A stretch of DNA of 64,000 bases from Streptomyces sclerotialus (GTDB taxonomy: Bacteria; Actinomycetota; Actinomycetes; Streptomycetales; Streptomycetaceae). How positions within the stretch are numbered: position 1 is the stretch's first letter; the number at the start of each line of letters is the position of its first letter. The notes beneath the pieces were generated by a model. It saw only the letters and a program-made list of their open reading frames with translations, ran no database searches and was not told where the DNA came from. A program made the translations under genes and the position numbers. This document shows, one piece after another, positions 1 through 64,000 of the stretch. Location of the stretch: contig NZ_JBFOHP010000002.1 in assembly GCF_040907265.1 (NCBI RefSeq), positions 1,426,001 through 1,490,000 of the forward strand, in the 5' to 3' direction.

Positions 1-82
1 CGGTTTGCACCGAAAACCACCGGGTACTCGATGATCGCTCCGGCAGCAGGCCGGAACGGACCGGCGAGACCGGGAGGCGCAG

Positions 83-268
83 ATGCGCGACACAGACCCG
101 ATGAACGAGCCGACGCCCTCCCAGGCGGAGGGCGAGCGCCGAGGCCCGGAGAACACCCGTGGGCGGCAGGACGGCCCCGAGCGCGGCCGCGAGGCACCCC
201 GCACCACGCCGTCGCAGGCGGAGGGCGAGGACGAGAGCCGGGACGCGGAGCGGCACCGCGACCGGTGA
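83..268 (+). CDS. small charged hypothetical protein with an internal repeat
   Basis: The 61-residue product is almost entirely charged and small residues, with no signal peptide or membrane segment. The motif TPSQAEGE occurs twice, near residues 11-18 and 42-49. The ATG follows a purine-rich GGGAGG sequence at a usable distance. It is probably disordered and I assign no function. Composition alone could make such a frame open in GC-rich DNA; the repeat and the ribosome binding site are the reasons for keeping it. Confidence 0.5.
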   Translation: MRDTDPMNEPTPSQAEGERRGPENTRGRQDGPERGREAPRTTPSQAEGEDESRDAERHRDR

Positions 269-587
269 GCCCGCCGTCCGGGCGGGCGGGACGAGGCAGT
301 TGCGCCCTCCCGTGGCCCGGACACCCTGAGCATCGCAAGGGCGCTCCCGGCCAGGCCCGCCGCTCCCCCAGGAGCCCCGGGCACGTGCCGAGGATCAGCC
401 GAGCGCCCCCTTGCCGAGCCGCCCGTCAGCAGTCACGGGCGAGCACCTTTTCACCGACGCCCCCACGGGGCGTGCCGCGACACCCCGACGGGCCCATGTC
501 GCGTCAGCATTCCGTCAGAAGCGGCCCGTTCACCGTCAGCGTCCCGTCATGGACCCACGGGCCGCCCGCTGCCCCGGGCATACCGTC
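269..587. other. intergenic stretch without a recognisable gene
   Basis: About 320 bases between the small repeat protein and the hairpin ahead of the next gene. Frames are open here only because of GC content and none resembles a family. It probably contains the promoter for the gene at 660, but no clear -35/-10 pair could be picked out. Confidence 0.4.
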
Positions 588-630
588 GGCAGCGGTCCCG
601 GCCCGCCCTCACCGCGCCGGGACCGCTGCC
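588..630 (+). other. perfect 15-bp stem hairpin in the leader of the 660 gene
   Basis: Bases 588-602 are the exact reverse complement of 616-630, with a 13-base loop. The hairpin ends about 30 bases before the ATG at 660. It may be a terminator for the upstream transcript or a leader structure. There is no T-run, which is normal for terminators in this kind of genome. Confidence 0.45.
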
Positions 631-659
631 TTCAGACCCGCACCACCTGGGAGAACGCC

Positions 660-1100
660 ATGGCGGACACCTTGCTGACCGAAGACCCGGAACCTCTCGA
701 ACACCCGGCCGGACCGCTCTACGTGCCGGTCCGGCCGGGTCCCATGGGTTACGCGGCCCGCCTGTGCCGTACACCCCTCGGCTGCCGCACGGCCGTCGGC
801 TTCACGACGGAGCAACGGCTGGTGTCGGCGCTCGGCCCCGGAGTGCCGTGGATCCGGCTCGCCGAGCCGGCGCTGCGCGCCCTCGTGGCCCCGCTGGGCG
901 TCACCCGCGTCACCGTCGACGCCCGCTTCGCCGCCCCGAACCCCCGTGCCACGCCTCATCACTCCCCCGCACCTGAACACGCCGTCACGCCCGCCGCTTC
1001 GCCGGCCCTCGGCGGTTCCCCCTCCCCGGGCGCCGCGCCCGTACCGAAGCGCGCCACCGCACCGGCGGCGCCCTACCTCCTCCGGGGGCGCGCCGCATGA
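660..1100 (+). CDS. SAV_915-like conserved actinomycete protein
   Basis: A 146-residue soluble protein. The first ~85 residues look like a folded domain (LYVPVRPGPMGYAARLC, then RTAVGFTTEQRLVSALG) that resembles the small SAV_915 / SseB-like proteins of streptomycetes. The rest is a Pro/Ala-rich tail. The ATG was chosen because the preceding GGGAGAAC fits a ribosome binding site. The stop overlaps the next start as ATGA, so it is translationally coupled to the decarboxylase that follows. No catalytic motif is visible and the function is unknown. Confidence 0.55.
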   Translation: MADTLLTEDPEPLEHPAGPLYVPVRPGPMGYAARLCRTPLGCRTAVGFTTEQRLVSALGPGVPWIRLAEPALRALVAPLGVTRVTVDARFAAPNPRATPHHSPAPEHAVTPAASPALGGSPSPGAAPVPKRATAPAAPYLLRGRAA

Positions 1101-2452
1101 CCACCGTCGACCTGCCGTCCACCACGGTCACCGCGACCGCCCCCACCAGGTCGGCCGCGCTGTCCGTCTGGCCTTCCTCCACCGTCCCGCTGCCCTCCGG
1201 TGACCTGGCGGTGGGCGGGGTGCCGCTCTCCGAGGCCGCCGAGCGCTTCGGTACGCCCGTCTACCTGCTCGACGAGGGCGAGGTGCGGGCCCGCTGCCGT
1301 ACGTATGCGCAGGCCTTCCCCGACGCCGACATCCGGTACGCGGCCAAGGCCTTCCTGTGCCGGGCCATGGCCCGCTGGGTGGCCGAGGAAGGGCTCGGCC
1401 TGGACGTCTGCTCGGCGGGCGAGCTGGAGCTCGCGGCCGCGGCGGGCGTACCGCCCGAGCGCGTCGTGCTGCACGGCAACGCCAAGAGCCCGCACGACCT
1501 GGAGGCCGCGCTACGGCTCGGCGTGGGCCGCATCGTCATCGACAGCCCGTCGGAGATCGCCCGCCTCGCGGCCGCCGCCGGCAGCGCACGGACCCGCCTG
1601 AAGGTCATGGTCCGGGTGGTGCCCGGCATCACCGCCGGCGCGCACGAGAAGATCCGCACCGGTACCGCCGACCAGAAGTTCGGCCTGTCGGTCGCGGACG
1701 GCAGCGCGCAGCACGCCATCGCCCGGGTGCTCGCCCAGCCGGATCTCGAACTGGCCGGCCTGCACTGCCACTTGGGCTCGCAGATCACCAGCAGCAAGCC
1801 CTATCTGGCGGCGGTGCGCCGGATGGTGGGGCTGATGGCCCGTATCCGGGGCACCCACGGCGTGGTGCCGCCCGAGCTGGACCTCGGGGGCGGGCACGGC
1901 ATCGCCTACCGGCCGGGCGAGCCCGCACTGGACGTTCCCGCGCTCGCCAGGAAGGTACGCGCGGCCCTGATCGAGAGCTGTGCGGCGGCCGGCCTCACCG
2001 TGCCCCGGCTCGTCATCGAACCGGGCCGGGCCATCGCGGGCCCCGCGGGCGTCGCGCTCTACCGGGTGCTCGCCGTCAAGCGCACCGAGTCGCGCACCTT
2101 CGTCGCCGTGGACGGCGGGATGAGCGACAATCCCCGGCCCGCGCTGTACGGGGTGCGCTACGCGCCCCGGCTGGTCGGCCGGCTCTCGCGCGCCGAACCC
2201 GCCCCGGTGACCGTCGTCGGCCGGCACTGCGAGGCGGGGGACGTCCTCGCGTCCGGTGTGCCGCTGCCCGGTGACGTCCGGCCCGGCGATCTCCTCGCCG
2301 TACCGGTGGCGGGCGCGTACCACCTGTCCATGGCCTCCGCGTACAACCTCGTCGGCCGTCCCCCGGTGGCCGCCGTGAGGGGCGGCGAGGCGCGGCTTCT
2401 CGTACGCCGCGAAACGCTGGCCGATATGAGCAGCCGCGACATCGGCCGCTAG
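1097..2452 (+). CDS. lysA: diaminopimelate decarboxylase-like PLP enzyme (fold type III)
   Basis: A 451-residue PLP enzyme of the DapDC/ornithine decarboxylase fold. The PLP lysine lies in IRYAAKAFLC near residue 80, the glycine-rich phosphate loop in LDLGGGHGIAY, and the conserved EPGRAI and HCEAGDVL segments follow. Homologues decarboxylate meso-diaminopimelate to lysine in the cytosol. It is coupled by ATGA to the SAV_915-like gene and stands alone, without other lysine genes, so it may be a paralogue serving specialised metabolism rather than the housekeeping lysA. The family is certain; the exact substrate is not. Confidence 0.75.
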   Translation: MTTVDLPSTTVTATAPTRSAALSVWPSSTVPLPSGDLAVGGVPLSEAAERFGTPVYLLDEGEVRARCRTYAQAFPDADIRYAAKAFLCRAMARWVAEEGLGLDVCSAGELELAAAAGVPPERVVLHGNAKSPHDLEAALRLGVGRIVIDSPSEIARLAAAAGSARTRLKVMVRVVPGITAGAHEKIRTGTADQKFGLSVADGSAQHAIARVLAQPDLELAGLHCHLGSQITSSKPYLAAVRRMVGLMARIRGTHGVVPPELDLGGGHGIAYRPGEPALDVPALARKVRAALIESCAAAGLTVPRLVIEPGRAIAGPAGVALYRVLAVKRTESRTFVAVDGGMSDNPRPALYGVRYAPRLVGRLSRAEPAPVTVVGRHCEAGDVLASGVPLPGDVRPGDLLAVPVAGAYHLSMASAYNLVGRPPVAAVRGGEARLLVRRETLADMSSRDIGR

Positions 2453-2658
2453 CCGCTCCTCCCTGAAGCTGGTCGAGGACCACACCGAGGGCCGGATCGC
2501 CGGCTTCGTGGGCGAGCCCCGGATCAACATTCTCCGGCTCGACATCGCCCTCAAGGAGCTGACGCGGGGCCGAGGACGGCGGACGTCAGGTCCGACAGCA
2601 GGCGAGGCCGGGTGGCGCCGAAGAACGGCGCCGCCCGGCCTCGCCGTCGCGTTCTCCG

Positions 2659-3636
2659 TCAGTGCGCGTGGCCGCCGTGCGACCCGGACTCCGGCTCGGC
2701 CGTCTCCTCGGCTGCCGTGCCGGCGGGCGTGCCCTCCGCGCGTACCGTGAAGGCCGCCGTGCGGACCTTGCCCTGGTGCTGGAAGTCGAGGAAGAGGCGG
2801 TACGTGCCGGGGCTCGGCGCCGTGGCGGTGAAGGAGACCTCAGGGCCCGGCTTCGTCCTGCCGTCGCCGGGGGCGCCGTTGGGGTGGACGTGGAGGTAGG
2901 CCAGGTCGCCGGAGCGCAGCGCCACGAGGTGGCCGTAGGCGCCGAGGTAGGGCTGGAGGTCGGTGACCGGGCGGCCGTCCTTGCTGACCTTCAGCGTCAG
3001 CTCGTCCTCCGCGCCCGGTCGCAGCCGCCCGTCGAGGGTGACGGTGTAGCCGTCGACCTTCGCGACCTTGGCGGGGGCGGGCAGCGCTGCAGGGCGGTAG
3101 TTCCCGGTGACGGCCAGGTCTGCGCCCAGCGTGAGGCCGTCGGCGCCCTTGGCGGCCGGGGTGAAGTCGGCGAAGAGGCGGTAGCCGCCGACCTTCGGGA
3201 GCTCGGCGTCCGTGCTCCAGGTGCCGTCGGCCGCGCGGGTGGGGTGCAGGTGCCGGTACGTGCCCAGGTCCCGTGAGGCGAGGATCAGGTGCAGTTCCTT
3301 GCCGTGCTCGCGCCGGAACGCCGTGACCTGCCGGCCGGAGTCGTCGCGGACGGCGAAGCGGAGCGCGGACTTCTCACCCGCGGGGACGCGCGGGGTCTTG
3401 AGGTCGAGCGCGTAGCCGTCCTGGGAGATCTGCAGGCCGCCGGGCGGCATGTCGTGTCCCCCGGCTTGTTTCTCGTGCTCACCGCTGCCTTCCGCCGCGC
3501 CGTCGCCGTGCTGTCCGGCGTGCGCGGCGGGCTCGGGGGCCGCGATGGGGGCGACGGCGTTGCCCACTCCGTACGCGGCCCCGAAGGAGGCGGCGAGCGC
3601 GGCGACGAAGGCGGTGATCTTCGCTGGGGTGTTCAT
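2659..3636 (-). CDS. secreted His-rich, probable copper-handling protein
   Basis: A 325-residue protein with an N-terminal signal or membrane anchor (MNTPAKITAFVAALAASFGA), then a His-rich linker (HAGQHGDG, GEHEKQAGGHD) and two beta-rich repeats carrying HLILASRDLGTYRHLHP and HLVALRSGDLAYLHVHP. It ends in a HGGHAH tail. Paired HLHP/HVHP motifs and terminal histidines are usual in extracytoplasmic copper-binding proteins. The gene is divergent from copZ-copA and shares an operator-bearing promoter region with them, so copper induction is likely. The ATG at 3636 was chosen because the signal peptide begins there and a purine-rich GGAGAAG sequence precedes it. Confidence 0.75.
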   Translation of the reverse strand: MNTPAKITAFVAALAASFGAAYGVGNAVAPIAAPEPAAHAGQHGDGAAEGSGEHEKQAGGHDMPPGGLQISQDGYALDLKTPRVPAGEKSALRFAVRDDSGRQVTAFRREHGKELHLILASRDLGTYRHLHPTRAADGTWSTDAELPKVGGYRLFADFTPAAKGADGLTLGADLAVTGNYRPAALPAPAKVAKVDGYTVTLDGRLRPGAEDELTLKVSKDGRPVTDLQPYLGAYGHLVALRSGDLAYLHVHPNGAPGDGRTKPGPEVSFTATAPSPGTYRLFLDFQHQGKVRTAAFTVRAEGTPAGTAAEETAEPESGSHGGHAH

Positions 3637-3760
3637 CGGGCTTCTCCTCGAATCGTCGGTCACCACGTCCGGGCGTCGGTCACCGCTGACGGGCGGCTGG
3701 GGCGCACTGCCGGCCGTACGCCGTGGAGCGCGCGGCCGACCTGCACGTAGCCACGGAGCA

Positions 3761-3779
3761 TATACCCCCTCGGGGTATA
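3761..3779. promoter_or_regulatory. CsoR-type operator 1 of the copper island
   Basis: TATACCCCCTCGGGGTATA is a near-perfect palindrome of the TAC-(C/G tract)-GTA type bound by CsoR-family repressors. It lies about 125 bases upstream of the secreted protein gene, in the divergent region shared with copZ. Confidence 0.75.
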
Positions 3780-3808
3780 TGCAAGCCCCGGTCGAGCGCT
3801 TGCCATGG

Positions 3809-3827
3809 ATACGGGGTGGGGGTATAC
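3809..3827. promoter_or_regulatory. degenerate CsoR-type operator 2
   Basis: ATACGGGGTGGGGGTATAC keeps the outer ATA/TAT arms and a long G tract, but one half is G-rich instead of C-rich. It is a weaker version of the sites on either side. Confidence 0.45.
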
Positions 3828-3845
3828 ATGACAGGGCCGCCGCCG

Positions 3846-3862
3846 ATACCCCCCTAGGGTAT
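3846..3862. promoter_or_regulatory. CsoR-type operator 3, in front of copZ
   Basis: ATACCCCCCTAGGGTAT lies 51 bases before the copZ ATG, where it would cover the promoter. It is almost identical, including its GCCG flank, to the palindrome at 36630-36646 near the MFS exporter. Confidence 0.75.
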
Positions 3863-3912
3863 GCGGGTAACGGCTGGTGTATCCCAGAGTCGATCGCTTC
3901 CCAGGAGGAACC

Positions 3913-4203
3913 ATGTCCAACTGCTGTACACCCGACGGCAGCTGCCAGACCGACGGCGCGCAGACCACCGCGACCGCCGTCGCCGACAGCCGGACCACGG
4001 TCTACGCGATCGCCGGAATGACCTGCGGCCACTGCAAGGCAACGCTCACCAAGGCCATCGGCGAGGTCGACGGCGTGCTGAGCGTCGAGGTCGACGTCGA
4101 AGCCGGCACCGCGAGCGTCGTGAGCGCGGACGAGCTCGACGACGCGAAGATCGCCGAGGTCGTCGACGAGGCCGGATACGAACTGACCGGCCGGGCCGCC
4201 TGA
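3913..4203 (+). CDS. copZ: CopZ-like copper chaperone
   Basis: A 96-residue cytosolic HMA-domain protein. The Cu(I)-binding GMTCGHC motif is near residues 35-41, followed by the beta-alpha-beta-beta-alpha-beta pattern typical of Atx1/CopZ, which deliver Cu(I) to CopA. The N-terminus has three more cysteines (NCCTPDGSC), an extra candidate metal site. The ATG follows AGGAGG at ideal spacing; upstream in-frame codons lack a ribosome binding site. An operator lies just upstream and a hairpin follows before copA. Confidence 0.9.
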   Translation: MSNCCTPDGSCQTDGAQTTATAVADSRTTVYAIAGMTCGHCKATLTKAIGEVDGVLSVEVDVEAGTASVVSADELDDAKIAEVVDEAGYELTGRAA

Positions 4204-4216
4204 CCCAGGCCCCGTC

Positions 4217-4246
4217 GCCGGGCCCGCGTTACCGCGCGGGCCCGGC
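4217..4246 (+). other. copZ-copA intercistronic hairpin
   Basis: A 12-bp perfect stem (4217-4228 with 4235-4246) and a 6-base loop in the 68-base gap between copZ and copA. It may stabilise the copZ end of the mRNA or partly terminate transcription, so that more chaperone than pump is made. Confidence 0.5.
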
Positions 4247-4271
4247 GGCCTGACGCAACTGAGGAGCAGTG

Positions 4272-6527
4272 ATGACTACCATCGCGGAATCCCACGAGGT
4301 CGAGCTCGCCATCGGTGGCATGACGTGCGCCTCGTGCGCGGCCCGTATCGAGAAGAAGCTCAACCGCATGGACGGGGTCGAGGCCACCGTCAACTACGCC
4401 ACGGAGAAGGCCAAGGTCAGCTACCGAGGCGCGGACGTCTCCGTGACCGACCTGATCGCCACCGTCGAGGCGACCGGCTACACCGCCCAGGAGCCGGCTC
4501 CGCCCCGCACCGACAGCGCTCCCGAGGGCGAGCAGGGAGCGGACGAGCCCGACGAGCTCCGGCCGCTGCGCCAGCGGCTGGTGACCGCGGTGGCGCTCGC
4601 CGTGCCGGTGATCGCGATGGCGATGGTCCCGGCGTTGCAGATCGAGTACTGGCAGTGGCTGTCCCTGACGCTCGCCGCCCCGGTCGTGACGTACGCCGCC
4701 TGGCCCTTCCACCGCGCCGCCTGGACCAACGCCAAGCACGGCGCCGCCACCATGGACACGCTGATCTCGGTCGGTACGACGGCCGCGTTCCTGTGGTCGC
4801 TGTGGGCGCTGTTCTTCGGTACGGCCGGTACGCCCGGCATGACGCACCCCTTCGAGCTGACCATCGCCCGCACCGACGGCGCCGGGAACATCTACCTGGA
4901 GGCCGCGGCCGGGGTCACCGCCTTCATCCTGGCCGGGCGCTATTTCGAGGCCCGCTCCAAGCGGAAGGCCGGCGCCGCCCTGAAGGCGCTGCTGGAGCTG
5001 GGCGCCAAGGAAGTCACCGTGCTGCGCGACGGCCGGGAAGTGACCGTCCCGACCGCCGAGTTGCAGGTCGGGGACCGTTTCCTGGTCCGTCCCGGTGAGA
5101 AGATCGCGACCGACGGCACCGTCGTCGAAGGCTCCTCGGCCGTCGACGCGTCGATGCTGACCGGCGAGTCGGTACCCGTCGAGGTCTCGGTCGGCGACGC
5201 GGTCACCGGTGCCACGCTGAACGCCGGCGGCCGGCTCGTGGTCGAGGCCACCCGGGTGGGCGCCGACACCCAGCTGGCGCGGATGGCGAAGCTGGTGGAG
5301 GACGCGCAGAACGGCAAGGCCGCGGCGCAGCGCCTCGCCGACCGGATCTCCGCCGTCTTCGTCCCCGTCGTCATCGCGCTCGCGCTGGGCACGCTCGGCT
5401 TCTGGCTGGGCAACGGCGCGGGGCTGACGGCCGCTTTCACCGCAGCCGTCGCCGTACTGATCATCGCCTGCCCGTGCGCCCTGGGCCTGGCCACACCGAC
5501 CGCGCTGATGGTCGGCACCGGCCGCGGCGCCCAGCTCGGCATCCTGATCAAGGGCCCCGAGGTGCTGGAGACCACCCGCAAGGTCGACACCATCGTGCTG
5601 GACAAGACCGGTACGGTCACCACCGGTCAGATGACCCTGCTCGCCGTCCACACCGCGCCCGGCGCCGACGAGGCCGACGTACTGCGGCTGGCCGGTGCGC
5701 TGGAGCACTCCTCCGAGCACCCGATCGCGCGCGCCGTCGCCGACGGCGCCGCCAAGAAGGTGGGCACGCTGCCCGCTCCCGAGGACTTCGCCAACGTCGC
5801 GGGCCTCGGTGTGCAGGGGGTCGTCGACGGCCACGCCGTCCTCGTCGGCCGCGAGAAGCTGCTGGCCGAGTGGGCCATCGCGCTGCCCGACGGGCTGGCG
5901 CGCGCCAAGTCCGAGGCGGAGGCCGCGGGCCGCACGGCCATCGCGGTGGCCTGGGACGGTGAGGCGCGGGCCGTGCTGGAGGTCGCCGACGCCGTGAAGG
6001 AGACCAGCCCCGAGGCCATCCGGCGGCTGCGTGCCCTGGGGCTCACCCCCATCCTGCTCACCGGCGACAACGAGGCGGTGGCCAAGGCGGTCGCCGCCGA
6101 GGTCGGCATCGACGAGGTGATCGCCGAGGTCATGCCGGAGGACAAGGTGAACGTCGTCAAGCGCCTCCAGGACGAGGGCCGGAGCGTGGCCATGGTCGGT
6201 GACGGTGTCAACGACGCCGCCGCGCTGGCCCAGGCCGACCTGGGCCTGGCCATGGGCACGGGCACGGACGCGGCGATCGAGGCCGGCGACCTCACCCTCG
6301 TACGCGGAGACCTGCGTGCCGCGGCCGACGCCATCCGGCTCTCCCGCAAGACGCTCGGCACGATCAAGTCCAACCTCTTCTGGGCCTTCGCCTACAACGT
6401 CGCGGCCCTCCCCCTCGCCGCTTCCGGCCTGCTCAACCCGATGATCGCGGGGGCCGCCATGGCCTTCTCCTCGGTCTTCGTGGTCGGCAACTCCCTGCGG
6501 CTGCGCGGCTTCACGCCCCAGTCCTGA
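4272..6527 (+). CDS. copA: CopA, Cu(I)-exporting P1B-type ATPase
   Basis: A 751-residue membrane ATPase that pumps Cu(I) out of the cytosol. It has one N-terminal HMA domain with GMTCASC, then transmembrane helices, the actuator TGES loop, the CPC membrane metal site ([16 protein letters not shown]), the phosphorylated aspartate in DKTGTVTTG, the SEHP nucleotide-binding motif and the [10 protein letters not shown] hinge. All catalytic motifs are intact. The ATG at 4272 has better spacing to GAGGAG than the GTG one codon upstream. It is cotranscribed with copZ and followed by a terminator hairpin and csoR. Confidence 0.95.
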
Positions 6528-6533
6528 CGCCCG

Positions 6534-6576
6534 GCCGGCGAGGGGCCGGAGACTTCCCGCTCCGGCCCCCGCCGGC
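6534..6576 (+). terminator. terminator-like hairpin after copA
   Basis: A long GC stem (GGGGCCGGAG paired with CTCCGGCCCC, extended by GCCGGC arms with one bulge) begins six bases after the copA stop. There is no U-tract, as is common here. Confidence 0.6.
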
Positions 6577-6638
6577 TCCGGCAGGTCATGCCCGGTACGG
6601 GCGGACGATCCGGCACGTTCCGATGAGATGAGGCGTCA

Positions 6639-6920
6639 GTGACCGGTTACCAGAACCACAAGGACGACATCCTGCGCCGGCTGCGCCGCGTCGAGGGGCA
6701 GGTGCGGGGACTCCAGCGGATGGTGTCCGAGGACACCTACTGCATCGACGTACTGACACAGGTCTCCGCGACCAGCGCGGCCCTGCAGTCCTGCGCTCTC
6801 GCGCTGCTCGACGAACACCTCAACTGCTGCGTCACCGAGGCGATCGGCAGGGGCGGGGGCGAGGCGCGGGAGAAGGTCACCGAGGCCTCGGCGGCCATCG
6901 CCCGTCTCGTGCGGTCATGA
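6639..6920 (+). CDS. csoR: CsoR-family copper-sensing repressor
   Basis: A 93-residue four-helix-bundle repressor starting at GTG. The Cu(I) ligands are at the expected places: Cys35, His60 and Cys64, with the N-terminal helix RRLRRVEGQVRGL typical of the family. CsoR binds G-tract palindromes without copper and releases DNA when Cu(I) binds. Matching palindromes occur in the copper promoter region and again near 36.5-36.95 kb, which suggests a regulon reaching beyond this operon. Confidence 0.9.
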   Translation: MTGYQNHKDDILRRLRRVEGQVRGLQRMVSEDTYCIDVLTQVSATSAALQSCALALLDEHLNCCVTEAIGRGGGEAREKVTEASAAIARLVRS

Positions 6921-7004
6921 GGCCTCGTACGGTCACCGGGCGCACAAGCGTCGTACGATGTGCCACGGCCATGTGGCGGCGTCATGCCGCGGAAGGGGGA
7001 CAGC

Positions 7005-7367
7005 GTGCGCCGGCTGGGGGAACTGGAAGCTGAGATCATGGACCGGCTCTGGCGATGGGACCGGCCCGCCACCGTGCGCGACGTGGTGGACGACATCAAC
7101 CGCACGCGCACCGTCGCCTACACGACCGTCATGACCGTCGCCGACATCCTCCACCGCAAGGGTCTGCTGCGCCGGCAGAAGAGCGGCCGGGCGTGGGTGT
7201 ACGAGCCGGCGCACAGCCGCGAGGAGTACACCGCGGCCCTCATGCAGGAGGCGCTGGGGCACACCGAGGACCGGCGGACCGCACTGCTGCACTTCGTCGA
7301 ATGCATGTCGCCGGAGGACGTCGAAGCGCTCAACGCCGCGCTCCGCTCCACCCGGCAGCCGGACTGA
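7005..7367 (+). CDS. BlaI/CopY-family winged-helix regulator
   Basis: A 120-residue repressor with an N-terminal winged helix (LGELEAEIMDRLW, then VRDVVDDIN and YTTVMTVADILHRKGLL) and a C-terminal dimerisation helix, as in BlaI, MecI and CopY. The GTG at 7005 follows GGGGGA at good spacing; an ATG at 6984 is possible but has no ribosome binding site. It lies three bases before an M56 peptidase gene, the usual BlaI-BlaR1-like pairing, in which the membrane protease inactivates the repressor. No beta-lactamase is nearby, so the target is open; the copper island is a candidate. Confidence 0.8.
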   Translation: MRRLGELEAEIMDRLWRWDRPATVRDVVDDINRTRTVAYTTVMTVADILHRKGLLRRQKSGRAWVYEPAHSREEYTAALMQEALGHTEDRRTALLHFVECMSPEDVEALNAALRSTRQPD

Positions 7368-7370
7368 CCG

Positions 7371-8276
7371 ATGCTGCATCACCTGGTACTGCCGCTGGGG
7401 ATCGCCCTGGGCAGTGCCCTGCTCGCGCCCGGTCTGCTGGCTCGCGCCCGCTGGGCCCCGCACGCCCCGCGCCTGGCGATCGCGAGCTGGCTCACCCTGG
7501 CCGTGCTCATGACGGCCGCGGTGGGGCTGGGCCTGGCGCAGCTCCTGCTGCCGCTGGCCGGGGCGCACGACGCACTGGCCCTGATCGTGGCCTGCGCGAC
7601 CGCGGAGGGCGGCGCGGCGGAGCCCAGCGGCCGGCTGTACCTCCTGCTGGCCGGCTCGCTGGCCACGGCCGCGCTCCCGCCCGTACAGGCCCTGGCCAGG
7701 GAGCACCGCAGGACCCGGCGGGCCCGGACGCGCCACGCCGATCTGCTGCGGCTGGTGGGACGGCGTTCCGCACCGCTGGGCGCGGTGGTCATCGACCACG
7801 CGGTGCCGACGGTGTACTGCCTGCCCGGCCGGTCACCGCAGATCGTGGTGAGTTCGGGGGCCGTCCGTACGCTGAGCAAGCGGCAGCTGGACGTGGCGCT
7901 GGCCCACGAGCGGGCGCACCTCCGCGGCCGTCATCACTGGCTCGGCGCCGCCGCGCGTGCCTTCGGCACGTCCTTCCGGTGGCTGCCCCTCGGCCGCCGT
8001 CTGCTCCGCGAGGTACCGCTCCTGCTGGAGATGGCGGCCGACGACCGCGCGCTGCGGCACGGGTCGCGGCAGGCGCTGGCGGCGGCCCTGTACGAGATGG
8101 CGGCCGGGCAGGCGGCCCAGGGCACCCTCTCGCTGAGCGGTTCCTCCACCGCCGTGCGGGTCCGTCGTCTCCTGACCACCGAACGGCCTCGCCGGGCCGC
8201 GGCGCGTGGTGCGCTCACCGTGCTGGGGTGCGGACTCGCCGCCGCTCCGCTCCTGGTGACGTGCTGTGTGCTGTAG
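7371..8276 (+). CDS. M56-family (BlaR1-like) membrane metallopeptidase
   Basis: A 301-residue protein with hydrophobic segments around residues 5-25, 35-60, 80-105 and at the C-terminus. The zinc motif HExxH is seen as AHERAH near residue 180, with EMAADDRAL downstream supplying a third ligand region. There is no penicillin-sensor domain, so it is the short M56 form common in actinomycetes. It forms an operon with the BlaI-like regulator and probably cleaves it in response to an envelope signal that cannot be inferred here. Confidence 0.75.
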   Translation: MLHHLVLPLGIALGSALLAPGLLARARWAPHAPRLAIASWLTLAVLMTAAVGLGLAQLLLPLAGAHDALALIVACATAEGGAAEPSGRLYLLLAGSLATAALPPVQALAREHRRTRRARTRHADLLRLVGRRSAPLGAVVIDHAVPTVYCLPGRSPQIVVSSGAVRTLSKRQLDVALAHERAHLRGRHHWLGAAARAFGTSFRWLPLGRRLLREVPLLLEMAADDRALRHGSRQALAAALYEMAAGQAAQGTLSLSGSSTAVRVRRLLTTERPRRAAARGALTVLGCGLAAAPLLVTCCVL

Positions 8277-8297
8277 GCGCCGCCGCGATCTACTTAC

Positions 8298-8308
8298 TTA
8301 CTACGTAA
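8298..8308. promoter_or_regulatory. short AT-rich palindrome between the M56 and GNAT genes
   Basis: TTACTACGTAA (TTAC-TAC-GTAA) lies in an unusually AT-rich patch, 21 bases after the peptidase stop and about 160 bases before the acetyltransferase. It could be an operator or part of a promoter. Confidence 0.25.
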
Positions 8309-8466
8309 ATTCGTATTCCCCGGGTGCGCGGCGGAACAGCCGGCAGATATTTCCGTGGAATGATTGCGGTCTTGCGAAATCGCCGGGAAGGCTGATTGCA
8401 TAAGCGACTTGAGGTCTATGGTGGACCGCAGTGGGGCGGCTACGCCCGCGGGAGGGATGAGGCTCC

Positions 8467-8961
8467 ATGGGCCAGGTGGACGTGCGGTTGGCGGTCGAGT
8501 CGGACACTCCGGCGGTGTCCCGCATCGTCGCCGAATCACTCCGTAATAGCTATTCGGACCTGCTCGGTAAATCCGCCGTCGAGCGCCTGGTCAGTCAGCA
8601 ATGTTCGCTGGCTCGAATTCGTACGGAAATCGGAGCGCCGGGCAGCGGGCCCGGCTGGCTGGGCTGGCTCGTCGCCACCACGGCGGACGGCACGGTCATC
8701 GGTGCGGCGGCCGGCGGCATCGCCGAGGCGGGTTCGGGCGAGGTGTATTCCTTGTGCGTGACCGGGGCCCATCGCCGTCATGGCGTGGGCAGCTCCCTCC
8801 TGACCGCCGTCACGGACCAGCAGCTGAAGAACGAAGCGCGGCAGCAGCGGATCTCCCTGCTCGCCGCCCAGGACCCCGCCGTTCCCTTCCTCAGCCGGCA
8901 CGGCTTCCGGCCCGCCGAGGAGAGCGCCGCGGACCGGCCCCGGTACGCGCGCGCCGTGTGA
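8467..8961 (+). CDS. GNAT-family N-acetyltransferase
   Basis: A 164-residue single-domain GNAT. Acetyl-CoA binding motif A reads VYSLCVTGAHRRHGVGSSLL (R-R-x-G-x-G), preceded by a beta strand that ends GAAAGGI. The C-terminal part (ISLLAAQDPAVPFLSRHGFRP) is the usual motif B with its FYxxxGF-like end. The substrate is unknown. A long AT-richer leader with GGGAGGGATGAGG lies before the ATG. It opens the accessory stretch that leads into the 9-20 kb operons. Confidence 0.7.
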   Translation: MGQVDVRLAVESDTPAVSRIVAESLRNSYSDLLGKSAVERLVSQQCSLARIRTEIGAPGSGPGWLGWLVATTADGTVIGAAAGGIAEAGSGEVYSLCVTGAHRRHGVGSSLLTAVTDQQLKNEARQQRISLLAAQDPAVPFLSRHGFRPAEESAADRPRYARAV

Positions 8962-9138
8962 GAAAGCACCGCACCATCCGTCCGGCACCGTGGCGCGTTC
9001 ACGCCATCGCGTGGACACGCAGCCGTCGGCCATAGCTCGCGGCGCCCCTTCCCGGACAGGATTTTCCCCAGGTACGGCCCCGGCGGCACGGGTGCCGTCC
9101 CGGTCGGCAGTGTCCGCCCGAAGGACCCTGGAGGAGCC

Positions 9139-10053
9139 ATGGACGTGCGAACCAGAACCGCCCCTACGGCGTTGCGCGATGCCCCGGACGCGCGGACGTC
9201 TTCCCTGCTCTCCTCGGCGCAGGACACCCTCGACGCGACCGCTGTGCCGTCCTGGACCGCGGACGAGCTCACCGGCGGGCTGTGGCTGCCCGGCCTGGAG
9301 AGCGTCGCGCCGCAGGACGCGCAGGACGTGTGGTTGCACGAGGCGCTGCTCGGCCCGCACAGCGCCGACATCGTGGGCTACCTCCGGCTGGCGCGCCGGA
9401 CCGGCGGTCCCGTGCTCGACCTGGGGTCGGGCCCGGGCCGGCTGGCCGTACCGTTCGCGCGGCACGGGTTCGCCGTCGCGGCGGTGGACCGGGACGGCCC
9501 CAGCCTGAAGCGGCTGCGGCGCTGGGCGGACCGGCTCGGCAGCAGCACCTCGGCGCTGGTCACCACGGTCCGCTCCGACCTCACGCAACTGCGGCTCCGG
9601 CAGGACTACCGGCTGGTGGTGCTGGCCGGATCGATGATCATGGCGGTGCCGCCGGCCGCACGCGGGCGGCTGCTCCGCCACATCGCGGCGCATCTCGGCA
9701 CGGGCGGTCTCCTGGCCCTGGACTACGCCGAGCACTCCGTGCGCGCTCTCGCGGAACAGCCCGTCCGCACGTGGGCGTTCGACGTACCGCGCTGTGACGA
9801 CGTGACCGAACGCGTCGTGGCACGGCAGGTCTTCGACCTCACGGAGGGGACCGAAGAGATCACTTATCATTGCGCACGCACGGTGGGCCACCGGACGCAC
9901 CGCAGCGTGCTCAGGACACACAAGTGGCTGGTGGAAACCGACTGGTTGGCACAGGAAATCCAGGCCGCCGGGCTGCAGGTGGCCCAGCGGAAGCCGCACC
10001 GGATCGCCCGTGCCACGGACCATGTGCTCTTGATTTGCCGTACCGCCCCATGA
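9139..10053 (+). CDS. class I SAM-dependent methyltransferase
   Basis: A 304-residue enzyme with a Rossmann SAM-binding motif I (VLDLGSGPGRLAVPFARHG) near residues 92-110, the acidic motif II residue in AAVDRD, and a post-I LVVLAGSMIM segment. The N-terminal ~80 residues contain LWLPGLESV, and the C-terminus has a THKWLVETDWLAQEIQAAGL helix typical of small-molecule methyltransferases. A GGAGGAGCC ribosome binding site supports the start. It precedes a TTA-containing regulator, so a role in specialised metabolism is likely. Similar enzymes act in RiPP pathways, but I see no matching precursor here. Confidence 0.7.
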   Translation: MDVRTRTAPTALRDAPDARTSSLLSSAQDTLDATAVPSWTADELTGGLWLPGLESVAPQDAQDVWLHEALLGPHSADIVGYLRLARRTGGPVLDLGSGPGRLAVPFARHGFAVAAVDRDGPSLKRLRRWADRLGSSTSALVTTVRSDLTQLRLRQDYRLVVLAGSMIMAVPPAARGRLLRHIAAHLGTGGLLALDYAEHSVRALAEQPVRTWAFDVPRCDDVTERVVARQVFDLTEGTEEITYHCARTVGHRTHRSVLRTHKWLVETDWLAQEIQAAGLQVAQRKPHRIARATDHVLLICRTAP

Positions 10054-10134
10054 TGAGGTGACGGCGGTCATGGCTTGATCGGTGGACAGCGGCCGCCGGT
10101 CAGGAATGTGACGAGTCGCTGAGGGGCGCGGCTT

Positions 10135-11208
10135 ATGACTGAGGGGGATGGCCGCAACGTGTCCAGATCCGGTTCCGGTGGCAGTAGCGAGGACCTTGCG
10201 TTCGATCTCTACCAGGCCTTGCGCTCCCGGGGGGCAGCGGGTTTCTCCGCCGTGGCCCGGGAGTTAGGGCTCGCCCCCGCGGAAGCCGGCGCACTGCGCG
10301 CCGAATTGGAACAGCTCGGACTGCTCGTCCCCACCGACCCGGTACACACCGCCGGTCTGGACACCAATCCCGGATGGGTGCACGACAAGGCCGATGACAC
10401 GGTCGCGGCCATCGACCCGGAAGTCGCACTGCTACGGCTCCTGGAGCACGAGCAGACCACATTGCGGGAAAGGCTCCGGCAGACCGACGAGGCGTACAGC
10501 CGGCTGGAAATGCTGGCCGGACGATTTCTGCGAGCCGGTGCCGTTTCGAATTCCGAGGTGGAAGTCGAGGTTCTCACCGACTACCGCCGTATTCAGCAAG
10601 TCGTGGAAGACGTGCTCGACGTCGTGCACGACAGCATCGCTTCCATGCATCCCGGCGCCATCGACACGGCCACTCTGGACCGCTCCCTCAGCCGCGACAA
10701 ACGCATGGTGGACGAAGGCGTCCGCGTCCGCGTCATCTACAACCAGCGTTTCGCTTCCGTGCCCGCGCTCGCGGAATTCTTCCGGCGGCAGGCGGGCGTG
10801 GGCGTCGAGGTCCGCCTCTCCCCCGTCGTCCCGATGAACATGATTCTGGGCGACCACCAGTTCGCCCTCCTGCCGGCGGACCCCGAGGACCACACCGCCG
10901 GCGCGATCCTCGCGCGGGGCCCGGCGCTGGTCCGCTCGTACCTCGCCGTGTACGAGTACTGCTGGCACACCTCCGCCGCCTTCGGTGAGGAGGAGGACCC
11001 CGAACGCGGCGGCGACGGCCTCACCGAACAGCAGCGGGCCGCGCTGCGCATGCTCGCCGACGGCATGAAGGACGAGAAGATCGCCCGCAATCTCGGCGTC
11101 TCCCTCCGCACGGTCAGCCGTCTCCTCTCGGAGGTCATGCAGGCCCTCGGCGCCGGCAGCCGCTTCGAGGCGGGCGTACGCGCCACCCGGATGGGCTGGC
11201 TGGACTAG
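10135..11208 (+). CDS. TrmB/LuxR-type pathway regulator with a TTA codon
   Basis: A 357-residue regulator. An N-terminal TrmB-like winged helix (residues ~20-65) is followed by a helical linker and a PLD-like middle domain, then a C-terminal LuxR-type helix-turn-helix (LTEQQRAALRMLADGMKDEKIARNLGVSLRTVSRLL). Regulators of this build often sit inside actinomycete biosynthetic clusters. Codon 44 is TTA (10264-10266), so translation should depend on the bldA leucyl-tRNA, a sign of developmental control. It is the best candidate activator for the 9-20 kb operons, though no binding site can be assigned. Confidence 0.8.
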   Translation: MTEGDGRNVSRSGSGGSSEDLAFDLYQALRSRGAAGFSAVARELGLAPAEAGALRAELEQLGLLVPTDPVHTAGLDTNPGWVHDKADDTVAAIDPEVALLRLLEHEQTTLRERLRQTDEAYSRLEMLAGRFLRAGAVSNSEVEVEVLTDYRRIQQVVEDVLDVVHDSIASMHPGAIDTATLDRSLSRDKRMVDEGVRVRVIYNQRFASVPALAEFFRRQAGVGVEVRLSPVVPMNMILGDHQFALLPADPEDHTAGAILARGPALVRSYLAVYEYCWHTSAAFGEEEDPERGGDGLTEQQRAALRMLADGMKDEKIARNLGVSLRTVSRLLSEVMQALGAGSRFEAGVRATRMGWLD

Positions 11209-11245
11209 CAGCCGGCGTCGGCCGTCCCGACTACAGGTACGATGG

Positions 11246-11266
11246 GGTCAAACTTTTGGCCTGACC
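11246..11266. promoter_or_regulatory. dyad upstream of the Fur-family gene
   Basis: GGTCA and TGACC arms flank an inner CAAACTTTTG, forming a dyad 14 bases before the start codon. This is a plausible autoregulatory site for the regulator just downstream. Confidence 0.4.
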
Positions 11267-11279
11267 AGGTGGCGGAGAC

Positions 11280-11702
11280 ATGAAGCGCGATGTACTGCCG
11301 GAGCAGCGCGAAGCGGCGATGCAGCAGCTGCGCGATGTCGGGCTCCGGGTGACGGGACCGCGGCTGGAAGTCCTCAAGGTGCTGCGCGAGGGCGGGCACC
11401 TGGACGTCGAGGAGATCACCGCGATCGCCCGTGAGCGGCTCGGCACCCTCACGAGCCAGGCGGTCTACGAAATGCTCAGGCATTTCCTGGACACGGGTCT
11501 GGTGACGAAGTTCGACCGGCCCGGCTTTCCCGCGGTGTTCGAAGCGGCAGCGGAACCGCACCACCACGCCCTGTGCACCCGGTGCGGCCGGGTGGTCAAC
11601 ATAGACGTCCAGGCCCCTGCGCCGTCGCGCAAGGGCCTGAGCGGCTGGCGCATGAACGCCGCCGAGCTGGTGTACAAGGGCGAGTGCCCGGAGTGCCGTT
11701 AG
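11280..11702 (+). CDS. Fur-family metal- or peroxide-responsive regulator
   Basis: A 140-residue Fur-fold repressor with an N-terminal winged helix (RVTGPRLEVLKVL, then TSQAVYEMLRHFLDTGL). The C-terminal dimerisation domain has the sensor stretch EAAAEPHHHALCTRCGRVV and a second CPEC pair at the end, giving two CxxC structural-zinc motifs. That pattern fits Fur, PerR (CatR) and Zur alike, so the signal is not determined; no catalase or transporter is adjacent. It converges with a tiny secreted peptide gene, and the two stop codons overlap. Confidence 0.85.
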   Translation: MKRDVLPEQREAAMQQLRDVGLRVTGPRLEVLKVLREGGHLDVEEITAIARERLGTLTSQAVYEMLRHFLDTGLVTKFDRPGFPAVFEAAAEPHHHALCTRCGRVVNIDVQAPAPSRKGLSGWRMNAAELVYKGECPECR

Positions 11703-11920
11703 ACCGCGGAACCGGCCGGGGGCCAGTCGATCTGCGGGTCCACGACGGTGGCCCCGGACACCGCCGGCGGCCAGTCGATCTCGCTCGCCAGGAAGGTCGC
11801 CGGGCCCGCCTCCCGGTCCACCGCGCCGGCGGCCGCCGCGGGCACGGCGACCGCCGTGCACAGAGCCGCCGCGACGGCGAACCGACGGAGCGCGCAACGA
11901 ATTCCGGCGTACGAGAACAT
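11699..11920 (-). CDS. tiny secreted peptide with a duplicated IDWPPA motif
   Basis: A 73-residue peptide. Residues 1 to ~34 form a classic signal peptide (RR near residue 12, the hydrophobic core FAVAAALCTAVAV, an AAAAGA cleavage region). The ~40-residue mature part carries two copies of a short unit, SEIDWPPAVSGA and PQIDWPPAGSAV. The ATG follows CTGGAGG at good spacing, which argues for a real gene. Its stop overlaps the Fur-family stop by four bases on the opposite strand. There are no cysteines in the mature part and no maturation enzyme next to it. Function unknown; I cannot match it to a family. Confidence 0.65.
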   Translation of the reverse strand: MFSYAGIRCALRRFAVAAALCTAVAVPAAAAGAVDREAGPATFLASEIDWPPAVSGATVVDPQIDWPPAGSAV

Positions 11921-12179
11921 GAATCCTCCAGGGAGTTCGAAAGGGATTTGCCGCCCGTTCCCGTGCCGCCGGGATTTCCTCGGGCTGACTCTTCAATAAT
12001 CCCGTCCGACCACCGGCCGATCCAGCTTTCGCGACGTCGTGCCCGCGCCATGGCGTGAGTGCGTCACGACCACCGGAAGTGGAATGCACCCCTCTCCGGT
12101 CCGCGTTCCGGGGACCTTTCCGGAATTCAATTCTCCGCACCACACGCACATTCTTGGGGCAACCAAATCTATGGTACGG
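11921..12179. other. AT-richer intergenic region
   Basis: About 260 bases between the secreted peptide start and the end of the glycosyltransferase gene. It contains AT-rich patches and the imperfect dyad ACCAAATCTATGGT at 12162-12175. It presumably holds the peptide promoter. No other gene is seen. Confidence 0.4.
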
Positions 12180-13544
12180 TCACCAATGCGGCATCATAGA
12201 GGCGAACTCTCCCTGAACCGGCGGGAACTCAGCACCTCCAGGGGCGTGGTCCCGCCCGGGCGGGGGCGTGCCGCCGCCCCTGCCCACCCCTCGCGTACGG
12301 TCCGAGGCAGCTCGTTCGTAGGTGGCGAGCGTCGCCTCCGCCGCAGTCTCCCAGGTCATGCCCGCCGCGTGCCGGACCCCCGCCCTGCCCATCGCGCGCG
12401 CACGGCGCGGAGCACGGGCCAGAGCCAGCAACTGCCGTGCGTAGTCCGCGGGCCGGTGACCGTCGACCAGGAGCCCGGTCACGCCGTCCCGGACCGCCGT
12501 CGGCAGCCCGCCCACCCGCGCCGCGAGTACCGGCGTGCCGCAGGCCTGCGCCTCCGCCGCCACCAGCCCGAACGATTCGCTGCGCGAGGGGACGACCAGG
12601 ACGTCGGCGGCCCGGTACCAGTCGGCCAGCGCCCGCCGGCGCACCGCCGGCTCCCTGCGTACGACACCGTCGACGCCCAGCCGGCGGCACAGGGCGGGCA
12701 GTCCGGGCGCGTGCGTGCCGCTCCCGCTGAGCCCGCCGATGACGGGGACCAGCAGACGCGTACGGAGCTCGGGGGCGAGGTCCAGGAGTTCGGCGATGGC
12801 TCTGATCAGTACGTCCGGCCCCTTCAGCGGCTGGATCCGGCCGACGAAGAGCGGCACGAAGGCGTCCGGCGGCAGGCCGAGACGGCGGCGGGCGTCCTGC
12901 CGGCCGGCGCCGGGGCTGAAGGTGCCGGTGTCGACGCCCGGCCGGACGATGTCGATACGGGCGGCCTCGGCTCCGTAGAGGTCGCGGAGCGCGGCGGCCT
13001 CGTCGGCGGTGTTCGCGATCAGCCGGTCGGCGGCGTCGACGACCTGGTGCTCGCCCAGGATGCGGACGGCGGGTTCGGCGTCGTCGCCCGGCGCCAAGGA
13101 GGCGTTCTTCACCCGGCCCAGGGTGTGCATGGTGTGCACGAGCGGCACCCGCCAGCGGCCGGCGACGGCCCGGCCCACCTGGCCGGACAGCCAGTAGTGG
13201 GAGTGGACGACGTCGTACGGACGGCGTTCGCCGGCGGCCCGGAGCAGGTCGCGCGAGAACGCGGGCAGCATGCCCGGCAGCGCTTCCTTGGCGAGCGGGC
13301 CGCAGGGGCCGGCGTGGAGGTGCTGAACGGTCACCCGCTCGGCGAGCCGGACGCGGGCCGGCAGGCCCTCGCCGCGGCAGCGGGTGAACACGTCGATCTC
13401 GGCGCCCTTGGCGGCCAGCGCGCGGGCCAGCTGCACCATGTAGACGTTCATGCCGCCGGCGTCGCCGGTGCCGGGCCGGTGCAGGGGCGAAGTGTGCACG
13501 CTGAGCACGGCGACGCGAGGCGGCCGGGAAGCGGAGCGGGGCAC
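12180..13544 (-). CDS. MshA-like GT4 glycosyltransferase
   Basis: A 454-residue GT-B retaining transferase close in sequence to MshA, which transfers GlcNAc from UDP-GlcNAc to inositol-3-phosphate in mycothiol synthesis. Diagnostic segments are HTSPLHRPGTGDAGGMNVY near residue 18, VHSHYWLSGQVG near 118, FVGRIQPLKGPDVL near 250 and the ESFGLVAAEAQACGTPV donor-site motif near 335. The C-terminal ~40 residues are a Gly/Pro-rich extension not expected in MshA. The GTG follows AAGGAG. It is last in the operon with asnB, PrpF-like, SDR and MetRS-like genes. As a second mshA outside a primary mycothiol locus it more likely builds a related pseudodisaccharide. Confidence 0.8.
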   Translation of the reverse strand: MPRSASRPPRVAVLSVHTSPLHRPGTGDAGGMNVYMVQLARALAAKGAEIDVFTRCRGEGLPARVRLAERVTVQHLHAGPCGPLAKEALPGMLPAFSRDLLRAAGERRPYDVVHSHYWLSGQVGRAVAGRWRVPLVHTMHTLGRVKNASLAPGDDAEPAVRILGEHQVVDAADRLIANTADEAAALRDLYGAEAARIDIVRPGVDTGTFSPGAGRQDARRRLGLPPDAFVPLFVGRIQPLKGPDVLIRAIAELLDLAPELRTRLLVPVIGGLSGSGTHAPGLPALCRRLGVDGVVRREPAVRRRALADWYRAADVLVVPSRSESFGLVAAEAQACGTPVLAARVGGLPTAVRDGVTGLLVDGHRPADYARQLLALARAPRRARAMGRAGVRHAAGMTWETAAEATLATYERAASDRTRGVGRGGGTPPPGRDHAPGGAEFPPVQGEFASMMPHW

Positions 13545-13727
13545 GTGGTCTCCTTCGAGGGGGCCACGTGCCCCGCCGCTGCCGTAGCGGCACAGTGTCC
13601 GTACGGGACCCGGCGGCGCACGCGGCAGACGGACGGCCCCGGTGCGTGATGCGCCGGGGCCGGTGGGGACACGATCCGCGTGCGGTCCGGAACGGACCGG
13701 GCGGACCGGGGCGGGCGGGTAGCGGGA

Positions 13728-15308
13728 TCAGAACCCGAAGACGGGGCCTGAGGGGGGTGACAGCCTGGTGCCGGGCGCAGGCGCCACGAGCGCGGCCGCG
13801 GTGATCGCGCGGCCGGCGGGCAGCCCGAGAGCCGCCGCCAGCCGGTCGGCGCCTTCCGGCATCACCGGCCGGGCCCACGCCGACAGCGCACCGGCCACCT
13901 CCAGCTGGGCGACGAGGGCGGCCGTGCCGCGGCCGTGGCCTGTCGGGCGGCGCCTTTCGTGGGCGTTGATGTGGGCGAAGTCGTCGACGGAGCGGACGGT
14001 CTCGTCCAGCAGGGCGACCGCGTGCCGCGGGTCGAACGAGTCCGGCGCGTACGCCACGGCCAGGTCCTCGGCCGTACGCAGCAGCAGCTCGCGCAGCCGC
14101 GGCCAGCCGGCGCCGCCGGGCTCGGCGTCCGGCACCCGGCCCGCGCAGTCCTGCCGTATCTGGGCGAAGAGCCGCGTCAGCCAGCTGTTCCAGGTGGCGT
14201 CGAGGGTCCGGCGGGCCTGCTCCAGGTCCGTACGGCTGAAGTGGACCGGACGCCCGACGGGGCGGGACTGCAGCACGTGCCGCCGCAGGGAGTCGGAACC
14301 GAACTCGGTGAGCAGGTCCAGCGCCCATACGGTCCCGGGCTGTTCGCCCGGCACGATGCCGTCGTCCAGCACCAGGGGTTCATTGACGCAGAATCCCTGG
14401 GGCAGCTTGATGCCTTGGGCCAGCATGAGGGCGGGGAGCAGCACGGTCTGGCAGAAGGCGTGGTCGAAGCCGCAGAAGTGCACGGTCCGTTCGGGTGCGG
14501 CGTTGAGGTCCAGCCGGTAGCCGAAGAGGTGGATCGCGGCGGCTTCGAAGCACGCGTCGATGCGGTGTCCGGCGAAGTCCTCACCCGGTACGGGCAGGCC
14601 CCACTCCCCCGGGTGGCAGACGGCGACGTCCGGCAGTCCGTCCTCGGCGAGCTGCTCGCACAGTGCCGCGAGGCGGGGCGGCAGTTCGGCGGCCGCCCAG
14701 TAGTCGGCCAGCTGGTCGCGGAAGGGCTCCAGCGGGAGGTGGAGCCGGCGGCAGCGGCGCATCGTCGCGGGGGTGTCGCAGAGCGCGCAGCGCGGCTCCA
14801 GCAGTTCGCCGCCGCTGTTGGGCCGGGCGCAGGACGGGCAGGCGTTGCCGTCGCAGGGCAGCGCGCAGTGCGGACAGGTGCCGTGTGCGTGCGCGCCGTG
14901 CAGCCAGCGGCCGCAGGGTTCGCAGTACGGCATGAGCCGGGTGCGGGCCGCGAGGACGCCCTCGTTGCGGAGCCGGGTGAAGAGGTCCCCCACCCAGCTC
15001 GCGTAACCGTCGGCGGTGCGGGGGTGGACGATGCGGTCGAAGACGACTCCGGCGCGCAGCAGGTCGGCGCAGATGGCCTGGCGGTAGCCCTCCGCCACCT
15101 CTTCCGGCTTGCGGCCGGTGCGCAGCGCGCGGAGTTCGACGGAGCTGCCGTGCTCGGCGGTGCCGGTGGTGAAGAGGACGGGCCTGCCGTCGGCGCGGAG
15201 GGCGCGGCTGAGGACGTCGGCTGCGACGTACGGGCCGGCCAGGTGGCCGATGTGGAGCTCGCCGTGGGCGGCGGGCGGGGTCGCGGTGATCCAGAGCGGG
15301 ACGCTCAC
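13728..15308 (-). CDS. methionyl-tRNA synthetase-like protein without KMSKS
   Basis: A 526-residue class I aaRS-like protein. The N-terminal Rossmann half is clearly MetRS-like: the HIGH motif is in HGELHIGHLAG at residues ~15-25, TGTAEHG follows, and the zinc insert has four CxxC-type pairs (CEPC, CPHC, CPSC, CALC). At the KMSKS position the sequence reads DDGIVPGEQPG instead, so a normal tRNA-charging loop is missing. Class I relatives acting as amide ligases are known (MshC in mycothiol synthesis derives from CysRS). Next to an MshA-like transferase and a PIG-L deacetylase, a ligase role on an amino sugar is an attractive inference. The GTG follows AAGGAGG. Confidence 0.8.
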   Translation of the reverse strand: MSVPLWITATPPAAHGELHIGHLAGPYVAADVLSRALRADGRPVLFTTGTAEHGSSVELRALRTGRKPEEVAEGYRQAICADLLRAGVVFDRIVHPRTADGYASWVGDLFTRLRNEGVLAARTRLMPYCEPCGRWLHGAHAHGTCPHCALPCDGNACPSCARPNSGGELLEPRCALCDTPATMRRCRRLHLPLEPFRDQLADYWAAAELPPRLAALCEQLAEDGLPDVAVCHPGEWGLPVPGEDFAGHRIDACFEAAAIHLFGYRLDLNAAPERTVHFCGFDHAFCQTVLLPALMLAQGIKLPQGFCVNEPLVLDDGIVPGEQPGTVWALDLLTEFGSDSLRRHVLQSRPVGRPVHFSRTDLEQARRTLDATWNSWLTRLFAQIRQDCAGRVPDAEPGGAGWPRLRELLLRTAEDLAVAYAPDSFDPRHAVALLDETVRSVDDFAHINAHERRRPTGHGRGTAALVAQLEVAGALSAWARPVMPEGADRLAAALGLPAGRAITAAALVAPAPGTRLSPPSGPVFGF

Positions 15309-15356
15309 GGGCGGACCTCCTTGGTGTGCTGGGGGGCCTGTGCCATGCGACAGGCT

Positions 15357-16085
15357 CTAGTGGGGCTCGAAGTGGAAGGAGCGGATGAAGCAGTCCCGCG
15401 GCTGCTCGACGGCGTAGACGATGCAGTCGAAGAGCGCCTGGCCGGTGAGTTTGTCGTCGGGGTCGGCACCGAGTCCGGCCCACTCCACGGACCGCGGGTC
15501 GGCCGTGGAGAAGTCCGGCGGGTAGAGGGAGAAGACGCGTACGCCGGAGGGGCGCAGCCGGTGGGAGAGGATGTCGGCGAACCCCGCCTGCGCGTTCTTC
15601 GCCGCGTAGAAGGCGTCGTGCGCGGAGGTCCTGGCGGCTCCCGCACCGCCCCGTACCGCCACCATGTTCACGATGTCCGGCCGGTGGGATCTGCGCAGCA
15701 GCGGCAGGAAGTGCTTCACCATGAGGACGGTGCCGCCCGCGGTGGAGCCGATGGTCTCGACGATCTGGTCGTCCGAGGCGTCGTCGAGCTCGTCGCCGTC
15801 GAGCCAGCGCGCGCCGTTGTTCACCAGGAGATCGACGCGTTCGCTGTGCTCGCCCACTTTCCGGGCGAATTCCCGGATCTCGGCCGGGCGGTTCAAGTCG
15901 CAGCCGAATGCGTGAATTCGGTCGCGCGCGGCTCCGAGGACTTCCGTCCGGGTACGTTCCGCCGCTTCGACGGTCCGCGCGGAAACGAATACTTCGGCTC
16001 CCAGGTGTGCGAATCCCACGGCAAGTGATCGCCCGAATTCGCGCGAGGCGCCGGTCACCACGACACGCAGGTTCTCGAAAGTCAT
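15357..16085 (-). CDS. short-chain dehydrogenase/reductase with an atypical active site
   Basis: A 242-residue SDR. The cofactor loop is TGASREFG (residues ~10-17), the NNGA motif is present as LLVNNGA, and the catalytic pair is YAAK. The usual catalytic serine strand reads NMVAVRGG, without the expected Ser, so activity may be altered. The second position after the cofactor strand (SARTVEAA) carries Arg, which favours NADP(H). It sits between the PrpF-like and MetRS-like genes. The substrate is unknown; oxidation or reduction of a sugar, cyclitol or amino acid intermediate is possible. Confidence 0.7.
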   Translation of the reverse strand: MTFENLRVVVTGASREFGRSLAVGFAHLGAEVFVSARTVEAAERTRTEVLGAARDRIHAFGCDLNRPAEIREFARKVGEHSERVDLLVNNGARWLDGDELDDASDDQIVETIGSTAGGTVLMVKHFLPLLRRSHRPDIVNMVAVRGGAGAARTSAHDAFYAAKNAQAGFADILSHRLRPSGVRVFSLYPPDFSTADPRSVEWAGLGADPDDKLTGQALFDCIVYAVEQPRDCFIRSFHFEPH

Positions 16086-16170
16086 CCTGTCCCGTTCTCC
16101 TGAATCGGCTGGACCGTTCAACGAGCCTGGCAGACGGAACGGGAAAGGTCTGCGGTAAACGGCGGCAGGT

Positions 16171-17148
16171 TCACGCCGTGGCGTGGGTACGCCAGGGCAG
16201 CGCGACGTGCCGCTCCAGCACGCGTACCCGTTTGCCGGGGACGCTGACGCGGGCCAGCCGGGGGTCCGGTGCGCCCGTGACGGTCGCGGTGACCCGCGCG
16301 GGCCCCGCGGGACTCGCCACGAGGAGGGCGTGCGGCGGGCAGCCGGCCGCGCGGGCCAGCCGGTACGGCACCGTGCCGGCGACGGTCGTGGCCGCGGCCA
16401 GGCACGTCAGCCCCGTCATGGCGAAGGAGGGGTGCCAGCCGGGTTCGGTCAGTGCGCGGACGACGAGGCGTCCCGCTCCGCCGGCCCCGACGACCGCGAT
16501 CTTCGGCAGGGCGCCACCGGACGGCAGGCCCAGCACCGACCGCGCCGCGCCCCTCAGCCGCCGCAGCCGGCCGAAGTCGGCGCTCCCGGCCGCGAACAGG
16601 GCCGACCGCCCGTCCAGCCCGAGTTCCCGGGCGTCGACGAACACGTACGGGTTGCCGAACCGCACCAGCGACACCGTGTGCACCCCGTCGGCGGTGCCGA
16701 GCACGTCCTCGGGGCTGCCGGTGGGCAGCAGGTCCGCCGGCCGCGGCATGGCGGGCAGGAAGTGCACGGTGTACGTGCCGTCGGCGGCCTGCTCGCAGAC
16801 CACCGCCCCGGTGCCGTCCGGAGTGCGTGTCCGCACGCGGACGGTACCGCCCAAGCCGCTCACGGCCACGGCCGCCAGCAGCGAATGACCGCATGCGCTC
16901 CCGAAGGCGAACCCGTCGGCGCGCCCCGCCAGCCCCTGCACGAACCGGTACTCCAGGTCGAAGAAGGGGCACCGGGAGCGCCGGACGAGCGCATACTTCA
17001 GCACGTCTCCCCACCCGCCGGCCCGGAGGCCCCTCCGCACCTCGTACAGGAACTCGGCCAACTCTTCCTCGCCGGCCGGGGCTTCGGACGCGTCCAGGAC
17101 CAGCGTGGGCCCCGGCGCGCCCTCGGCCATGGCGAGGTGTGCGCTCAC
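16171..17148 (-). CDS. PrpF/DAP-epimerase-fold isomerase-like protein
   Basis: A 325-residue protein resembling the PrpF / 4-oxalomesaconate tautomerase branch of the diaminopimelate-epimerase fold. It has two pseudo-symmetric halves, FGSACGHSLLAA with the candidate catalytic Cys near residue 94, and GNPYVFVDARELG near the middle, a signature of PrpF-like proteins. A second catalytic Cys expected in true epimerases is not evident. The GTG overlaps the asnB stop as GTGA, so the two are coupled. It may isomerise or racemise an intermediate; the substrate cannot be read from the sequence. Confidence 0.6.
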   Translation of the reverse strand: MSAHLAMAEGAPGPTLVLDASEAPAGEEELAEFLYEVRRGLRAGGWGDVLKYALVRRSRCPFFDLEYRFVQGLAGRADGFAFGSACGHSLLAAVAVSGLGGTVRVRTRTPDGTGAVVCEQAADGTYTVHFLPAMPRPADLLPTGSPEDVLGTADGVHTVSLVRFGNPYVFVDARELGLDGRSALFAAGSADFGRLRRLRGAARSVLGLPSGGALPKIAVVGAGGAGRLVVRALTEPGWHPSFAMTGLTCLAAATTVAGTVPYRLARAAGCPPHALLVASPAGPARVTATVTGAPDPRLARVSVPGKRVRVLERHVALPWRTHATA

Positions 17149-18962
17149 GCGGCGGCTCCGGCGAGTGCGGGCGACGGCGCGGCGGTACGGGGTGCCGCCG
17201 GGCGCAGGGCGCGCAGCTCCTGCCGCCACAGCTCGTGCACGAGCAGTGCCCAGAGGGCCATGGCACTGGTGCCGGTGGGCCGGCGCAGGTGGGCGGTGAA
17301 GAGTGCGCGCAGGCCGCGCGGGGACAGCCGCGGGTCGAGGTGCGGCCCGGCGGCCAGCACGTCCTGGGCCAGCGCCATCAGGGGCGTACCCGGTACCAGC
17401 ATCGCCGCGACGGGCAGCAGGAAGGGCTGCTTGGGCCGCCGGATCACGGCCTCCGGCAGCAGTCCCCGAGCGGCTTCGTACAGGGCCCTCTTGCCGGTCC
17501 TCAGCGGGGCGGGCAGGCGGGCGGCGAGACCGGTCACGGAGGGCTGGAGGAAGGGCGGCCTGGCTTCGACCGCCCAGGCCATGCTGAGGTGGTCCAGCCG
17601 CCTGAGGTGGTAGGCGGGCAGCCGCTGGAAGGTCTCGAACGCGGTCAGCGTGGCGTGCCGGTCGCTGTCCGCCGAGGCCAGCCGGTCGGTGAGGCGCTGT
17701 TCGGCGGTCCCCCGGTCGGCCAGGCAGGCGCGGTAGTCGGGGGTGTAGAGCGACTCGCGCAGGGAGCGGGGCACGGCGGCGAGCGCGGCGACGTAGGGGG
17801 CGACCCAGCCGGGGCCGGGCGGTGCCGCCAGGGCCGTACGCATCCGGTCGTACCCGCCGAACAGCTCGTCGGCGCCGTCACCGGTCAGGGCCACGGTGAA
17901 GCCCTCGTTGCGCACCGCCCGGAACAGCGCGTAGGTGCTGAGGGTGATCGGGTCGGCGTTGGGCTGCCCGAGGTGCCACACCGTGCGCGGCAGCAGGTCG
18001 GCGAACTCGGCGGGGTCGGCCTCGATCTGGTGGTGCACGGTGCCGCTCCGCCTCGCGACGGCGCGGGCGAAGCCGTGCTCGCTGTTCGGCCACTCGCCGC
18101 GGTACGTCAGGTGGAACGTGTGCAGCGGCGGCGCCTGCGACGCGTTGCTGTCCTCCGCTGCCAGGGCGGTCACCAGGCCGGAGTCGAGGCCCCCGCTGGT
18201 GATGGCGCAGACCGGGACGTCGGCCTGGGCGAGCCGGCGCACCTCATGGCGGAGTGCGTCCCGCACACCGAGCGGTGCGCTGGGGCTCCGGTGGGGCGGC
18301 CGGCGGTGCAGGCGCAGTCCGCCTCCCCTGGTGGCCAGGGCGGTCGCGCCGGGCGGCAGGGTCCGGATGCCCCGCAGGGCGGTCTGCTGGCCGAGGCAGG
18401 TACGGGTGGTGAGGTACTCGTCGAGGGCTTCCTCGCGGTGCTCGGCCGGGACCTGCGGGAAGCCGAGCAGTGCGGGCAGTTCGGAGGCGAAGCGCACGCC
18501 ACCGTCGGCGGCTGCGTGGTAGTAGAGCGTCTTCATGCCGTGGTCGTCGACGGCGAGGAGCAGCCGCGGCTCCTCCGGGCGCAGGTCGACGACGGCGAGG
18601 GCGAACATGCCGTCCAGCAGGCCGACGAAGCCCGGCCCGTGCTCGGCGTACAGCGCGGGGATCACCGTGCCGTCGCAGTCGTCGGGCAGTACGTGCCCCA
18701 AGGCCCGTACTTGTGCCCGCAGTTGCCGGTGGTTGTAGATCTCGCCGTTGAGCACGGCGACGATGCCGGGCGCGCTGGGGAGGCGGTACGGCTGGCCGCC
18801 TCCGGAGGGGTCGGTGACGGCGAGCCGGTTGCACCCCAGCGACCAGCCCGGACCGCGTGCGACGCCGTGGGCGTCGGGTCCGCCGTGCCGCTGCCGCCCG
18901 GAGACGGCGGCCAGCTCCTGGCCGGTGGCCCTGGTGGCGAACGTTCCGCAGATCCTGCACAT
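17145..18962 (-). CDS. asnB: glutamine-dependent asparagine synthetase (AsnB-type)
   Basis: A 605-residue two-domain amidotransferase. The start was set at MCRICGTFA because Cys2 must become the N-terminal nucleophile of the glutaminase domain; RHGGPD and LNGEIYNH supply the rest of that site. The synthetase domain has the ATP pyrophosphatase loop SGGLDSGLV and the GDGADELFGGYDR motif. It makes an amide, classically aspartate to asparagine, using glutamine nitrogen. As first gene of a biosynthetic operon it may amidate a pathway acid or supply asparagine. The divergent promoter region to the PIG-L gene lies upstream. Confidence 0.85.
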   Translation of the reverse strand: MCRICGTFATRATGQELAAVSGRQRHGGPDAHGVARGPGWSLGCNRLAVTDPSGGGQPYRLPSAPGIVAVLNGEIYNHRQLRAQVRALGHVLPDDCDGTVIPALYAEHGPGFVGLLDGMFALAVVDLRPEEPRLLLAVDDHGMKTLYYHAAADGGVRFASELPALLGFPQVPAEHREEALDEYLTTRTCLGQQTALRGIRTLPPGATALATRGGGLRLHRRPPHRSPSAPLGVRDALRHEVRRLAQADVPVCAITSGGLDSGLVTALAAEDSNASQAPPLHTFHLTYRGEWPNSEHGFARAVARRSGTVHHQIEADPAEFADLLPRTVWHLGQPNADPITLSTYALFRAVRNEGFTVALTGDGADELFGGYDRMRTALAAPPGPGWVAPYVAALAAVPRSLRESLYTPDYRACLADRGTAEQRLTDRLASADSDRHATLTAFETFQRLPAYHLRRLDHLSMAWAVEARPPFLQPSVTGLAARLPAPLRTGKRALYEAARGLLPEAVIRRPKQPFLLPVAAMLVPGTPLMALAQDVLAAGPHLDPRLSPRGLRALFTAHLRRPTGTSAMALWALLVHELWRQELRALRPAAPRTAAPSPALAGAAA

Positions 18963-19129
18963 GACGACTACCTCCGAGCCCGGGGCCCTGACACCGGCAT
19001 CAACAGCCTCACTGGATGCACCCAATGATTTGAATCTACCAATTCTTGTGGTGGCGCGTCAGTGCAATGGCGTGAACCGGCCACGGCCGCCGCCTTGCCC
19101 GGCACACCGGCGCACCGCACGCTGATCGC
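18963..19129. promoter_or_regulatory. divergent promoter region of asnB and the PIG-L gene
   Basis: A 167-base region between the two divergent starts, with an unusually AT-rich core (19020-19050, including GATTTGAATCTACCAATTC) for this genome. It is the likely shared control point of the two operons. The motif AATCTA recurs in AT-rich patches at 12.17 and 33.70 kb. Confidence 0.5.
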
Positions 19130-19870
19130 ATGAGCGACTCCCCCATCGGACCGCACCGACGCAGCGCGCCCGAGCGGCTGTTAGTGGTCGCCGCGCACCC
19201 GGACGACATCGAGTTCTGCGTGAGCGGAACGGTCATGCAGTGGATCGAACGCGGCACCGAGGTGACGTACTGCATCGTCACGGACGGCGGCGCGGGCGGT
19301 TACGACGAACGGCTGCCCCGGCAGGCCATGGCCGATCTGCGCCGCGCCGAACAGGCGCACTCCGCGAAACTCAGCGGCGTGCAGGACGTCCGCTTTCTCG
19401 GCTATCCCGACAGCCTCGTCGAGCCCGGCGTCGACCTCCGGCGCGACCTGTGCCGGGTCATCCGCGAGACGAGGCCGCAGCGCGCGATCATCCCGAGCCC
19501 GGAGATCAACTGGGCGCGCATCGCGGACGTCCACCCCGACCACCGGGCCGTGGGGGAAGCGGCGCTCCGCGCGATCTACCCCGAGGCACGGAACCCCTTC
19601 GCGCACCCCTCCCTCCTCAAGCACGAGGGCCTGCGCCCCTGGACCGTCCCGGAAACGTGGCTGATGACCGGCCCCCGCCCCAACCAGTACGTCGACGTCA
19701 CCGCGGTCTTCGACCGCAAGGTCGAAGCCCTGCGCATCCACACCTCCCAGACCGCGCACTTCGACGACCTCGCCGGCCTGCTCCGCTCCTGGCTCGGCGA
19801 ACACGCCCGGGCCGGCGGACTGCCGCCCGGACGCCTCGCCGAGGCGTTCCAGGTCGTCGACACGGCCTGA
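19130..19870 (+). CDS. PIG-L (LmbE/MshB/Mca-like) zinc deacetylase with a TTA codon
   Basis: A 246-residue metal-dependent N-deacetylase or amidase. The zinc site AHPDD is at residues 22-26 and the second motif is VHPDHR near residue 130. Relatives remove the acetyl group from GlcNAc-inositol (MshB), cleave mycothiol conjugates (Mca) or act in lincomycin synthesis (LmbE). Codon 18 is TTA (19181-19183), so expression should depend on bldA. It is divergent from asnB and faces the DinB-like gene. Together with the MshA-like transferase it fits deacetylation of a GlcNAc-inositol-type intermediate. Confidence 0.8.
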   Translation: MSDSPIGPHRRSAPERLLVVAAHPDDIEFCVSGTVMQWIERGTEVTYCIVTDGGAGGYDERLPRQAMADLRRAEQAHSAKLSGVQDVRFLGYPDSLVEPGVDLRRDLCRVIRETRPQRAIIPSPEINWARIADVHPDHRAVGEAALRAIYPEARNPFAHPSLLKHEGLRPWTVPETWLMTGPRPNQYVDVTAVFDRKVEALRIHTSQTAHFDDLAGLLRSWLGEHARAGGLPPGRLAEAFQVVDTA

Positions 19871-19892
19871 GAGCCTGTGTCCGAGGGGCCGG

Positions 19893-20545
19893 TCAGCCGT
19901 AGATGACCAGCTCGCTCTCCGTCGCACCGTGCAGCTCGTAGCGCGTACGGACCAGTGGGCGGCCCGCGTACAGCCGGATGAGGGTCGGTACATCGGCCTT
20001 CAGTGAGGCCGCGGGACGCCCGTCGACCTCGTTGCCGAGCACCAGTGGGGCGTCGTGCCCGGCCAGGACCGCATGGAGGCGCGGCGTGTGGCGCACCCGG
20101 CTGGTCACCGACAGGATCGCGAGCGCGTCCGCCGCCCCCCTGCCTCCGTACGCACCGGGCTCATCGAGCGCCTCGCGCACGTCCCCGGCATGCACCCACT
20201 CCCCCAACGCGATGACGTCCAGCTCACCGTCGGACGCGGCGATGACCGGGCCCGCCTCGGTGAGACCACGCTCCAGCTCGTCCAGGATCTGTGCCGTGGT
20301 CCAGTCGGCACGCTCGCGTACGTCGGCGGCGTTGGCTTCCGGCGTGAAGGCACCGTCGAGCCGCCCTTCGACGATGCGCACGAGCGCCGCCCCGCAGTGG
20401 GCCAGGACGTCACGTACGGTCCAGCCCGGGCACGCCGTACGAGCGGCGAAGCGGCTGGGTTCCGTACCGCGCAGCAGCGGCATCAGCGCGTCCCGCTCCG
20501 TACGCAGCAGCCGGCCGGGCAGCCAAGGATCTCGCTCGCCGGCCA

Positions 20546-20546
<1 letters not shown>
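19893..20546 (-). CDS. mycothiol-dependent maleylpyruvate isomerase-family (DinB-like) protein
   Basis: A 217-residue four-helix DinB/MDMPI-type protein: TACPGWTVRDVLAHCGAALV near residue 40 gives the first metal histidine, and LGEWVHAGDVREAL near 125 gives the second. The acidic ligand is shifted compared with common family members (EWVH rather than ExWxH). Relatives use mycothiol as cofactor or transfer it, as LmbV does in lincomycin synthesis. It is the last gene of the methyl-cycle operon, and its ATG overlaps the ahcY stop by one base. It may process a thiol adduct; its presence beside a PIG-L enzyme recalls the lincomycin sulfur pathway. Confidence 0.65.
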
Positions 20547-22804
<2,258 letters not shown>

Positions 22805-22808
<4 letters not shown>

Positions 22809-25800
22809 GCCCGCCTCCCGGCGTTGAAGTAGCCCGCCTGGGGGTGGTGGACGACGAGGGCGTCGGTGGACTGTTCGGGGTGGAGCTGGAATTCCTCGGA
22901 GAGGACGACGCCGATGCGCTCCGGCCGCAGCAGGTCGGCGATCTTTGCGCGGTCCGCCAGGTCCGGGCAGGCCGGATAGCCCAGGGAGTAGCGGCAGCCT
23001 TGGTATTCGGTGCGCAGCATTCCCTCCAGCGATTCCGGCTCGTGGGTGGCGATGCCCAGTTCGGTGCGGACGCGGGCGTGCCAGTACTCGGCGAGGGACT
23101 CGGCGAGCTGGACGGACAGGCCGTGCAGCTCCAGGTAGTCACGGTAGGAGTCGGCCGCGAAGAGCCTGGTGGTCTCCTCGCCGATCTTCGAGCCGACGGT
23201 GACGACCTGAAGACCGACCACATCGGTCTCGCCGGACTCCTCCGGGCGGAAGAAGTCCGCGAGGCACAGGCGGCGGCCGCGGCGCTGCCGGGGGAAGGTG
23301 AAACGGGTGCGCTCGGCACCGTGCTCGTCCAGGATGACCAGGTCGTCGCCCTTGGAGTAGCAGGGGAAGTAGCCGTGCACGACGGCCGCTTGGAGCAGGT
23401 TCTGTGTGCGCAGCCGGCCCAGCCACATCCGCAGCCGCGGCCGCCCGTCGGTCGCGATCTGTTCCTGCTTCAGGCCCCACTGGCCCTTGAAGAGCGCGCC
23501 TTCGTCCAGCCAGGAGGCGTAGTCGGCGAGCTGGATGCCCTTGACCACGCGGGTGCCCCAGAACGGCGGGGTCGGGACCGGGTTGTCGGTGGCCACATCG
23601 GAGCGGCCGCCGGTGTCCTGGGGCTCTTCGAGTGCCGTCCGCCGGTGCGGCACCCGGCGCTGCTTCAGCTCCGGCAGGCTCGCCCCGGGCACGCCCCGCT
23701 TGACCGCGATCAGGGCATCCATCAGGCGCAGGCCCTCGAAGGCGTCGCGGGCGTAGCGGACCTCACCCTCGTAGATCTCGTGCAGGTCCTGCTCGACATA
23801 CGCGCGGGTCAGCGCGGCGCCGCCGAGGATGACGGGGAAGTCGGCCGCCAGCTTGCGCTGGTTGAGCTCCTCCAGGTTCTCCTTCATGATCACCGTGGAC
23901 TTCACCAGCAGCCCCGACATCCCGATCACGTCGGCCTTGTGCTCCTCGGCGGCCTCCAGGATCGCCGAGACCGGCTGCTTGATACCGAGGTTGACCACGG
24001 TGTAGCCGTTGTTGGACAGGATGATGTCCACAAGGTTCTTGCCGATGTCATGGACATCACCGCGGACGGTGGCCAGCACGATGGTGCCCTTGCCCTCATC
24101 GCCCTCCACCTTCTCCATGTGCGGCTCCAGATAGGCCACCGCACTCTTCATCACCTCGGCGGACTGCAGCACGAACGGCAGCTGCATCTGACCGGAGCCG
24201 AACAGGTCCCCGACCACCTTCATGCCCGCCAGCAGCGTGTCATTGACGATGTCCAGCGCCGGACGCTCGGCCAGCGCCGCATCCAGGTCGGCCTCCAGGC
24301 CGTTCTTCTCACCGTCGATGATGCGCCGCTGCAGCCGCTCCTCCAGCGGCAGCGCCGCCAGCTCCTCGGCCGCCCCGGCCTTCAGCGACTTCGCCGTCGC
24401 CCCCTCGAAGAGGGCCATCAGCTTCTGCAGCGGGTCATACCCCTCGGACCGCCGGTCGTAGATCAGATCCAGGGCGACCTGGACCTGCTCCTCCTCCAGC
24501 CGCGCGATCGGCAAAATCTTCGACGCATGCACGATCGCCGAATCCAGCCCCGCCTTGACACACTCGTCCAGGAAGACGGAGTTCAGCACGATGCGCGCGG
24601 CCGGGTTCAGCCCGAAGGAGATGTTCGACAGACCCAGCGTGGTCTGCACCTCCGGATGGCGCCGCTTCAACTCCCGGATCGCCTCGATGGTGGCGACCCC
24701 GTCCTTACGGGACTCCTCCTGACCGGTGCAGATGGTGAAGGTCAGGGTGTCGATGAGGATGTCGGACTCGCGGATGCCCCAGTTGCCGGTCAGATCGGCG
24801 ATGATCCGCTCGGCCACGGCCACCTTGTGCTCGGGGGTACGGGCCTGGCCCTCCTCATCGATGGTCAGCGCGATCAGCGCCGCACCGTGCTCCTTCGCCA
24901 GCGCGGTGACCTTCGCAAAACGCGAGTCGGGCCCGTCACCGTCCTCGTAGTTCACCGAGTTGATGACCGCACGCCCGCCCAGCTTCTCCAGCCCCGCCTG
25001 GATGACAGGCACCTCGGTGGAGTCCAGCACGATAGGAAGCGTGGAGGCGGTGGCGAACCGCCCCGCCAGCTCGGTCATGTCCGCCACGCCGTCCCGGCCC
25101 ACATAGTCCACGCACAGATCCAGCATGTGCGCGCCCTCGCGGATCTGATCCCGGGCCATCTCCACACAGTCATCCCACCGCCCCTCCAGCATCGCGGTGC
25201 GGAACTTCTTGGAACCGTTGGCATTGGTGCGCTCCCCGATCGCCAGGTAGGAGGTGTCCTGGCGGAAGGGCACGGTCTGGTACAGGGAGGCCGCACCCGG
25301 CTCCGGACGCGGCCGGCGCTCGGTGGGGGCGGTGCCGCGCACCCGCTCGACGACCTGGCGCAGGTGCTCAGGGGTGGTGCCGCAGCAGCCGCCCACCAGG
25401 GACAGCCCGTACTCGGCGACGAAGGTCTCCTGCGCATCGGCCAGCTCGGTCGCGGTGAGCGGGTAGTGGGCGCCGTCCTTGCCCAGCACCGGCAGGCCCG
25501 CGTTGGGCATGCAGGAGATCGGGACGCGGGAGTGGCGGGCCAGATAGCGCAGGTGCTCACTCATCTCCGCCGGGCCGGTGGCACAGTTCAGGCCGATCAT
25601 GTCGATGCCCAGCGGCTCCAGCGCGGTCAGCGCCGCACCGATCTCCGAACCCAGCAGCATCGTGCCGGTCGTCTCCACCGTCACCGAGCAGATGATGGGC
25701 AGGTTCGTGCCGGTGGCCTCCAGCGCGCGGCGGGCCCCCAGCACCGCGGCCTTGGTCTGCAGCAGGTCCTGGGTGGTCTCCACCAGCAGCGCGTCAGCGC

Positions 25801-26272
25801 CCCCGGCGATCATTCCCTCGGCGTTCTGCTGGTAGGCGTCGCGCAGGGTGGTGTAGGGGGCGTGGCCCAGCGTGGGCAGCTTGGTGCCCGGGCCCATCGA
25901 GCCCAGCACCCACCGCTGCTGCCCGGTCTTCTCGGTGAACTCGTCGGCCACCTCGCGGGCGATCCGCGCCCCGGCCTCCGACAGCTCGTACACCCGCTCG
26001 GGGATGTCGTACTCCCCCAGCGCCGCATGGTTGGCGCCGAAGGTGTTGGTCTCCACGCAGTCCACACCGACCGCGAAGTACTCCTCGTGCACCGAGCGCA
26101 CGATGTCCGGGCGGGTGAGGTTCAGGATCTCGTTGCAGCCCTCCAGCTGCTGGAAGTCATCCAGGCTGGGGTCCTGGGCCTGGAGCATGGTGCCCATGGC
26201 TCCGTCGGCGACCACGACGCGTGAGGCGAGGGCCTGGCGCAGTTCCTCGGCCCGTTGCGGGGTGGTGGTCAC
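22805..26272 (-). CDS. metH: cobalamin-dependent methionine synthase
   Basis: A 1155-residue multidomain enzyme that methylates homocysteine to methionine. In order: the homocysteine-binding barrel with zinc ligands (NCATG, then [10 protein letters not shown]), the methyl-THF pterin domain ([13 protein letters not shown]), the B12 cap and binding domain with the base-off histidine in [12 protein letters not shown], and the C-terminal SAM-activation domain ([14 protein letters not shown], then [10 protein letters not shown]). All domains are intact. GTG was chosen because it overlaps the upstream stop as GTGA. It supports the high methyl demand of this operon and needs cobalamin. Confidence 0.95.
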
Positions 26273-27252
26273 GTCAGCTCCCTCAGGTGGGGCAGGATGC
26301 GGGCGGGTACGGCGAAGCCGTACGCGGTGCGGAGCCGGGTCAGGAGCGGGTCGCGGTAGAGGCGGTACTCCTGGGTGCCGATGTAGTCGAGAGCCGTGGC
26401 GGCGATGGCGCAGCCCAGGCGGGCGGCGTCGGCGAGGGGAACGCCCCAGGTCACCGCGGCCACGAAGCCGGCCCGGAAGGCGTCGCCGACTCCGGTCGGG
26501 TCGACGACGCCGTCGACCGGCACGGCCGGGACCACGACCGGCGAGTGGTCCTCGCTCTGGAGGCGTACGCCGCCCTCTCCCAGGGTGGTGACCCAGCAGC
26601 CCACGCGGGCGCGGATCTGTTCGGCGGTCCATCCGGAGCGTTCCTGCAGCAGGGCCGCTTCGTACTCGTTGCTGAACAGCCAGCGGGCGCCTTCGACGAG
26701 CTGCCGGACCTCGGCGCGGTTCAGCCTGGCGAGCTGTTGCGAGGGGTCGGCGGCGAAGGGGATGTCGAGCTGCCGGCAGGCGGCCGTGTGGCGGAGCATC
26801 GCCTGCGGGTCGTCGGGGGAGATGACGACCAGGGCGAGGCGGCCGACCCGTGCGAGCACGTCGCACAGGTCGATGGTGCGGGCTTCGGCCATCGCTCCCG
26901 CGTAGAAGGTGGCGATCTGGTTCTGTCTGCGGTCGGTCGTGCAGACGAACCTGGCCGTGTGCAGGTCGGTGCTGATGTGTACGGAGTCGGTGTCGACCCC
27001 GTGTTCCTTGAGGTGGACGCGGTACGGCTCGAAGTCGGTGCCCGCTGCGCCGACCAGGACGGGGCGCTGTCCGAGCAGGCCCAGTCCGTAGCAGATGTTG
27101 GCTGCCACTCCCCCGCGGCGTATGTCGAGCCGGTCGGCGAGGAAGGACAGTGAGACCCGGTCCAGTTGCCCCGCGATGAGCTGATCGGTGAAACTTCCCG
27201 GGAAGGTCAGCAGATGGTCGGTGGCTATGGAACCGGTCACGACTGTCCGCAC
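26269..27252 (-). CDS. PfkB-family adenosine kinase-like enzyme
   Basis: A 327-residue ribokinase-fold sugar kinase. The N-terminal GSIATDHLLTFPG and GGVAANICYGLGLLG segments and the C-terminal catalytic DPTGVGDAFRAGF motif (anion hole and catalytic Asp) are intact. Lying between metK and metH-metF-ahcY, it most likely phosphorylates the adenosine released by AhcY, which pulls that reversible reaction forward. Actinomycete adenosine kinases are of this family. The GTG is 38 bases after the metK stop. Another sugar substrate cannot be excluded from sequence alone. Confidence 0.85.
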   Translation of the reverse strand: MRTVVTGSIATDHLLTFPGSFTDQLIAGQLDRVSLSFLADRLDIRRGGVAANICYGLGLLGQRPVLVGAAGTDFEPYRVHLKEHGVDTDSVHISTDLHTARFVCTTDRRQNQIATFYAGAMAEARTIDLCDVLARVGRLALVVISPDDPQAMLRHTAACRQLDIPFAADPSQQLARLNRAEVRQLVEGARWLFSNEYEAALLQERSGWTAEQIRARVGCWVTTLGEGGVRLQSEDHSPVVVPAVPVDGVVDPTGVGDAFRAGFVAAVTWGVPLADAARLGCAIAATALDYIGTQEYRLYRDPLLTRLRTAYGFAVPARILPHLRELT

Positions 27253-27290
27253 GATGTGCTCCTTTCTCGCTTCGGTGTCCTGCCGTGCCG

Positions 27291-28511
27291 TTACTGGCAG
27301 CCCGCCGCGGTGCGCAGCTTTGTGGCGCGGTCGGTGCGCTCCCAGGTGAACTCGGGGAGTTCGCGGCCGAAGTGGCCGTACGCGGCGGTCCGGGCGTAGA
27401 TCGGGCGGAGCAGGTCGAGGTCACGGATGATCGCGGCGGGGCGGAGGTCGAAGACCTCGCTGATGGCTTCCTCGATCCGTGCCGGGTCGACGGTGGCGGT
27501 GCCGAAGGTCTCCACGAACAGACCGACCGGCTCGGCCTTGCCGATGGCGTAGGCGACCTGGACCTCGCAGCGGGCGGCGAGGCCGGCCGCGACGACGTTC
27601 TTGGCGACCCAGCGCATGGCGTAGGCGGCGGAGCGGTCGACCTTGGACGGGTCCTTGCCGGAGAAGGCGCCGCCGCCGTGCCGGGCCATGCCGCCGTACG
27701 TATCGATGATGATCTTGCGGCCGGTCAGGCCCGCGTCCCCCATCGGGCCGCCGATCTCGAAGCGGCCTGTGGGGTTGACCAGCAGGCGGTACCCCTCCGT
27801 CTCCAGCTTGATGCCGGCCTTGGCGAGGGCCGCCAGCTCCGGCTCGACGACGTGTTCGCGGATGTCGGGCGCGAGGAGGCCGTCGATGCTGACGTCCGAG
27901 GCGTGCTGGGAGGAGACGACCACGGTGTCGAGCCGTACGGCCCGGTCGCCGTCGTACTCGATGGTGACCTGGGTCTTGCCGTCGGGCCGCAGGTACGGGA
28001 CGGTCCCGTCCCTGCGGACGTCGGTGAGGCGGGCGGCGAGGCGGTGCGCGAGAGTGATCGGCAGCGGCATCAGTTCGGGCGTGTCGTCGCAGGCGTAACC
28101 GAACATCAGCCCCTGGTCGCCGGCGCCCTGCCGGTCGAGTTCGTCGCTCGTGCCAGGTCCCTTGCCGACGCGCTGCTCGTACGCGGTGTCCACGCCCTGG
28201 GCGATGTCGGGCGACTGGGCCCCGATGGAGACCGACACGCCGCAGGAGGCCCCGTCGAAGCCCTTGGCCGACGAGTCGTAGCCGATGGCGAGGACGGTGT
28301 CCCGGACGAGCTGGGCGATGGGTGCGTAGGCCGTGGTGGTGACCTCGCCGGCCACGTGCACCTGGCCGGTGGTGATCAAGGTCTCGACGGCGACGCGGGA
28401 CGAGGGGTCCTCCTTCAGGAGCGCGTCGAGAAGGGAGTCGCTGATCCGGTCGGCGATCTTGTCGGGGTGTCCCTCGGTCACCGATTCCGAAGTGAAGAGG
28501 CGCAGGCTCAT
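27291..28511 (-). CDS. metK: S-adenosylmethionine synthetase
   Basis: A 406-residue enzyme making SAM from methionine and ATP. Signatures are [20 protein letters not shown] at the N-terminus, the [14 protein letters not shown] methionine/ATP loop and the phosphate-binding [19 protein letters not shown]. It ends with the usual FTWER-containing tail. The ATG is two bases from the ACP stop, so it is in the same transcript as the carrier protein genes. It is probably a cluster-dedicated copy supplying the two methyltransferases. Confidence 0.95.
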
Positions 28512-28512
28512 G

Positions 28513-28767
28513 TCAGCTCACCCGGGCCGCGAAGAAGTGCCGCTCGATGGCGTCCAGGGTGCGGATCGAGTCGACCTCCAGGGTGTCCATGTCGATGGAG
28601 CGGCCGCTCACCTGCTCCAGGAGGAAGACGAACTCCACGAAGGACAGCGAGTCGATGAGGCGGTTCTCGATGAGGTCGAGGTCACCGGCGATGTCCTCGC
28701 GGTCCGGGTGGCGCTTGACGATCCACGCCTTGACCTGGTCGATTCCGTCGGCGATGGGGCTGGTCAT
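28513..28767 (-). CDS. discrete acyl/aminoacyl carrier protein
   Basis: An 84-residue four-helix carrier protein with the phosphopantetheine attachment Ser40 in [17 protein letters not shown]. The DSL form is the standard ACP motif. It follows AAGGAGT at good spacing and lies beside a holo-ACP synthase and a SerRS-like amino acid:[carrier protein] ligase, the arrangement seen where free carrier proteins are loaded with amino acids without an adenylation domain. It is therefore the likely platform for the starter amino acid and its oxygenation. Confidence 0.88.
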
Positions 28768-28786
28768 GGGGTTACTCCTTAATGTT

Positions 28787-29212
28787 TCACGAGTTTCGGT
28801 GTTCGGTGAGGATGGGCGCGGCCACGGCGACCGCGTAGTCGACGTCGTGGCTGATGCTCACCGTGATCTGCGCGATGCCGGAGGCGGCTGCCATCCGGCC
28901 GGCCGCGCCGCGCAGGTCGACCAGGGGCCAGCCGCCGTCGGCGCGCTGCACCACGATGTCCAGCCAGGGCAGGAAACGGTTGCGGACCCGTAAGGTCTTG
29001 AAGGCGGCTTCCTTGGCGGCGATGCGTCCGCAGAGGCTGAGCACGTCCAGCCCGGTGGAGGTGCGGCAGTCGGCCAGCTCGCTGGGGACGAGCATGCGGG
29101 TGAAGAAGTCCTCGCCGTGCTCGTCGAGGAGGCGCCGGACACGGGTGACGGACACGATGTCCATGCCGAGATGTGCCCAGCCCGGGCCACTGGGGGCGGG
29201 TTGGGCCGGCAC
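28787..29212 (-). CDS. AcpS-type 4'-phosphopantetheinyl transferase
   Basis: A 141-residue holo-ACP synthase-type enzyme. The magnesium-binding Asp lies in LGMDIVSVTRVRRLL and the second signature in GRIAAKEAAFKTL. The in-frame ATG inside the DIV motif would remove the N-terminal strand, so the GTG at 29212, two bases after the ligase stop, was chosen although its ribosome binding site is weak. It probably activates the small ACP encoded next to it, while the Sfp-type enzyme at 55.6-56.3 kb serves the PKS proteins. Confidence 0.85.
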   Translation of the reverse strand: MPAQPAPSGPGWAHLGMDIVSVTRVRRLLDEHGEDFFTRMLVPSELADCRTSTGLDVLSLCGRIAAKEAAFKTLRVRNRFLPWLDIVVQRADGGWPLVDLRGAAGRMAAASGIAQITVSISHDVDYAVAVAAPILTEHRNS

Positions 29213-29213
29213 G

Positions 29214-30080
29214 TCAGAGCACCGACCTCGCCCGCACGACCGCGTCGGCCGCCGCGTCCCAGTCGCCGTACCGGCGGGTCAGTGCCGACAGCCAGCGTTC
29301 CAGCCCGAAGGCCACACAGCTGGTGAAGGCCGGTCCCCCGCCGTCTGCGAGCGTGATGTCGCAGCGGTCACCGAAGAAGTTGCGGTGGGTGTTGACGGAC
29401 GCGATGGCGAGGTCCTCGAAGAGGAATTCGTGCTTGACGGGCACGAGGCGCTGCAGCACGGCCTTGGAACTGCCCTTGTCGTAGAAGGGGTCGCACGCCG
29501 CTTCCTTGCGCAGCGGCAGGTCGAGCGCCTCGGCGAACGCGGTGATCCGGTCACCGAAGGTGGTGAGGTGCTGCTCGGCGTGTTCCTGGCCACCCAGTGC
29601 GACGATCTCCCGCATACGGAAGCCGAGTTGGCGGCGCAGCCCTTCGTACCGCTCTTCCTTGCGGAAGCACCAGCCGACGACGGTCACCAGGGTGTCGGCC
29701 GCCAGCTGCCGGCCCTCGTGGCTGAGGTAGACCCCGTAACAGGAGGCCGAGGGCAGCCCGAGCGAGGCCGGCTGCAGGGCGTCGCAGGGAAAGCAGCCGG
29801 TCTCCTGACAGAGCCCGGAGCCGCCCTGGGCGCTGTCCAGGTTGAGCGGGGAGACCACCACGGCCTGGTGGGGGAAGTTCTCGTAGTAGTCGAGGCGGGC
29901 CAGGTCCTGGGTGGGCAGGAGCGGAGGCGCCGTCATGGAGCCGGCCCCCGCGGCGTGGCCCCAGCTCTCGAAGGTGTCGTCGAGCAGCCGCAGCAGTGCG
30001 GTGCCCTCCGGGCCCAGGGTGGGCAGTCCGGCCCTGTGGTCGGTGGGTGGTGGGGTGCGGACTTCGGTGGGTGTGGACAT
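29214..30080 (-). CDS. SerRS-like amino acid:[carrier protein] ligase
   Basis: A 288-residue class II aminoacyl-tRNA synthetase catalytic core without a tRNA-binding arm. Motif 2 is FRKEERYEGLRRQLGFRMRE (residues ~139-158) and motif 3 is SCVAFGLERWLSAL (~254-267). Cys114, Glu158 and Cys255 match the spacing of the zinc site in atypical SerRS and in the amino acid:[carrier protein] ligases, which adenylate glycine or alanine and transfer it to a carrier protein. The ACP and holo-ACP synthase genes follow immediately. The amino acid cannot be read reliably, but small residues are the family norm. Confidence 0.85.
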   Translation of the reverse strand: MSTPTEVRTPPPTDHRAGLPTLGPEGTALLRLLDDTFESWGHAAGAGSMTAPPLLPTQDLARLDYYENFPHQAVVVSPLNLDSAQGGSGLCQETGCFPCDALQPASLGLPSASCYGVYLSHEGRQLAADTLVTVVGWCFRKEERYEGLRRQLGFRMREIVALGGQEHAEQHLTTFGDRITAFAEALDLPLRKEAACDPFYDKGSSKAVLQRLVPVKHEFLFEDLAIASVNTHRNFFGDRCDITLADGGGPAFTSCVAFGLERWLSALTRRYGDWDAAADAVVRARSVL

Positions 30081-30132
30081 GCGTACCTCACTTGGGGCGT
30101 AGAACGCGGTGGCGACCGGACGGCGGTCCGGG

Positions 30133-31023
30133 TCAGATGACGGGCAGCACGTCGTCCGTGAAGATCCCGGTCTTCAGGAAGAACGCCAGTGGCTTGCGGA
30201 CCGACTTTCGCTCGAGGGCGCGGCGGCGGTCGTCGGCGAGCAGGGCGTTGCGCAGCGCGAGCGGGTCGGCGACGCCGGCGTCGCGGTAGACGTGCGGGTT
30301 GTAGAGCGAGTTGATGCTGAAGACGACGTACCGCTTGAGGTACGCCTCCACCTCGGCGTGCCGCTCCTCGCTGATGGTCTCGCGCATGCGGGTGTGCAGC
30401 AGGGAGACCAGTTCGCGCCCGAAGGCGATGTGGCGGGACTCGTCCTGGTGGTGCAGCCGGTTGACCTGCCGGATCGTGTCGCACAGCGACGCGTCCTGCG
30501 CCATGTGCATGTTGTAGAAGTCCACGAGCTCTTCGAAGAACAGGATCCGGGCGAAGACCAGGAAGTTCTCCACCTCGGGCTCCCAGTCGGAGGTGGCCCG
30601 CATCGCCGTGGAGGGGTAGATCTTGTCGCCGTAGCGGCGGCAGAACTCGGCGAAGAACCACATGTGCTCGTTCTCCTCACCGATGAAGTGGTGGAAGAAG
30701 TCCGAGGGGATCTCGAATCCCGGCATGTGGATGCGGTTGACGACCTCGATGAGCAGTTCACGGATGCCGTGCACGTTGAGGCTGTAGAAGTTGATGCTCT
30801 CCCACTTGGACAGCCGGCGCAGGGTCTCCTCGCCGAGTGTGTCGAAGTGCGGGGTGCCGTACGGGGTGAGCAGCTCGGGGCTCATCCACATCCGGTCCTC
30901 GTCGAGCCGGTCGGGCCAGTCGAACTGCTGGTACGGGTTGTAGTAGTCCTCGATGGACTTGGTCGAGAGCCGTTCCAGGACCTCTTGGAAGCGGTCGGTG
31001 ATGGGCAGGGCCGGGGCGGCCAT
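30133..31023 (-). CDS. AurF-type diiron N-oxygenase
   Basis: A 296-residue ferritin-like diiron protein. All seven iron ligands of the AurF/CmlI family can be placed: Glu89, Glu117 and His120 (EENEH), Glu164 or 165 (FFEELVDFYNMH), and His191, Glu195 and His198 in HHQDESRH. Family members convert amines to hydroxylamines, nitroso or nitro groups, and CmlI acts on carrier-bound substrates. Beside the aminoacyl-ACP genes, oxidation of an ACP-bound amino group is the natural inference. The ATG follows GGAGGG. Confidence 0.85.
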   Translation of the reverse strand: MAAPALPITDRFQEVLERLSTKSIEDYYNPYQQFDWPDRLDEDRMWMSPELLTPYGTPHFDTLGEETLRRLSKWESINFYSLNVHGIRELLIEVVNRIHMPGFEIPSDFFHHFIGEENEHMWFFAEFCRRYGDKIYPSTAMRATSDWEPEVENFLVFARILFFEELVDFYNMHMAQDASLCDTIRQVNRLHHQDESRHIAFGRELVSLLHTRMRETISEERHAEVEAYLKRYVVFSINSLYNPHVYRDAGVADPLALRNALLADDRRRALERKSVRKPLAFFLKTGIFTDDVLPVI

Positions 31024-31093
31024 GGTCGTCCCTCCAGTGGTGGGGTCCGGTGTGACGTGATCCGGTGCGACGTGGTCCGGTGTGCCGGGCGGG

Positions 31094-32161
31094 TCAGGGA
31101 CGGGCCTCGTAGACCGCGTTGACGGGCGTCTCGGTGGCGCGGCGCCAGCGGGAGAAGCCACCGGCCTTGGCGATCCGCCGGAAGGCCGTCTCGCCGGAGT
31201 GGTTGCCGAGGGCGTACGGGCCGCGCTGGGCGACCGCGACCGGCAGGCACATCACGGCGGACAAGCTCATGAACATCCGGGCGGCGGGCGTGCCGTGCGC
31301 GGTGACGTCGTCGGCGGAGGCGTTGGTCTCCACCAGCATCCACGTGCCGTCCGGCTTCAGCGTGCCGCGGACGTGCGCCGCGGCTCCTTCCGGGTCGCCC
31401 ATGTCGTGCAGGCAGTTGAAGAAGGTCACCAGGTCGTAGTCGCGGCCCGGGTAGTCGTCGGCCGAGGCGGTGTCGAAGACCACTCGGCCGCTCAGCCCCG
31501 CGTCGTCGGCGAGCTGGCGGGCGATGCTGATCGCCTCTTCGGAGTAGTCGTAGCCGTGCACGGTGGCCTCGGGGAACGCCTTGGCGATGAGCAGCGTGGT
31601 GTGTCCGACGCCGCAGCCGACGTCGGCGACCCGGCCGCCGTTGCGCAGCTTGTCCGTCACCCCGTCGAGCGCGGGCAGCCACTCGGGGATCAGCCGGTGC
31701 TCGTACGCTGGCTGGAAGAAGCTGCCCATGCCGGTGTCCAGCGCCGGGTCGTGCTCGGCCCAGCCGACGCCCTCGCCGGTGCGGTACGCGTCCACGAGCA
31801 GGTCCTCGGTCGCGTACAGGGCCTTGAGCGCGGTGAAGAAGCCGGCCGTGTACGTGACCGCGGCGCGGTCGGCGAGGACCGGGGCGTGTGCGGCGGGCAG
31901 GGTGTAGCGGTCGGAGCTGGGGTGGCGCTCGACGTAGTCGGCGCTGAGCTGGGCGTGCAGCCATTCCTCGGCGTAGCGCGGGCTGATGCCGGTGCGCTCG
32001 GCCAGCTCCTCGGGGGTGAGCGGGCCGTGCTCGGCCAGCGCCCGGTACAGCCCCAGGCGCTCGCCGAGGGCGACGGTCAGGCCGCGTACGGCGGCGGCCG
32101 CGTCGGTGATGACGCGCTGGTGGAACTCTTCGGTGGTGACACCTTGCAGGACGGCGTTCAT
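31094..32161 (-). CDS. SAM-dependent methyltransferase with N-terminal winged helix
   Basis: A 355-residue enzyme. Residues ~20-95 form a winged-helix dimerisation-like domain (LGLYRALAEHGPLTPEELAERTGISPRYAEEWL), and the C-terminal Rossmann domain has the SAM motif VADVGCGVGHTTLLIAKAFP near residue 175 and YDLVTFFNCLHDMGD at the catalytic strand. This build is shared with many natural-product O- and N-methyltransferases. Its start overlaps the next gene's stop as ATGA. It probably acts on the oxygenated amino-acyl unit or the finished chain; regiochemistry is not predictable. Confidence 0.8.
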   Translation of the reverse strand: MNAVLQGVTTEEFHQRVITDAAAAVRGLTVALGERLGLYRALAEHGPLTPEELAERTGISPRYAEEWLHAQLSADYVERHPSSDRYTLPAAHAPVLADRAAVTYTAGFFTALKALYATEDLLVDAYRTGEGVGWAEHDPALDTGMGSFFQPAYEHRLIPEWLPALDGVTDKLRNGGRVADVGCGVGHTTLLIAKAFPEATVHGYDYSEEAISIARQLADDAGLSGRVVFDTASADDYPGRDYDLVTFFNCLHDMGDPEGAAAHVRGTLKPDGTWMLVETNASADDVTAHGTPAARMFMSLSAVMCLPVAVAQRGPYALGNHSGETAFRRIAKAGGFSRWRRATETPVNAVYEARP

Positions 32162-33024
32162 GATCTGGGCTCCTCAGCCATGTGCTGCGCTCCTCGCCGG
32201 TTCGCGGATCGCAGGTCGCAGGTGAACAGGAAGGACCGGGGTACGCGGGGCACGCTGCGCGGCGGCACCGGGTAGGGCCAGCGGCCGAAGTCGGCGCCCT
32301 CCTCACCGGGCTGCCTGACCTCGCGCGGCGCCCAGCCGGTGTCCAGCAGCAGCTGCTCGGGCTCCTCGGTGCCGAACAGCCAGGGGTTGCCGTCGTCGGC
32401 CAGGGCCTTCAGGAACGGCCGGGACAGCGGGTTCTCCAGCGCGGCCCGGCTGATGACGTCGCCGGCCAGGACGGAGTCCGGGGCGCTGACGTCGGCGAGG
32501 GTCGCGAGCAGGGTGCGTACGGCGTCCTCGGGGAGGAAGAAGAGCAGGCCCTCGACGACCCACAGGGTGGGCCGCTCGCTCTGCCAGCCGGCTTCCTTCA
32601 GCGCGCCGGTCCATTCCCCGGTGAGGTCGACGGCGACGGGGTGCCGGGTACGGCCGGCCGGCTGCGGTTCGTCGGCGAGCATCCGCGCCTTGGCGTCCAG
32701 CAGGGCCGGCCGGTCGAGCTCGTACACCGTGACGCCGTCCGGCCAGGGCAGCCGGTAGAAGCGGGTGTCCATCCCGGCGGCGATGAACACGACCTGGCGG
32801 ATGCCGCCCTCGGCGACGGTCCGTGTGACGGCCTGGTCGAGGTACTGGGTACGGATGGCCAGGAAGGGCACCGTGCCGGCGCCCGCGTACCGTTCGAGCA
32901 GCTCGAATCCGGTGTCGGCGGCGACGGTGCGTGCGTAGGAGTCGTTGAACAGCCGGTCGGGGCGCTCGGATTCGAGGGCCCGGGCGGCGGCGGTCCACTG
33001 TGCGGTGCGGGATACGGCCTCCAC
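32158..33024 (-). CDS. LCMT/TIGR00027-type SAM methyltransferase
   Basis: A 288-residue methyltransferase of the leucine carboxyl methyltransferase-like family common in actinomycete polyketide clusters. Signatures are RTAQWTAAARALESERPDRLF at the N-terminus, FLAIRTQYLD, the SAM loop VVFIAAGMDTRFYRL and WVVEGLLFFLPEDAV. Members methylate oxygen, often hydroxyls or carboxylates. The GTG at 33024 was selected for its GAAGGAAGGA ribosome binding site. It is coupled to the following methyltransferase, so two successive methylations are likely. Confidence 0.8.
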   Translation of the reverse strand: MEAVSRTAQWTAAARALESERPDRLFNDSYARTVAADTGFELLERYAGAGTVPFLAIRTQYLDQAVTRTVAEGGIRQVVFIAAGMDTRFYRLPWPDGVTVYELDRPALLDAKARMLADEPQPAGRTRHPVAVDLTGEWTGALKEAGWQSERPTLWVVEGLLFFLPEDAVRTLLATLADVSAPDSVLAGDVISRAALENPLSRPFLKALADDGNPWLFGTEEPEQLLLDTGWAPREVRQPGEEGADFGRWPYPVPPRSVPRVPRSFLFTCDLRSANRRGAQHMAEEPRS

Positions 33025-33116
33025 TGGAGGTCCTTCCTTCGGTAGAGAGCCGGTGTCCGGTCCCGGCCGGGGCCCGGAACACGGGCACGGGGTGGAGAGG
33101 ACGGTCGTGTCCGGCG

Positions 33117-33614
33117 TCAGCCGCGCACGCAGGGCACCGGGTCCTCCGCCGCCGTCTTCGACGGGGGCTGGGCGGCGGAGCGGCGCCGGAAGATGCTGTG
33201 CAGGACCATGCTGAACACGACCGTCCCGTCTTCGGCCACCAGCGAGCACTTGGGCTGCACGATGCCGGTGGCGGGACTGCCGAGGGACGGGCGGGAGCCG
33301 AGGATCTCCAGCCGGGCGGTGAGGACGTCCCCCGGCCGTACGGGCCGGACGAAGCGGACCTCGTCGATGCCGGGCGAGCCGAGCCCGTCACTGGAGGCGA
33401 GCAGGCCGTCCACGTAGCACCGCATGAACATCGCGGCGGTGTGGAACCCACTGGCGATCAGCCCGCCGAACGGGCTGCGCGCGGCGGCCTCCCGGTCGGT
33501 GTGGAACGGCTGCGGATCGAAGCGCGCGGCGAACTCCAGCACCTCCTCCTCGGTCACGGTGACCGTCCCCAACTCGTGAACGTCACCAGCGCGGAAGTCC
33601 TCGAAGTAACGCAT
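33117..33614 (-). CDS. MaoC-like hot-dog dehydratase
   Basis: A 165-residue single hot-dog protein starting MRYFEDFRAGD. It has the R-hydratase-type segment FDPQPFHTDREAAARSPFGGLIASG, which supplies the catalytic Asp/His pair, followed by the substrate-tunnel strand. Relatives hydrate or dehydrate 2-enoyl/3-hydroxyacyl thioesters. As none of the PKS modules has a ketoreductase, its substrate may be the modified starter on the free ACP. It lies directly downstream of the PLP enzyme gene. Confidence 0.8.
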   Translation of the reverse strand: MRYFEDFRAGDVHELGTVTVTEEEVLEFAARFDPQPFHTDREAAARSPFGGLIASGFHTAAMFMRCYVDGLLASSDGLGSPGIDEVRFVRPVRPGDVLTARLEILGSRPSLGSPATGIVQPKCSLVAEDGTVVFSMVLHSIFRRRSAAQPPSKTAAEDPVPCVRG

Positions 33615-33688
33615 GCGTGTGCCATCCCCTCGTTGAAGACCCAACAGCCCTTGGCACACCACAACTTACGATCGGGCCGTTTATTTTG

Positions 33689-34939
33689 TCAATCCAAATC
33701 TATGGATTCAGAAAGAGCTGCCGACGACCCCGCGCCCGCGGGGAGCGCCTGCTCGACGTCGTTCCACAGGTCTTCGGGGTGCTCGATCCCCACGGCCATC
33801 CGCACCATCCCGGCCCCCACCCCCGCCGCCCGCAGCGCCCGGTCGTCCAGCTCCCGGTGGGAGGTGCTGGCCGGGTGGGTCACCAGCGTCTCCACGCCGC
33901 CCAGCGACAGGGCGAGCTGCGCGACCCGCAGCCGCTCGGCGAAGGCGCGGCCGGCGTCCCGCCCGCCGGCCAGCTCGAAGGAGACCATTCCGCCGAAGCC
34001 GGAGAGGAACCGGCGGGCACGCTCGTGGGAGGGGTGCGTGACCAGACCGGGCCAGTAGACCCGCTCCACCTCCGGGTGAAGCTCCAGCCGGGCGGCGAGG
34101 AAGGCCGCGTTGCGGCAGTGCTGACGCATGCGCAGCGGCAGCGTCTGGATGCCGCGCAGGGTGAGCCAGGCGGCGAACGGGTCGGCCGTGGCGCCGAGTT
34201 CGACGGCGCGCCGCCAGACCCGCTCGTACAGGTCCGGGTCGGCGAAGACAGCCGCTCCCCCGATCACGTCCGAGTGCCCGCCCAGGTACTTGGTCGTGGA
34301 GTGGACCACGACATCCGCGCCGAACGCGATCGGACGGCACAGCGCGGGCGACGCGAGGGAGTTGTCGACCATGCTCACGACCCCGGCCCGCCCGGCCACG
34401 CTCAACAGGCCTGCCAGGTCGGGAACTTCCCCGGTCGGGTTCGCCAGTGTCTCCAGCACCAGAAGCCGGGTGGCCGGGCGCAGGAGCGCCGCCAGCTCCC
34501 CCGCGTCGTCGCCGGACATCCGTTCCACCTCGATGCCGAACCGCTCGGCGAGGTCGGACAGCACCGCGTACGTACCGCCGTACAGGCAGCTCTGCGCGAT
34601 CACATGGTCGCCCGGGCGCAGCAGAGCCAGCAAGGTGCTGCTGATCGCCCCCATCCCGGACGCGGCCGCCAGCGCCCGGGAACCGCCTTCGAGCCCGGCG
34701 AGGACGCGTTCCAGCGTGCGTACGGTGGGGTTGCCGCGCCTGCTGTAGACGAAGTCCCCGTCGGGTGCGGCCATCGCCGCCGCGAGCGCGTCGGCACTGT
34801 CGTACGCGAACGCCGACGACCTCACCATCGGCGTACTCAGCGGTCTCGCACCGCCCGGGACGGCATCCGCCGCCGCGGCCGTCACATGGACCGCGCGGGT
34901 CTCCAGGTGCAGTGCTCCGAGGTCTCGGTCCTCCGCCAT
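33689..34939 (-). CDS. transsulfuration-type PLP enzyme (methionine gamma-lyase/cystathionine synthase-like)
   Basis: A 416-residue fold-type I enzyme of the Cys/Met metabolism family. It shows the YSRRGNPTVRTLERVLAGLEGG segment, the AQSCLYGGTYAVL tyrosine region and the PLP lysine in VVVHSTTKYLGGHSDV. Members make or cleave C-S bonds (cystathionine synthases and lyases, methionine gamma-lyase). Beside a methyl cycle that turns over homocysteine, and with a cysteine-using NRPS module downstream, it could route sulfur to cysteine or cleave methionine. The ATG follows AAGGGG. It is the first gene of the 15-kb operon. Confidence 0.8.
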   Translation of the reverse strand: MAEDRDLGALHLETRAVHVTAAAADAVPGGARPLSTPMVRSSAFAYDSADALAAAMAAPDGDFVYSRRGNPTVRTLERVLAGLEGGSRALAAASGMGAISSTLLALLRPGDHVIAQSCLYGGTYAVLSDLAERFGIEVERMSGDDAGELAALLRPATRLLVLETLANPTGEVPDLAGLLSVAGRAGVVSMVDNSLASPALCRPIAFGADVVVHSTTKYLGGHSDVIGGAAVFADPDLYERVWRRAVELGATADPFAAWLTLRGIQTLPLRMRQHCRNAAFLAARLELHPEVERVYWPGLVTHPSHERARRFLSGFGGMVSFELAGGRDAGRAFAERLRVAQLALSLGGVETLVTHPASTSHRELDDRALRAAGVGAGMVRMAVGIEHPEDLWNDVEQALPAGAGSSAALSESIDLD

Positions 34940-34991
34940 TCCAATCCCCTTCCAGGACGGACCAATTGGCCAGATGGGTGACTACGGCGAC

Positions 34992-35031
34992 GGGGCCGTG
35001 CAGTGCCCCTGCGCGGGCACTGCACGACCCC
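34992..35031 (-). terminator. terminator hairpin after the MFS gene
   Basis: A 17-bp stem with one mismatch (34992-35008 paired with 35015-35031) and a six-base loop. It lies just past the exporter stop and ahead of the PLP gene, separating the exporter transcript from the long operon. Confidence 0.7.
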
Positions 35032-35054
35032 GGAACGACTGCCGGCCGTACGGC

Positions 35055-36491
35055 TTACGCGACGACCTTCTCGCCCGCCGGCGCACCGCTCTGCTGCGCC
35101 TCGGCCCGGGGCGCACGGCCGCGCATGAACACCAGCGTGAGCAGGGCACCCACGGCCGCGACGCCCGCGGCGCCGAGGAAGGCGGAGCTGAACCCGTCGG
35201 TCAGCGCGGGCAGGTCGCCGAGCTTGCCGGCGCCCTGCGAGGTGGCGAGCGCGGTGAGGGCCGCCAGGCCGAGCGCGGAGCCCACCTGGTAGGTGGTGTT
35301 GACGATGCCGGAGGCCAGCCCCGCCTGCTCCTGCGGCACTCCGGACATCGCCGCCATCATGGCCGGGATGTACGCCAGCGACATGCCGAGCGCCGCGACC
35401 AGCGAGGCCGGCAGGACGTCGACGAGGAACGCGCCGGTCGGCTCGACGGCGGAGAGCCAGACCAGACCGGCCGCCAGGACGAACAGACCGCCGGCGATCA
35501 GTGGCTTGGGACCGAACCTGCCGAGCAGCTTGGCGGTGATCACCGTCATGAAGATCATGAGCAGCACGGTCATGGGCAGCAGCGCGGCACCACTGGCGAA
35601 CGCGCCGTAGCCGAGGACCTGCTGCAGGTACAGGTTGAGGAAGTACCACATCGGGATCCAGGCCGCGCCGAGCAGCATCATCGAGAGGTTCGAGGACGCC
35701 AGGCCCGGAGTGCGCCACACACCCAGCGGCATGAGCGGCGCCTTGACGGACCGCTGGATCACCAGGAACAGGCCGATCAGCACGGCGGCGCCGACGAGTC
35801 CGAGGACGGTCTCCGTCGTACCCCAGCCGACCTCCGGGGCACGGACCACGGCGAACACGGCGAGCGCCAGGCCGGCGGTGACGGCGACGGCGCCGAGCAG
35901 GTCCACGGAGCCCCGCTTCCCCGCGACGGCGGGCAGCAGCCCGGTGGCGGCGAGAGTGACGATGCCGATCGGGATGTAGATGATGAACACCCAGGGCCAG
36001 CTGGCCCATTCGGTGAAGACGCCGCCGAGGAAGACGCCCGCGGTGCCGCCGGCCGGGGCCGCGGCTCCGTAGAAGGCCATCGCCTTCCCCAGCTCCTTGG
36101 GGTTGTGCCCGAAGAGCATCATGAGCAGGGTCATGGAAGCGGGCGCGATCAGCGCGCCGCCGACGCCCTGCACCGCCCGGCCCAGGATCTCGGCCCACGC
36201 CGTGGAAGCGGCGGCCGCGACGACGGAGCCGGCGATCAGCACCGCCCAGCCGCTGACGAAGATCTTGCGGGCGCCCAGCAGGTCGGAGAGCCGGCCGCCG
36301 AGCAGCAGCAGGCCACCGAAGGCGATGACGTAGGCGTTGAACACCCACTGCAGGTCGCCCTGGGAGAACCCGAGATCGCGCTGCATCTCGGGCAGCGCCA
36401 CTCCGATGATGGACGTGTCCATGATGACCATGAACTGTGCGGCCGCGAGCACGGCAAGTGCCCACCAGCGCCGCGGATTGACGGCAGACAT
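35055..36491 (-). CDS. DHA2-type (14-TM) MFS exporter
   Basis: A 478-residue membrane protein. The N-terminal WWALAVLAAAQFMVIMDTSIIGVALPEM and the motif A loop LLGGRLSDLLGARKIF identify the DHA2 drug:proton antiporter family, with about 14 hydrophobic helices across the length. It should export a small molecule across the cytoplasmic membrane, most simply the product of this cluster. The ATG was chosen where the helical core begins, dropping a long upstream open stretch. Two G-tract palindromes like the copper operators lie 20-75 bases upstream, and a MarR gene is divergent. Confidence 0.9.
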   Translation of the reverse strand: MSAVNPRRWWALAVLAAAQFMVIMDTSIIGVALPEMQRDLGFSQGDLQWVFNAYVIAFGGLLLLGGRLSDLLGARKIFVSGWAVLIAGSVVAAAASTAWAEILGRAVQGVGGALIAPASMTLLMMLFGHNPKELGKAMAFYGAAAPAGGTAGVFLGGVFTEWASWPWVFIIYIPIGIVTLAATGLLPAVAGKRGSVDLLGAVAVTAGLALAVFAVVRAPEVGWGTTETVLGLVGAAVLIGLFLVIQRSVKAPLMPLGVWRTPGLASSNLSMMLLGAAWIPMWYFLNLYLQQVLGYGAFASGAALLPMTVLLMIFMTVITAKLLGRFGPKPLIAGGLFVLAAGLVWLSAVEPTGAFLVDVLPASLVAALGMSLAYIPAMMAAMSGVPQEQAGLASGIVNTTYQVGSALGLAALTALATSQGAGKLGDLPALTDGFSSAFLGAAGVAAVGALLTLVFMRGRAPRAEAQQSGAPAGEKVVA

Positions 36492-36511
36492 GGCGCCACC
36501 CTTTCTCGGTC

Positions 36512-36530
36512 GTATACCCCCGGGGGGTAC
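36512..36530. promoter_or_regulatory. CsoR-type palindrome at the MFS promoter (site a)
   Basis: GTATACCCCCGGGGGGTAC lies 21 bases before the exporter start codon. It has the same TAC-C/G-tract-GTA build as the copper operators at 3.76-3.86 kb. Confidence 0.7.
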
Positions 36531-36550
36531 TTGCGACGGGGAACGTAGCA

Positions 36551-36565
36551 TACCCCCGGGGGGTA
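36551..36565. promoter_or_regulatory. CsoR-type palindrome at the MFS promoter (site b)
   Basis: TACCCCCGGGGGGTA is centred about 37 bases upstream of site a, where it would bracket the exporter promoter. Confidence 0.7.
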
Positions 36566-36618
36566 ATGGAACCCAGAAGGAGGCCCGGAAGGAGACCTGG
36601 AAGGAAACCTCTGAAACA

Positions 36619-36657
36619 AAAGGCCGCCGATACCCCCCTGGGGTATCGGCGGCCTTT
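36619..36657. other. 18-bp perfect hairpin enclosing a CsoR-type palindrome (site c)
   Basis: Bases 36619-36636 pair exactly with 36640-36657 around a three-base loop, ending AAA/TTT, so it looks like a bidirectional terminator. Its core, ATACCCCCCTGGGGTAT (36630-36646), is a copper-type operator. The operator arm and its GCCG flank match the site before copZ almost base for base. Confidence 0.7.
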
Positions 36658-36666
36658 CTGTGCAGC

Positions 36667-36691
36667 GCCGGCCGGAACCAGTCCGGCCGGC
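36667..36691. other. short GC hairpin
   Basis: GCCGGCCGGA pairs with TCCGGCCGGC around a five-base loop, ten bases after the larger hairpin. The remainder of the 36.69-36.93 kb stretch holds no gene that I can support. Confidence 0.4.
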
Positions 36692-36932
36692 TCGCCATGT
36701 CAGGTCGGTCGGCCCGCCTTACAGGCGCCTCCCGAACAGTCACGCCGCGCCGACACCGGGCCGCCCGACTGCTCGACCCGCGCGGCGGCGACCTGAAGGA
36801 GCGCCACGACGACCATCCGCACCACGGGATCACCCGCAGCCCGGCGCGCCGCCTGCCACGCACGGACGGCCACACCGCCCCGGCCGTCACCGGACATCCA
36901 CCCCACCCCTCTCATCGACTCGCCGAGTACCA

Positions 36933-36951
36933 TATACCCCGCGGGGGTATA
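36933..36951. promoter_or_regulatory. CsoR-type palindrome upstream of the MarR gene (site d)
   Basis: TATACCCCGCGGGGGTATA is an almost perfect palindrome 130 bases before the MarR start. It is the fourth such site in this 590-base intergenic region. Confidence 0.7.
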
Positions 36952-37080
36952 CCGCCAGGGAAGGCGGCCGAGCCGCAAGGGACCGGTGCCGTACGCCACT
37001 TGGTATACAGACCGGCATTCGCTGTCCACCGGCTGGTAAGGTCCTTTTGCGATCGAGCGAACATCACCCTGAGGTCTCAT

Positions 37081-37548
37081 ATGCCGCCCCAACGCCCGGG
37101 GAACGCGCTTCCCTTTCTCCTTCTCACGGCATTCCGCGTCCTCATCGACGAACTGCACGTGCGCCTCGCCGACCTGGGGCACCCCGAACTGCGCCCGGCG
37201 CACGGAATCGCGATGCAAATGATCAGCCGCGGCGGGAGCATCACCGACCTCGGCCGACGGCTGGGAGTGTCCAAGCAGGCCGCCAGCAAGACGGTGGCCG
37301 GGCTGGAGAAACTCGGTTATGTACAGCGGCAGGCGAGCGTAAAGGACCAGCGTCAGACCGAGGTGAGCCTGACGGAGCGCGGCGTGGAAGCACTCACCTT
37401 GTCGGGCGACATTTTGAACCAACTGCGCGACGAATGGGCCACGATGGTCGGTGAAGAAGACATGACCCTGGTCGAGGACGCGCTGGAAAAGGTGGGCCGG
37501 TCCGACTCCGACGGGATCGAGCGCATCGCCGGATGGCTGGGCGCCTGA
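37081..37548 (+). CDS. MarR-family regulator
   Basis: A 155-residue winged-helix repressor. The recognition region is GSITDLGRRLGVSKQAASKTVAGLEKLGYVQRQ and the wing is KDQRQTEVSLTERG, both typical of MarR. It is divergent from the MFS exporter, the standard arrangement for a ligand-responsive efflux repressor. It could sense the pathway product. No MarR-type palindrome other than the G-tract sites was obvious nearby. A strong terminator follows. Confidence 0.85.
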   Translation: MPPQRPGNALPFLLLTAFRVLIDELHVRLADLGHPELRPAHGIAMQMISRGGSITDLGRRLGVSKQAASKTVAGLEKLGYVQRQASVKDQRQTEVSLTERGVEALTLSGDILNQLRDEWATMVGEEDMTLVEDALEKVGRSDSDGIERIAGWLGA

Positions 37549-37566
37549 CCGGCGCTGTACCGGCAC

Positions 37567-37605
37567 GTGCCCGTGCGGCTCACACCAGGTGAGCCGCACG
37601 GGCAC
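37567..37605. terminator. bidirectional terminator between MarR and the secreted protein gene
   Basis: A 17-bp perfect stem (37567-37583 with 37589-37605) with a five-base loop, between two convergent genes. It would end both transcripts. Confidence 0.8.
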
Positions 37606-37623
37606 GCTGCACGAATGCAGTCG

Positions 37624-38604
37624 TCAGTGATGCTGTTGCACCGACTCGGACTCCGTGCGGGTGTCGGTCGCCCAGGCGGGCGCCTCGGCCCCGGCCGGGG
37701 CCGTCCGCGCCTCGAACTTCTCCAAGGTGAACGTCATGTCACCGTTTGAGCCGTAGCGCGTGCACATCTGGGTGGGGTAGTACCCGGACACCTCGACCGC
37801 CGGCGTCTGGGGTATCGGCCGGCACGCCGCCGACGGCTTCGTCGCGACGACCCAGTCCTTGTTCACCACCGGCTCCCAGAAACTGATGTGCCCGTCCCAC
37901 GTGCCGTAGGCAAAAGCCTGGGTGAACGGTTCACCATTGGCCGGGGCCGCATTGGGGTCGATGAGATGATTCCCCATGCGTCCGGCGGCTCCGGGCAGCC
38001 CCCAGCCTTCGGGGGCATAGGGTGCCGGCACGGTTTTCTTCGCCTTTGCGTCGTCATCGCAATTGATGACGAGATTGCACGGTCCTGTTCGTATCCTATT
38101 CCGTTCCGAGAAATCCTGGATGAAGAAATGCATGTCGAAGTGCGGCTTATCGAAGACGTGCGTCGGCCCGTGGCCATGCATTTGCCAGTTGAACATCAGC
38201 CACGAGAACGGCAGTCCGTTGAGCTTCGGGAACCACAGGTCACGCTCGTGGCCACTCGCACAATCGGTCTCGAGGTCGATGCCGTCGCCGCCCTTGTCGA
38301 AGCATGTCTGCCCGTCATGGCTCGGCGTCGACGGCAGCGACCTCATGGCCGCCGCGTTGACCCGGACGGCGAGCACCTTCGGGTGCCTGGCGTCGTCGGT
38401 GGCGTACAAGGTCTCGACGAAGCCGTCGCCGAGCGAGACCTTGTTGAACGACGTCAGAGCCGGCAAGCTGGTCGACTCCGCCACCGGCTGCGCGGACTCG
38501 CCGCCGTCGGCGTCGCTCGCCGACACCAACGGCGCGAGTCCGAGCAGTGTGGCCACGCTGAGCGCCAGGCCCAGCGACCATCTCGAACGCATATTCTTCA
38601 TCAT
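37624..38604 (-). CDS. secreted His-rich protein, DUF5602-like
   Basis: A 326-residue exported protein with a signal peptide (RSRWSLGLALSVATLLGLAPLVSA). The centre carries a striking His cluster, WQMHGHGPTHVFDKPHFDMHFF, and several Cys pairs (TCFDKGGDG, CASGH, CNLVINC) that could form disulfides. The pattern resembles the DUF5602/TTHB210-like secreted proteins, but I am not certain of that family. The His cluster suggests metal binding outside the cell. Two adjacent ATGs exist and the first was taken because GGGGGA precedes it. It ends the PKS operon. Confidence 0.65.
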   Translation of the reverse strand: MMKNMRSRWSLGLALSVATLLGLAPLVSASDADGGESAQPVAESTSLPALTSFNKVSLGDGFVETLYATDDARHPKVLAVRVNAAAMRSLPSTPSHDGQTCFDKGGDGIDLETDCASGHERDLWFPKLNGLPFSWLMFNWQMHGHGPTHVFDKPHFDMHFFIQDFSERNRIRTGPCNLVINCDDDAKAKKTVPAPYAPEGWGLPGAAGRMGNHLIDPNAAPANGEPFTQAFAYGTWDGHISFWEPVVNKDWVVATKPSAACRPIPQTPAVEVSGYYPTQMCTRYGSNGDMTFTLEKFEARTAPAGAEAPAWATDTRTESESVQQHH

Positions 38605-38633
38605 CGGTCTGTCCCCCCGTGGTGTGTCGGTGC

Positions 38634-39188
38634 TCAGTGCTCGGCGTGCCACTCGAAGGCCTTGAAGGGCTCGTCCACCGGCGCGTCGGTCATGCGGTTC
38701 GCGTAGGTGGAGATGGTGTAGACGCCCAGGCCCAGGACGACCTCGAGGGCATTGCGCCGGGTGTAGCCGGCGTCGAAGAACGCCTTCATCTTCTCGTCCG
38801 CCACATGCCCGTGGCCTTCCATCACGGCGAGGGTGAAGACGCGCATCGCCTCCAGCTTCTCGTCCTCCAGCGGCTTACGGGCGCGCAGGGCCTCGATGAG
38901 GGCCTCGTCGGCGTTGGTGCGCTTGAGCATCGCGCTGTGCATCGCCACGCAGTAGTGGCACTCCACCGTGGTGGCCATCGTGAGGATGAAGACCTCGCGC
39001 TCCAGCGGGCTCAGGGTGGTCTTGTTGAACAGCGCGTTGCCGTTCATGAAGCCTTCGAGCAGCTCCGGCGACTCCGCCATCAGAGCCACCGGCGCGGGCA
39101 CGAAACCGAAGCCCTTGGCGGTGTTCTCCATGATGGGACGGGCGCCTTCCGGAGCCGACGAGACGTCGTGGCGGGTGAACGTGGTCAT
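38634..39188 (-). CDS. AhpD/carboxymuconolactone decarboxylase-like protein
   Basis: A 184-residue all-helical protein with the redox pair and proton relay ECHYCVAMHSAML near residue 77, the AhpD signature CxxC-x3-H. Relatives are alkylhydroperoxidases or thiol oxidoreductases. Its ATG overlaps the stop of the NRPS-PKS gene as ATGA, so it is translated with the assembly line and probably serves the pathway, for example in thiol/disulfide or peroxide chemistry near the thiazoline product. Confidence 0.8.
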   Translation of the reverse strand: MTTFTRHDVSSAPEGARPIMENTAKGFGFVPAPVALMAESPELLEGFMNGNALFNKTTLSPLEREVFILTMATTVECHYCVAMHSAMLKRTNADEALIEALRARKPLEDEKLEAMRVFTLAVMEGHGHVADEKMKAFFDAGYTRRNALEVVLGLGVYTISTYANRMTDAPVDEPFKAFEWHAEH

Positions 39189-42100
39189 GAGGGGTTCCTC
39201 TCTGAACTGTGTGAGCCGGGCGACGGGTTCGCCGTCCGGTGGTCTGAAGTGCCCCAGGCGGCGCGCACCGTCGAGACGAGCGCGTCGAGCCGGCCGGGCC
39301 GGAGCAGGGAGTAGTGGTCGCCGACGAGGGTGTGGACGGTGACGTGTCCGGTGAGGTGGGCGGCCCACGCCGAGGTCACGGCCTCGGAGGCGCCCTCGCT
39401 CGCCCGGATCAGCACGGCCGGCGTCGCGTAGCTGCCCGGCCGGTGGCCGGCGAGCGCACGGGCGTTGGTGACGAACCGCGACAGGAGCGCGTCGATCGTC
39501 TCCTGGTCGGTGTCGCTGCCCAGCAGCCCACTGGCGCGCAGCCGTTCGGCGAGTACGGCGTCGGGATCGTCGGCCGCGCCGAGGTCGTACCCGGCCAACG
39601 GGTCCGGCGCGCCCGCCACTTGAGCGACGTCGCGGGCGAACCATTCGAGGAGCCGCGCGCGGGACGGGCTCTCGCCGTGTTCGTCGGGGTGCTCCATCAG
39701 GTCGACGGCGACGACCGGCGCCACGGCGAGTCCGCGCCCGGTCAGCCGCTCGGCCACCTCGAGCGCGAGTACGCCGCCCATCGACCAGCCGGCGATGCGC
39801 ACGTCGCGGCCGGTGACGTCCTCGGCGATGGCGTCGGCGTAGCGGTCGGCGAGCTCGGTGAGGCCTGCCGAGGCGGTCACCTCGTCCGGTACCTGCACCG
39901 CGGTCACCGGCACTCCGAGGGAGTGCGCCAGGTCGCGGTAGCAGACGATGTCGCCGCCCACGGGATGGATCCAGTACGACGTGGGGCCCGTCCCGCCGGT
40001 CGTCATCGGTACCAGCGTCGTACGCCTGCCCGCGCCGTCACGGACCGCCTCGGCCATGGCCGCGAGGGTGGGGTGCGTGAACAGTACGGAGAGCGGGACC
40101 GTCTTCCCCAGGTCGGCCCGGACGCGGGACATCAGCCGCACGCCGAGCAGGGAGTTCCCGCCGAGCGCGAAGAAGTCGTCGTCCCTGCCGAGCGGGGCGT
40201 TCGGCAGCAGTTGGGTCCACAGGCCGGCCAGGTACTTCTCGGTGTCGTCCCGCGGCGGCTCGGCTGCCGTGTGCCGTACCGACCGGCGGCAACGGTCCTC
40301 AAGGGCGCGCCGGTCCACCTTGCCGTTCGCGGTGATCGGCACGGCGTCCAGTGCGACGATCCGGCTCGGGACCATGTAGGCCGGGAGCTGGGTCCGCAGT
40401 GCGTCGGCGACCGCTTCGACGGTGGTCTCCGCCGCATCGAGCACCACGCCGGCCGCCAGGGTCTTGGCACCCATCGTTTCGCCGATGGCGGTGGCGACCG
40501 CGCCGCGGACCCCGGGCATCCGGCTCAGCGCGCTCTCGATCTCGCCCAGCTCGATCCGGTACCCCTGGATCTTCACCTGACCGTCCTCGCGGCCCAGGAA
40601 TTCGATGTTGCCGTCCGGGAGGTACCTGCCCAGGTCGCCGGTGCGGTAGAGACGGCCGTGCACCGTGTCCACGAAGCTCGCGGCGGTCTTCTCGGGGTCG
40701 GCCAGGTAACCGCGTGCGAGGCCGTCGCCGCCGATGTAGAGCTCACCCGGGACGCCCGTGGGCCGATGCCTCAGCCGGTCGTCCAGCACGTGGAAGCTCT
40801 GGTTCTCCAGCGGCTTCCCGTAGGGGATCGACGGCCACGCGGGGTCCACGGTGCCGATCGGGTAGGTGATGGACCAGATACCGGCCTCGGTGGCACCGCC
40901 CAGCGAATGGATCTCCGCTCCCGGCACGCACCGGCGTGCCCGGCCGGGCAGTTCGGTGGGTATCCAGTCGCCGCTGAGCATGACCGTGCGCAGGGACGGC
41001 AGGACCACCTCCTGGCCTTCCAGGTGGTCGACCATCATCTGGAGCAGGGCGGGGACCGAGTTCCAGACGGTGACACCGTGCCGCTGCACCAGCTCGTACC
41101 ACGCCTGCGGATCACGCAGCTCTTCCGGCCGTGGCAGCACCAGTGTGCCGCCTGCCGCCAGGACGCCGAAGACGTCGAAGACCGACAGGTCGAAGTGGAG
41201 CGCCGAGAGGCCGAGCACACGGTCCGTGGCCTCGATCGAGAACCGCCGGCCGACGTCCTGGAGGGTTCCCAGGGCGGCCCGGTGCTCGATCACCACGCCC
41301 TTGGGCTGACCGGTGGAACCGGAGGTGAAGATGACATAGGCGACGTTGCCGGGCTCGGCCACGGCGGCGGGCCGGCTGTCGGCGGGCGGTGTGCCGGTGG
41401 CCGCCGCCACGTCCAGCACCGGGAACGCGCTCAGCCAGGGATGTGCCGTGCGGGCCTCGTGGTCCACCACGGTCAGCGCGGCTCCCGACAGCTCCAGCGT
41501 CCGGCGCGCGCGGTCCGCCGGCAGGTCGGCGGCGATCGGCACGTACGCCTTGCCGGCCTTCAGTACCGCGAGCACGGCCACGATCTGCGCGGTGCCCTTG
41601 GGCAGCAGTACGGCGACGAGCTCTTCGGGGTCGGTCCCCGTGCCGGCCACGATGTGGCGGGCCAAGGTGTCGGCGCGCCGGTCGAGTTCGGCGTAGGTGA
41701 GGGTCTCCTCGCCGCACACGACGGCGAGCGCGTCGGGGGACTGCGCCGCGGCACGCTCGAAGCCGTGGTGGAGCAGGCCGGTGGGTCGCTCCGCCTCCGT
41801 GGCGTTGGCCTGTCGTCGCGGTGCGAGTTCCTGCTCGGCCAGCTCGACGTCGGGTGTGCGGTCCCAGGCGTGTGCGTCGTCGCAGAGCGTCTCGATGAGT
41901 CCGCGGTAGCTCGCGAACATGGCCGCGACCATTGTCTCGGGCAGCAGCTGTGACACGTAGTCCCAGTTCAGGCGCAGTCCGTCGGCGTCCTCGATCACCT
42001 GGTGGTCCAGCCAGACCTGAGGAGTGCGGATCATCGAGGAGACTTCCTCCCCGTCGCCCGTCAGCGCGACCAGGTGGTCGGTGAGCGCGCTGGACGCGGG

Positions 42101-45100
42101 GCCCTCGCCCGAGGAGAAGTTGAGCGTGCTGGCGAACACCACGGGCGCCCGGCCGGCCCGCGCGGAGCCGTGCAGGGTGGCCAGCTCGCGCAGGACCTGT
42201 ACGCCGCTGAACGCGCTGTGTTCCAGGTCGCTCCAGAGTTGGCGCTGGAGCTGCCGGCTACGGGTGGCGAAGTCCGCCGGACCGCGGGTGTCGACCTCCA
42301 GCAGGGTCGTGGTGGAGAAGTTACCGAGTACCGCGCCGACCTGCGGGTGCACCGGGGTGCGGTTGAAGAACAGCAGGGTCAGGGTGAAGTGCGGGTTCGC
42401 CGACCAGCGGGCGACGGTCTCGGCGTACGCGGCGGCGACGGCTGCCGAGGGAGTGACTCCCGCGGCGTTCGCGTGCGCCTTGAACCGCTCCCACTGCTGC
42501 GGCGGGACGGTTCCGCTGAGGTGTGCGAACTCCGGGCGTCCGATCGCCGCCGGGTCGGCGGCCAGCGGCAGTTCGGGGGCCGGCGGCAGCGTCGCGATCC
42601 GGTCCGTCCAGTACGCCCGTGCCGCGGCGTACGCCGGTGCGGATTCCAGGGCGCGGATGTGCCGGACGTAGTCGCGGAACGTCAGCTCGACGGGGGCCTG
42701 GTCGTGTCCGCCGTACGTCTGGGCGAGTTCCGCGAAGAGCAGCGCCGTGCTCCAGGCGTCGATGATGAGCGCGTCGATGCCGACGTGCAGCCGGGTGGTC
42801 CCGTCCGGGAGCTCGGTGACGGCGAGATGGAACAGGGGCCACACGGTCGGGTCGAAGACCTGGTGCGACAGTTGCCCGGACCGTTCGGCCAGCCGTGCCT
42901 GCAGGTGCTCGGCCGGTACCGAGCTGAGGTCGAGGCGGTCGAGCCGGTAGTGCTCGACCTGCGGGAGGACCCGCTGCCGGCCGTCGTCGGTCATGACCGC
43001 GCGCAGCATGTCGTGCCGGCCGATGGCCGTGTTGAGGGCGGACTCCAGGCGTTCGCAGTCCAGGCCGCGCAGGTCGACCTCGAGGAAGAAGAAGGTCGAG
43101 ACGCCGCCGAGCTCGATGCCTTCCGACCGCCCGATGAGGTAGGCCTGCTGCAGGTCGGTGAGGCCGAAGGGCTCGTACCGGCCGTCCGGGTCGACGACCA
43201 GTTCCTGGCCCTGGCCGGGAGCGGCCGGAGAGACCTCGGCCGGCTGTGCGGGCGTCCGGTCGGGGGCGGGCACCGGCAGGTGCCCGGCGTCGTCGGCCAT
43301 CTGCTGCTGCACGTAGGCCGCGACCTCGGTGATGCTCGCCCCGTCGAGGAACATCGCCAGGGGGACGGCCACACCGCAGCGGGCCGTGATCGCCTCTTTG
43401 ATCTCCAGGGCCATCAGGGAGTCCAGGCCGAGGTTCTGCACCGGTTCGTCCTGCGGGAGCCGACTCGCATCGGCACGCAGGGACCGGGCGCAGGCGTCCG
43501 TCACCGTCTTGAGCGGGGTCTCCGGCGCCTGGTCCGGCACGGCAGGGCCCTCGTGCGGTACGGCCGCCGCCAGCGGCTGCCAGGCCTGTGCGCCGGGCAG
43601 CGGGCCGGCCGCCCGGGGCTGTGCCTGCGCCCGGGCGAGCGTGACGCCCGACGCCGCGACCCAGCACGTGCCGGCGGCGTCCAGGAGGGACACGTCGGCC
43701 ACGACCGTGCGCGCGTCCGCCGGTCCCGCCCGCAGCAGCACCCGTACCTGCATCGCGTCGGCCGGCATTCCGGCCCGTACGGTGAAGGCGTCGATGCCGA
43801 CCACCATGAAGGCACTGTCCGACGTGCCCCGCGCGATCAACGGCGCGAAGAGCACCTGGAACATCGCGTCGGTCAGCCCGGGCGGCACGACGTAGCGGTC
43901 CGCCTCCGCGCGGGTGGCGGCCCGGACGCGGGCCGAGGCGTGGTCCCGGCCGAAGGCGACCTCCTCGACCCACTTGGCACCGTCGCCGAGATACAGGCGG
44001 CGGGACCACATGTGACGGTAGAACTCGCCGCCGGTCATCCGGTGCGGCAGCTCGCCGGGCAGTTCGGCGTGCGCCGCGGGCACCGCGCCGGTCCCCGCGA
44101 CGCGGCCACGGCAGTGCACCGGCCAGGCCAGGGCCGGGTCCCCGGGATCGGACCGGTAGGCGAAGCCCAGTGTCCCGTCGTGTGCCGGGTCGAGGGTGAG
44201 CATGACCGTCGGCCGCCGGTCCCCGTCGTACCCCAGGCGCTGGAGCACCGTGACGTCCTCCAGCCCGACGGTCTCCCGCTCCGTCACGGCACGGGCCGCC
44301 TGGACGGCGGCCTCCAGGAAGAAGCCCACGTTGACGATGGGCTCACCCCCGATGACGCAGTCGGCCAGTGCCGGGTCGGCCGCGCTGTCCAGGGAAGCGA
44401 GGAAGGCGGCTCCCGATCCCGGAGTGGGCACCCGGGTACCGAGCAGCGAGGCGGCACCCGGCAGCTGAACGCCGGTGCTCTGCCGCTGCGGCACGGGGCC
44501 TTGGATGCTGCGGGTCGGCTCGTACCAATGACGGGACCGCTGGAACGGATACGTCGGAGCATCGGTGATCCTGGCGGCCCGCCCCGACCACAGCGCCAGC
44601 CAGTCGATGTCCAGGCCGGCGGTGTAGGCCTCGGCCACAGTGGCCGCCACGACCTCACGATCGGGGCGGCCCGGCCGCAAGGACATGCCCCACAGTCCGG
44701 AACGCCGCTGCTCGGGTACGAACCTGCGGGCCATCGCCAGCAGCGTCGGTGTCGGCCCGATCTCCAGGACGTGGTCGACGCCGGTGTCCATGACGGCCGT
44801 CATGGCGCCGAAGAAGTCGACCGGCCGGAGTGCGTGCTCCAGCAGGTACCCGGCGTTCCAGTCCTGTGCCGCCACCGGTGCCGCCGTCAGCGACGAGACC
44901 AGGGGGACGGACGGCGCGGCGAAGGTGATGCCGGACAGTTCCTTCTCGAAGGCGTCGAGCATCGGCCGCATCAGCGGGGAGTGGAAGGCCCGGCCGGTCG
45001 CCAGCTGCTTGCTGCGCAGCCCTCGCGTGGCCGCACGTTCGCACACGTGGCGTACGCCGTCGGGGTCGCCCGAGATCACCACGTGCTCCGGCCCGTTGAC

Positions 45101-47239
45101 CGCGGCGACGCCGACGCTCCCCTGCGTCCCGTCGAGCAGTTCGCGTACCGCCTCCACCGGCCCGAAGACCGCCGCCATCGCGCCCGGTGCGGTCAGTTCC
45201 TGCATCAGCCGGCCACGGGCGGCCGCGACCGCGAGTGCGTCGGCGATGTCGAGGACCCCGGTCACCGCGGCCGCGGCGATCTCGCCCACGCTGTGCCCGA
45301 CGACGACGTCGGGCTCGATGCCCAGGGCGCGCCACATCTGTGCCAGCGACCATTCGAGCGCCACCAGTGCCGGCTGCGCGTAATGGGTGTCGTGGACGGC
45401 AGAGCCGTCCGAGGCGAACATGACGTCGAGCAACGGCCGGTCGAGCAGGCCGTCCACCAGCCCGGCGCAGTGCTCCAGGCTGCTGCGGAAGACGGGTGAG
45501 GACGGGAAGAGTCCGGCTCCCATACCGGGGTACTGCGAGCCCTGACCGGTGAAGAGGAAGGCGGTCCGGCCCTGCCGGCGCTTCGCGGGGCCCGCGAGCG
45601 CGACCTGCCCGTCGGCCACCCGCCGCAACTCGTCCCGCATCTCCGACGGGGTGGCGGCGACGACGGCGTGGCGGACCGGCCAGTGATCGCGGGCCGTGCC
45701 GGCGGTGAAGGCCAGGTCCGTCAGCGTCTCCTCGGTCACGGTCACCCGGGCCGGATCGAGGCGTGCCAGGTACTGCCGGGCGAGCTCGGTGACGCCGTCC
45801 GCGGTGCGGGCGGACAAGGGCAGCACACAGGTGCCGGGGTCCTGCCGGGGCAGGTCGTCCGCTGCCGAGGCCGGTGCTTCTTCGACGATGACGTGGGCGT
45901 TGGTGCCGCTCGCGCCGAACGAGCTGACGCCTGCGCGCCGCATCCGTTCCCCCGGGGTCCACGGCAGGCCGTCGGCCGGTACCGCGATCTTCAGCCGGTC
46001 GAGGTCGATCTCGGGGTTGATCTCCGAGAGGCCGCGGTGGGGCGGGATCAGATCGTGGTTCAGGCCGAGTACCACCTTGATGAGGCCGGTGACGCCGGCC
46101 GCCGGCTCCAGGTGGCCGAGGTTGGTCTTGACGGATCCGACCAGCAGCGGTGTGCTCCTGTCCGGCGGGCACAACACATCGGCCAGCGCGTTCACCTCGA
46201 TCGGGTCGCCGAGCGGCGTCCCGGTGCCGTGCGTCTCGACGTAGTCGATGTCGGCGGCCGCCAGTCCGGCTGCGTCGAGCGCGGCGCGTACGACGTCCCG
46301 CTGTGCCTTCGCGTTGGGCACGGTGATGCCGCTCGCCCGCCCGTCCTGGTTGACGGCGCTGCCGCGGATGACGCCGAGGATCCGGTCCCCGTCGACCTGT
46401 GCGTCGGACAGACGCTTCAGTACCACCACGCCGCAGCCTTCCGAACGGACGTAGCCGTCGGCGGAGGTGTCGAACGTCTTGCAGTGGCCGTCGGGCGACA
46501 GCATGTTCGCCTTGCCGAGCACGGTGTACCACTCGGGCGAGAGCAGGACGTTGACTCCGCCGGCGAGCGCGAGGTCGGCGTCCCGGCTGCGCAGCGCCTG
46601 TGCGGCGAGGTGCACCGCGACCAGGGACGAGGAGCAGGCGGTGTCGACGGACAGGCTGGGGCCGTGCACCCCGAGCCAGTAGGCGATCCGGCCTGCCGCG
46701 AAGGTCGACGCGTTGCCGGTGAGGGCGTACGCCTCCAGATCCTCCGGGGCCACATGAGTCAGCAACGACTGCATGTAGTCGTTGTTGGTCACTCCGACGT
46801 AGACGCCTACCTTGCTGCCCTTGAGCGTCGTGGGCCTGGCACCGGCGTTCTCCAGGGCCTCCCACGAGACCTCCAGCAGCAGTCGCTGCTGAGGGTCGAG
46901 GTAGCGGGCTTCCCGCGCGGAGATGCCGAAGAATTCGGCGTCGAACCCGTCGACGGTCTTCAGGAAGCCGCCCATGGGCACGCCTCCGGGGAAGCCGCCG
47001 GGGACGTCGTCCAGCCGTGCGGAGGGGTACGGTCCGACCGCGTCCCGGCCTTCGGCGAGCAGTTCCCACAAGGCCGCGGTGTCGTCCGCTCCCCCGGGCA
47101 TCCGCGCGCTCATGCCGACGATGGCGACGGGTTCGGTGATCTCGGCACGCAGGGCGTCCCGTTCACTGGTCAGTGACTTGATCCGCTCCAGCGCCGAGTG
47201 CAGGAGCTTGCGCGTGTCGTCCGGCAGGTGGGTGGTCAT
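39185..47239 (-). CDS. hybrid PKS-NRPS: KS-AT-DH*-ACP-Cy-A-PCP-TE
   Basis: A 2684-residue megasynthase. A short docking helix is followed by KS (active Cys202 in DTACSSS; ~37-460) and AT (~550-850; GHSVGE with GRAFHSPLM, malonyl-type). A DH-like domain (~900-1180) has its catalytic His replaced by Cys in ADCVIGGEP. Then come ACP (LGLDSLM; ~1215-1290), a heterocyclisation domain with DALIID in place of HHxxxDG (~1330-1760), an A domain (~1810-2290), PCP (LGGNSLL) and TE (GWSMGG; ~2420-2670). The A-domain pocket reads D-L-F-N-M-S-L-I-W, close to the cysteine code of pyochelin and yersiniabactin synthetases. It should extend once with malonyl-CoA, add cysteine as a thiazoline and release by TE. 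There is no KR, ER or oxidase. Confidence 0.93.
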
Positions 47240-50200
47240 GACTGTCCCCCGGGCATCGGCTGGTGAGAGCGGCCGAGTTCGGACTCGAGCGCTCTGATGA
47301 GTTCGTCGTCGGCGAGTGCGTCCGGCCCGGCGGGCTGCTGCGCCGCGGCCCCGCGCCCGGGTGGTTCGGTGTCGACGCGTTCGCGCTCCTGCTCGCCCGC
47401 GCACACCGACGTCACGAGGAACCTCGCGAGCTCCGCGGCCGTGGGGTGTTCGAACATGAGGCGGTTCGACAGCGTCAGCCCGAAGGTCCTGGCCAGTCGG
47501 TCCTTGGCCCGGGTGGCGAGCATGGAATCCATGCCCAGGGCGAAGAAGCCGGCGTCGGTGTCGAGCTCGTCCGGGTCCAGGCCCAGGCTCTCCGCCACGA
47601 CACGGACGACGGTGGCCGTGACCTCCTGCTCCGTCCAGGCGCCGGTCGTCGGCGGGATGCCCGGCCCGGTCGGGGCCGGCGCGGGTGCCGGGGCGCCTGC
47701 CCGGTCGGCCCAGGGGTTCGCCCACTGGTCGTGGGTGAACCAGTGGCGCTCCCGGGCGAAGGGGTACGTCGGCAACGTCGTCATGGGGACGGGAGGGCGC
47801 TGCCGGGTGCCGGAGCGGTGCGGCCACGGGCCCCGGAGACGATGGGCGAACAGGAAGCCGAAAGCCCGCTCCACCGCGACGTCGTCGGGCAGTTCCCGGT
47901 GCAGCGACCAGGTGGCAGCGGCCGGTCCGCCGGCCTCGGCGCACAGTCCGTCGAGCGCGTCGACGAGCGTGGGATGCGGCGCCATCTCGATGAAGGTGTC
48001 GTGGCCGCCGGCGAGCAGTGCCCCCACGCCTTGGGAGAAGCGGACGGGCTCGCGCATGTTGGCGTACCAGTACGCGGGCTCCGGGGCCTGCGTCAGATCG
48101 CTGCCGGACACCGTGGAGACCATCGTGACCTGCGGGGCCGTCGGCCTGATGCCGGTGAGGGCACCCAGCAGCTCGGTCCGCAGCACGTCGACCTGCGGGC
48201 TGTGCGAGGCGACGTCCACCGCGACGAACCTGCTGAAGACGTTGTCGCGCGCGAGCCCGGCGGCGACCCGCTCCAGTGACCGGTGGGCCCCGGACAGCAC
48301 CGTGGAGTGCGGCGAGTTGACCACCGCCACGCAGATGTCGCCGTACCCCTCGCACAGCTTCCGGGCCTGCTCGTGGCCGACGCCAACGACGAGCATGCGG
48401 CCCGCGCCGGCGATGCGCGCCAGCAGCCGGGAACGCTCGCAGATCACCGTCACCGCGTCCGGCAGCGACAAGGCACCGGCGACGTACGCCGCGGCCACCT
48501 CTCCCATGCTGTGTCCGATGACGGCGTCGGGGTGCACCCCCGCCGCACGCCACATCGCGGCGAGTCCGACGGCGACCGTGAACAGTGCCGGCTGGACGAA
48601 CTGGGTGGCGAGTCCGCCGTCGGCGCCGTGCTCGATCAGGTCGAGCACGCTGTGTCCGAGCACCGGGCGCATGGCCTCGTCGACCTCGCGCACGGCCGCG
48701 GCGAACGCGGGGTTCGAGTCCTGCAGCCGAGCCGTCATGCCGATCCAGTGCGGGCCCTGGCCGGGGAAGACGAAGACCGTGCCACCGGTGCCTCGGGCCG
48801 CCCCGGTCACACCGGCCGGGCCGGGCGCGCCGTCGGCCGCTTCGCGCAGGACCGCGACCAGGTCTGCCGGTGTGGCGGCCGAGGCCGACAGCCGGCTGGG
48901 CAGCAGGGTCCTGCGCTGGTCGGCCACTTCGGCGACGGTCCTGACGTACGAGGCGTCCGCCCCGTCCAGCAGGTCCGCGTACCGTCCTGCGAGGCCGGCC
49001 AGGGCGGCGGGAGCGGCAGCCGAGATGCGCAGGGTCAGCGGTGCCCCGCCGAGCGCCGCGGCCGGTTCCTCCTCCGGCCGCACGGCGGGGGCCGGTCCCA
49101 CGAGGGCGTGCGCGTTGGTTCCTCCGGCGCCGAACGCGGAGACGGCGGCGATCCGCTGCTCGTCGTCGCCCTCCCAGTGCCGTACCCGGCCGCTCGCGAG
49201 GCCCAGCCGCGTACCGTCGAGTTGCAGGTGCGGGTTGACCGTCTTGAGGTGCAGGGACGGGTAGACCGACCGGTGGTGCACGGCGAGCACGGTCTTCACC
49301 AGTCCCGCTATGCCGGCGGCGGCCTCCAGGTGGCCCATGTTGGTCTTGAGGGAGCCCAGATGGCAGGTCGGCCCGGACGCCGTGCCGTAGACCGACGCCA
49401 GTGCTTCGACTTCGATCGGGTCACCGAGGCTGGTTCCGGTGCCGTGCGCCTCCACCAGGCTGACCTGCGAGGGGCTGACGCCGGCGTTGTTCAGCGCGGC
49501 CGTGATGCACTGCTGCTGCGCGCGCCCGCTCGGTGCGGTGAGGCCGTTGGTGCGGCCGTCCTGGTTGACGGCCGAGCCGCGGATGGTCGCATAGATACGG
49601 TCCCGGTCGGTGACCGCGTCGGACAGCCGCTTCAGGACGACGGCGACCACGCCCTCGCCCCGGACGTAGCCGTCCGCAGCGGCGTCGAAGGTCTTGCACC
49701 GCCCGTCCGGTGACAGCGGCAGCCCCTTGGAGTGCGCGACCGTACTGGCGGGTGACAGCAGGAGGTTGACCCCCGCGGCGACCGCAGTGTCGCATTCCCC
49801 CGACCGCAGTGACTGCACCGCCAGGTGCACGGCGACCAGCGAGGAGGAACAGGCCGTGTCGACGGACAGGCTGGGGCCGCGCAGGTCGAGCTGGTAGCTG
49901 AGGCGGTTGGCGATGATGCAGTTGGTGCCGCCGACGACGGTGTAGAGGTCGACGGACTCCGGCCGTGCCAGCTGCATGGTCAGGTAATCACTGGCATTGG
50001 CGCCGACGAAGACCCCGGCGTTCGTCCCTGCCAGCCGGTCGGCGGGCACTCCGGCGTCCTCGAAGGCCTCCCAGGCGACTTCGAGCAGCAGGCGCTGTTG
50101 CGGATCGATGTGTGCCGCCTCGCGCGGGGAGATTCCGAAGAAGGCGGCGTCGAAGGCGTCCACGTCGTCGATGAGGCCGGCGTGCCGCATGTGCGTGCGG

Positions 50201-50463
50201 CCGACCGCGTCCGGGTCCGGGTCGTAGAACTCCGCGTGGTCCCACCGGTCCGAACCCACCTCGCTGATCGCGTCGACGCCCGTGGCCAGCGCCTCGTGCA
50301 GAGCCGCGGGCGTGGTGATCCCCCCGGGGAGCCGCACCCCCAGGCCGACGACGGCGATGGGCTCGCGCCGTGCACGCGTCAGCTCCTCGACCCGCGCACG
50401 CAGGCTTCTGACGGCCGTCAGGGCGGTGGTCAGCGCTCTGTCGGACTCACCCTGCTCGGTCAT
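47236..50463 (-). CDS. modular PKS: KS-AT-ACP
   Basis: A 1075-residue single module. An N-terminal coiled-coil docking segment (residues ~8-32) is followed by KS (Cys205 in DTACSSS; VEAHGTGT; NMGHLEAAAG), AT (~545-860; GHSMGE, intact RSRLL arginine, VASHSPQVD suggesting methylmalonyl-CoA) and ACP (LGMDSMLA; ~955-1030). No reductive domain is present, so the beta-keto group is kept. The start was set by the ATGA overlap with the upstream PKS stop, and its own stop overlaps the next start the same way. Extender choice is a prediction only. Confidence 0.93.
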   Translation of the reverse strand: MTEQGESDRALTTALTAVRSLRARVEELTRARREPIAVVGLGVRLPGGITTPAALHEALATGVDAISEVGSDRWDHAEFYDPDPDAVGRTHMRHAGLIDDVDAFDAAFFGISPREAAHIDPQQRLLLEVAWEAFEDAGVPADRLAGTNAGVFVGANASDYLTMQLARPESVDLYTVVGGTNCIIANRLSYQLDLRGPSLSVDTACSSSLVAVHLAVQSLRSGECDTAVAAGVNLLLSPASTVAHSKGLPLSPDGRCKTFDAAADGYVRGEGVVAVVLKRLSDAVTDRDRIYATIRGSAVNQDGRTNGLTAPSGRAQQQCITAALNNAGVSPSQVSLVEAHGTGTSLGDPIEVEALASVYGTASGPTCHLGSLKTNMGHLEAAAGIAGLVKTVLAVHHRSVYPSLHLKTVNPHLQLDGTRLGLASGRVRHWEGDDEQRIAAVSAFGAGGTNAHALVGPAPAVRPEEEPAAALGGAPLTLRISAAAPAALAGLAGRYADLLDGADASYVRTVAEVADQRRTLLPSRLSASAATPADLVAVLREAADGAPGPAGVTGAARGTGGTVFVFPGQGPHWIGMTARLQDSNPAFAAAVREVDEAMRPVLGHSVLDLIEHGADGGLATQFVQPALFTVAVGLAAMWRAAGVHPDAVIGHSMGEVAAAYVAGALSLPDAVTVICERSRLLARIAGAGRMLVVGVGHEQARKLCEGYGDICVAVVNSPHSTVLSGAHRSLERVAAGLARDNVFSRFVAVDVASHSPQVDVLRTELLGALTGIRPTAPQVTMVSTVSGSDLTQAPEPAYWYANMREPVRFSQGVGALLAGGHDTFIEMAPHPTLVDALDGLCAEAGGPAAATWSLHRELPDDVAVERAFGFLFAHRLRGPWPHRSGTRQRPPVPMTTLPTYPFARERHWFTHDQWANPWADRAGAPAPAPAPTGPGIPPTTGAWTEQEVTATVVRVVAESLGLDPDELDTDAGFFALGMDSMLATRAKDRLARTFGLTLSNRLMFEHPTAAELARFLVTSVCAGEQERERVDTEPPGRGAAAQQPAGPDALADDELIRALESELGRSHQPMPGGQS

Positions 50464-53400
50464 ATCTCCCCCACCAGTGCTTCCAGTTCTGTCAGTTCTC
50501 GTCGCAGGGCGTCCAGGTCGCTCTCGTCCGCGCGGGGCGCGGCACCCGGGACGTCCTTTTCCGCGGTGTGCGGCGGGACCGGCTCCCCCGGCCGGTCCTC
50601 CTCCGCCGCCTCGGGAGGTGCCAGCCGGCCGGCGAGTTCGGCGGCCAGGGCCTCCACGGTGGGGTAGTTCCACACCACCGTCGGGGACAGCACCATGCCG
50701 AGCAGGCGCTCCAGACGGTTGCGCAGCTCCAGCCCCATGATCGAGTTGAGCCCCAGGCTGTGGAACGGCTCAGCGGGCTCGACCTGGGCGGCCGGGACGC
50801 CCGTGACCTCTCCGACCACACCGCGTACCACCTCGGTCATCCGGTCGGTGCGCTCGGCCGCCGGCAGCGCCGGCAGTTGTTCCCGCAGCATCCCCGCGCC
50901 GTCGTCGGCCGCGGCTGCCGCGGCCACCGGCACCTGGCGGATCTCGACGCCCCGGATTCGCAGTGCGACGCGGCCGTCACCGACCAGGTCCACGTCGGCG
51001 ACGAAGGACCCCGGAGCGGGCCCGGCGGAAACAGCCGCCACCGCTCGCGGGTCGGCACCGGGGGCGGAGAGTACGGTCACCTCGCGGACAGCCGTCGTCA
51101 GTACGGCCATGCCGGTGGCGACGGGGTGCGGTCCGGCCAGCAGCGGCGCCACGGCGGCCTGCAGCGCGGCGTCCAGCACCCGCGGATCGACGGGCAGGTG
51201 GCCGTCGGCGTGCCGGGGGTCCCAGTCGATCTCCGCGGTCGAGCCTGCCGCGTCGACGCAGAGCCGGCGGATCCGCCGGTACTGCGGCCCGAAGGCCAGC
51301 CCCCGCTCGGCGAAGCGGGCGTACAGGTCCTCCGCCGCGGCCCGGTCACCTTCCACGGGCTTCAGGGGAGCGGTCTCTGCCGCCGCTCGTTCGACCGTGG
51401 CCGACCCCACCTGCACCCAGGTGTCGCCCTCCCGCCCGAAGAACTCGGTCCGTGCCGTCGCTCCGTCACTGCGCACGGTGGTCTGCAGGGCCGTGTCCCC
51501 TCCGGACACCTCCAGGGACGCGCGCAGCTCCAGGTTCCGGACCGTGACCGGGCCGGAGCCCAGGACGGGGCCGGCCACGTGCACCGCTGCGGCCGCGAAG
51601 GCGGCGGCGGGGACCACGGCCCGGCCGTCGATCACGTGGTCCGCGACGGACCACGTCAGGGAATCCAGCCGGCCGGCGTGCACCGCGAGCGCGGGGTCGT
51701 GGGGCAGCTGCGTCCGCACGCCGAGCGGGTCGGCGTTCCCGCGGTGCGCCGCACCGGTCAGCACCGGCGCTGAGGACCGCTGCCACGGGTACGGCAGCGG
51801 CACCGGGAATGCCTGCCCCGCGGTGTTCACCGCGGCGTGGTCCACCGGGACACCGCCGTCGTAGAGCCGTCCGAGCGCGCCCAGCAGCGTCGGCCACTCC
51901 GGCTGCTCCTTACGAAGCGCAGGGACCACCAGCGTGTCGGCGTTCCGCTGCGCCGCGGTCTCCTCGACCGCCGGAGTGAGTACCGCGTGCGGGCTGATCT
52001 CGACGAAGCAGGTGTAGCCGTCGTCCAGCAACCGGGTCGTCGCGGCCGCGAACAGCACCGGGTCGCGCAGGTTCCTGACCCAGTACTCGGTGTCCAGTTC
52101 CGTCCCGTCGGCCACCCGCCCCAGGACGGTCGAGTAGACGGGCAGCACCGAAGCGGCAGGAACGATGTCCGCGAGGGCTTCCCGCAGTGCCGGCAGGAGG
52201 GGATCCATCTGGGGGCTGTGCGATGCGACCTGGACCCGTACGGGCCGGTTGAAGACGCCGCGCCCGGTGAGCTCCCGCGCTGTCCGCTCGATCTCGGCAG
52301 CGGCCCCGGAAAGTACGGTCGAGCGGGCCGAGTTGCTCACGGCGACGGACATCGCCGGGTTGCCGGCGCACACCGCCTCGGCCTCCTGGAAGGTCAGCTC
52401 GGTCGCGAGCATGGCGCCGGTACCGGTCAGGCCGTCCATCAGTGCGGAGCGGCGGCCGATGATCGCGGCAGCGTCGTGCAGCGACAGCGCCCCGGCGAGG
52501 TGCGCCGCAGCGGCCTCACCCATGCTGTGGCCGATCACCGCGTGCGGCGTCACCCCGTAGTGCTCCAGCGTCCGCGCCAACGCCACCTGCACCGCGAACA
52601 GCAGGGGCTGGGCCGTCGCGACGTTGGTGAACGTCTCGTCGTCGGTGTCTTCGAGCAGCAGCTGCAGGACCTGCACACCGCAGGCCTGACGCATCGCCGC
52701 GTCGCAGCGCCGCACGTGCCGCGCGAACACCGGGTCGCGGTGGTACAGGCCCCGGCCCATGCCCCGCCACTGCCCGCCCTGGCCGGGGAAGACGAAGACG
52801 GTACGCGGAGCCTGTGCCGCGGCGGGCGCCGTACCGGCGGTGACCGCAACGTCCGCGCGCGCTGCGAGCTCGGTCACTGCCCGGTCCCGGTCGGCCGCGA
52901 CGACGCTCGCCCGGTACGGGAGGGTCGCCAGGCCGGCCAGAGCGGGTGCGACGGCCGCGGGCGCACTGTCCTCGGGCCACCACTCAGCCACGTCCCGGCA
53001 CCGTTGGGCCAGCGCCGCCGGGGTGTGACCGCTCAGCGACAGCAGCGTCTCCCTGGCCGGGCTCACCGTCGCCCCGCAGGCGTCGGCGACGTCGGCGAGG
53101 TGGCTGCCGGAGCGCGAGTACGCCGGCAGGACGGTGGCCCGGTCGCCGTACCTGTCACGCAGGGCGCTGCCCAGGATGGGGTGGGCGTTGATCTCCACCA
53201 CGACGTCCGGGGCGCTCAGCGCTGGGTGCGCCAACGCCCCGGCGAAGTCGACCGGGCGGCGCAGCGCGGTGGCGAAGTACTCGGCGCTGAACGCACCGGC
53301 GGTCATCGGCCGCCCGTCGAGCGCCGAGATCATCGGCAGCGCCGGTGGGTACTGGTCGAGCTGCCCGAGCGCCTCGACCAGGTCGTCGCGGACGTCGTCG

Positions 53401-55619
53401 ATGGCGGGGCTGTGCGCGGCGAGACCGACGTTGATGCGGCTGGCCTTGTGGCCCTCACCGGACAGCACGGAGACGAGCTCGTCGAGCACGGCGGCCGGGC
53501 CTGACAGATTGGTCGAGCACGCCGAGCTGATGCCCGCGACCACGATGCCGGGCCGCGCCTCCAGATAGGGCGCCAGCTCCGCGAGCGGGAGCGCCACCAC
53601 GGCCATGCCACCGCCCCGGCCCACCAGCCGCTGCTGCGCCGCCGCGTAGTGGGCCACGACGCGACCGCTCTCGTACGCCGTGAGCGCGTCGACGGCGACG
53701 GCCCCGGCGATCTCACCGAGCGAGTGCCCGACGACCACGGTGGGACGTACTCCACGGGCGGCCAGGCTCCGGGCCAGACCCACCTGGACCGCGTGGATCG
53801 CGGGCTGGCACACGGCAACGCCGTACGGTTCCAGGTCGGCTCCGGACGCGATCAGTTCCCGTAAGGAAAGGCCGAGCACCGGCGCCGCCCCGCGGTCGCA
53901 CTCGGCGACCGCGGCGCGGAACACCGCATCGGTCCGGAGCAGGTCGCGGGCCATGCCCGTCCACTGGCCGCCGAAGGGCGAGAAAACGAAAGCCACGTCG
54001 CGGTCCCGCTGTTCACCGCCGGGCGGGGTGCGCCGGGCACCGTCCTGAGCCGGGGTCGGGCCTGTGGCTACGGCGTCCGGCTCGTACGGCCCGACCACCA
54101 CGTGTGCGTTGGTCCCGCCCCAGCCGAAGCTGCTGACCCCGCCCAGGACGGACTCACCGGACGGCAACGGGACCGGCTCGTGCGGCACGGCCAGGTTCAG
54201 TGCATCCAGGTCGATGTGCGGATTCACCTCGCCGGACAGGACGCACGGCGGGACGATGCCGTGGTGCATGACCAGGGCGGCCTTGACCAGCCCCGCGACG
54301 CCCGCTGCCCCTTCGAGGTGTCCGATGTTCGCCTTGAGCGTGCCGAGCTGGACAGGCGCCGCCGCGCCGCGCAGGGCGCCGGCGAGGGCGGTCGCCTCGA
54401 TCGGGTCGCCGAGCGGCGTACCGGTGCCGTGCGTCTCGACGAAACGCACCCGCGCCGGATCGGTGCGGCCCCGCGTGTGCGCCTCCCGGATGACGTCCTG
54501 CTGTGCACCGGGGCTGGGCGCCGTCAGCCCGTTGGTGTGCCCGTCGTTGTTGACCGCACTGCCGTGCAGCAGGCACCAGATGTGGTCGCCGTCCCGCTCG
54601 GCGTCGGCGAGCCGCTTCACGACCAGCGCTGCCGCGCCCTCGCCACGGCCGAAGCCGTCCGCCTGGGCGGCGAAGGCCTTGCTGCGCCCGTCGGGCGCGA
54701 GCCCGCCGAAGGCGATGAGGTCGGCCGTGGTGGCTGCCGACTGGAGGAGGTTGACGCCGCCCACGATGGCCGCGTCGATCTCTCCGAGGCGCAGGGCCTG
54801 GGCGGCCAGGTGCACGGCCACGAGGGAAGAGGAGCAGGCGGAATCCAGTGTGACCGACGGTCCGTGCAGGTCGTAGAGGTAGGAGACACGGTTCGCGACC
54901 ATCGAGAGGCTGGAGCCGGTCGCGGTGTGCATCGTGTGCTGCCCCGGCCGGGACGGCGCGCCGTGCTCGTTCCAGATACTGCCCACGTACACGCCCGTGG
55001 CGCTGCCCCGCAGGCCCGTACGGAGCAGTGAGGACGCCTCTACGGCCTCCCAGCAGACTTCCAGGAAGAGCCGCTGTACCGGATCCAGCGCCAGCGTTTC
55101 GCGTGGCGTGAGGTGGAAGAAGCGGTGGTCGAACTCGTCGAGTCGCTGCCGCAGGTAGCCCGCGTCGAGCGGCGGCGCCTGCCCGTCCGGGAAGCGGCCC
55201 TGCGGCGGCGGCCCGATCATGTCCCGGCCGGCCAGGACCAGTTCCCACAACTGCGAGACGGAGTCGGCGCCCGGCAGACGCGCCGCCATGGAGACAACCG
55301 CCAGCGGTTCGGCCGGGTCCTCGCCGAAGCGTCTCCGTCCACCGCCCGGCGTGCCGGTGTGCTGTTCCGCGGACACCGCCGCGGCGGCGAGTCCGTTCAC
55401 GGTCGGGAAGGCCCACAGCGTGGCGACGGGCAGGTCCCGGCCGAGGCGCAGTCCCAGCCGCCCGACCATGGCCGCGCCGGCCTGGGAGCTGAGCCCGAGC
55501 GACGAGAAGGTGGCGTCGCGGTCCACCTCCTGTGCCGGTACGGCCAGTTCCTCACCGACGTAGGTGACGATCCACTCCGCGACGTCCGCGGCTGTCCACG
55601 TCACGGGGGCGCCCGTCAT
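50460..55619 (-). CDS. initiating PKS: ACP-KS-AT-AT-DH-ACP
   Basis: A 1719-residue protein with an unusual order. ACP (~8-85; LGLSS, attachment Ser45) comes first, then KS (Cys262, His397, His434). AT1 (~543-830) has Ser633 in GHSLGE but SPFGGQW instead of the GQGxQW loop, and Tyr where the carboxylate-binding Arg should be (VVAHYAAAQ). AT2 (~940-1240) has GHSMGE, an intact Arg and VASHSPQMD, suggesting methylmalonyl-CoA. DH (~1300-1560) keeps its His (ADHVIDGRAVVP) and Asp (VLDAAL). A C-terminal ACP has LGLNSIMG. No KR exists to feed the DH. AT1 should not use a dicarboxylic extender; starter transfer or hydrolysis is likelier. The ATG at 55619 overlaps the PPTase stop; a GTG two codons earlier is possible. 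Confidence 0.92.
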   Translation of the reverse strand: MTGAPVTWTAADVAEWIVTYVGEELAVPAQEVDRDATFSSLGLSSQAGAAMVGRLGLRLGRDLPVATLWAFPTVNGLAAAAVSAEQHTGTPGGGRRRFGEDPAEPLAVVSMAARLPGADSVSQLWELVLAGRDMIGPPPQGRFPDGQAPPLDAGYLRQRLDEFDHRFFHLTPRETLALDPVQRLFLEVCWEAVEASSLLRTGLRGSATGVYVGSIWNEHGAPSRPGQHTMHTATGSSLSMVANRVSYLYDLHGPSVTLDSACSSSLVAVHLAAQALRLGEIDAAIVGGVNLLQSAATTADLIAFGGLAPDGRSKAFAAQADGFGRGEGAAALVVKRLADAERDGDHIWCLLHGSAVNNDGHTNGLTAPSPGAQQDVIREAHTRGRTDPARVRFVETHGTGTPLGDPIEATALAGALRGAAAPVQLGTLKANIGHLEGAAGVAGLVKAALVMHHGIVPPCVLSGEVNPHIDLDALNLAVPHEPVPLPSGESVLGGVSSFGWGGTNAHVVVGPYEPDAVATGPTPAQDGARRTPPGGEQRDRDVAFVFSPFGGQWTGMARDLLRTDAVFRAAVAECDRGAAPVLGLSLRELIASGADLEPYGVAVCQPAIHAVQVGLARSLAARGVRPTVVVGHSLGEIAGAVAVDALTAYESGRVVAHYAAAQQRLVGRGGGMAVVALPLAELAPYLEARPGIVVAGISSACSTNLSGPAAVLDELVSVLSGEGHKASRINVGLAAHSPAIDDVRDDLVEALGQLDQYPPALPMISALDGRPMTAGAFSAEYFATALRRPVDFAGALAHPALSAPDVVVEINAHPILGSALRDRYGDRATVLPAYSRSGSHLADVADACGATVSPARETLLSLSGHTPAALAQRCRDVAEWWPEDSAPAAVAPALAGLATLPYRASVVAADRDRAVTELAARADVAVTAGTAPAAAQAPRTVFVFPGQGGQWRGMGRGLYHRDPVFARHVRRCDAAMRQACGVQVLQLLLEDTDDETFTNVATAQPLLFAVQVALARTLEHYGVTPHAVIGHSMGEAAAAHLAGALSLHDAAAIIGRRSALMDGLTGTGAMLATELTFQEAEAVCAGNPAMSVAVSNSARSTVLSGAAAEIERTARELTGRGVFNRPVRVQVASHSPQMDPLLPALREALADIVPAASVLPVYSTVLGRVADGTELDTEYWVRNLRDPVLFAAATTRLLDDGYTCFVEISPHAVLTPAVEETAAQRNADTLVVPALRKEQPEWPTLLGALGRLYDGGVPVDHAAVNTAGQAFPVPLPYPWQRSSAPVLTGAAHRGNADPLGVRTQLPHDPALAVHAGRLDSLTWSVADHVIDGRAVVPAAAFAAAAVHVAGPVLGSGPVTVRNLELRASLEVSGGDTALQTTVRSDGATARTEFFGREGDTWVQVGSATVERAAAETAPLKPVEGDRAAAEDLYARFAERGLAFGPQYRRIRRLCVDAAGSTAEIDWDPRHADGHLPVDPRVLDAALQAAVAPLLAGPHPVATGMAVLTTAVREVTVLSAPGADPRAVAAVSAGPAPGSFVADVDLVGDGRVALRIRGVEIRQVPVAAAAAADDGAGMLREQLPALPAAERTDRMTEVVRGVVGEVTGVPAAQVEPAEPFHSLGLNSIMGLELRNRLERLLGMVLSPTVVWNYPTVEALAAELAGRLAPPEAAEEDRPGEPVPPHTAEKDVPGAAPRADESDLDALRRELTELEALVGEI

Positions 55620-56335
55620 GCGCACCGCCCGGTGCCCGGCGCCGTCTCCAGGACGACCGCGGTGAGGACCAGCGCGTCAGCCACCAGCCAGCGCCCGCTG
55701 ACGGCGGCCGGCAGGCCCGGCGCCCGGCGGGCGGGATGCAGGTGGGCGTCGAACGTGCCGCGCCAGGCATCCGTGCCGAGGCGGTCCGGCTCCCCCAGCT
55801 CGACACGGAACTCGGAGAAGTCCAGGAGCCCGGACCCCAGCCCGTAACAGGCCTTGCACGCCGCTTCTTTAGCGGAGAAGGCAACCGTCTCCGCACAGAG
55901 ACCGGACACGACCGGCCACGCGTGCCGTTCCCCGGGCGTGGCGAAGGCACCGACGAGCTCGGTGACCAGCGGACGGTGCGGCTCGGCATCGATCCCCAGC
56001 GCACGTACGTCGCGACGAGCCGCCACGGCGGCCGCGCGGAACCCTGAGCAGTGGGTGATCGAGCCGGTGAACCCCGGCGGCCAGGCCGGTGCTCCGTCAG
56101 CCCTCCGCACCAGGTCCGTCGCGGGCGCACCCACCGCGGCCAGCGCCCTCCGCGCCAGCACCCTGCCGGTCACGAACTCGGCCCGCCGCGCGGGCACTGC
56201 CCACCCGAGCGACGCCACTTCGCGTGCCGTGGCCCCCGAGGTCAGATCGCAGGTGGACTGAGCCACTTCGACGCCGGTCGGCACGATGTCCGGCAGCGCG
56301 CCGATGGTGCATGGGTCCAGTGGTCGAGCAGGCAT
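55616..56335 (-). CDS. Sfp-type 4'-phosphopantetheinyl transferase
   Basis: A 239-residue two-fold repeat PPTase that activates the carrier domains of the PKS-NRPS. Signatures are FTGSITHCSGF in the first half, ALGIDAEPHRPL with the magnesium Asp/Glu pair, and the FSAKEAACKACY motif. It is the first gene of the PKS operon and overlaps PKS1 as ATGA. A 17-bp palindrome lies 34 bases before its ATG. Confidence 0.9.
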   Translation of the reverse strand: MPARPLDPCTIGALPDIVPTGVEVAQSTCDLTSGATAREVASLGWAVPARRAEFVTGRVLARRALAAVGAPATDLVRRADGAPAWPPGFTGSITHCSGFRAAAVAARRDVRALGIDAEPHRPLVTELVGAFATPGERHAWPVVSGLCAETVAFSAKEAACKACYGLGSGLLDFSEFRVELGEPDRLGTDAWRGTFDAHLHPARRAPGLPAAVSGRWLVADALVLTAVVLETAPGTGRCA

Positions 56336-56368
56336 GTTGAAGACCCCTCCCCCCGTCTCACAGGTGAT

Positions 56369-56385
56369 CGTCAACCGGGTTGACG
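56369..56385. promoter_or_regulatory. 17-bp palindrome, candidate operator of the PKS operon
   Basis: CGTCAACCGGGTTGACG is perfectly palindromic around a central G and sits 34 bases upstream of the PPTase start, where it would overlap the operon promoter. Its form fits a TetR- or MarR-type dimer. No second copy was seen in the window. Confidence 0.55.
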
Positions 56386-57044
56386 GTATCAGGGCCCTCG
56401 GTGCACCGAGTGGCAATATTGGCCCGAATTCATACCGCCTTGAGGCGGAATCACTGCCTCCCCACCACGGCAGCCCGCACGCCACACCCCGCACGCGCCC
56501 TCAACCTGCGCGAACTCACTCCCCCGCACCCGCCTCCCCCGCACCCCCGCCACGCACAAGTGACCTCCGTCACGTCCCCGGGGTGCGCCGTACGGCACGC
56601 TCCGTGACCTCGCCCGCCAAGGGGCCGATACCGAGGCTGCACGGCGCCGGGCGCCGGGCATCGAACGGAACACTCCGCGGACTTCTGCGCAGCTTGCTCC
56701 GCCGGCGGATGCCGAGATGATCCGCGCCACGGAAGCAGGCAACGGTGCTCCGATACCCGATGACCTCCGGGCGATCCTGCTGATGAACAACGGATGCGAC
56801 GTTCCGAGTACGGACCGGTGGCGCCTGCTCTGTCCGGACTGCTGCGATGCCGCCGGCCAAGAGCTCGGCATCCTCGGACTCACCCGCACCGAAACTGTTC
56901 ACCGGCGCATGGCGGGGGGGCGAGCGGTCGACGTTGCCCCCTTCGCCTTCAGACCAGTGACCGACCTTACCGGTCTCCGAATCAAGGAAGGTCCCGTACC
57001 GCGACGGTGATCGCCGGGGACCGCTGAACCTGGTGTGGTGTCCC
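56386..57044. other. region with no confidently supported gene
   Basis: Between the PKS operon promoter and the immunity gene. The first ~100 bases are AT-richer (GGCAATATTGG near 56412). A 97-codon plus-strand frame at 56717-57010 has two CxxC-like pairs (LLCPDCCDAAG) but a poor ribosome binding site, and it may not be real. Confidence 0.35.
56717..57010 (+). CDS. doubtful small ORF with a CPDCC motif
   Basis: A 97-residue frame, soluble, with RWRLLCPDCCDAAGQELG in the middle and no recognised domain. Codon bias is only moderate and no good Shine-Dalgarno sequence precedes the ATG. It is listed so that the stretch is accounted for. It could also be a decayed helper of the toxin locus that follows. 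Confidence 0.25.
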   Translation: MIRATEAGNGAPIPDDLRAILLMNNGCDVPSTDRWRLLCPDCCDAAGQELGILGLTRTETVHRRMAGGRAVDVAPFAFRPVTDLTGLRIKEGPVPRR

Positions 57045-57326
57045 TCAGAGCAGGTCGCGCTCCATCATGTCCTCAGCCTCCTCCCAGGTGAGGAAGGAGC
57101 ACGATCCGGTGCTCAGGTCGACCGCCACGGGGAGATTTCCGCCCAGCTGCATATCGTCACGGCCGTGATCGAGGTAGTCGACATGGTCGTAGGGAGCGAC
57201 GAACCGCCCCTGGGCCGTGAAGCAGTACTCAGGGACGATCCTCACGTCGGAGGACGGCCCCCACGCCCTGCTCCGTTCCGCGAGGAACTCTGCGGCCCTG
57301 CGCTCGGCTTCTTCCCGGTCGAGCAT
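57045..57326 (-). CDS. YrhB/Imm35-like immunity protein
   Basis: A 93-residue acidic protein with the pattern of YrhB-domain immunity proteins: a helix (EEAERRAAEFLAERS), a strand with an aromatic pair, then GGNLPVAVDLSTGSCSFLTWEEAEDMM. It starts one base after the stop of a toxin-like reading frame, the standard toxin-immunity order. It would neutralise the cognate papain-fold toxin in the cytosol. With the toxin broken it is now an orphan immunity gene. Confidence 0.6.
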   Translation of the reverse strand: MLDREEAERRAAEFLAERSRAWGPSSDVRIVPEYCFTAQGRFVAPYDHVDYLDHGRDDMQLGGNLPVAVDLSTGSCSFLTWEEAEDMMERDLL

Positions 57327-57327
57327 G

Positions 57328-57546
57328 TCAGTTGGTCCTCATGAGGTAGTAGCTACCGTACGTTGGCTTTGCCGGATCGGCCTTGCCCTGCTGGAAGTCC
57401 AGGAAGACCACCTTCCGTCGATGTTCACGACGTTGAAGTAGTGGCGGTGGTCTGGGTGGCGCACAACGCGGGCAGGGCGGCGCGGGGCCACGCCCGGGCA
57501 TCGTTCCCGGTCACGGCCTCCGGCGCATCGAGGCGGGTCACCGCGG
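57328..57546 (-). pseudogene. frameshifted C-terminal remnant of a papain-fold (Tox-PL-like) toxin
   Basis: The frame reads RHPDHRHYFNVVNIDG, then loses phase by one base near 57414 and continues in another frame as VVFLDFQQGKADP to YYLMRTN and stop. The HxFNVVN-FLDxQxG pattern is that of the Tox-PL papain-like toxin domain, where the His is catalytic. The upstream part of the toxin is missing and the flavoprotein gene begins at once, so the arsenic-type block seems to have replaced it. Confidence 0.6.
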
Positions 57547-58902
57547 TCAGCAGCCGCCAGAAGAGGTGGGCGCGCCGACGCCGATCTGGAGCGCGGTCGG
57601 GGTGGCGCAGCAGCCACCGCCGGACTGGTCGGCCTCCGGCTCGTCGAAGAGTCCCGCTCCCCCGCACACCCCGGTCTCCGGCAGGGTCAGCTCGACGCGC
57701 TCGGCGGCCTCCTGGTCGCCGGCCAAGGCGGCGGCAACGGAGCGGACCTGCTCGTACCCGGTCATCGCGAGGAACGTCGGAGCACGGCCGTAACTCTTCA
57801 TGCCCACAAGGTAGATGCCCTGCTCGGGGTGGGAGAGCTCCTTGACGCCGTGCGGGTGGACGGTGCCGCAGGAATGGACGTTGGGGTCGATGAGGGGCGC
57901 CAGCTCCACCGGGGCCTGCAGACGCTCATCGAGGCCGAGGCGGATCTCCTCCAGGAAGCGAAGGTCGGGACGGAAGCCGGTAAGGGCGATGATCTCGTCG
58001 ACGGGGGCAAGGCGGTGGCCGTCCTCGGCAACGAGGATGAGCCGCTCGCCGGCCTTCTCGATCTCCCGGGTACGGAAGCCGGTGACCGCGTCGGCGTGCC
58101 CCTCGTCCACGGCGGCCTTGGCGCGCAGTCCCAGTGCGCCACGTGCGGGCAGCTGGTCGGCCTCGCCGCCACCGAAGGTGGAGCCGCTGAGGCCGCGCCG
58201 CAGAATCCAAGTGGCGTGCGTACCGGGGGCGTCCTTGGCGAGGTCGGCCAGGTAGGCAAGGGCGGTGAACGCGGAGGCACCGGAGCCGATCACGGCGGTG
58301 CGCTTGCCGGCGTACCGTTCACGGACGGCCGGGACCTCGAGGTCGGGGACGCGGTAGGAGATCCGGTCAGCGGCCGCACGCTCACCGAGGGCAGGAAGAC
58401 CGTTGCCGCCGAGCGGGCTGGGCATGGACCAGGTGCCGGAGGCATCGATCACGGCCCGGGCCGTCAGACGCTCTTCGCCGCCGTCGGCGTGCGTGACGTG
58501 GACCGTGAAGGGCTGGTCCTCACGGCCCGAGTCCACGACACGATCGCGTCCGGCTCGGGAGACGCCGGTGACGCGAGCACCGAAGCGGACCTTGTCGCCG
58601 AGGACGTCTGCGAGCGGCTGGAGGTACCTCTCGGCCCAGTCCGCGCCCGAGGGGCAGGCGGCGCCGTCGGGCCGGACCCAGCCGGTGGGAGCAAGCAGCT
58701 TCTCTGCCGCCGGGTCGACGACCTCGGCCCAGGGGGAGAACAGTCGGACGTGGCCCCACTCCCGCACCGCAGCGCCGGCACTGGTACCGGACTCCAGGAC
58801 GAGCGGCTCCAGACCGCGCTCGATGAGGTGCGCGGCGGCGGCCAGGCCGATCGGGCCGGCCCCGACGACCACGGTGGGCAGAGCGGTGCCGGGCTCAGTC
58901 AT
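57547..58902 (-). CDS. ArsO-like FAD/NAD(P) monooxygenase
   Basis: A 451-residue two-dinucleotide-domain flavoprotein. The FAD loop is VVVGAGPIGLAAAAHL at the N-terminus, the NAD(P) loop VIGSGASAFTALAYLA is near residue 200, and ALTGFRPDL comes later. The Cys-rich end (GVCGGAG, GGGCCATP, TSSGGC) is typical of the ArsO-like proteins in actinomycete arsenic islands. It is divergent from a broken paralogue and shares ArsR-type operator repeats, so arsenic induction is likely. The exact reaction of ArsO is not well defined. Confidence 0.75.
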   Translation of the reverse strand: MTEPGTALPTVVVGAGPIGLAAAAHLIERGLEPLVLESGTSAGAAVREWGHVRLFSPWAEVVDPAAEKLLAPTGWVRPDGAACPSGADWAERYLQPLADVLGDKVRFGARVTGVSRAGRDRVVDSGREDQPFTVHVTHADGGEERLTARAVIDASGTWSMPSPLGGNGLPALGERAAADRISYRVPDLEVPAVRERYAGKRTAVIGSGASAFTALAYLADLAKDAPGTHATWILRRGLSGSTFGGGEADQLPARGALGLRAKAAVDEGHADAVTGFRTREIEKAGERLILVAEDGHRLAPVDEIIALTGFRPDLRFLEEIRLGLDERLQAPVELAPLIDPNVHSCGTVHPHGVKELSHPEQGIYLVGMKSYGRAPTFLAMTGYEQVRSVAAALAGDQEAAERVELTLPETGVCGGAGLFDEPEADQSGGGCCATPTALQIGVGAPTSSGGC

Positions 58903-58917
58903 GTCGGTTCCCCTTGC

Positions 58918-58935
58918 TTTGATGCATGTCTATGT
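58918..58935. promoter_or_regulatory. ArsR-type operator half-copy A
   Basis: TTTGATGCATGTCTATGT, 16 bases before the ArsO-like start, is an inverted copy of the repeat at 58971-58992. Confidence 0.55.
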
Positions 58936-58970
58936 CTTGTGCGGTCAGCATGACACCTGCTTCGATATGC

Positions 58971-58992
58971 GTCAACATAGATATGCATCAAA
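58971..58992. promoter_or_regulatory. ArsR-type operator B
   Basis: GTCAACATAGAT followed by ATGCATCAAA lies just before the broken flavoprotein gene. The same GTCAACATAGAT core stands in front of arsR. Confidence 0.6.
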
Positions 58993-59008
58993 GTAGGCGG
59001 TGGGCACG

Positions 59009-59604
59009 ATGGAACATTTCGACATCGCGATCATTGGCGGTGGGCAGTCGGACCTTGCGGCCGCGCATGCTGTACGCGAAAGAGGTCTGCAGCCGGTGGT
59101 GCTCGAAGCCTCCGCACAGGCCGCCGGGTCATGGCCTCGGTACTACGACAGCCTCACGTTGTTCTCGCCGGCGCGGTACAACTCCCTGCCCGGGCTGCCC
59201 TTCGGGGCGATGGCGATCGCTACCCGCATCGCGACGAAGTGATCGACTACCTCCTGCGGTATGCCGACCGGCTCGACGCGGACATCCGTACCGGCCGTCG
59301 AGTGACCGACGTCCGCGCCGACGGCGACAACTTCGCCTTGTCCTTCCAGGACGGCTCCCGCCTGGGCGCGCGGGCAGCGATCGCAGCCACCGGCTACCGC
59401 CCTGATCTCGATCATCTCGCGCCTCTCGGCGCCCTGGACGGCCAGGGAAATCCGCACCACCGCGACGGATACTCGACGGCCCTTCCCCGCCTGGCCTATG
59501 TCGGGCTGGAGTGGCAGCGCAGCCTCTCCTCCGCTTCGATACGCGGAGTCGGTCGCGACGCCCGTCGTGCGGCCCGCCGCCTGGCCTCGCACCTCGCTCA
59601 CTGA
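59009..59604 (+). pseudogene. broken flavin monooxygenase (second ArsO/CzcO-like copy)
   Basis: Starts intact (MEHFDIAIIGGGQSDLAAAHA, an FAD-binding loop) and runs into a stop after about 78 residues. The homology continues in another frame from the equivalent of GGDGDRYPHRDEVIDYLLRY near 59205 to ATGYRPDLDHLAPLG and the C-terminus. The NAD(P)-binding middle third is missing. So it has a frameshift and an internal deletion. The partial gene at 63454 onward ends similarly and may be its intact relative. Confidence 0.7.
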
Positions 59605-59656
59605 CACTGCCTCATGGGGGACGTCACGCACCCCCTGGGCTCTTGGTTCGACGTAT

Positions 59657-59673
59657 GTCAACATAGATGCATG
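59657..59673. promoter_or_regulatory. ArsR-type operator C overlapping the arsR start
   Basis: GTCAACATAGATGCATG repeats the operator B core and runs into the arsR ATG. Repressor binding here would block initiation directly, and the mRNA leader must be very short or absent. Confidence 0.6.
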
Positions 59674-60033
59674 TCGAACGCTAAGGCGCTGCCACTGCTG
59701 GAGGCCACTTCTGGCGTGGAGCCGTGCTGCCCGCCGCTCACCGAGCGCCCCTTCACCGCGGAAGAGGCCGCCCGGGCCGCCGTGATGTTCAAAGCGCTCG
59801 GTGACCCGGTGCGGCTCCGCCTGTTCTCCTTGGTCGCCTCGCACGAGAACGGCGAGGCGTGCGTCTGCGACATCTCCGACGTCGGCGTCTCCCAGCCCAC
59901 GGTGTCCCACCACCTGAAGAAGCTGAAGGAAGCCGGCCTGCTGACCTCGGAGCGCCGCGGGACCTGGGTCTACTACAAGGTCGCCCCCAGCGTGCTGGCG
60001 GCCATGGGTCAGCTGCTGACCGCTGCCGGCTGA
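59671..60033 (+). CDS. arsR: ArsR-family arsenic/metalloid repressor
   Basis: A 120-residue winged-helix repressor. The metalloid motif is ACVCDI in the alpha-3 region (ENGEACVCDISD), followed by the recognition helix SQPTVSHHLKKLKEAGL and the wing RRGTWVYYKV. A further Cys pair (EPCCPP) is in the N-terminal arm. The ATG at 59671 was chosen over an upstream one because the core fold begins after it. Repeats of its likely operator lie at three places in this block. Confidence 0.88.
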   Translation: MSNAKALPLLEATSGVEPCCPPLTERPFTAEEAARAAVMFKALGDPVRLRLFSLVASHENGEACVCDISDVGVSQPTVSHHLKKLKEAGLLTSERRGTWVYYKVAPSVLAAMGQLLTAAG

Positions 60034-60048
60034 AGCACGCTGCCGCCT

Positions 60049-60640
60049 TCACCGCCGAATGGCGACGATCTCGACCTCCGCGTTCCTTGCGCGCAGTCGC
60101 CGGACCGACTGGAGCAGGGGCACCCGAACGAAGGCGAAGAGGGAGTCCACCGCGATGCCCTGGCCGTCCTTGAGGAGGATGGCGAAGACCATCCGCAGTG
60201 TGCCGAAGTCGTCGAGCATTCGATGGTCCGGCGTGTTGCGTTCCACCTGCGCCAGGAACTTGTTGCGGACCACCAGGTCACTGCGCAGCGTCTCGACTGC
60301 CACCCTGCCTGGGCAAAGAGGTGGTTGAGCGGGGCGGTGCTCGAGGTGGCCTTCCTGACGCAGATGAGCTCGGTTGTACCAGTCCTCGTCGTGGGTGCCC
60401 CGCTTCTTGACGATCTTCCCCTTGGGGCAGGCCGGCAGGGTGACGGTCGGTGGCTTGGCGAAGAGTTCCTCCAGCTCGTCCTTCAGGGTTTGCAGGAAGC
60501 CTGCACCCGCCTCGTACCAGTTGCCTTGCCCGTAGAAGTAGCGCTCGCCATTGACGGCGACATCGGCGATCAGCCACTCCCGGCCCTTGGTGCCGGGCCG
60601 GCGGCGTCTGGTAGCCGTCGTCGCTGCACATGGTGTTCCG
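60049..60640 (-). pseudogene. decayed DUF6119 (TIGR04141-type) gene fragment
   Basis: Read on the minus strand, pieces in different frames line up with the C-terminal half of TIGR04141/DUF6119 proteins: GREWLIADVAVNGERYFYGQ, EAGAGFLQTLKDELEELF, ICVRKATSSTAPLNHLFAQ, then RVAVETLRSDLVVRNKF to the stop. At least two phase changes break it. Such genes are sporadic and travel with mobile or defence loci. The N-terminal half is not present. Confidence 0.55.
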
Positions 60641-60763
60641 CACTTGGCCGGCCGGAAGAGGGACCCGGTTGGTTGTCATGCATGAGGCAAATCCCCAAGA
60701 TTCTTCCGAAGGTGAGCTTCGTGTGGAGAACGGTGAGAGGCTGAGGAGCGGGTTCGGCAGCGG

Positions 60764-63310
60764 CTACCTCGCCTTTTCGTCCTTCGTCACCCGGCAGGCG
60801 AAGCACTTGTACGCCTGCTGCCCGGAGAGGTTGTCGTAGTAGCCGTCGTCGGGGAGCGTGTTGGCCGGCTCGTAGCGCGGGGCGCCGAAGATGTCTCCCA
60901 CGCGTTGAGCGGGGCCGAAGGTGTTCGGTACGAAGATGGTGTCCTCGCGGATGCCGTCCCACAGCAGGGCCGTGCCGGTGACCGCGCCTCGTGGGCTCTC
61001 CACCTTCACCGGGTCACCGTCGGCGATACCCGCGGCCCGGGCCGTGCGCGGATGGATCTGGATCAGGCGAATGCCGTTGAGCTGCTTGCCGGTGTACGTC
61101 CAGTGAGTGACCTCGGCGAAGTGGACGACGCTGGGGCGTCCCGTCATGCCCATCAGGGGGTAAGCACCATGCGGGGCGCGGTCGGGCCGAGCGCCGATGG
61201 TCACCGGGTGGGTGAGTGCCTGCGGATTGATCGGGTTGGTGACGAACGAGGACGTGTAGCGCAGGGTGGGGTGGTCGCCGGTGACTTCCGGGTGGGTGTA
61301 GAAGACGGGCAGGGCGCCGTGGCCGGCGGTCGAGAGGCGGTCGTCCAGTTCCTTGGTGAAGATCTCGACCTTGCCGGACGGGGTGAGGAAGCGCTTCCCC
61401 TTGTACTTGGGACCGAGGCTTTCGGCGGCCTGGTACCAGGACGGGTGGTCGAGGAAGAGGGTGCTCACGCCCGGGTGGTCCGTGCTGGGGCAGGGCCATC
61501 GGAGCGGCTCGGCGCGGCGGCTCATGCGGTGGGCGGTCATGCCGGCCATGCCCGGGGTGTGCCGGACGAACGCGGACCACAGCTCGCGGTAGTCCAGCCA
61601 CTTCTCCGGGAATGCCTCCCGCCATTCATCGGCCGGGCGACGGCTGTCGAGTCGGGCGATGGCGTGCGCGAGGCCGATCCAGATCTCCCAGTCCGGACGT
61701 GAGTCACCGACGCGGGGAACGGCCTGCTCCTGCCAGCGGATCGCACGGTCGTCGCGCCGCATGTACACGCCGTCCATCTCCAGCCCGCTGCACACGGGCA
61801 GGATGATGTCGGCGTAGTAGGCGGGCTCCTCCATGAAGAGGCCGGTGCAGACGAAGAATTCGAGCTGCTCGAAGGCTTCCCGGACGCGCTTGGAGTTGGC
61901 GGAGGAGACGAGCGGGTTGCCCTGGGAGACGATCGCGCGCAGGCGGTACGGCCGACCGGTGAGGATGGACTCGGCGAAATAGTCGGGGCCGACCGGCAGG
62001 GCATCGGTGCGCTTGGGCGTCTCGGCCTCGAGCGGCGGGAGGTGCAGGTCACCGGGCCAGGTGTTGTGCATGAAGTTGCAACCGCCGCCCGGTACGCCGA
62101 TGTTGCCGGTGACCGCCGCGAGGAAGGTGAGTGCGCGGTAGGTGTCGAAGGCGCCGAGCTGGTGGGAGATGCCGGCGTTGCAGAAGATCGCAGCGGGCTC
62201 GGCGGAGGCGTACTCCTCGGCGATGGCTTTGATGGTGGCCTCGGGGACACCGGTCACCTCGGATGCCCAGGCTGCGGAGTAGCGGTGGTCGATCAGGTGC
62301 TCGCGCAGCTCGTCGAAGCCCAGGACCCAGCGGTCGACGAACTTCTGGTCATGCCGGTCGGTGGTGATGATGTGGTGCAGCATGCCCAGGACGAGGGCGT
62401 AATCGGTGTGCGGCTTGGGCGCGATCCAGCGGTCGGCCTGTGCGCCGGTGGGCGTCAGGCGGGGGTCGACGACGGTCAGCTTGGCACCGGTCTTCTTCCG
62501 CTCGCGCAGCAGGTACTCGTACGTCACCGGGTGGGTCTCGGCCTGGTTGGTCCCCAGGAGCAGTAGGTAGCGGGCGGCACCGAGGTCCTGCTTGCCGGTG
62601 GCGCCGTCGACGCCGTAGCCGTTGGTGAAGTTGCCGAGGCCGAAGGAGGCGGTGAGGGCGTTGGCTCCGGCGTCGTTGCACACCGGGCCGACATCGGTGT
62701 TGTTCGGACTGCCGAGCATGGCGAACATCCGGGCGACGAGCGAGCCGGTGCCGCGGGGCATCCGTCCGGTCGTACGGTTGGCGATCGTATGGGCCTGCCC
62801 CGCGTCACGCAGTTCGAGGAACTTGCGGGCGATGGTGGTCAGCGCCTCGTCCCAGCTGATCTTTTCGAAGCGGGAATCGGGTGAGCCCTTCTTGCCGGAC
62901 ACCCGCCGGAGCGGAGCGGTCAACCGCTCGGGGTTGTAGACGAGCTGGGGCATGAGGTCGGCCTTCACGCACAGGCCGCCGGCCTGGACCGGGTCATCCT
63001 GCTCGCCGCGTACGGCGATCACGCGATCGGCCTTGAGGGCGATGTGAAGACGGCAGTTGGCATTGCAGAACTGGCAGGCGGTGGCGACCGTACGGTCGGG
63101 GGTCAACGCGGCCGACCGCACGGTGAAGTCGGGGTCCGGCGTGCTCCTGCCGTGCTCGGCGCCCGGAGCGGGCGTCGCTGCGGAGACCGCAGATGTTGCC
63201 GCGGAAGCCGGAGCGGCAGCGCCGAGGACCGGCAGGCTCATTCCGACTCCGCCGGCCACGGTTCCGTTCACAAAGCCCCGGCGGGACACGTTTCGCTCGT
63301 CTCTTCTCAC
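60764..63310 (-). CDS. Tat-exported molybdopterin oxidoreductase
   Basis: An 848-residue Mo-bisMGD enzyme. A twin-arginine signal (NVSRRGFVNG) directs it across the membrane folded. The [4Fe-4S] cysteines are in TACQFCNANC and GGLCVKA near residues 67-105, and the catalytic, dinucleotide-binding and C-terminal barrel domains are complete. The nearest types are nitrate reductase/formate dehydrogenase-like and arsenate reductase/arsenite oxidase-like enzymes. Given ArsR and ArsO-like neighbours, arsenic redox is the first guess. No electron-transfer subunit is in the window. The GTG follows GAGGAG. Confidence 0.8.
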   Translation of the reverse strand: MRRDERNVSRRGFVNGTVAGGVGMSLPVLGAAAPASAATSAVSAATPAPGAEHGRSTPDPDFTVRSAALTPDRTVATACQFCNANCRLHIALKADRVIAVRGEQDDPVQAGGLCVKADLMPQLVYNPERLTAPLRRVSGKKGSPDSRFEKISWDEALTTIARKFLELRDAGQAHTIANRTTGRMPRGTGSLVARMFAMLGSPNNTDVGPVCNDAGANALTASFGLGNFTNGYGVDGATGKQDLGAARYLLLLGTNQAETHPVTYEYLLRERKKTGAKLTVVDPRLTPTGAQADRWIAPKPHTDYALVLGMLHHIITTDRHDQKFVDRWVLGFDELREHLIDHRYSAAWASEVTGVPEATIKAIAEEYASAEPAAIFCNAGISHQLGAFDTYRALTFLAAVTGNIGVPGGGCNFMHNTWPGDLHLPPLEAETPKRTDALPVGPDYFAESILTGRPYRLRAIVSQGNPLVSSANSKRVREAFEQLEFFVCTGLFMEEPAYYADIILPVCSGLEMDGVYMRRDDRAIRWQEQAVPRVGDSRPDWEIWIGLAHAIARLDSRRPADEWREAFPEKWLDYRELWSAFVRHTPGMAGMTAHRMSRRAEPLRWPCPSTDHPGVSTLFLDHPSWYQAAESLGPKYKGKRFLTPSGKVEIFTKELDDRLSTAGHGALPVFYTHPEVTGDHPTLRYTSSFVTNPINPQALTHPVTIGARPDRAPHGAYPLMGMTGRPSVVHFAEVTHWTYTGKQLNGIRLIQIHPRTARAAGIADGDPVKVESPRGAVTGTALLWDGIREDTIFVPNTFGPAQRVGDIFGAPRYEPANTLPDDGYYDNLSGQQAYKCFACRVTKDEKAR

Positions 63311-63453
63311 CTGACAACTCCTCGGCAACAGCACTCGATCGCGGTTGGCAAGGAGTCTGGCGAGATCGGCACCGCTCAGGCCAGAGCATTCGGCTGACAT
63401 GTACGTGCGTGGGCACTGTCCTGCCTCGGTCGCGACGGACGATGCCCACGGAC

Positions 63454-64000
63454 TCAGCGGCGCGTCGTCACGCCCAGTAGGCCGGCGATCTCGCGGGCCA
63501 TCTCCCGGGCGGGGCGGCCAACACCGATCAGGGTGGCCGAGGCCGGGCCGGTCCAGTCGCCGTAACCGAGCAGGTGCACACGAGGTTCGGCATCCACGCG
63601 GGTACCGGTGGTGGCGATCCTGCCGTTGCTCTGACGGAGGCCGAGTGGGGCGAGGTGGGAGAGCGCGGGGCGGAAACCGGTGCACCAGATGATCGCGTCG
63701 GCCTCCGTCTGCGTACCGTCGGCCCGGACCGGGCCTTTCGGGGCCAGCCGCGCGAACATCGGCCGGGCGGTGAGCAGCCCGCGGTCTCGCGCCTCTCGTA
63801 CGGGCGGCACCGCGACGATGTCACCGAGGGACGCCACGCCGCCGGTGTCCCCCTCCCCCGCGTCGAGCGCGCGGCGGCGGGCCGTGGCCGCGTCGAAGAG
63901 GGCGCGGCCGTCGATGTCGTCGGCGAGGTAGCGCGGGGGCTGCTTGGTCACCCAGGTCAGCTCGGTGTGCTCTGCCAGATCGGCGGCGATCTGGGCCCCG
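63454..64000 (-). CDS. flavin-dependent monooxygenase-like protein, partial (cut by window end)
   Basis: The C-terminal ~180 residues of an FAD/NAD(P) monooxygenase of the CzcO/ArsO-like kind: GAQIAADLAEHTELTWVTK at the window edge, then WCTGFRPALSHLAPLG and a VHLLGYGDWTGPASATLIG end. The frame is open to the window edge, so the start is outside. It lies upstream of the molybdopterin enzyme on the same strand and is closely similar to the broken copy at 59.0-59.6 kb. Confidence 0.75.
   Translation of the reverse strand, partial: GAQIAADLAEHTELTWVTKQPPRYLADDIDGRALFDAATARRRALDAGEGDTGGVASLGDIVAVPPVREARDRGLLTARPMFARLAPKGPVRADGTQTEADAIIWCTGFRPALSHLAPLGLRQSNGRIATTGTRVDAEPRVHLLGYGDWTGPASATLIGVGRPAREMAREIAGLLGVTTRR

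Follow-up and report, generated by a model that had tools for sequence, protein, structure and literature searches.

The locus analysed here lies in a stretch of 64,000 nucleotides from Streptomyces sclerotialus (referred to below as the window) and raises the question of what a synthetase-like ligase, a free carrier protein and a diiron-type oxygenase make together, and whether their product primes a polyketide synthase (PKS) encoded nearby. A first-pass annotation had described a set of six genes at 28513..33024, encoding an ACP, an AcpS, a SerRS-like ligase, an AurF-type oxygenase and two methyltransferases, and all six are indeed present there. Judged by sequence comparison, they are part of a conserved biosynthetic cluster of about 25 kb (about 12.2-36.9 kb of the window) that is centred on a synthetase-loaded, carrier-bound amino acid; the gene block around the AurF-ligase module is common to many Streptomyces. 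We observed directly which genes are there, how they are ordered and conserved and which families they match, and we infer every pathway step from this. The genes of the cluster are (window coordinates):

12180..13544, minus strand: second MshA-type glycosyltransferase, end of the conserved cluster (TIGR03449, 536.3 bits, above the equivalog cut-off of 462.5)
13728..15308, minus strand: MetRS-like protein without KMSKS (PF09334, 167.1 bits)
15357..16121, minus strand: short-chain dehydrogenase (SDR; PF00106, 99.2 bits)
16171..17229 (start approximate), minus strand: PrpF-like isomerase (PF04303, 46.6 bits)
17145..18962 (start approximate), minus strand: AsnB-type glutamine-dependent amidotransferase with an MCRICG N-terminus (TIGR01536, 299.7 against 267.1)
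19130..19870, plus (divergent) strand: PIG-L amidase/deacetylase (PF02585, 99 bits)
19896..20546 (start approximate), minus strand: C2, mycothiol-dependent maleylpyruvate-isomerase family (TIGR03083, 87 bits, above the cut-off of 50; PF11716, 37.3, cut-off 24.2)
20546..22003 (start approximate), minus strand: S-adenosylhomocysteine hydrolase (PF05221, 497.3 bits)
21933..22808, minus strand: methylenetetrahydrofolate reductase (PF02219, 324.7 bits)
22805..26272 (start approximate), minus strand: MetH, B12 methionine synthase
26269..27252, minus strand: PfkB kinase, probably adenosine kinase (PF00294, 142.1 bits)
27291..28511, minus strand: MetK, SAM synthetase
28513..28767, minus strand: ACP of 84 aa with a DSL serine site, putative aminoacyl carrier
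28787..29212, minus strand: AcpS-type phosphopantetheinyl transferase (PF01648, 38.1 bits)
29214..30080, minus strand: SerRS-like amino acid:carrier-protein ligase, probably for glycine (NF005479, 125.9 bits, cut-off 357; profile match to Bll0957, 3mey)
30133..31023, minus strand: AurF-type diiron N-oxygenase, predicted (PF11583, 117.6 bits; start at ATG 31023 by homology)
31094..32161, minus strand: MT1, SAM methyltransferase with an Rv2258c-like winged-helix domain (PF13847, 69 bits; PF21320, 50.8 bits)
32158..33024, minus strand: MT2, LCM/TIGR00027 methyltransferase, candidate nitronate/oxime O-methyltransferase (PF04072, 157.9 bits; TIGR00027, 210.5 against 93.55)
33117..33614 (start approximate), minus strand: MaoC-like hydratase (PF01575, 69.7 bits)
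33689..34939, minus strand: Cys/Met-metabolism PLP enzyme, methionine-gamma-lyase-like, candidate C-S lyase (PF01053, 405.5 bits)
35055..36500 (start approximate; ORF to 36890), minus strand: predicted MFS exporter (PF07690, 165.5 bits)

The profile of the ligase matched the Bll0957 structure 3mey (E 4.6e-35), and in the alignment C131, E176 and C279 as well as the motif-2 residues agree with Bll0957. A class II synthetase core, a partner ACP and the conserved C131/E176/C279 set are shared with the Bll0957 family, whereas the window ligase is shorter (288 aa), sits in an AurF biosynthetic operon and scores so far under the equivalog cut-off of NF005479 that it does not count as orthologous to the ligase named there. 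A simple Zn-Cys pattern was matched in 61 of the 80 related ligase loci, some of which are incomplete. Glycine is the most likely substrate; the family of amino acid:[carrier protein] ligases is also listed with alanine and serine. Going by family membership, the ligase would adenylate the amino acid and load it onto the ACP, a protein without a match in our Pfam scan, which the neighbouring AcpS would convert into the holo form.

Recognition of the oxygenase depends on PF11583, which is above its cut-off, and on a structure model whose fold matches CmlI/AurF. Searches against solved chains yielded no AurF or CmlI, either with the single sequence (E up to 0.001) or with a profile (E up to 1; only an R2-like oxidase appeared, at 0.11), and the fold model was used for this reason; identity in the structure alignment is 13-15%. 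The window protein has the fold and six of the seven iron-ligand columns in common with the arylamine N-oxygenases AurF and CmlI. The claim that all ligands are in place was wrong in one detail, since the helix-1 Glu column is occupied by Ile87 in the alignment while the other six are canonical. Unlike AurF/CmlI, the protein carries a Glu/Asp two residues further on, at position 89, as do 120 of 120 homologs among the matches listed. The corresponding GIREL pattern was matched in 8 of 13 more distant regions (L181 has the canonical Glu; L171, L172, L179 and L180 were unmatched), so that the ligand shift can be stated for the closer homologs only. With the helix-1 ligand displaced, diiron binding by this protein is itself an assumption, and the displaced position offers a direct test of metal-site variability in the AurF family.

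That ligase-dependent loading of the ACP, N-oxygenation and methylation form one unit, as had been proposed, gains support from comparison of loci. An AurF of the module clade is found in 71 of the 80 ligase loci; these hold the ACP in 70 cases, MT2 in 68, AcpS in 64, MaoC in 54, MT1 in 48, the PLP enzyme in 47 and MetK in 45, while the nine loci without AurF keep the ACP and lack the other module genes probed (matches below 45% identity were disregarded for MFS, AsnB, SDR, GT4 and MetK). Over the 67 loci possessing all three genes (L072, which holds two modules, was omitted), pairwise distances for ligase, AurF and MT2 give matrix correlations of 0.956-0.967 against permutation maxima of 0.28-0.32, although shared species history can also raise such values. 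The PfkB kinase is retained where the remaining SAM cycle is absent (L020, L023), and most long-type loci have the MFS gene directly beside that for the PLP enzyme; one set of ORF calls was crude and includes some antisense ORFs, and representatives of recurrent ORFs were scanned against Pfam.

The ligase also adjoins AurF in all 13 more distant regions (36-62% identity), which comprise 12 of the 20 places below 65% identity in a genus survey and one chosen separately; matches below 26% identity were disregarded here. MT2 occurs in just one of them. In three of the 13 (L169, L170, L176), a nitronate monooxygenase (PF03060, 113.5 bits for one) adjoins the AurF-ligase pair, as expected if the product is a glycine-nitronate. 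At the gene level, a diiron oxygenase and a carrier protein are accompanied by the candidate O-methyltransferase MT2 or by the nitronate monooxygenase, the composition of a glycine-nitronate module.

The enteromycin carboxamide pathway reportedly combines carrier-bound glycine, a diiron oxygenase and an O-methyltransferase or nitronate-consuming exit, as we propose here from the genes; the study of this glycine-derived nitronate pathway by He and Ryan may already include ligase-type cassettes. According to the cited summary in PMC9967187, carrier-bound glycine is oxidised by a diiron oxygenase and then O-methylated (He and Ryan, 2021; also cited in PMC12154687), and PMC9967187 reports a glycine-nitronate pathway proposed for akazaoxime/A-76356 as well, in which glycine is loaded on an NRPS. 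The window has a SerRS-like ligase and a free ACP instead; its mycothiol-type genes are likewise a feature that goes unmentioned in the passages of these accounts that were consulted. The DOBA diazo pathway is similar in that an AurF-like enzyme (Dob3) acts alongside a carrier protein and a PKS, but there an adenylase loads the starting substrate, succinyl-hydrazinoacetate, and Dob3 makes the diazo group. Among the titles and abstract openings listed for open-licence PMC articles, none describes a SerRS-like ligase with AurF or mycothiol genes with a nitronate module. Since published carrier-bound nitronates derived from glycine, whether O-methylated or denitrified, fit the ligase-AurF data, the loading and oxygenation half of the pathway is well supported. 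The AurF-type enzyme would oxidise the ACP-bound amine to an oxime or nitronate, and the carboxyl-methyltransferase-like MT2 may then methylate an oxygen of this group, a nitronate being isoelectronic with a carboxylate. We regard this sequence of loading, N-oxidation on the ACP and O-methylation as likely. The module would then be a general, NRPS-independent route by which amino acid building blocks are N-oxygenated while bound to a free-standing carrier, with exits that differ between loci (O-methylation, nitronate monooxygenase, NRPS, KS).

A PKS-NRPS lies at 39.2-55.6 kb, with some 2.3 kb between it and the MFS ORF, and its first PKS opens with an ACP and an ordinary extending Cys-KS with no loading domain ahead, so that a starter is needed from elsewhere. 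The first-pass annotation had seen this starter in an oxygenated and methylated aminoacyl-ACP. The oxygenation and methylation have the support of the comparison, whereas the feeding of the PKS does not: homologs of the window PKS are absent on that side from seven related regions whose sequence continues for 6.6-42 kb beyond the MFS gene (G001, G002, G003, G005-G008; matches below 33% identity disregarded; G009 and G010 were too short past MFS to count). S. ochraceiscleroticus, with genes 89-98% identical on that contig, is among the seven. The suggested search for PKS genes next to ligase-AurF loci likewise revealed no conserved linkage, with PKS matches in five of the 80 loci; no long-type locus was among these five, the sequence compared extending some 3.5 kb beyond MFS. 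KS genes do occur near the module in the distant relatives L173-L175, where a synthetase-primed chain may therefore exist. At the window locus we reject PKS priming on synteny as highly improbable; the adjoining PKS-NRPS does not seem to belong to the cluster and would be a separate one. At 57.5 kb, also outside the cluster, an ORF encodes a flavin oxygenase with a weak Lys/Orn-oxygenase match.

The conserved cluster further contains a set of mycothiol-type genes. Among loci of at least 20.7 kb, which include 31 of the 54 MaoC loci, C2 accompanies MaoC in 27 of 31 (missing from L025, L051, L067 and L072), against none of 11 AurF loci that lack MaoC; it is found in 7 of 7 long regions. A Lentzea locus packs AurF, ligase, ACP, C2, MaoC, MT2, PIG-L and PLP enzyme into 6 kb. 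The lincosamide genes LmbV, LmbE, LmbF and LmbG similarly bring together a mycothiol-transferase-type protein, a PIG-L-fold amidase, a PLP enzyme and a methyltransferase; in lincomycin biosynthesis, a mycothiol adduct (LmbV) is cleaved by LmbE, followed by PLP-dependent elimination (LmbF) and S-methylation by LmbG. By contrast, the window C2 is MDMPI-like, the PIG-L protein is nearer LnmX, the PLP enzyme belongs to the methionine gamma-lyase family, and octose genes were not seen. In the corresponding route here, mycothiol would add, with C2, to the activated C=N carbon, PIG-L would cut the conjugate to a cysteinyl conjugate, the PLP enzyme would free the thiol, and MT1 would methylate it, so that a thiohydroximate-like unit with O-methyl and S-methyl groups results. 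Methylation would be sustained by the SAM cycle; mycothiol may come from the activity of the second MshA, and AsnB may set the unit free in amide form.

Several properties of these proteins bear on how far this route can be trusted. Of the His, Glu and His looked for as a zinc site, C2 has two invariant His, while L061 and L064 carry Thr in place of the Glu next to the second; its profile matched no solved chain at E up to 1, solved MDMPI included. As this Glu is not invariant and the genome holds 17 MDMPI_N and 6 PIG-L genes, mycothiol need not be what C2 and PIG-L act on. The best solved relatives of PIG-L (HPDD pattern matched in 11 of 13, some loci being incomplete) are diacetylchitobiose deacetylase and LnmX; these two and BshB2 are closer to it than Mca/MshB are, so that its activity may be that of a plain deacetylase. 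The nearest solved chains of the PLP enzyme are methionine gamma-lyases, its resemblance not being to LmbF; the PLP-lysine pattern was matched in 43 of 47 (some loci incomplete). Addition of mycothiol sulfur to the N-oxygenated glycyl unit, in analogy to the lincomycin and plant glucosinolate pathways, is a bolder, tentative proposal. That the loading, oxidation and O-methylation steps and the mycothiol-type genes jointly belong to one pathway has marginally better than even chances in our judgement. The complete glucosinolate-like logic, running from ACP-glycine through nitronate, mycothiol capture at carbon, PIG-L trimming and PLP-dependent C-S lysis to O/S-methylation and yielding a new thiohydroximate class across Streptomyces, is on present evidence rather unlikely; if the coupling is true, bacteria would have a way of inserting sulfur that resembles the glucosinolate route of plants. 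A known natural product matching the cluster could not be found.

Other products would give the same genes different roles. The MshA paralog, PIG-L and the MetRS-like protein might make a mycothiol analogue, a glucosaminyl-inositol with an amino acid other than cysteine, to which the oxygenated glycyl unit is attached. All nine genomes compared contain the cluster MshA and one other copy above the equivalog cut-off, and K78, Y110, T134 and R154 of the paralog, which we take to be inositol-phosphate residues, are all kept. The MetRS-like gene adjoins the paralog in all 10 regions showing both (7+3). A class I enzyme, MshC, ligates Cys to GlcN-Ins in the published example. This analogue is nevertheless unlikely: three loci, L054, L058 and L066 (Lentzea), have PIG-L, C2 and AurF but no MshA or MetRS-like match in 10-kb flanks, the genomes of L054 and L066 hold only distant MetRS matches (27-32%), and KMSKS, read by eye, is absent from 13 of 14 aligned cluster orthologs, which keep a HIGH-type motif. 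A resistance copy of MetRS is thought unlikely, given the loss of KMSKS; the genome has further MetRS-type matches at C2:228489 (35%) and C2:4174744 (27%). MetRS-like proteins have been tied, together with cupin and lysine N-oxygenase domains, to N-N bond chemistry (PMC2922099), and we dismissed this chemistry here because neither domain occurs in the conserved-cluster proteins scanned.

Alternatively, glycine nitronate might be made only to release nitrite and glyoxylyl units, with the mycothiol-type genes removing leaked electrophile. The nitronate monooxygenase of related modules would suit such a denitrification, and MDMPI-type proteins and PIG-L-fold amidases also serve in mycothiol detoxification. 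However, the L169 enzyme as query had no match in the window or in long-type loci (beyond L169, L170 and L176, its sole match was one of 27% in L077, with some 8 kb separating it from the module), and MT2, MT1 and usually the SAM cycle are kept instead, which makes this explanation quite improbable. In a sample of 150 genomes of the genus, 27 contain an AurF of the window's clade (E 1e-80 or better) and nine, own genome included, an AurF with at least 78% identity, which would be the long type if identity alone is the guide, so that many strains can be screened.

The window covers positions 1426001-1490000 within an 8.28-Mb genome. Its minus-strand block at 28513-33024 consists of almost touching genes for an ACP, an AcpS, a SerRS-like ligase and an AurF-family protein together with two methyltransferases, one with an Rv2258c-like winged helix (MT1) and one of the LCM/TIGR00027 type (MT2), largely as the first-pass annotation had described it. 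The ligase matches the carrier-protein ligase family both by profile and by the conserved residues of Bll0957; its score lies well under the NF005479 cut-off. The AurF-family protein exceeds the PF11583 cut-off, and its structure model matches CmlI and AurF clearly better than ribonucleotide reductases. The earlier statement that all of its metal ligands are present needs correction. When aligned with classical AurF-family paralogs from this and other genomes, six of the seven ligand columns are kept (E117, H120, E164, H191, E195, and H198) and the helix-1 Glu column is occupied by Ile87, these columns being assigned by alignment and not from spatial coordinates. Their roles in iron binding, judged by spacing, we take to be those known from AurF and CmlI. 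Two residues after the Ile87 column, a carboxylate is found in the homologs listed (Glu in 115 of 120, Asp in 5). A relative with 36-37% identity whose gene also adjoins a ligase (L155; L181 covers this gene too) possesses the canonical helix-1 Glu.

A ligase profile search of named genomes yielded 346 confirmed loci, and we compared the best 80. AurF of this clade is present in 71 of them, accompanied by the ACP in 70, MT2 in 68, AcpS in 64, a MaoC gene in 54, MT1 in 48, and a PLP enzyme gene in 47; the nine loci lacking AurF keep the ACP and are devoid of MT2, AcpS, MaoC, MT1, and the PLP gene. For 67 loci, correlations of 0.956-0.967 were obtained between the distance matrices of the ligase, AurF, and MT2, and the AurF clade is found at E 1e-80 or better in 27 of 150 genomes sampled in the genus. 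Judged by these sequence comparisons, the module is real and old. That its genes are kept together across loci supports well the earlier proposal that a carrier-bound unit is oxygenated and methylated.

Eight of the nine ligase-ACP pairs found without AurF (L049, L050, L052, L055, L056, L057, L060, L063, and L065) have one ORF family in common, represented in L049 by a DAO-type FAD oxidoreductase; perhaps a different oxidation of carrier-bound amino acids takes place there. Short AurF-ligase cassettes (L075, L076, L078, L080, L081, and L082) lie near a KAS III-like and/or a pre-ATP-grasp ORF family, both being present in L075, L078, and L082; these family names derive from a scan of L075 alone. 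The genome of Streptomyces sp. HNM0574 contains a cluster of the long type and, directly adjoining it, a small cassette of AurF, ligase, AcpS, ACP, and MT2 (L072/L023).

The first-pass annotation had further proposed that the modified aminoacyl-ACP primes the neighboring polyketide synthase. The genes concerned, identified by Pfam matches and motifs, are separate from the module:

39185-55625: PKS-NRPS with the domain order ACP-KS-AT-AT-DH-ACP, KS-AT-ACP, KS-AT-DH-ACP-C-A-PCP-TE
55616-56494: Sfp-type PPTase beside the PKS-NRPS

Comparison with other Streptomyces does not support such feeding. The conserved cluster extends from an MFS gene (about 36.9 kb) to a GT4 gene (12.2 kb), and the PKS-NRPS (39.2-55.6 kb) falls outside it. 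None of the seven regions reaching far enough on the MFS side contains a match to the PKS proteins of the window with at least 33% identity (G003, 13 kb; G005, 20 kb; G006, 24 kb; G007, 6.6 kb; G008, 7.2 kb; G002, 28 kb; G001, 42 kb); G009 and G010 are too short for this comparison. G001, from S. ochraceiscleroticus, has twelve genes on its MFS-side contig that are 89-98% identical and five on a second contig that are 84-97% identical, these two contigs leaving out the middle of the block. Among the 80 loci, a set whose flanks past the MFS gene measure only about 3.5 kb, PKS matches occur in five (three without AurF, two of the short type). G003 and G005 carry PKS3-like fragments at least 20 kb from the opposite cluster end. 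The first PKS opens with an N-terminal ACP and a Cys-KS, and a strain-specific link to the module may therefore exist in this window.

More distant AurF-ligase regions were also inspected, namely 12 of 20 hits below 65% identity from the 150-genome sample and one around the 36% relative. The ligase adjoins AurF in all 13, their neighbors vary, and MT2 is present in only one. A and TE domain matches were found in L171, L172, L179, and L180 (the last two also with KS matches), A and KS matches in L177, and a nitronate monooxygenase in three regions. Pfam scans confirmed the nitronate monooxygenase in L169, a C-A-PCP-TE protein in L171, and in L174 both the KS pair and the adenylation proteins. 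In L173, L174, and L175, genes for two KS proteins and for adenylation enzymes lie in the vicinity of AurF, ligase, and ACP (two KS matches and an A-domain match each); these loci are better candidates than the window for a synthetase-primed chain.

Seven long regions of other Streptomyces share the gene order of the cluster, with additional sequence between PIG-L and the 19896-20546 protein (C2) in four (G003, G007, G008, and G009); the G010 region ends at MT2. No AsnB, PrpF, or SDR match was found in the G003 region. A MetRS-like protein (13728-15308), conserved in the cluster, keeps HIGH, and KMSKS is lost in 13 of 14 aligned orthologs. The window encodes a complete SAM cycle (MetK, PfkB kinase, MetH, MTHFR, and SAHH); in the loci of S. 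oceani and HNM0574, the search for this set recovered the kinase alone. The GT4 enzyme exceeds the MshA equivalog cut-off; each of nine genomes has exactly two genes above it, the second being that of the cluster.

As to the chemistry, conversion of ACP-bound glycine to a nitronate or oxime followed by O-methylation is most likely, in agreement with PMC9967187 and PMC12154687 and with background knowledge. AurF would carry out the oxidation and MT2 the subsequent O-methylation of the nitronate or oxime; MT2 would suit this role as a member of the LCM carboxyl-methyltransferase family, a nitronate being isoelectronic with a carboxylate.

A bolder step involves C2, which belongs to the mycothiol-dependent maleylpyruvate-isomerase family. 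It is present in all seven long regions and in 27 of 31 MaoC loci with full flanks (absent from L025, L051, L067, and L072), and in none of the 11 AurF loci with full flanks that lack MaoC; a Lentzea locus holds a compact set of AurF, ligase, ACP, C2, MaoC, MT2, PIG-L, and PLP enzyme. In lincomycin biosynthesis, sulfur is derived from mycothiol via LmbV, LmbE, LmbF, and LmbG. By analogy, C2, PIG-L, the methionine-gamma-lyase-like PLP enzyme, and MT1 could add mycothiol sulfur to the glycyl unit after its N-oxygenation, at the electrophilic C=N, and the product would be a methylated thiohydroximate. Glutathione plays the corresponding sulfur-donor role at a C=N in glucosinolate synthesis. This reading has its weak points: the candidate zinc Glu of C2 is not invariant, PIG-L is closer to LnmX, chitobiose deacetylase, and BshB2 than to Mca/MshB, the PLP enzyme differs in family from LmbF, and the genome carries 17 MDMPI_N and 6 PIG-L genes. 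What is new in the proposal, and open to test, is the link to mycothiol.

Elsewhere in the window, we noted a heavy-metal P-type ATPase, a BlaI-type repressor, and an M48/M56 peptidase (4269-8276) as well as a molybdopterin oxidoreductase (60764-63685).
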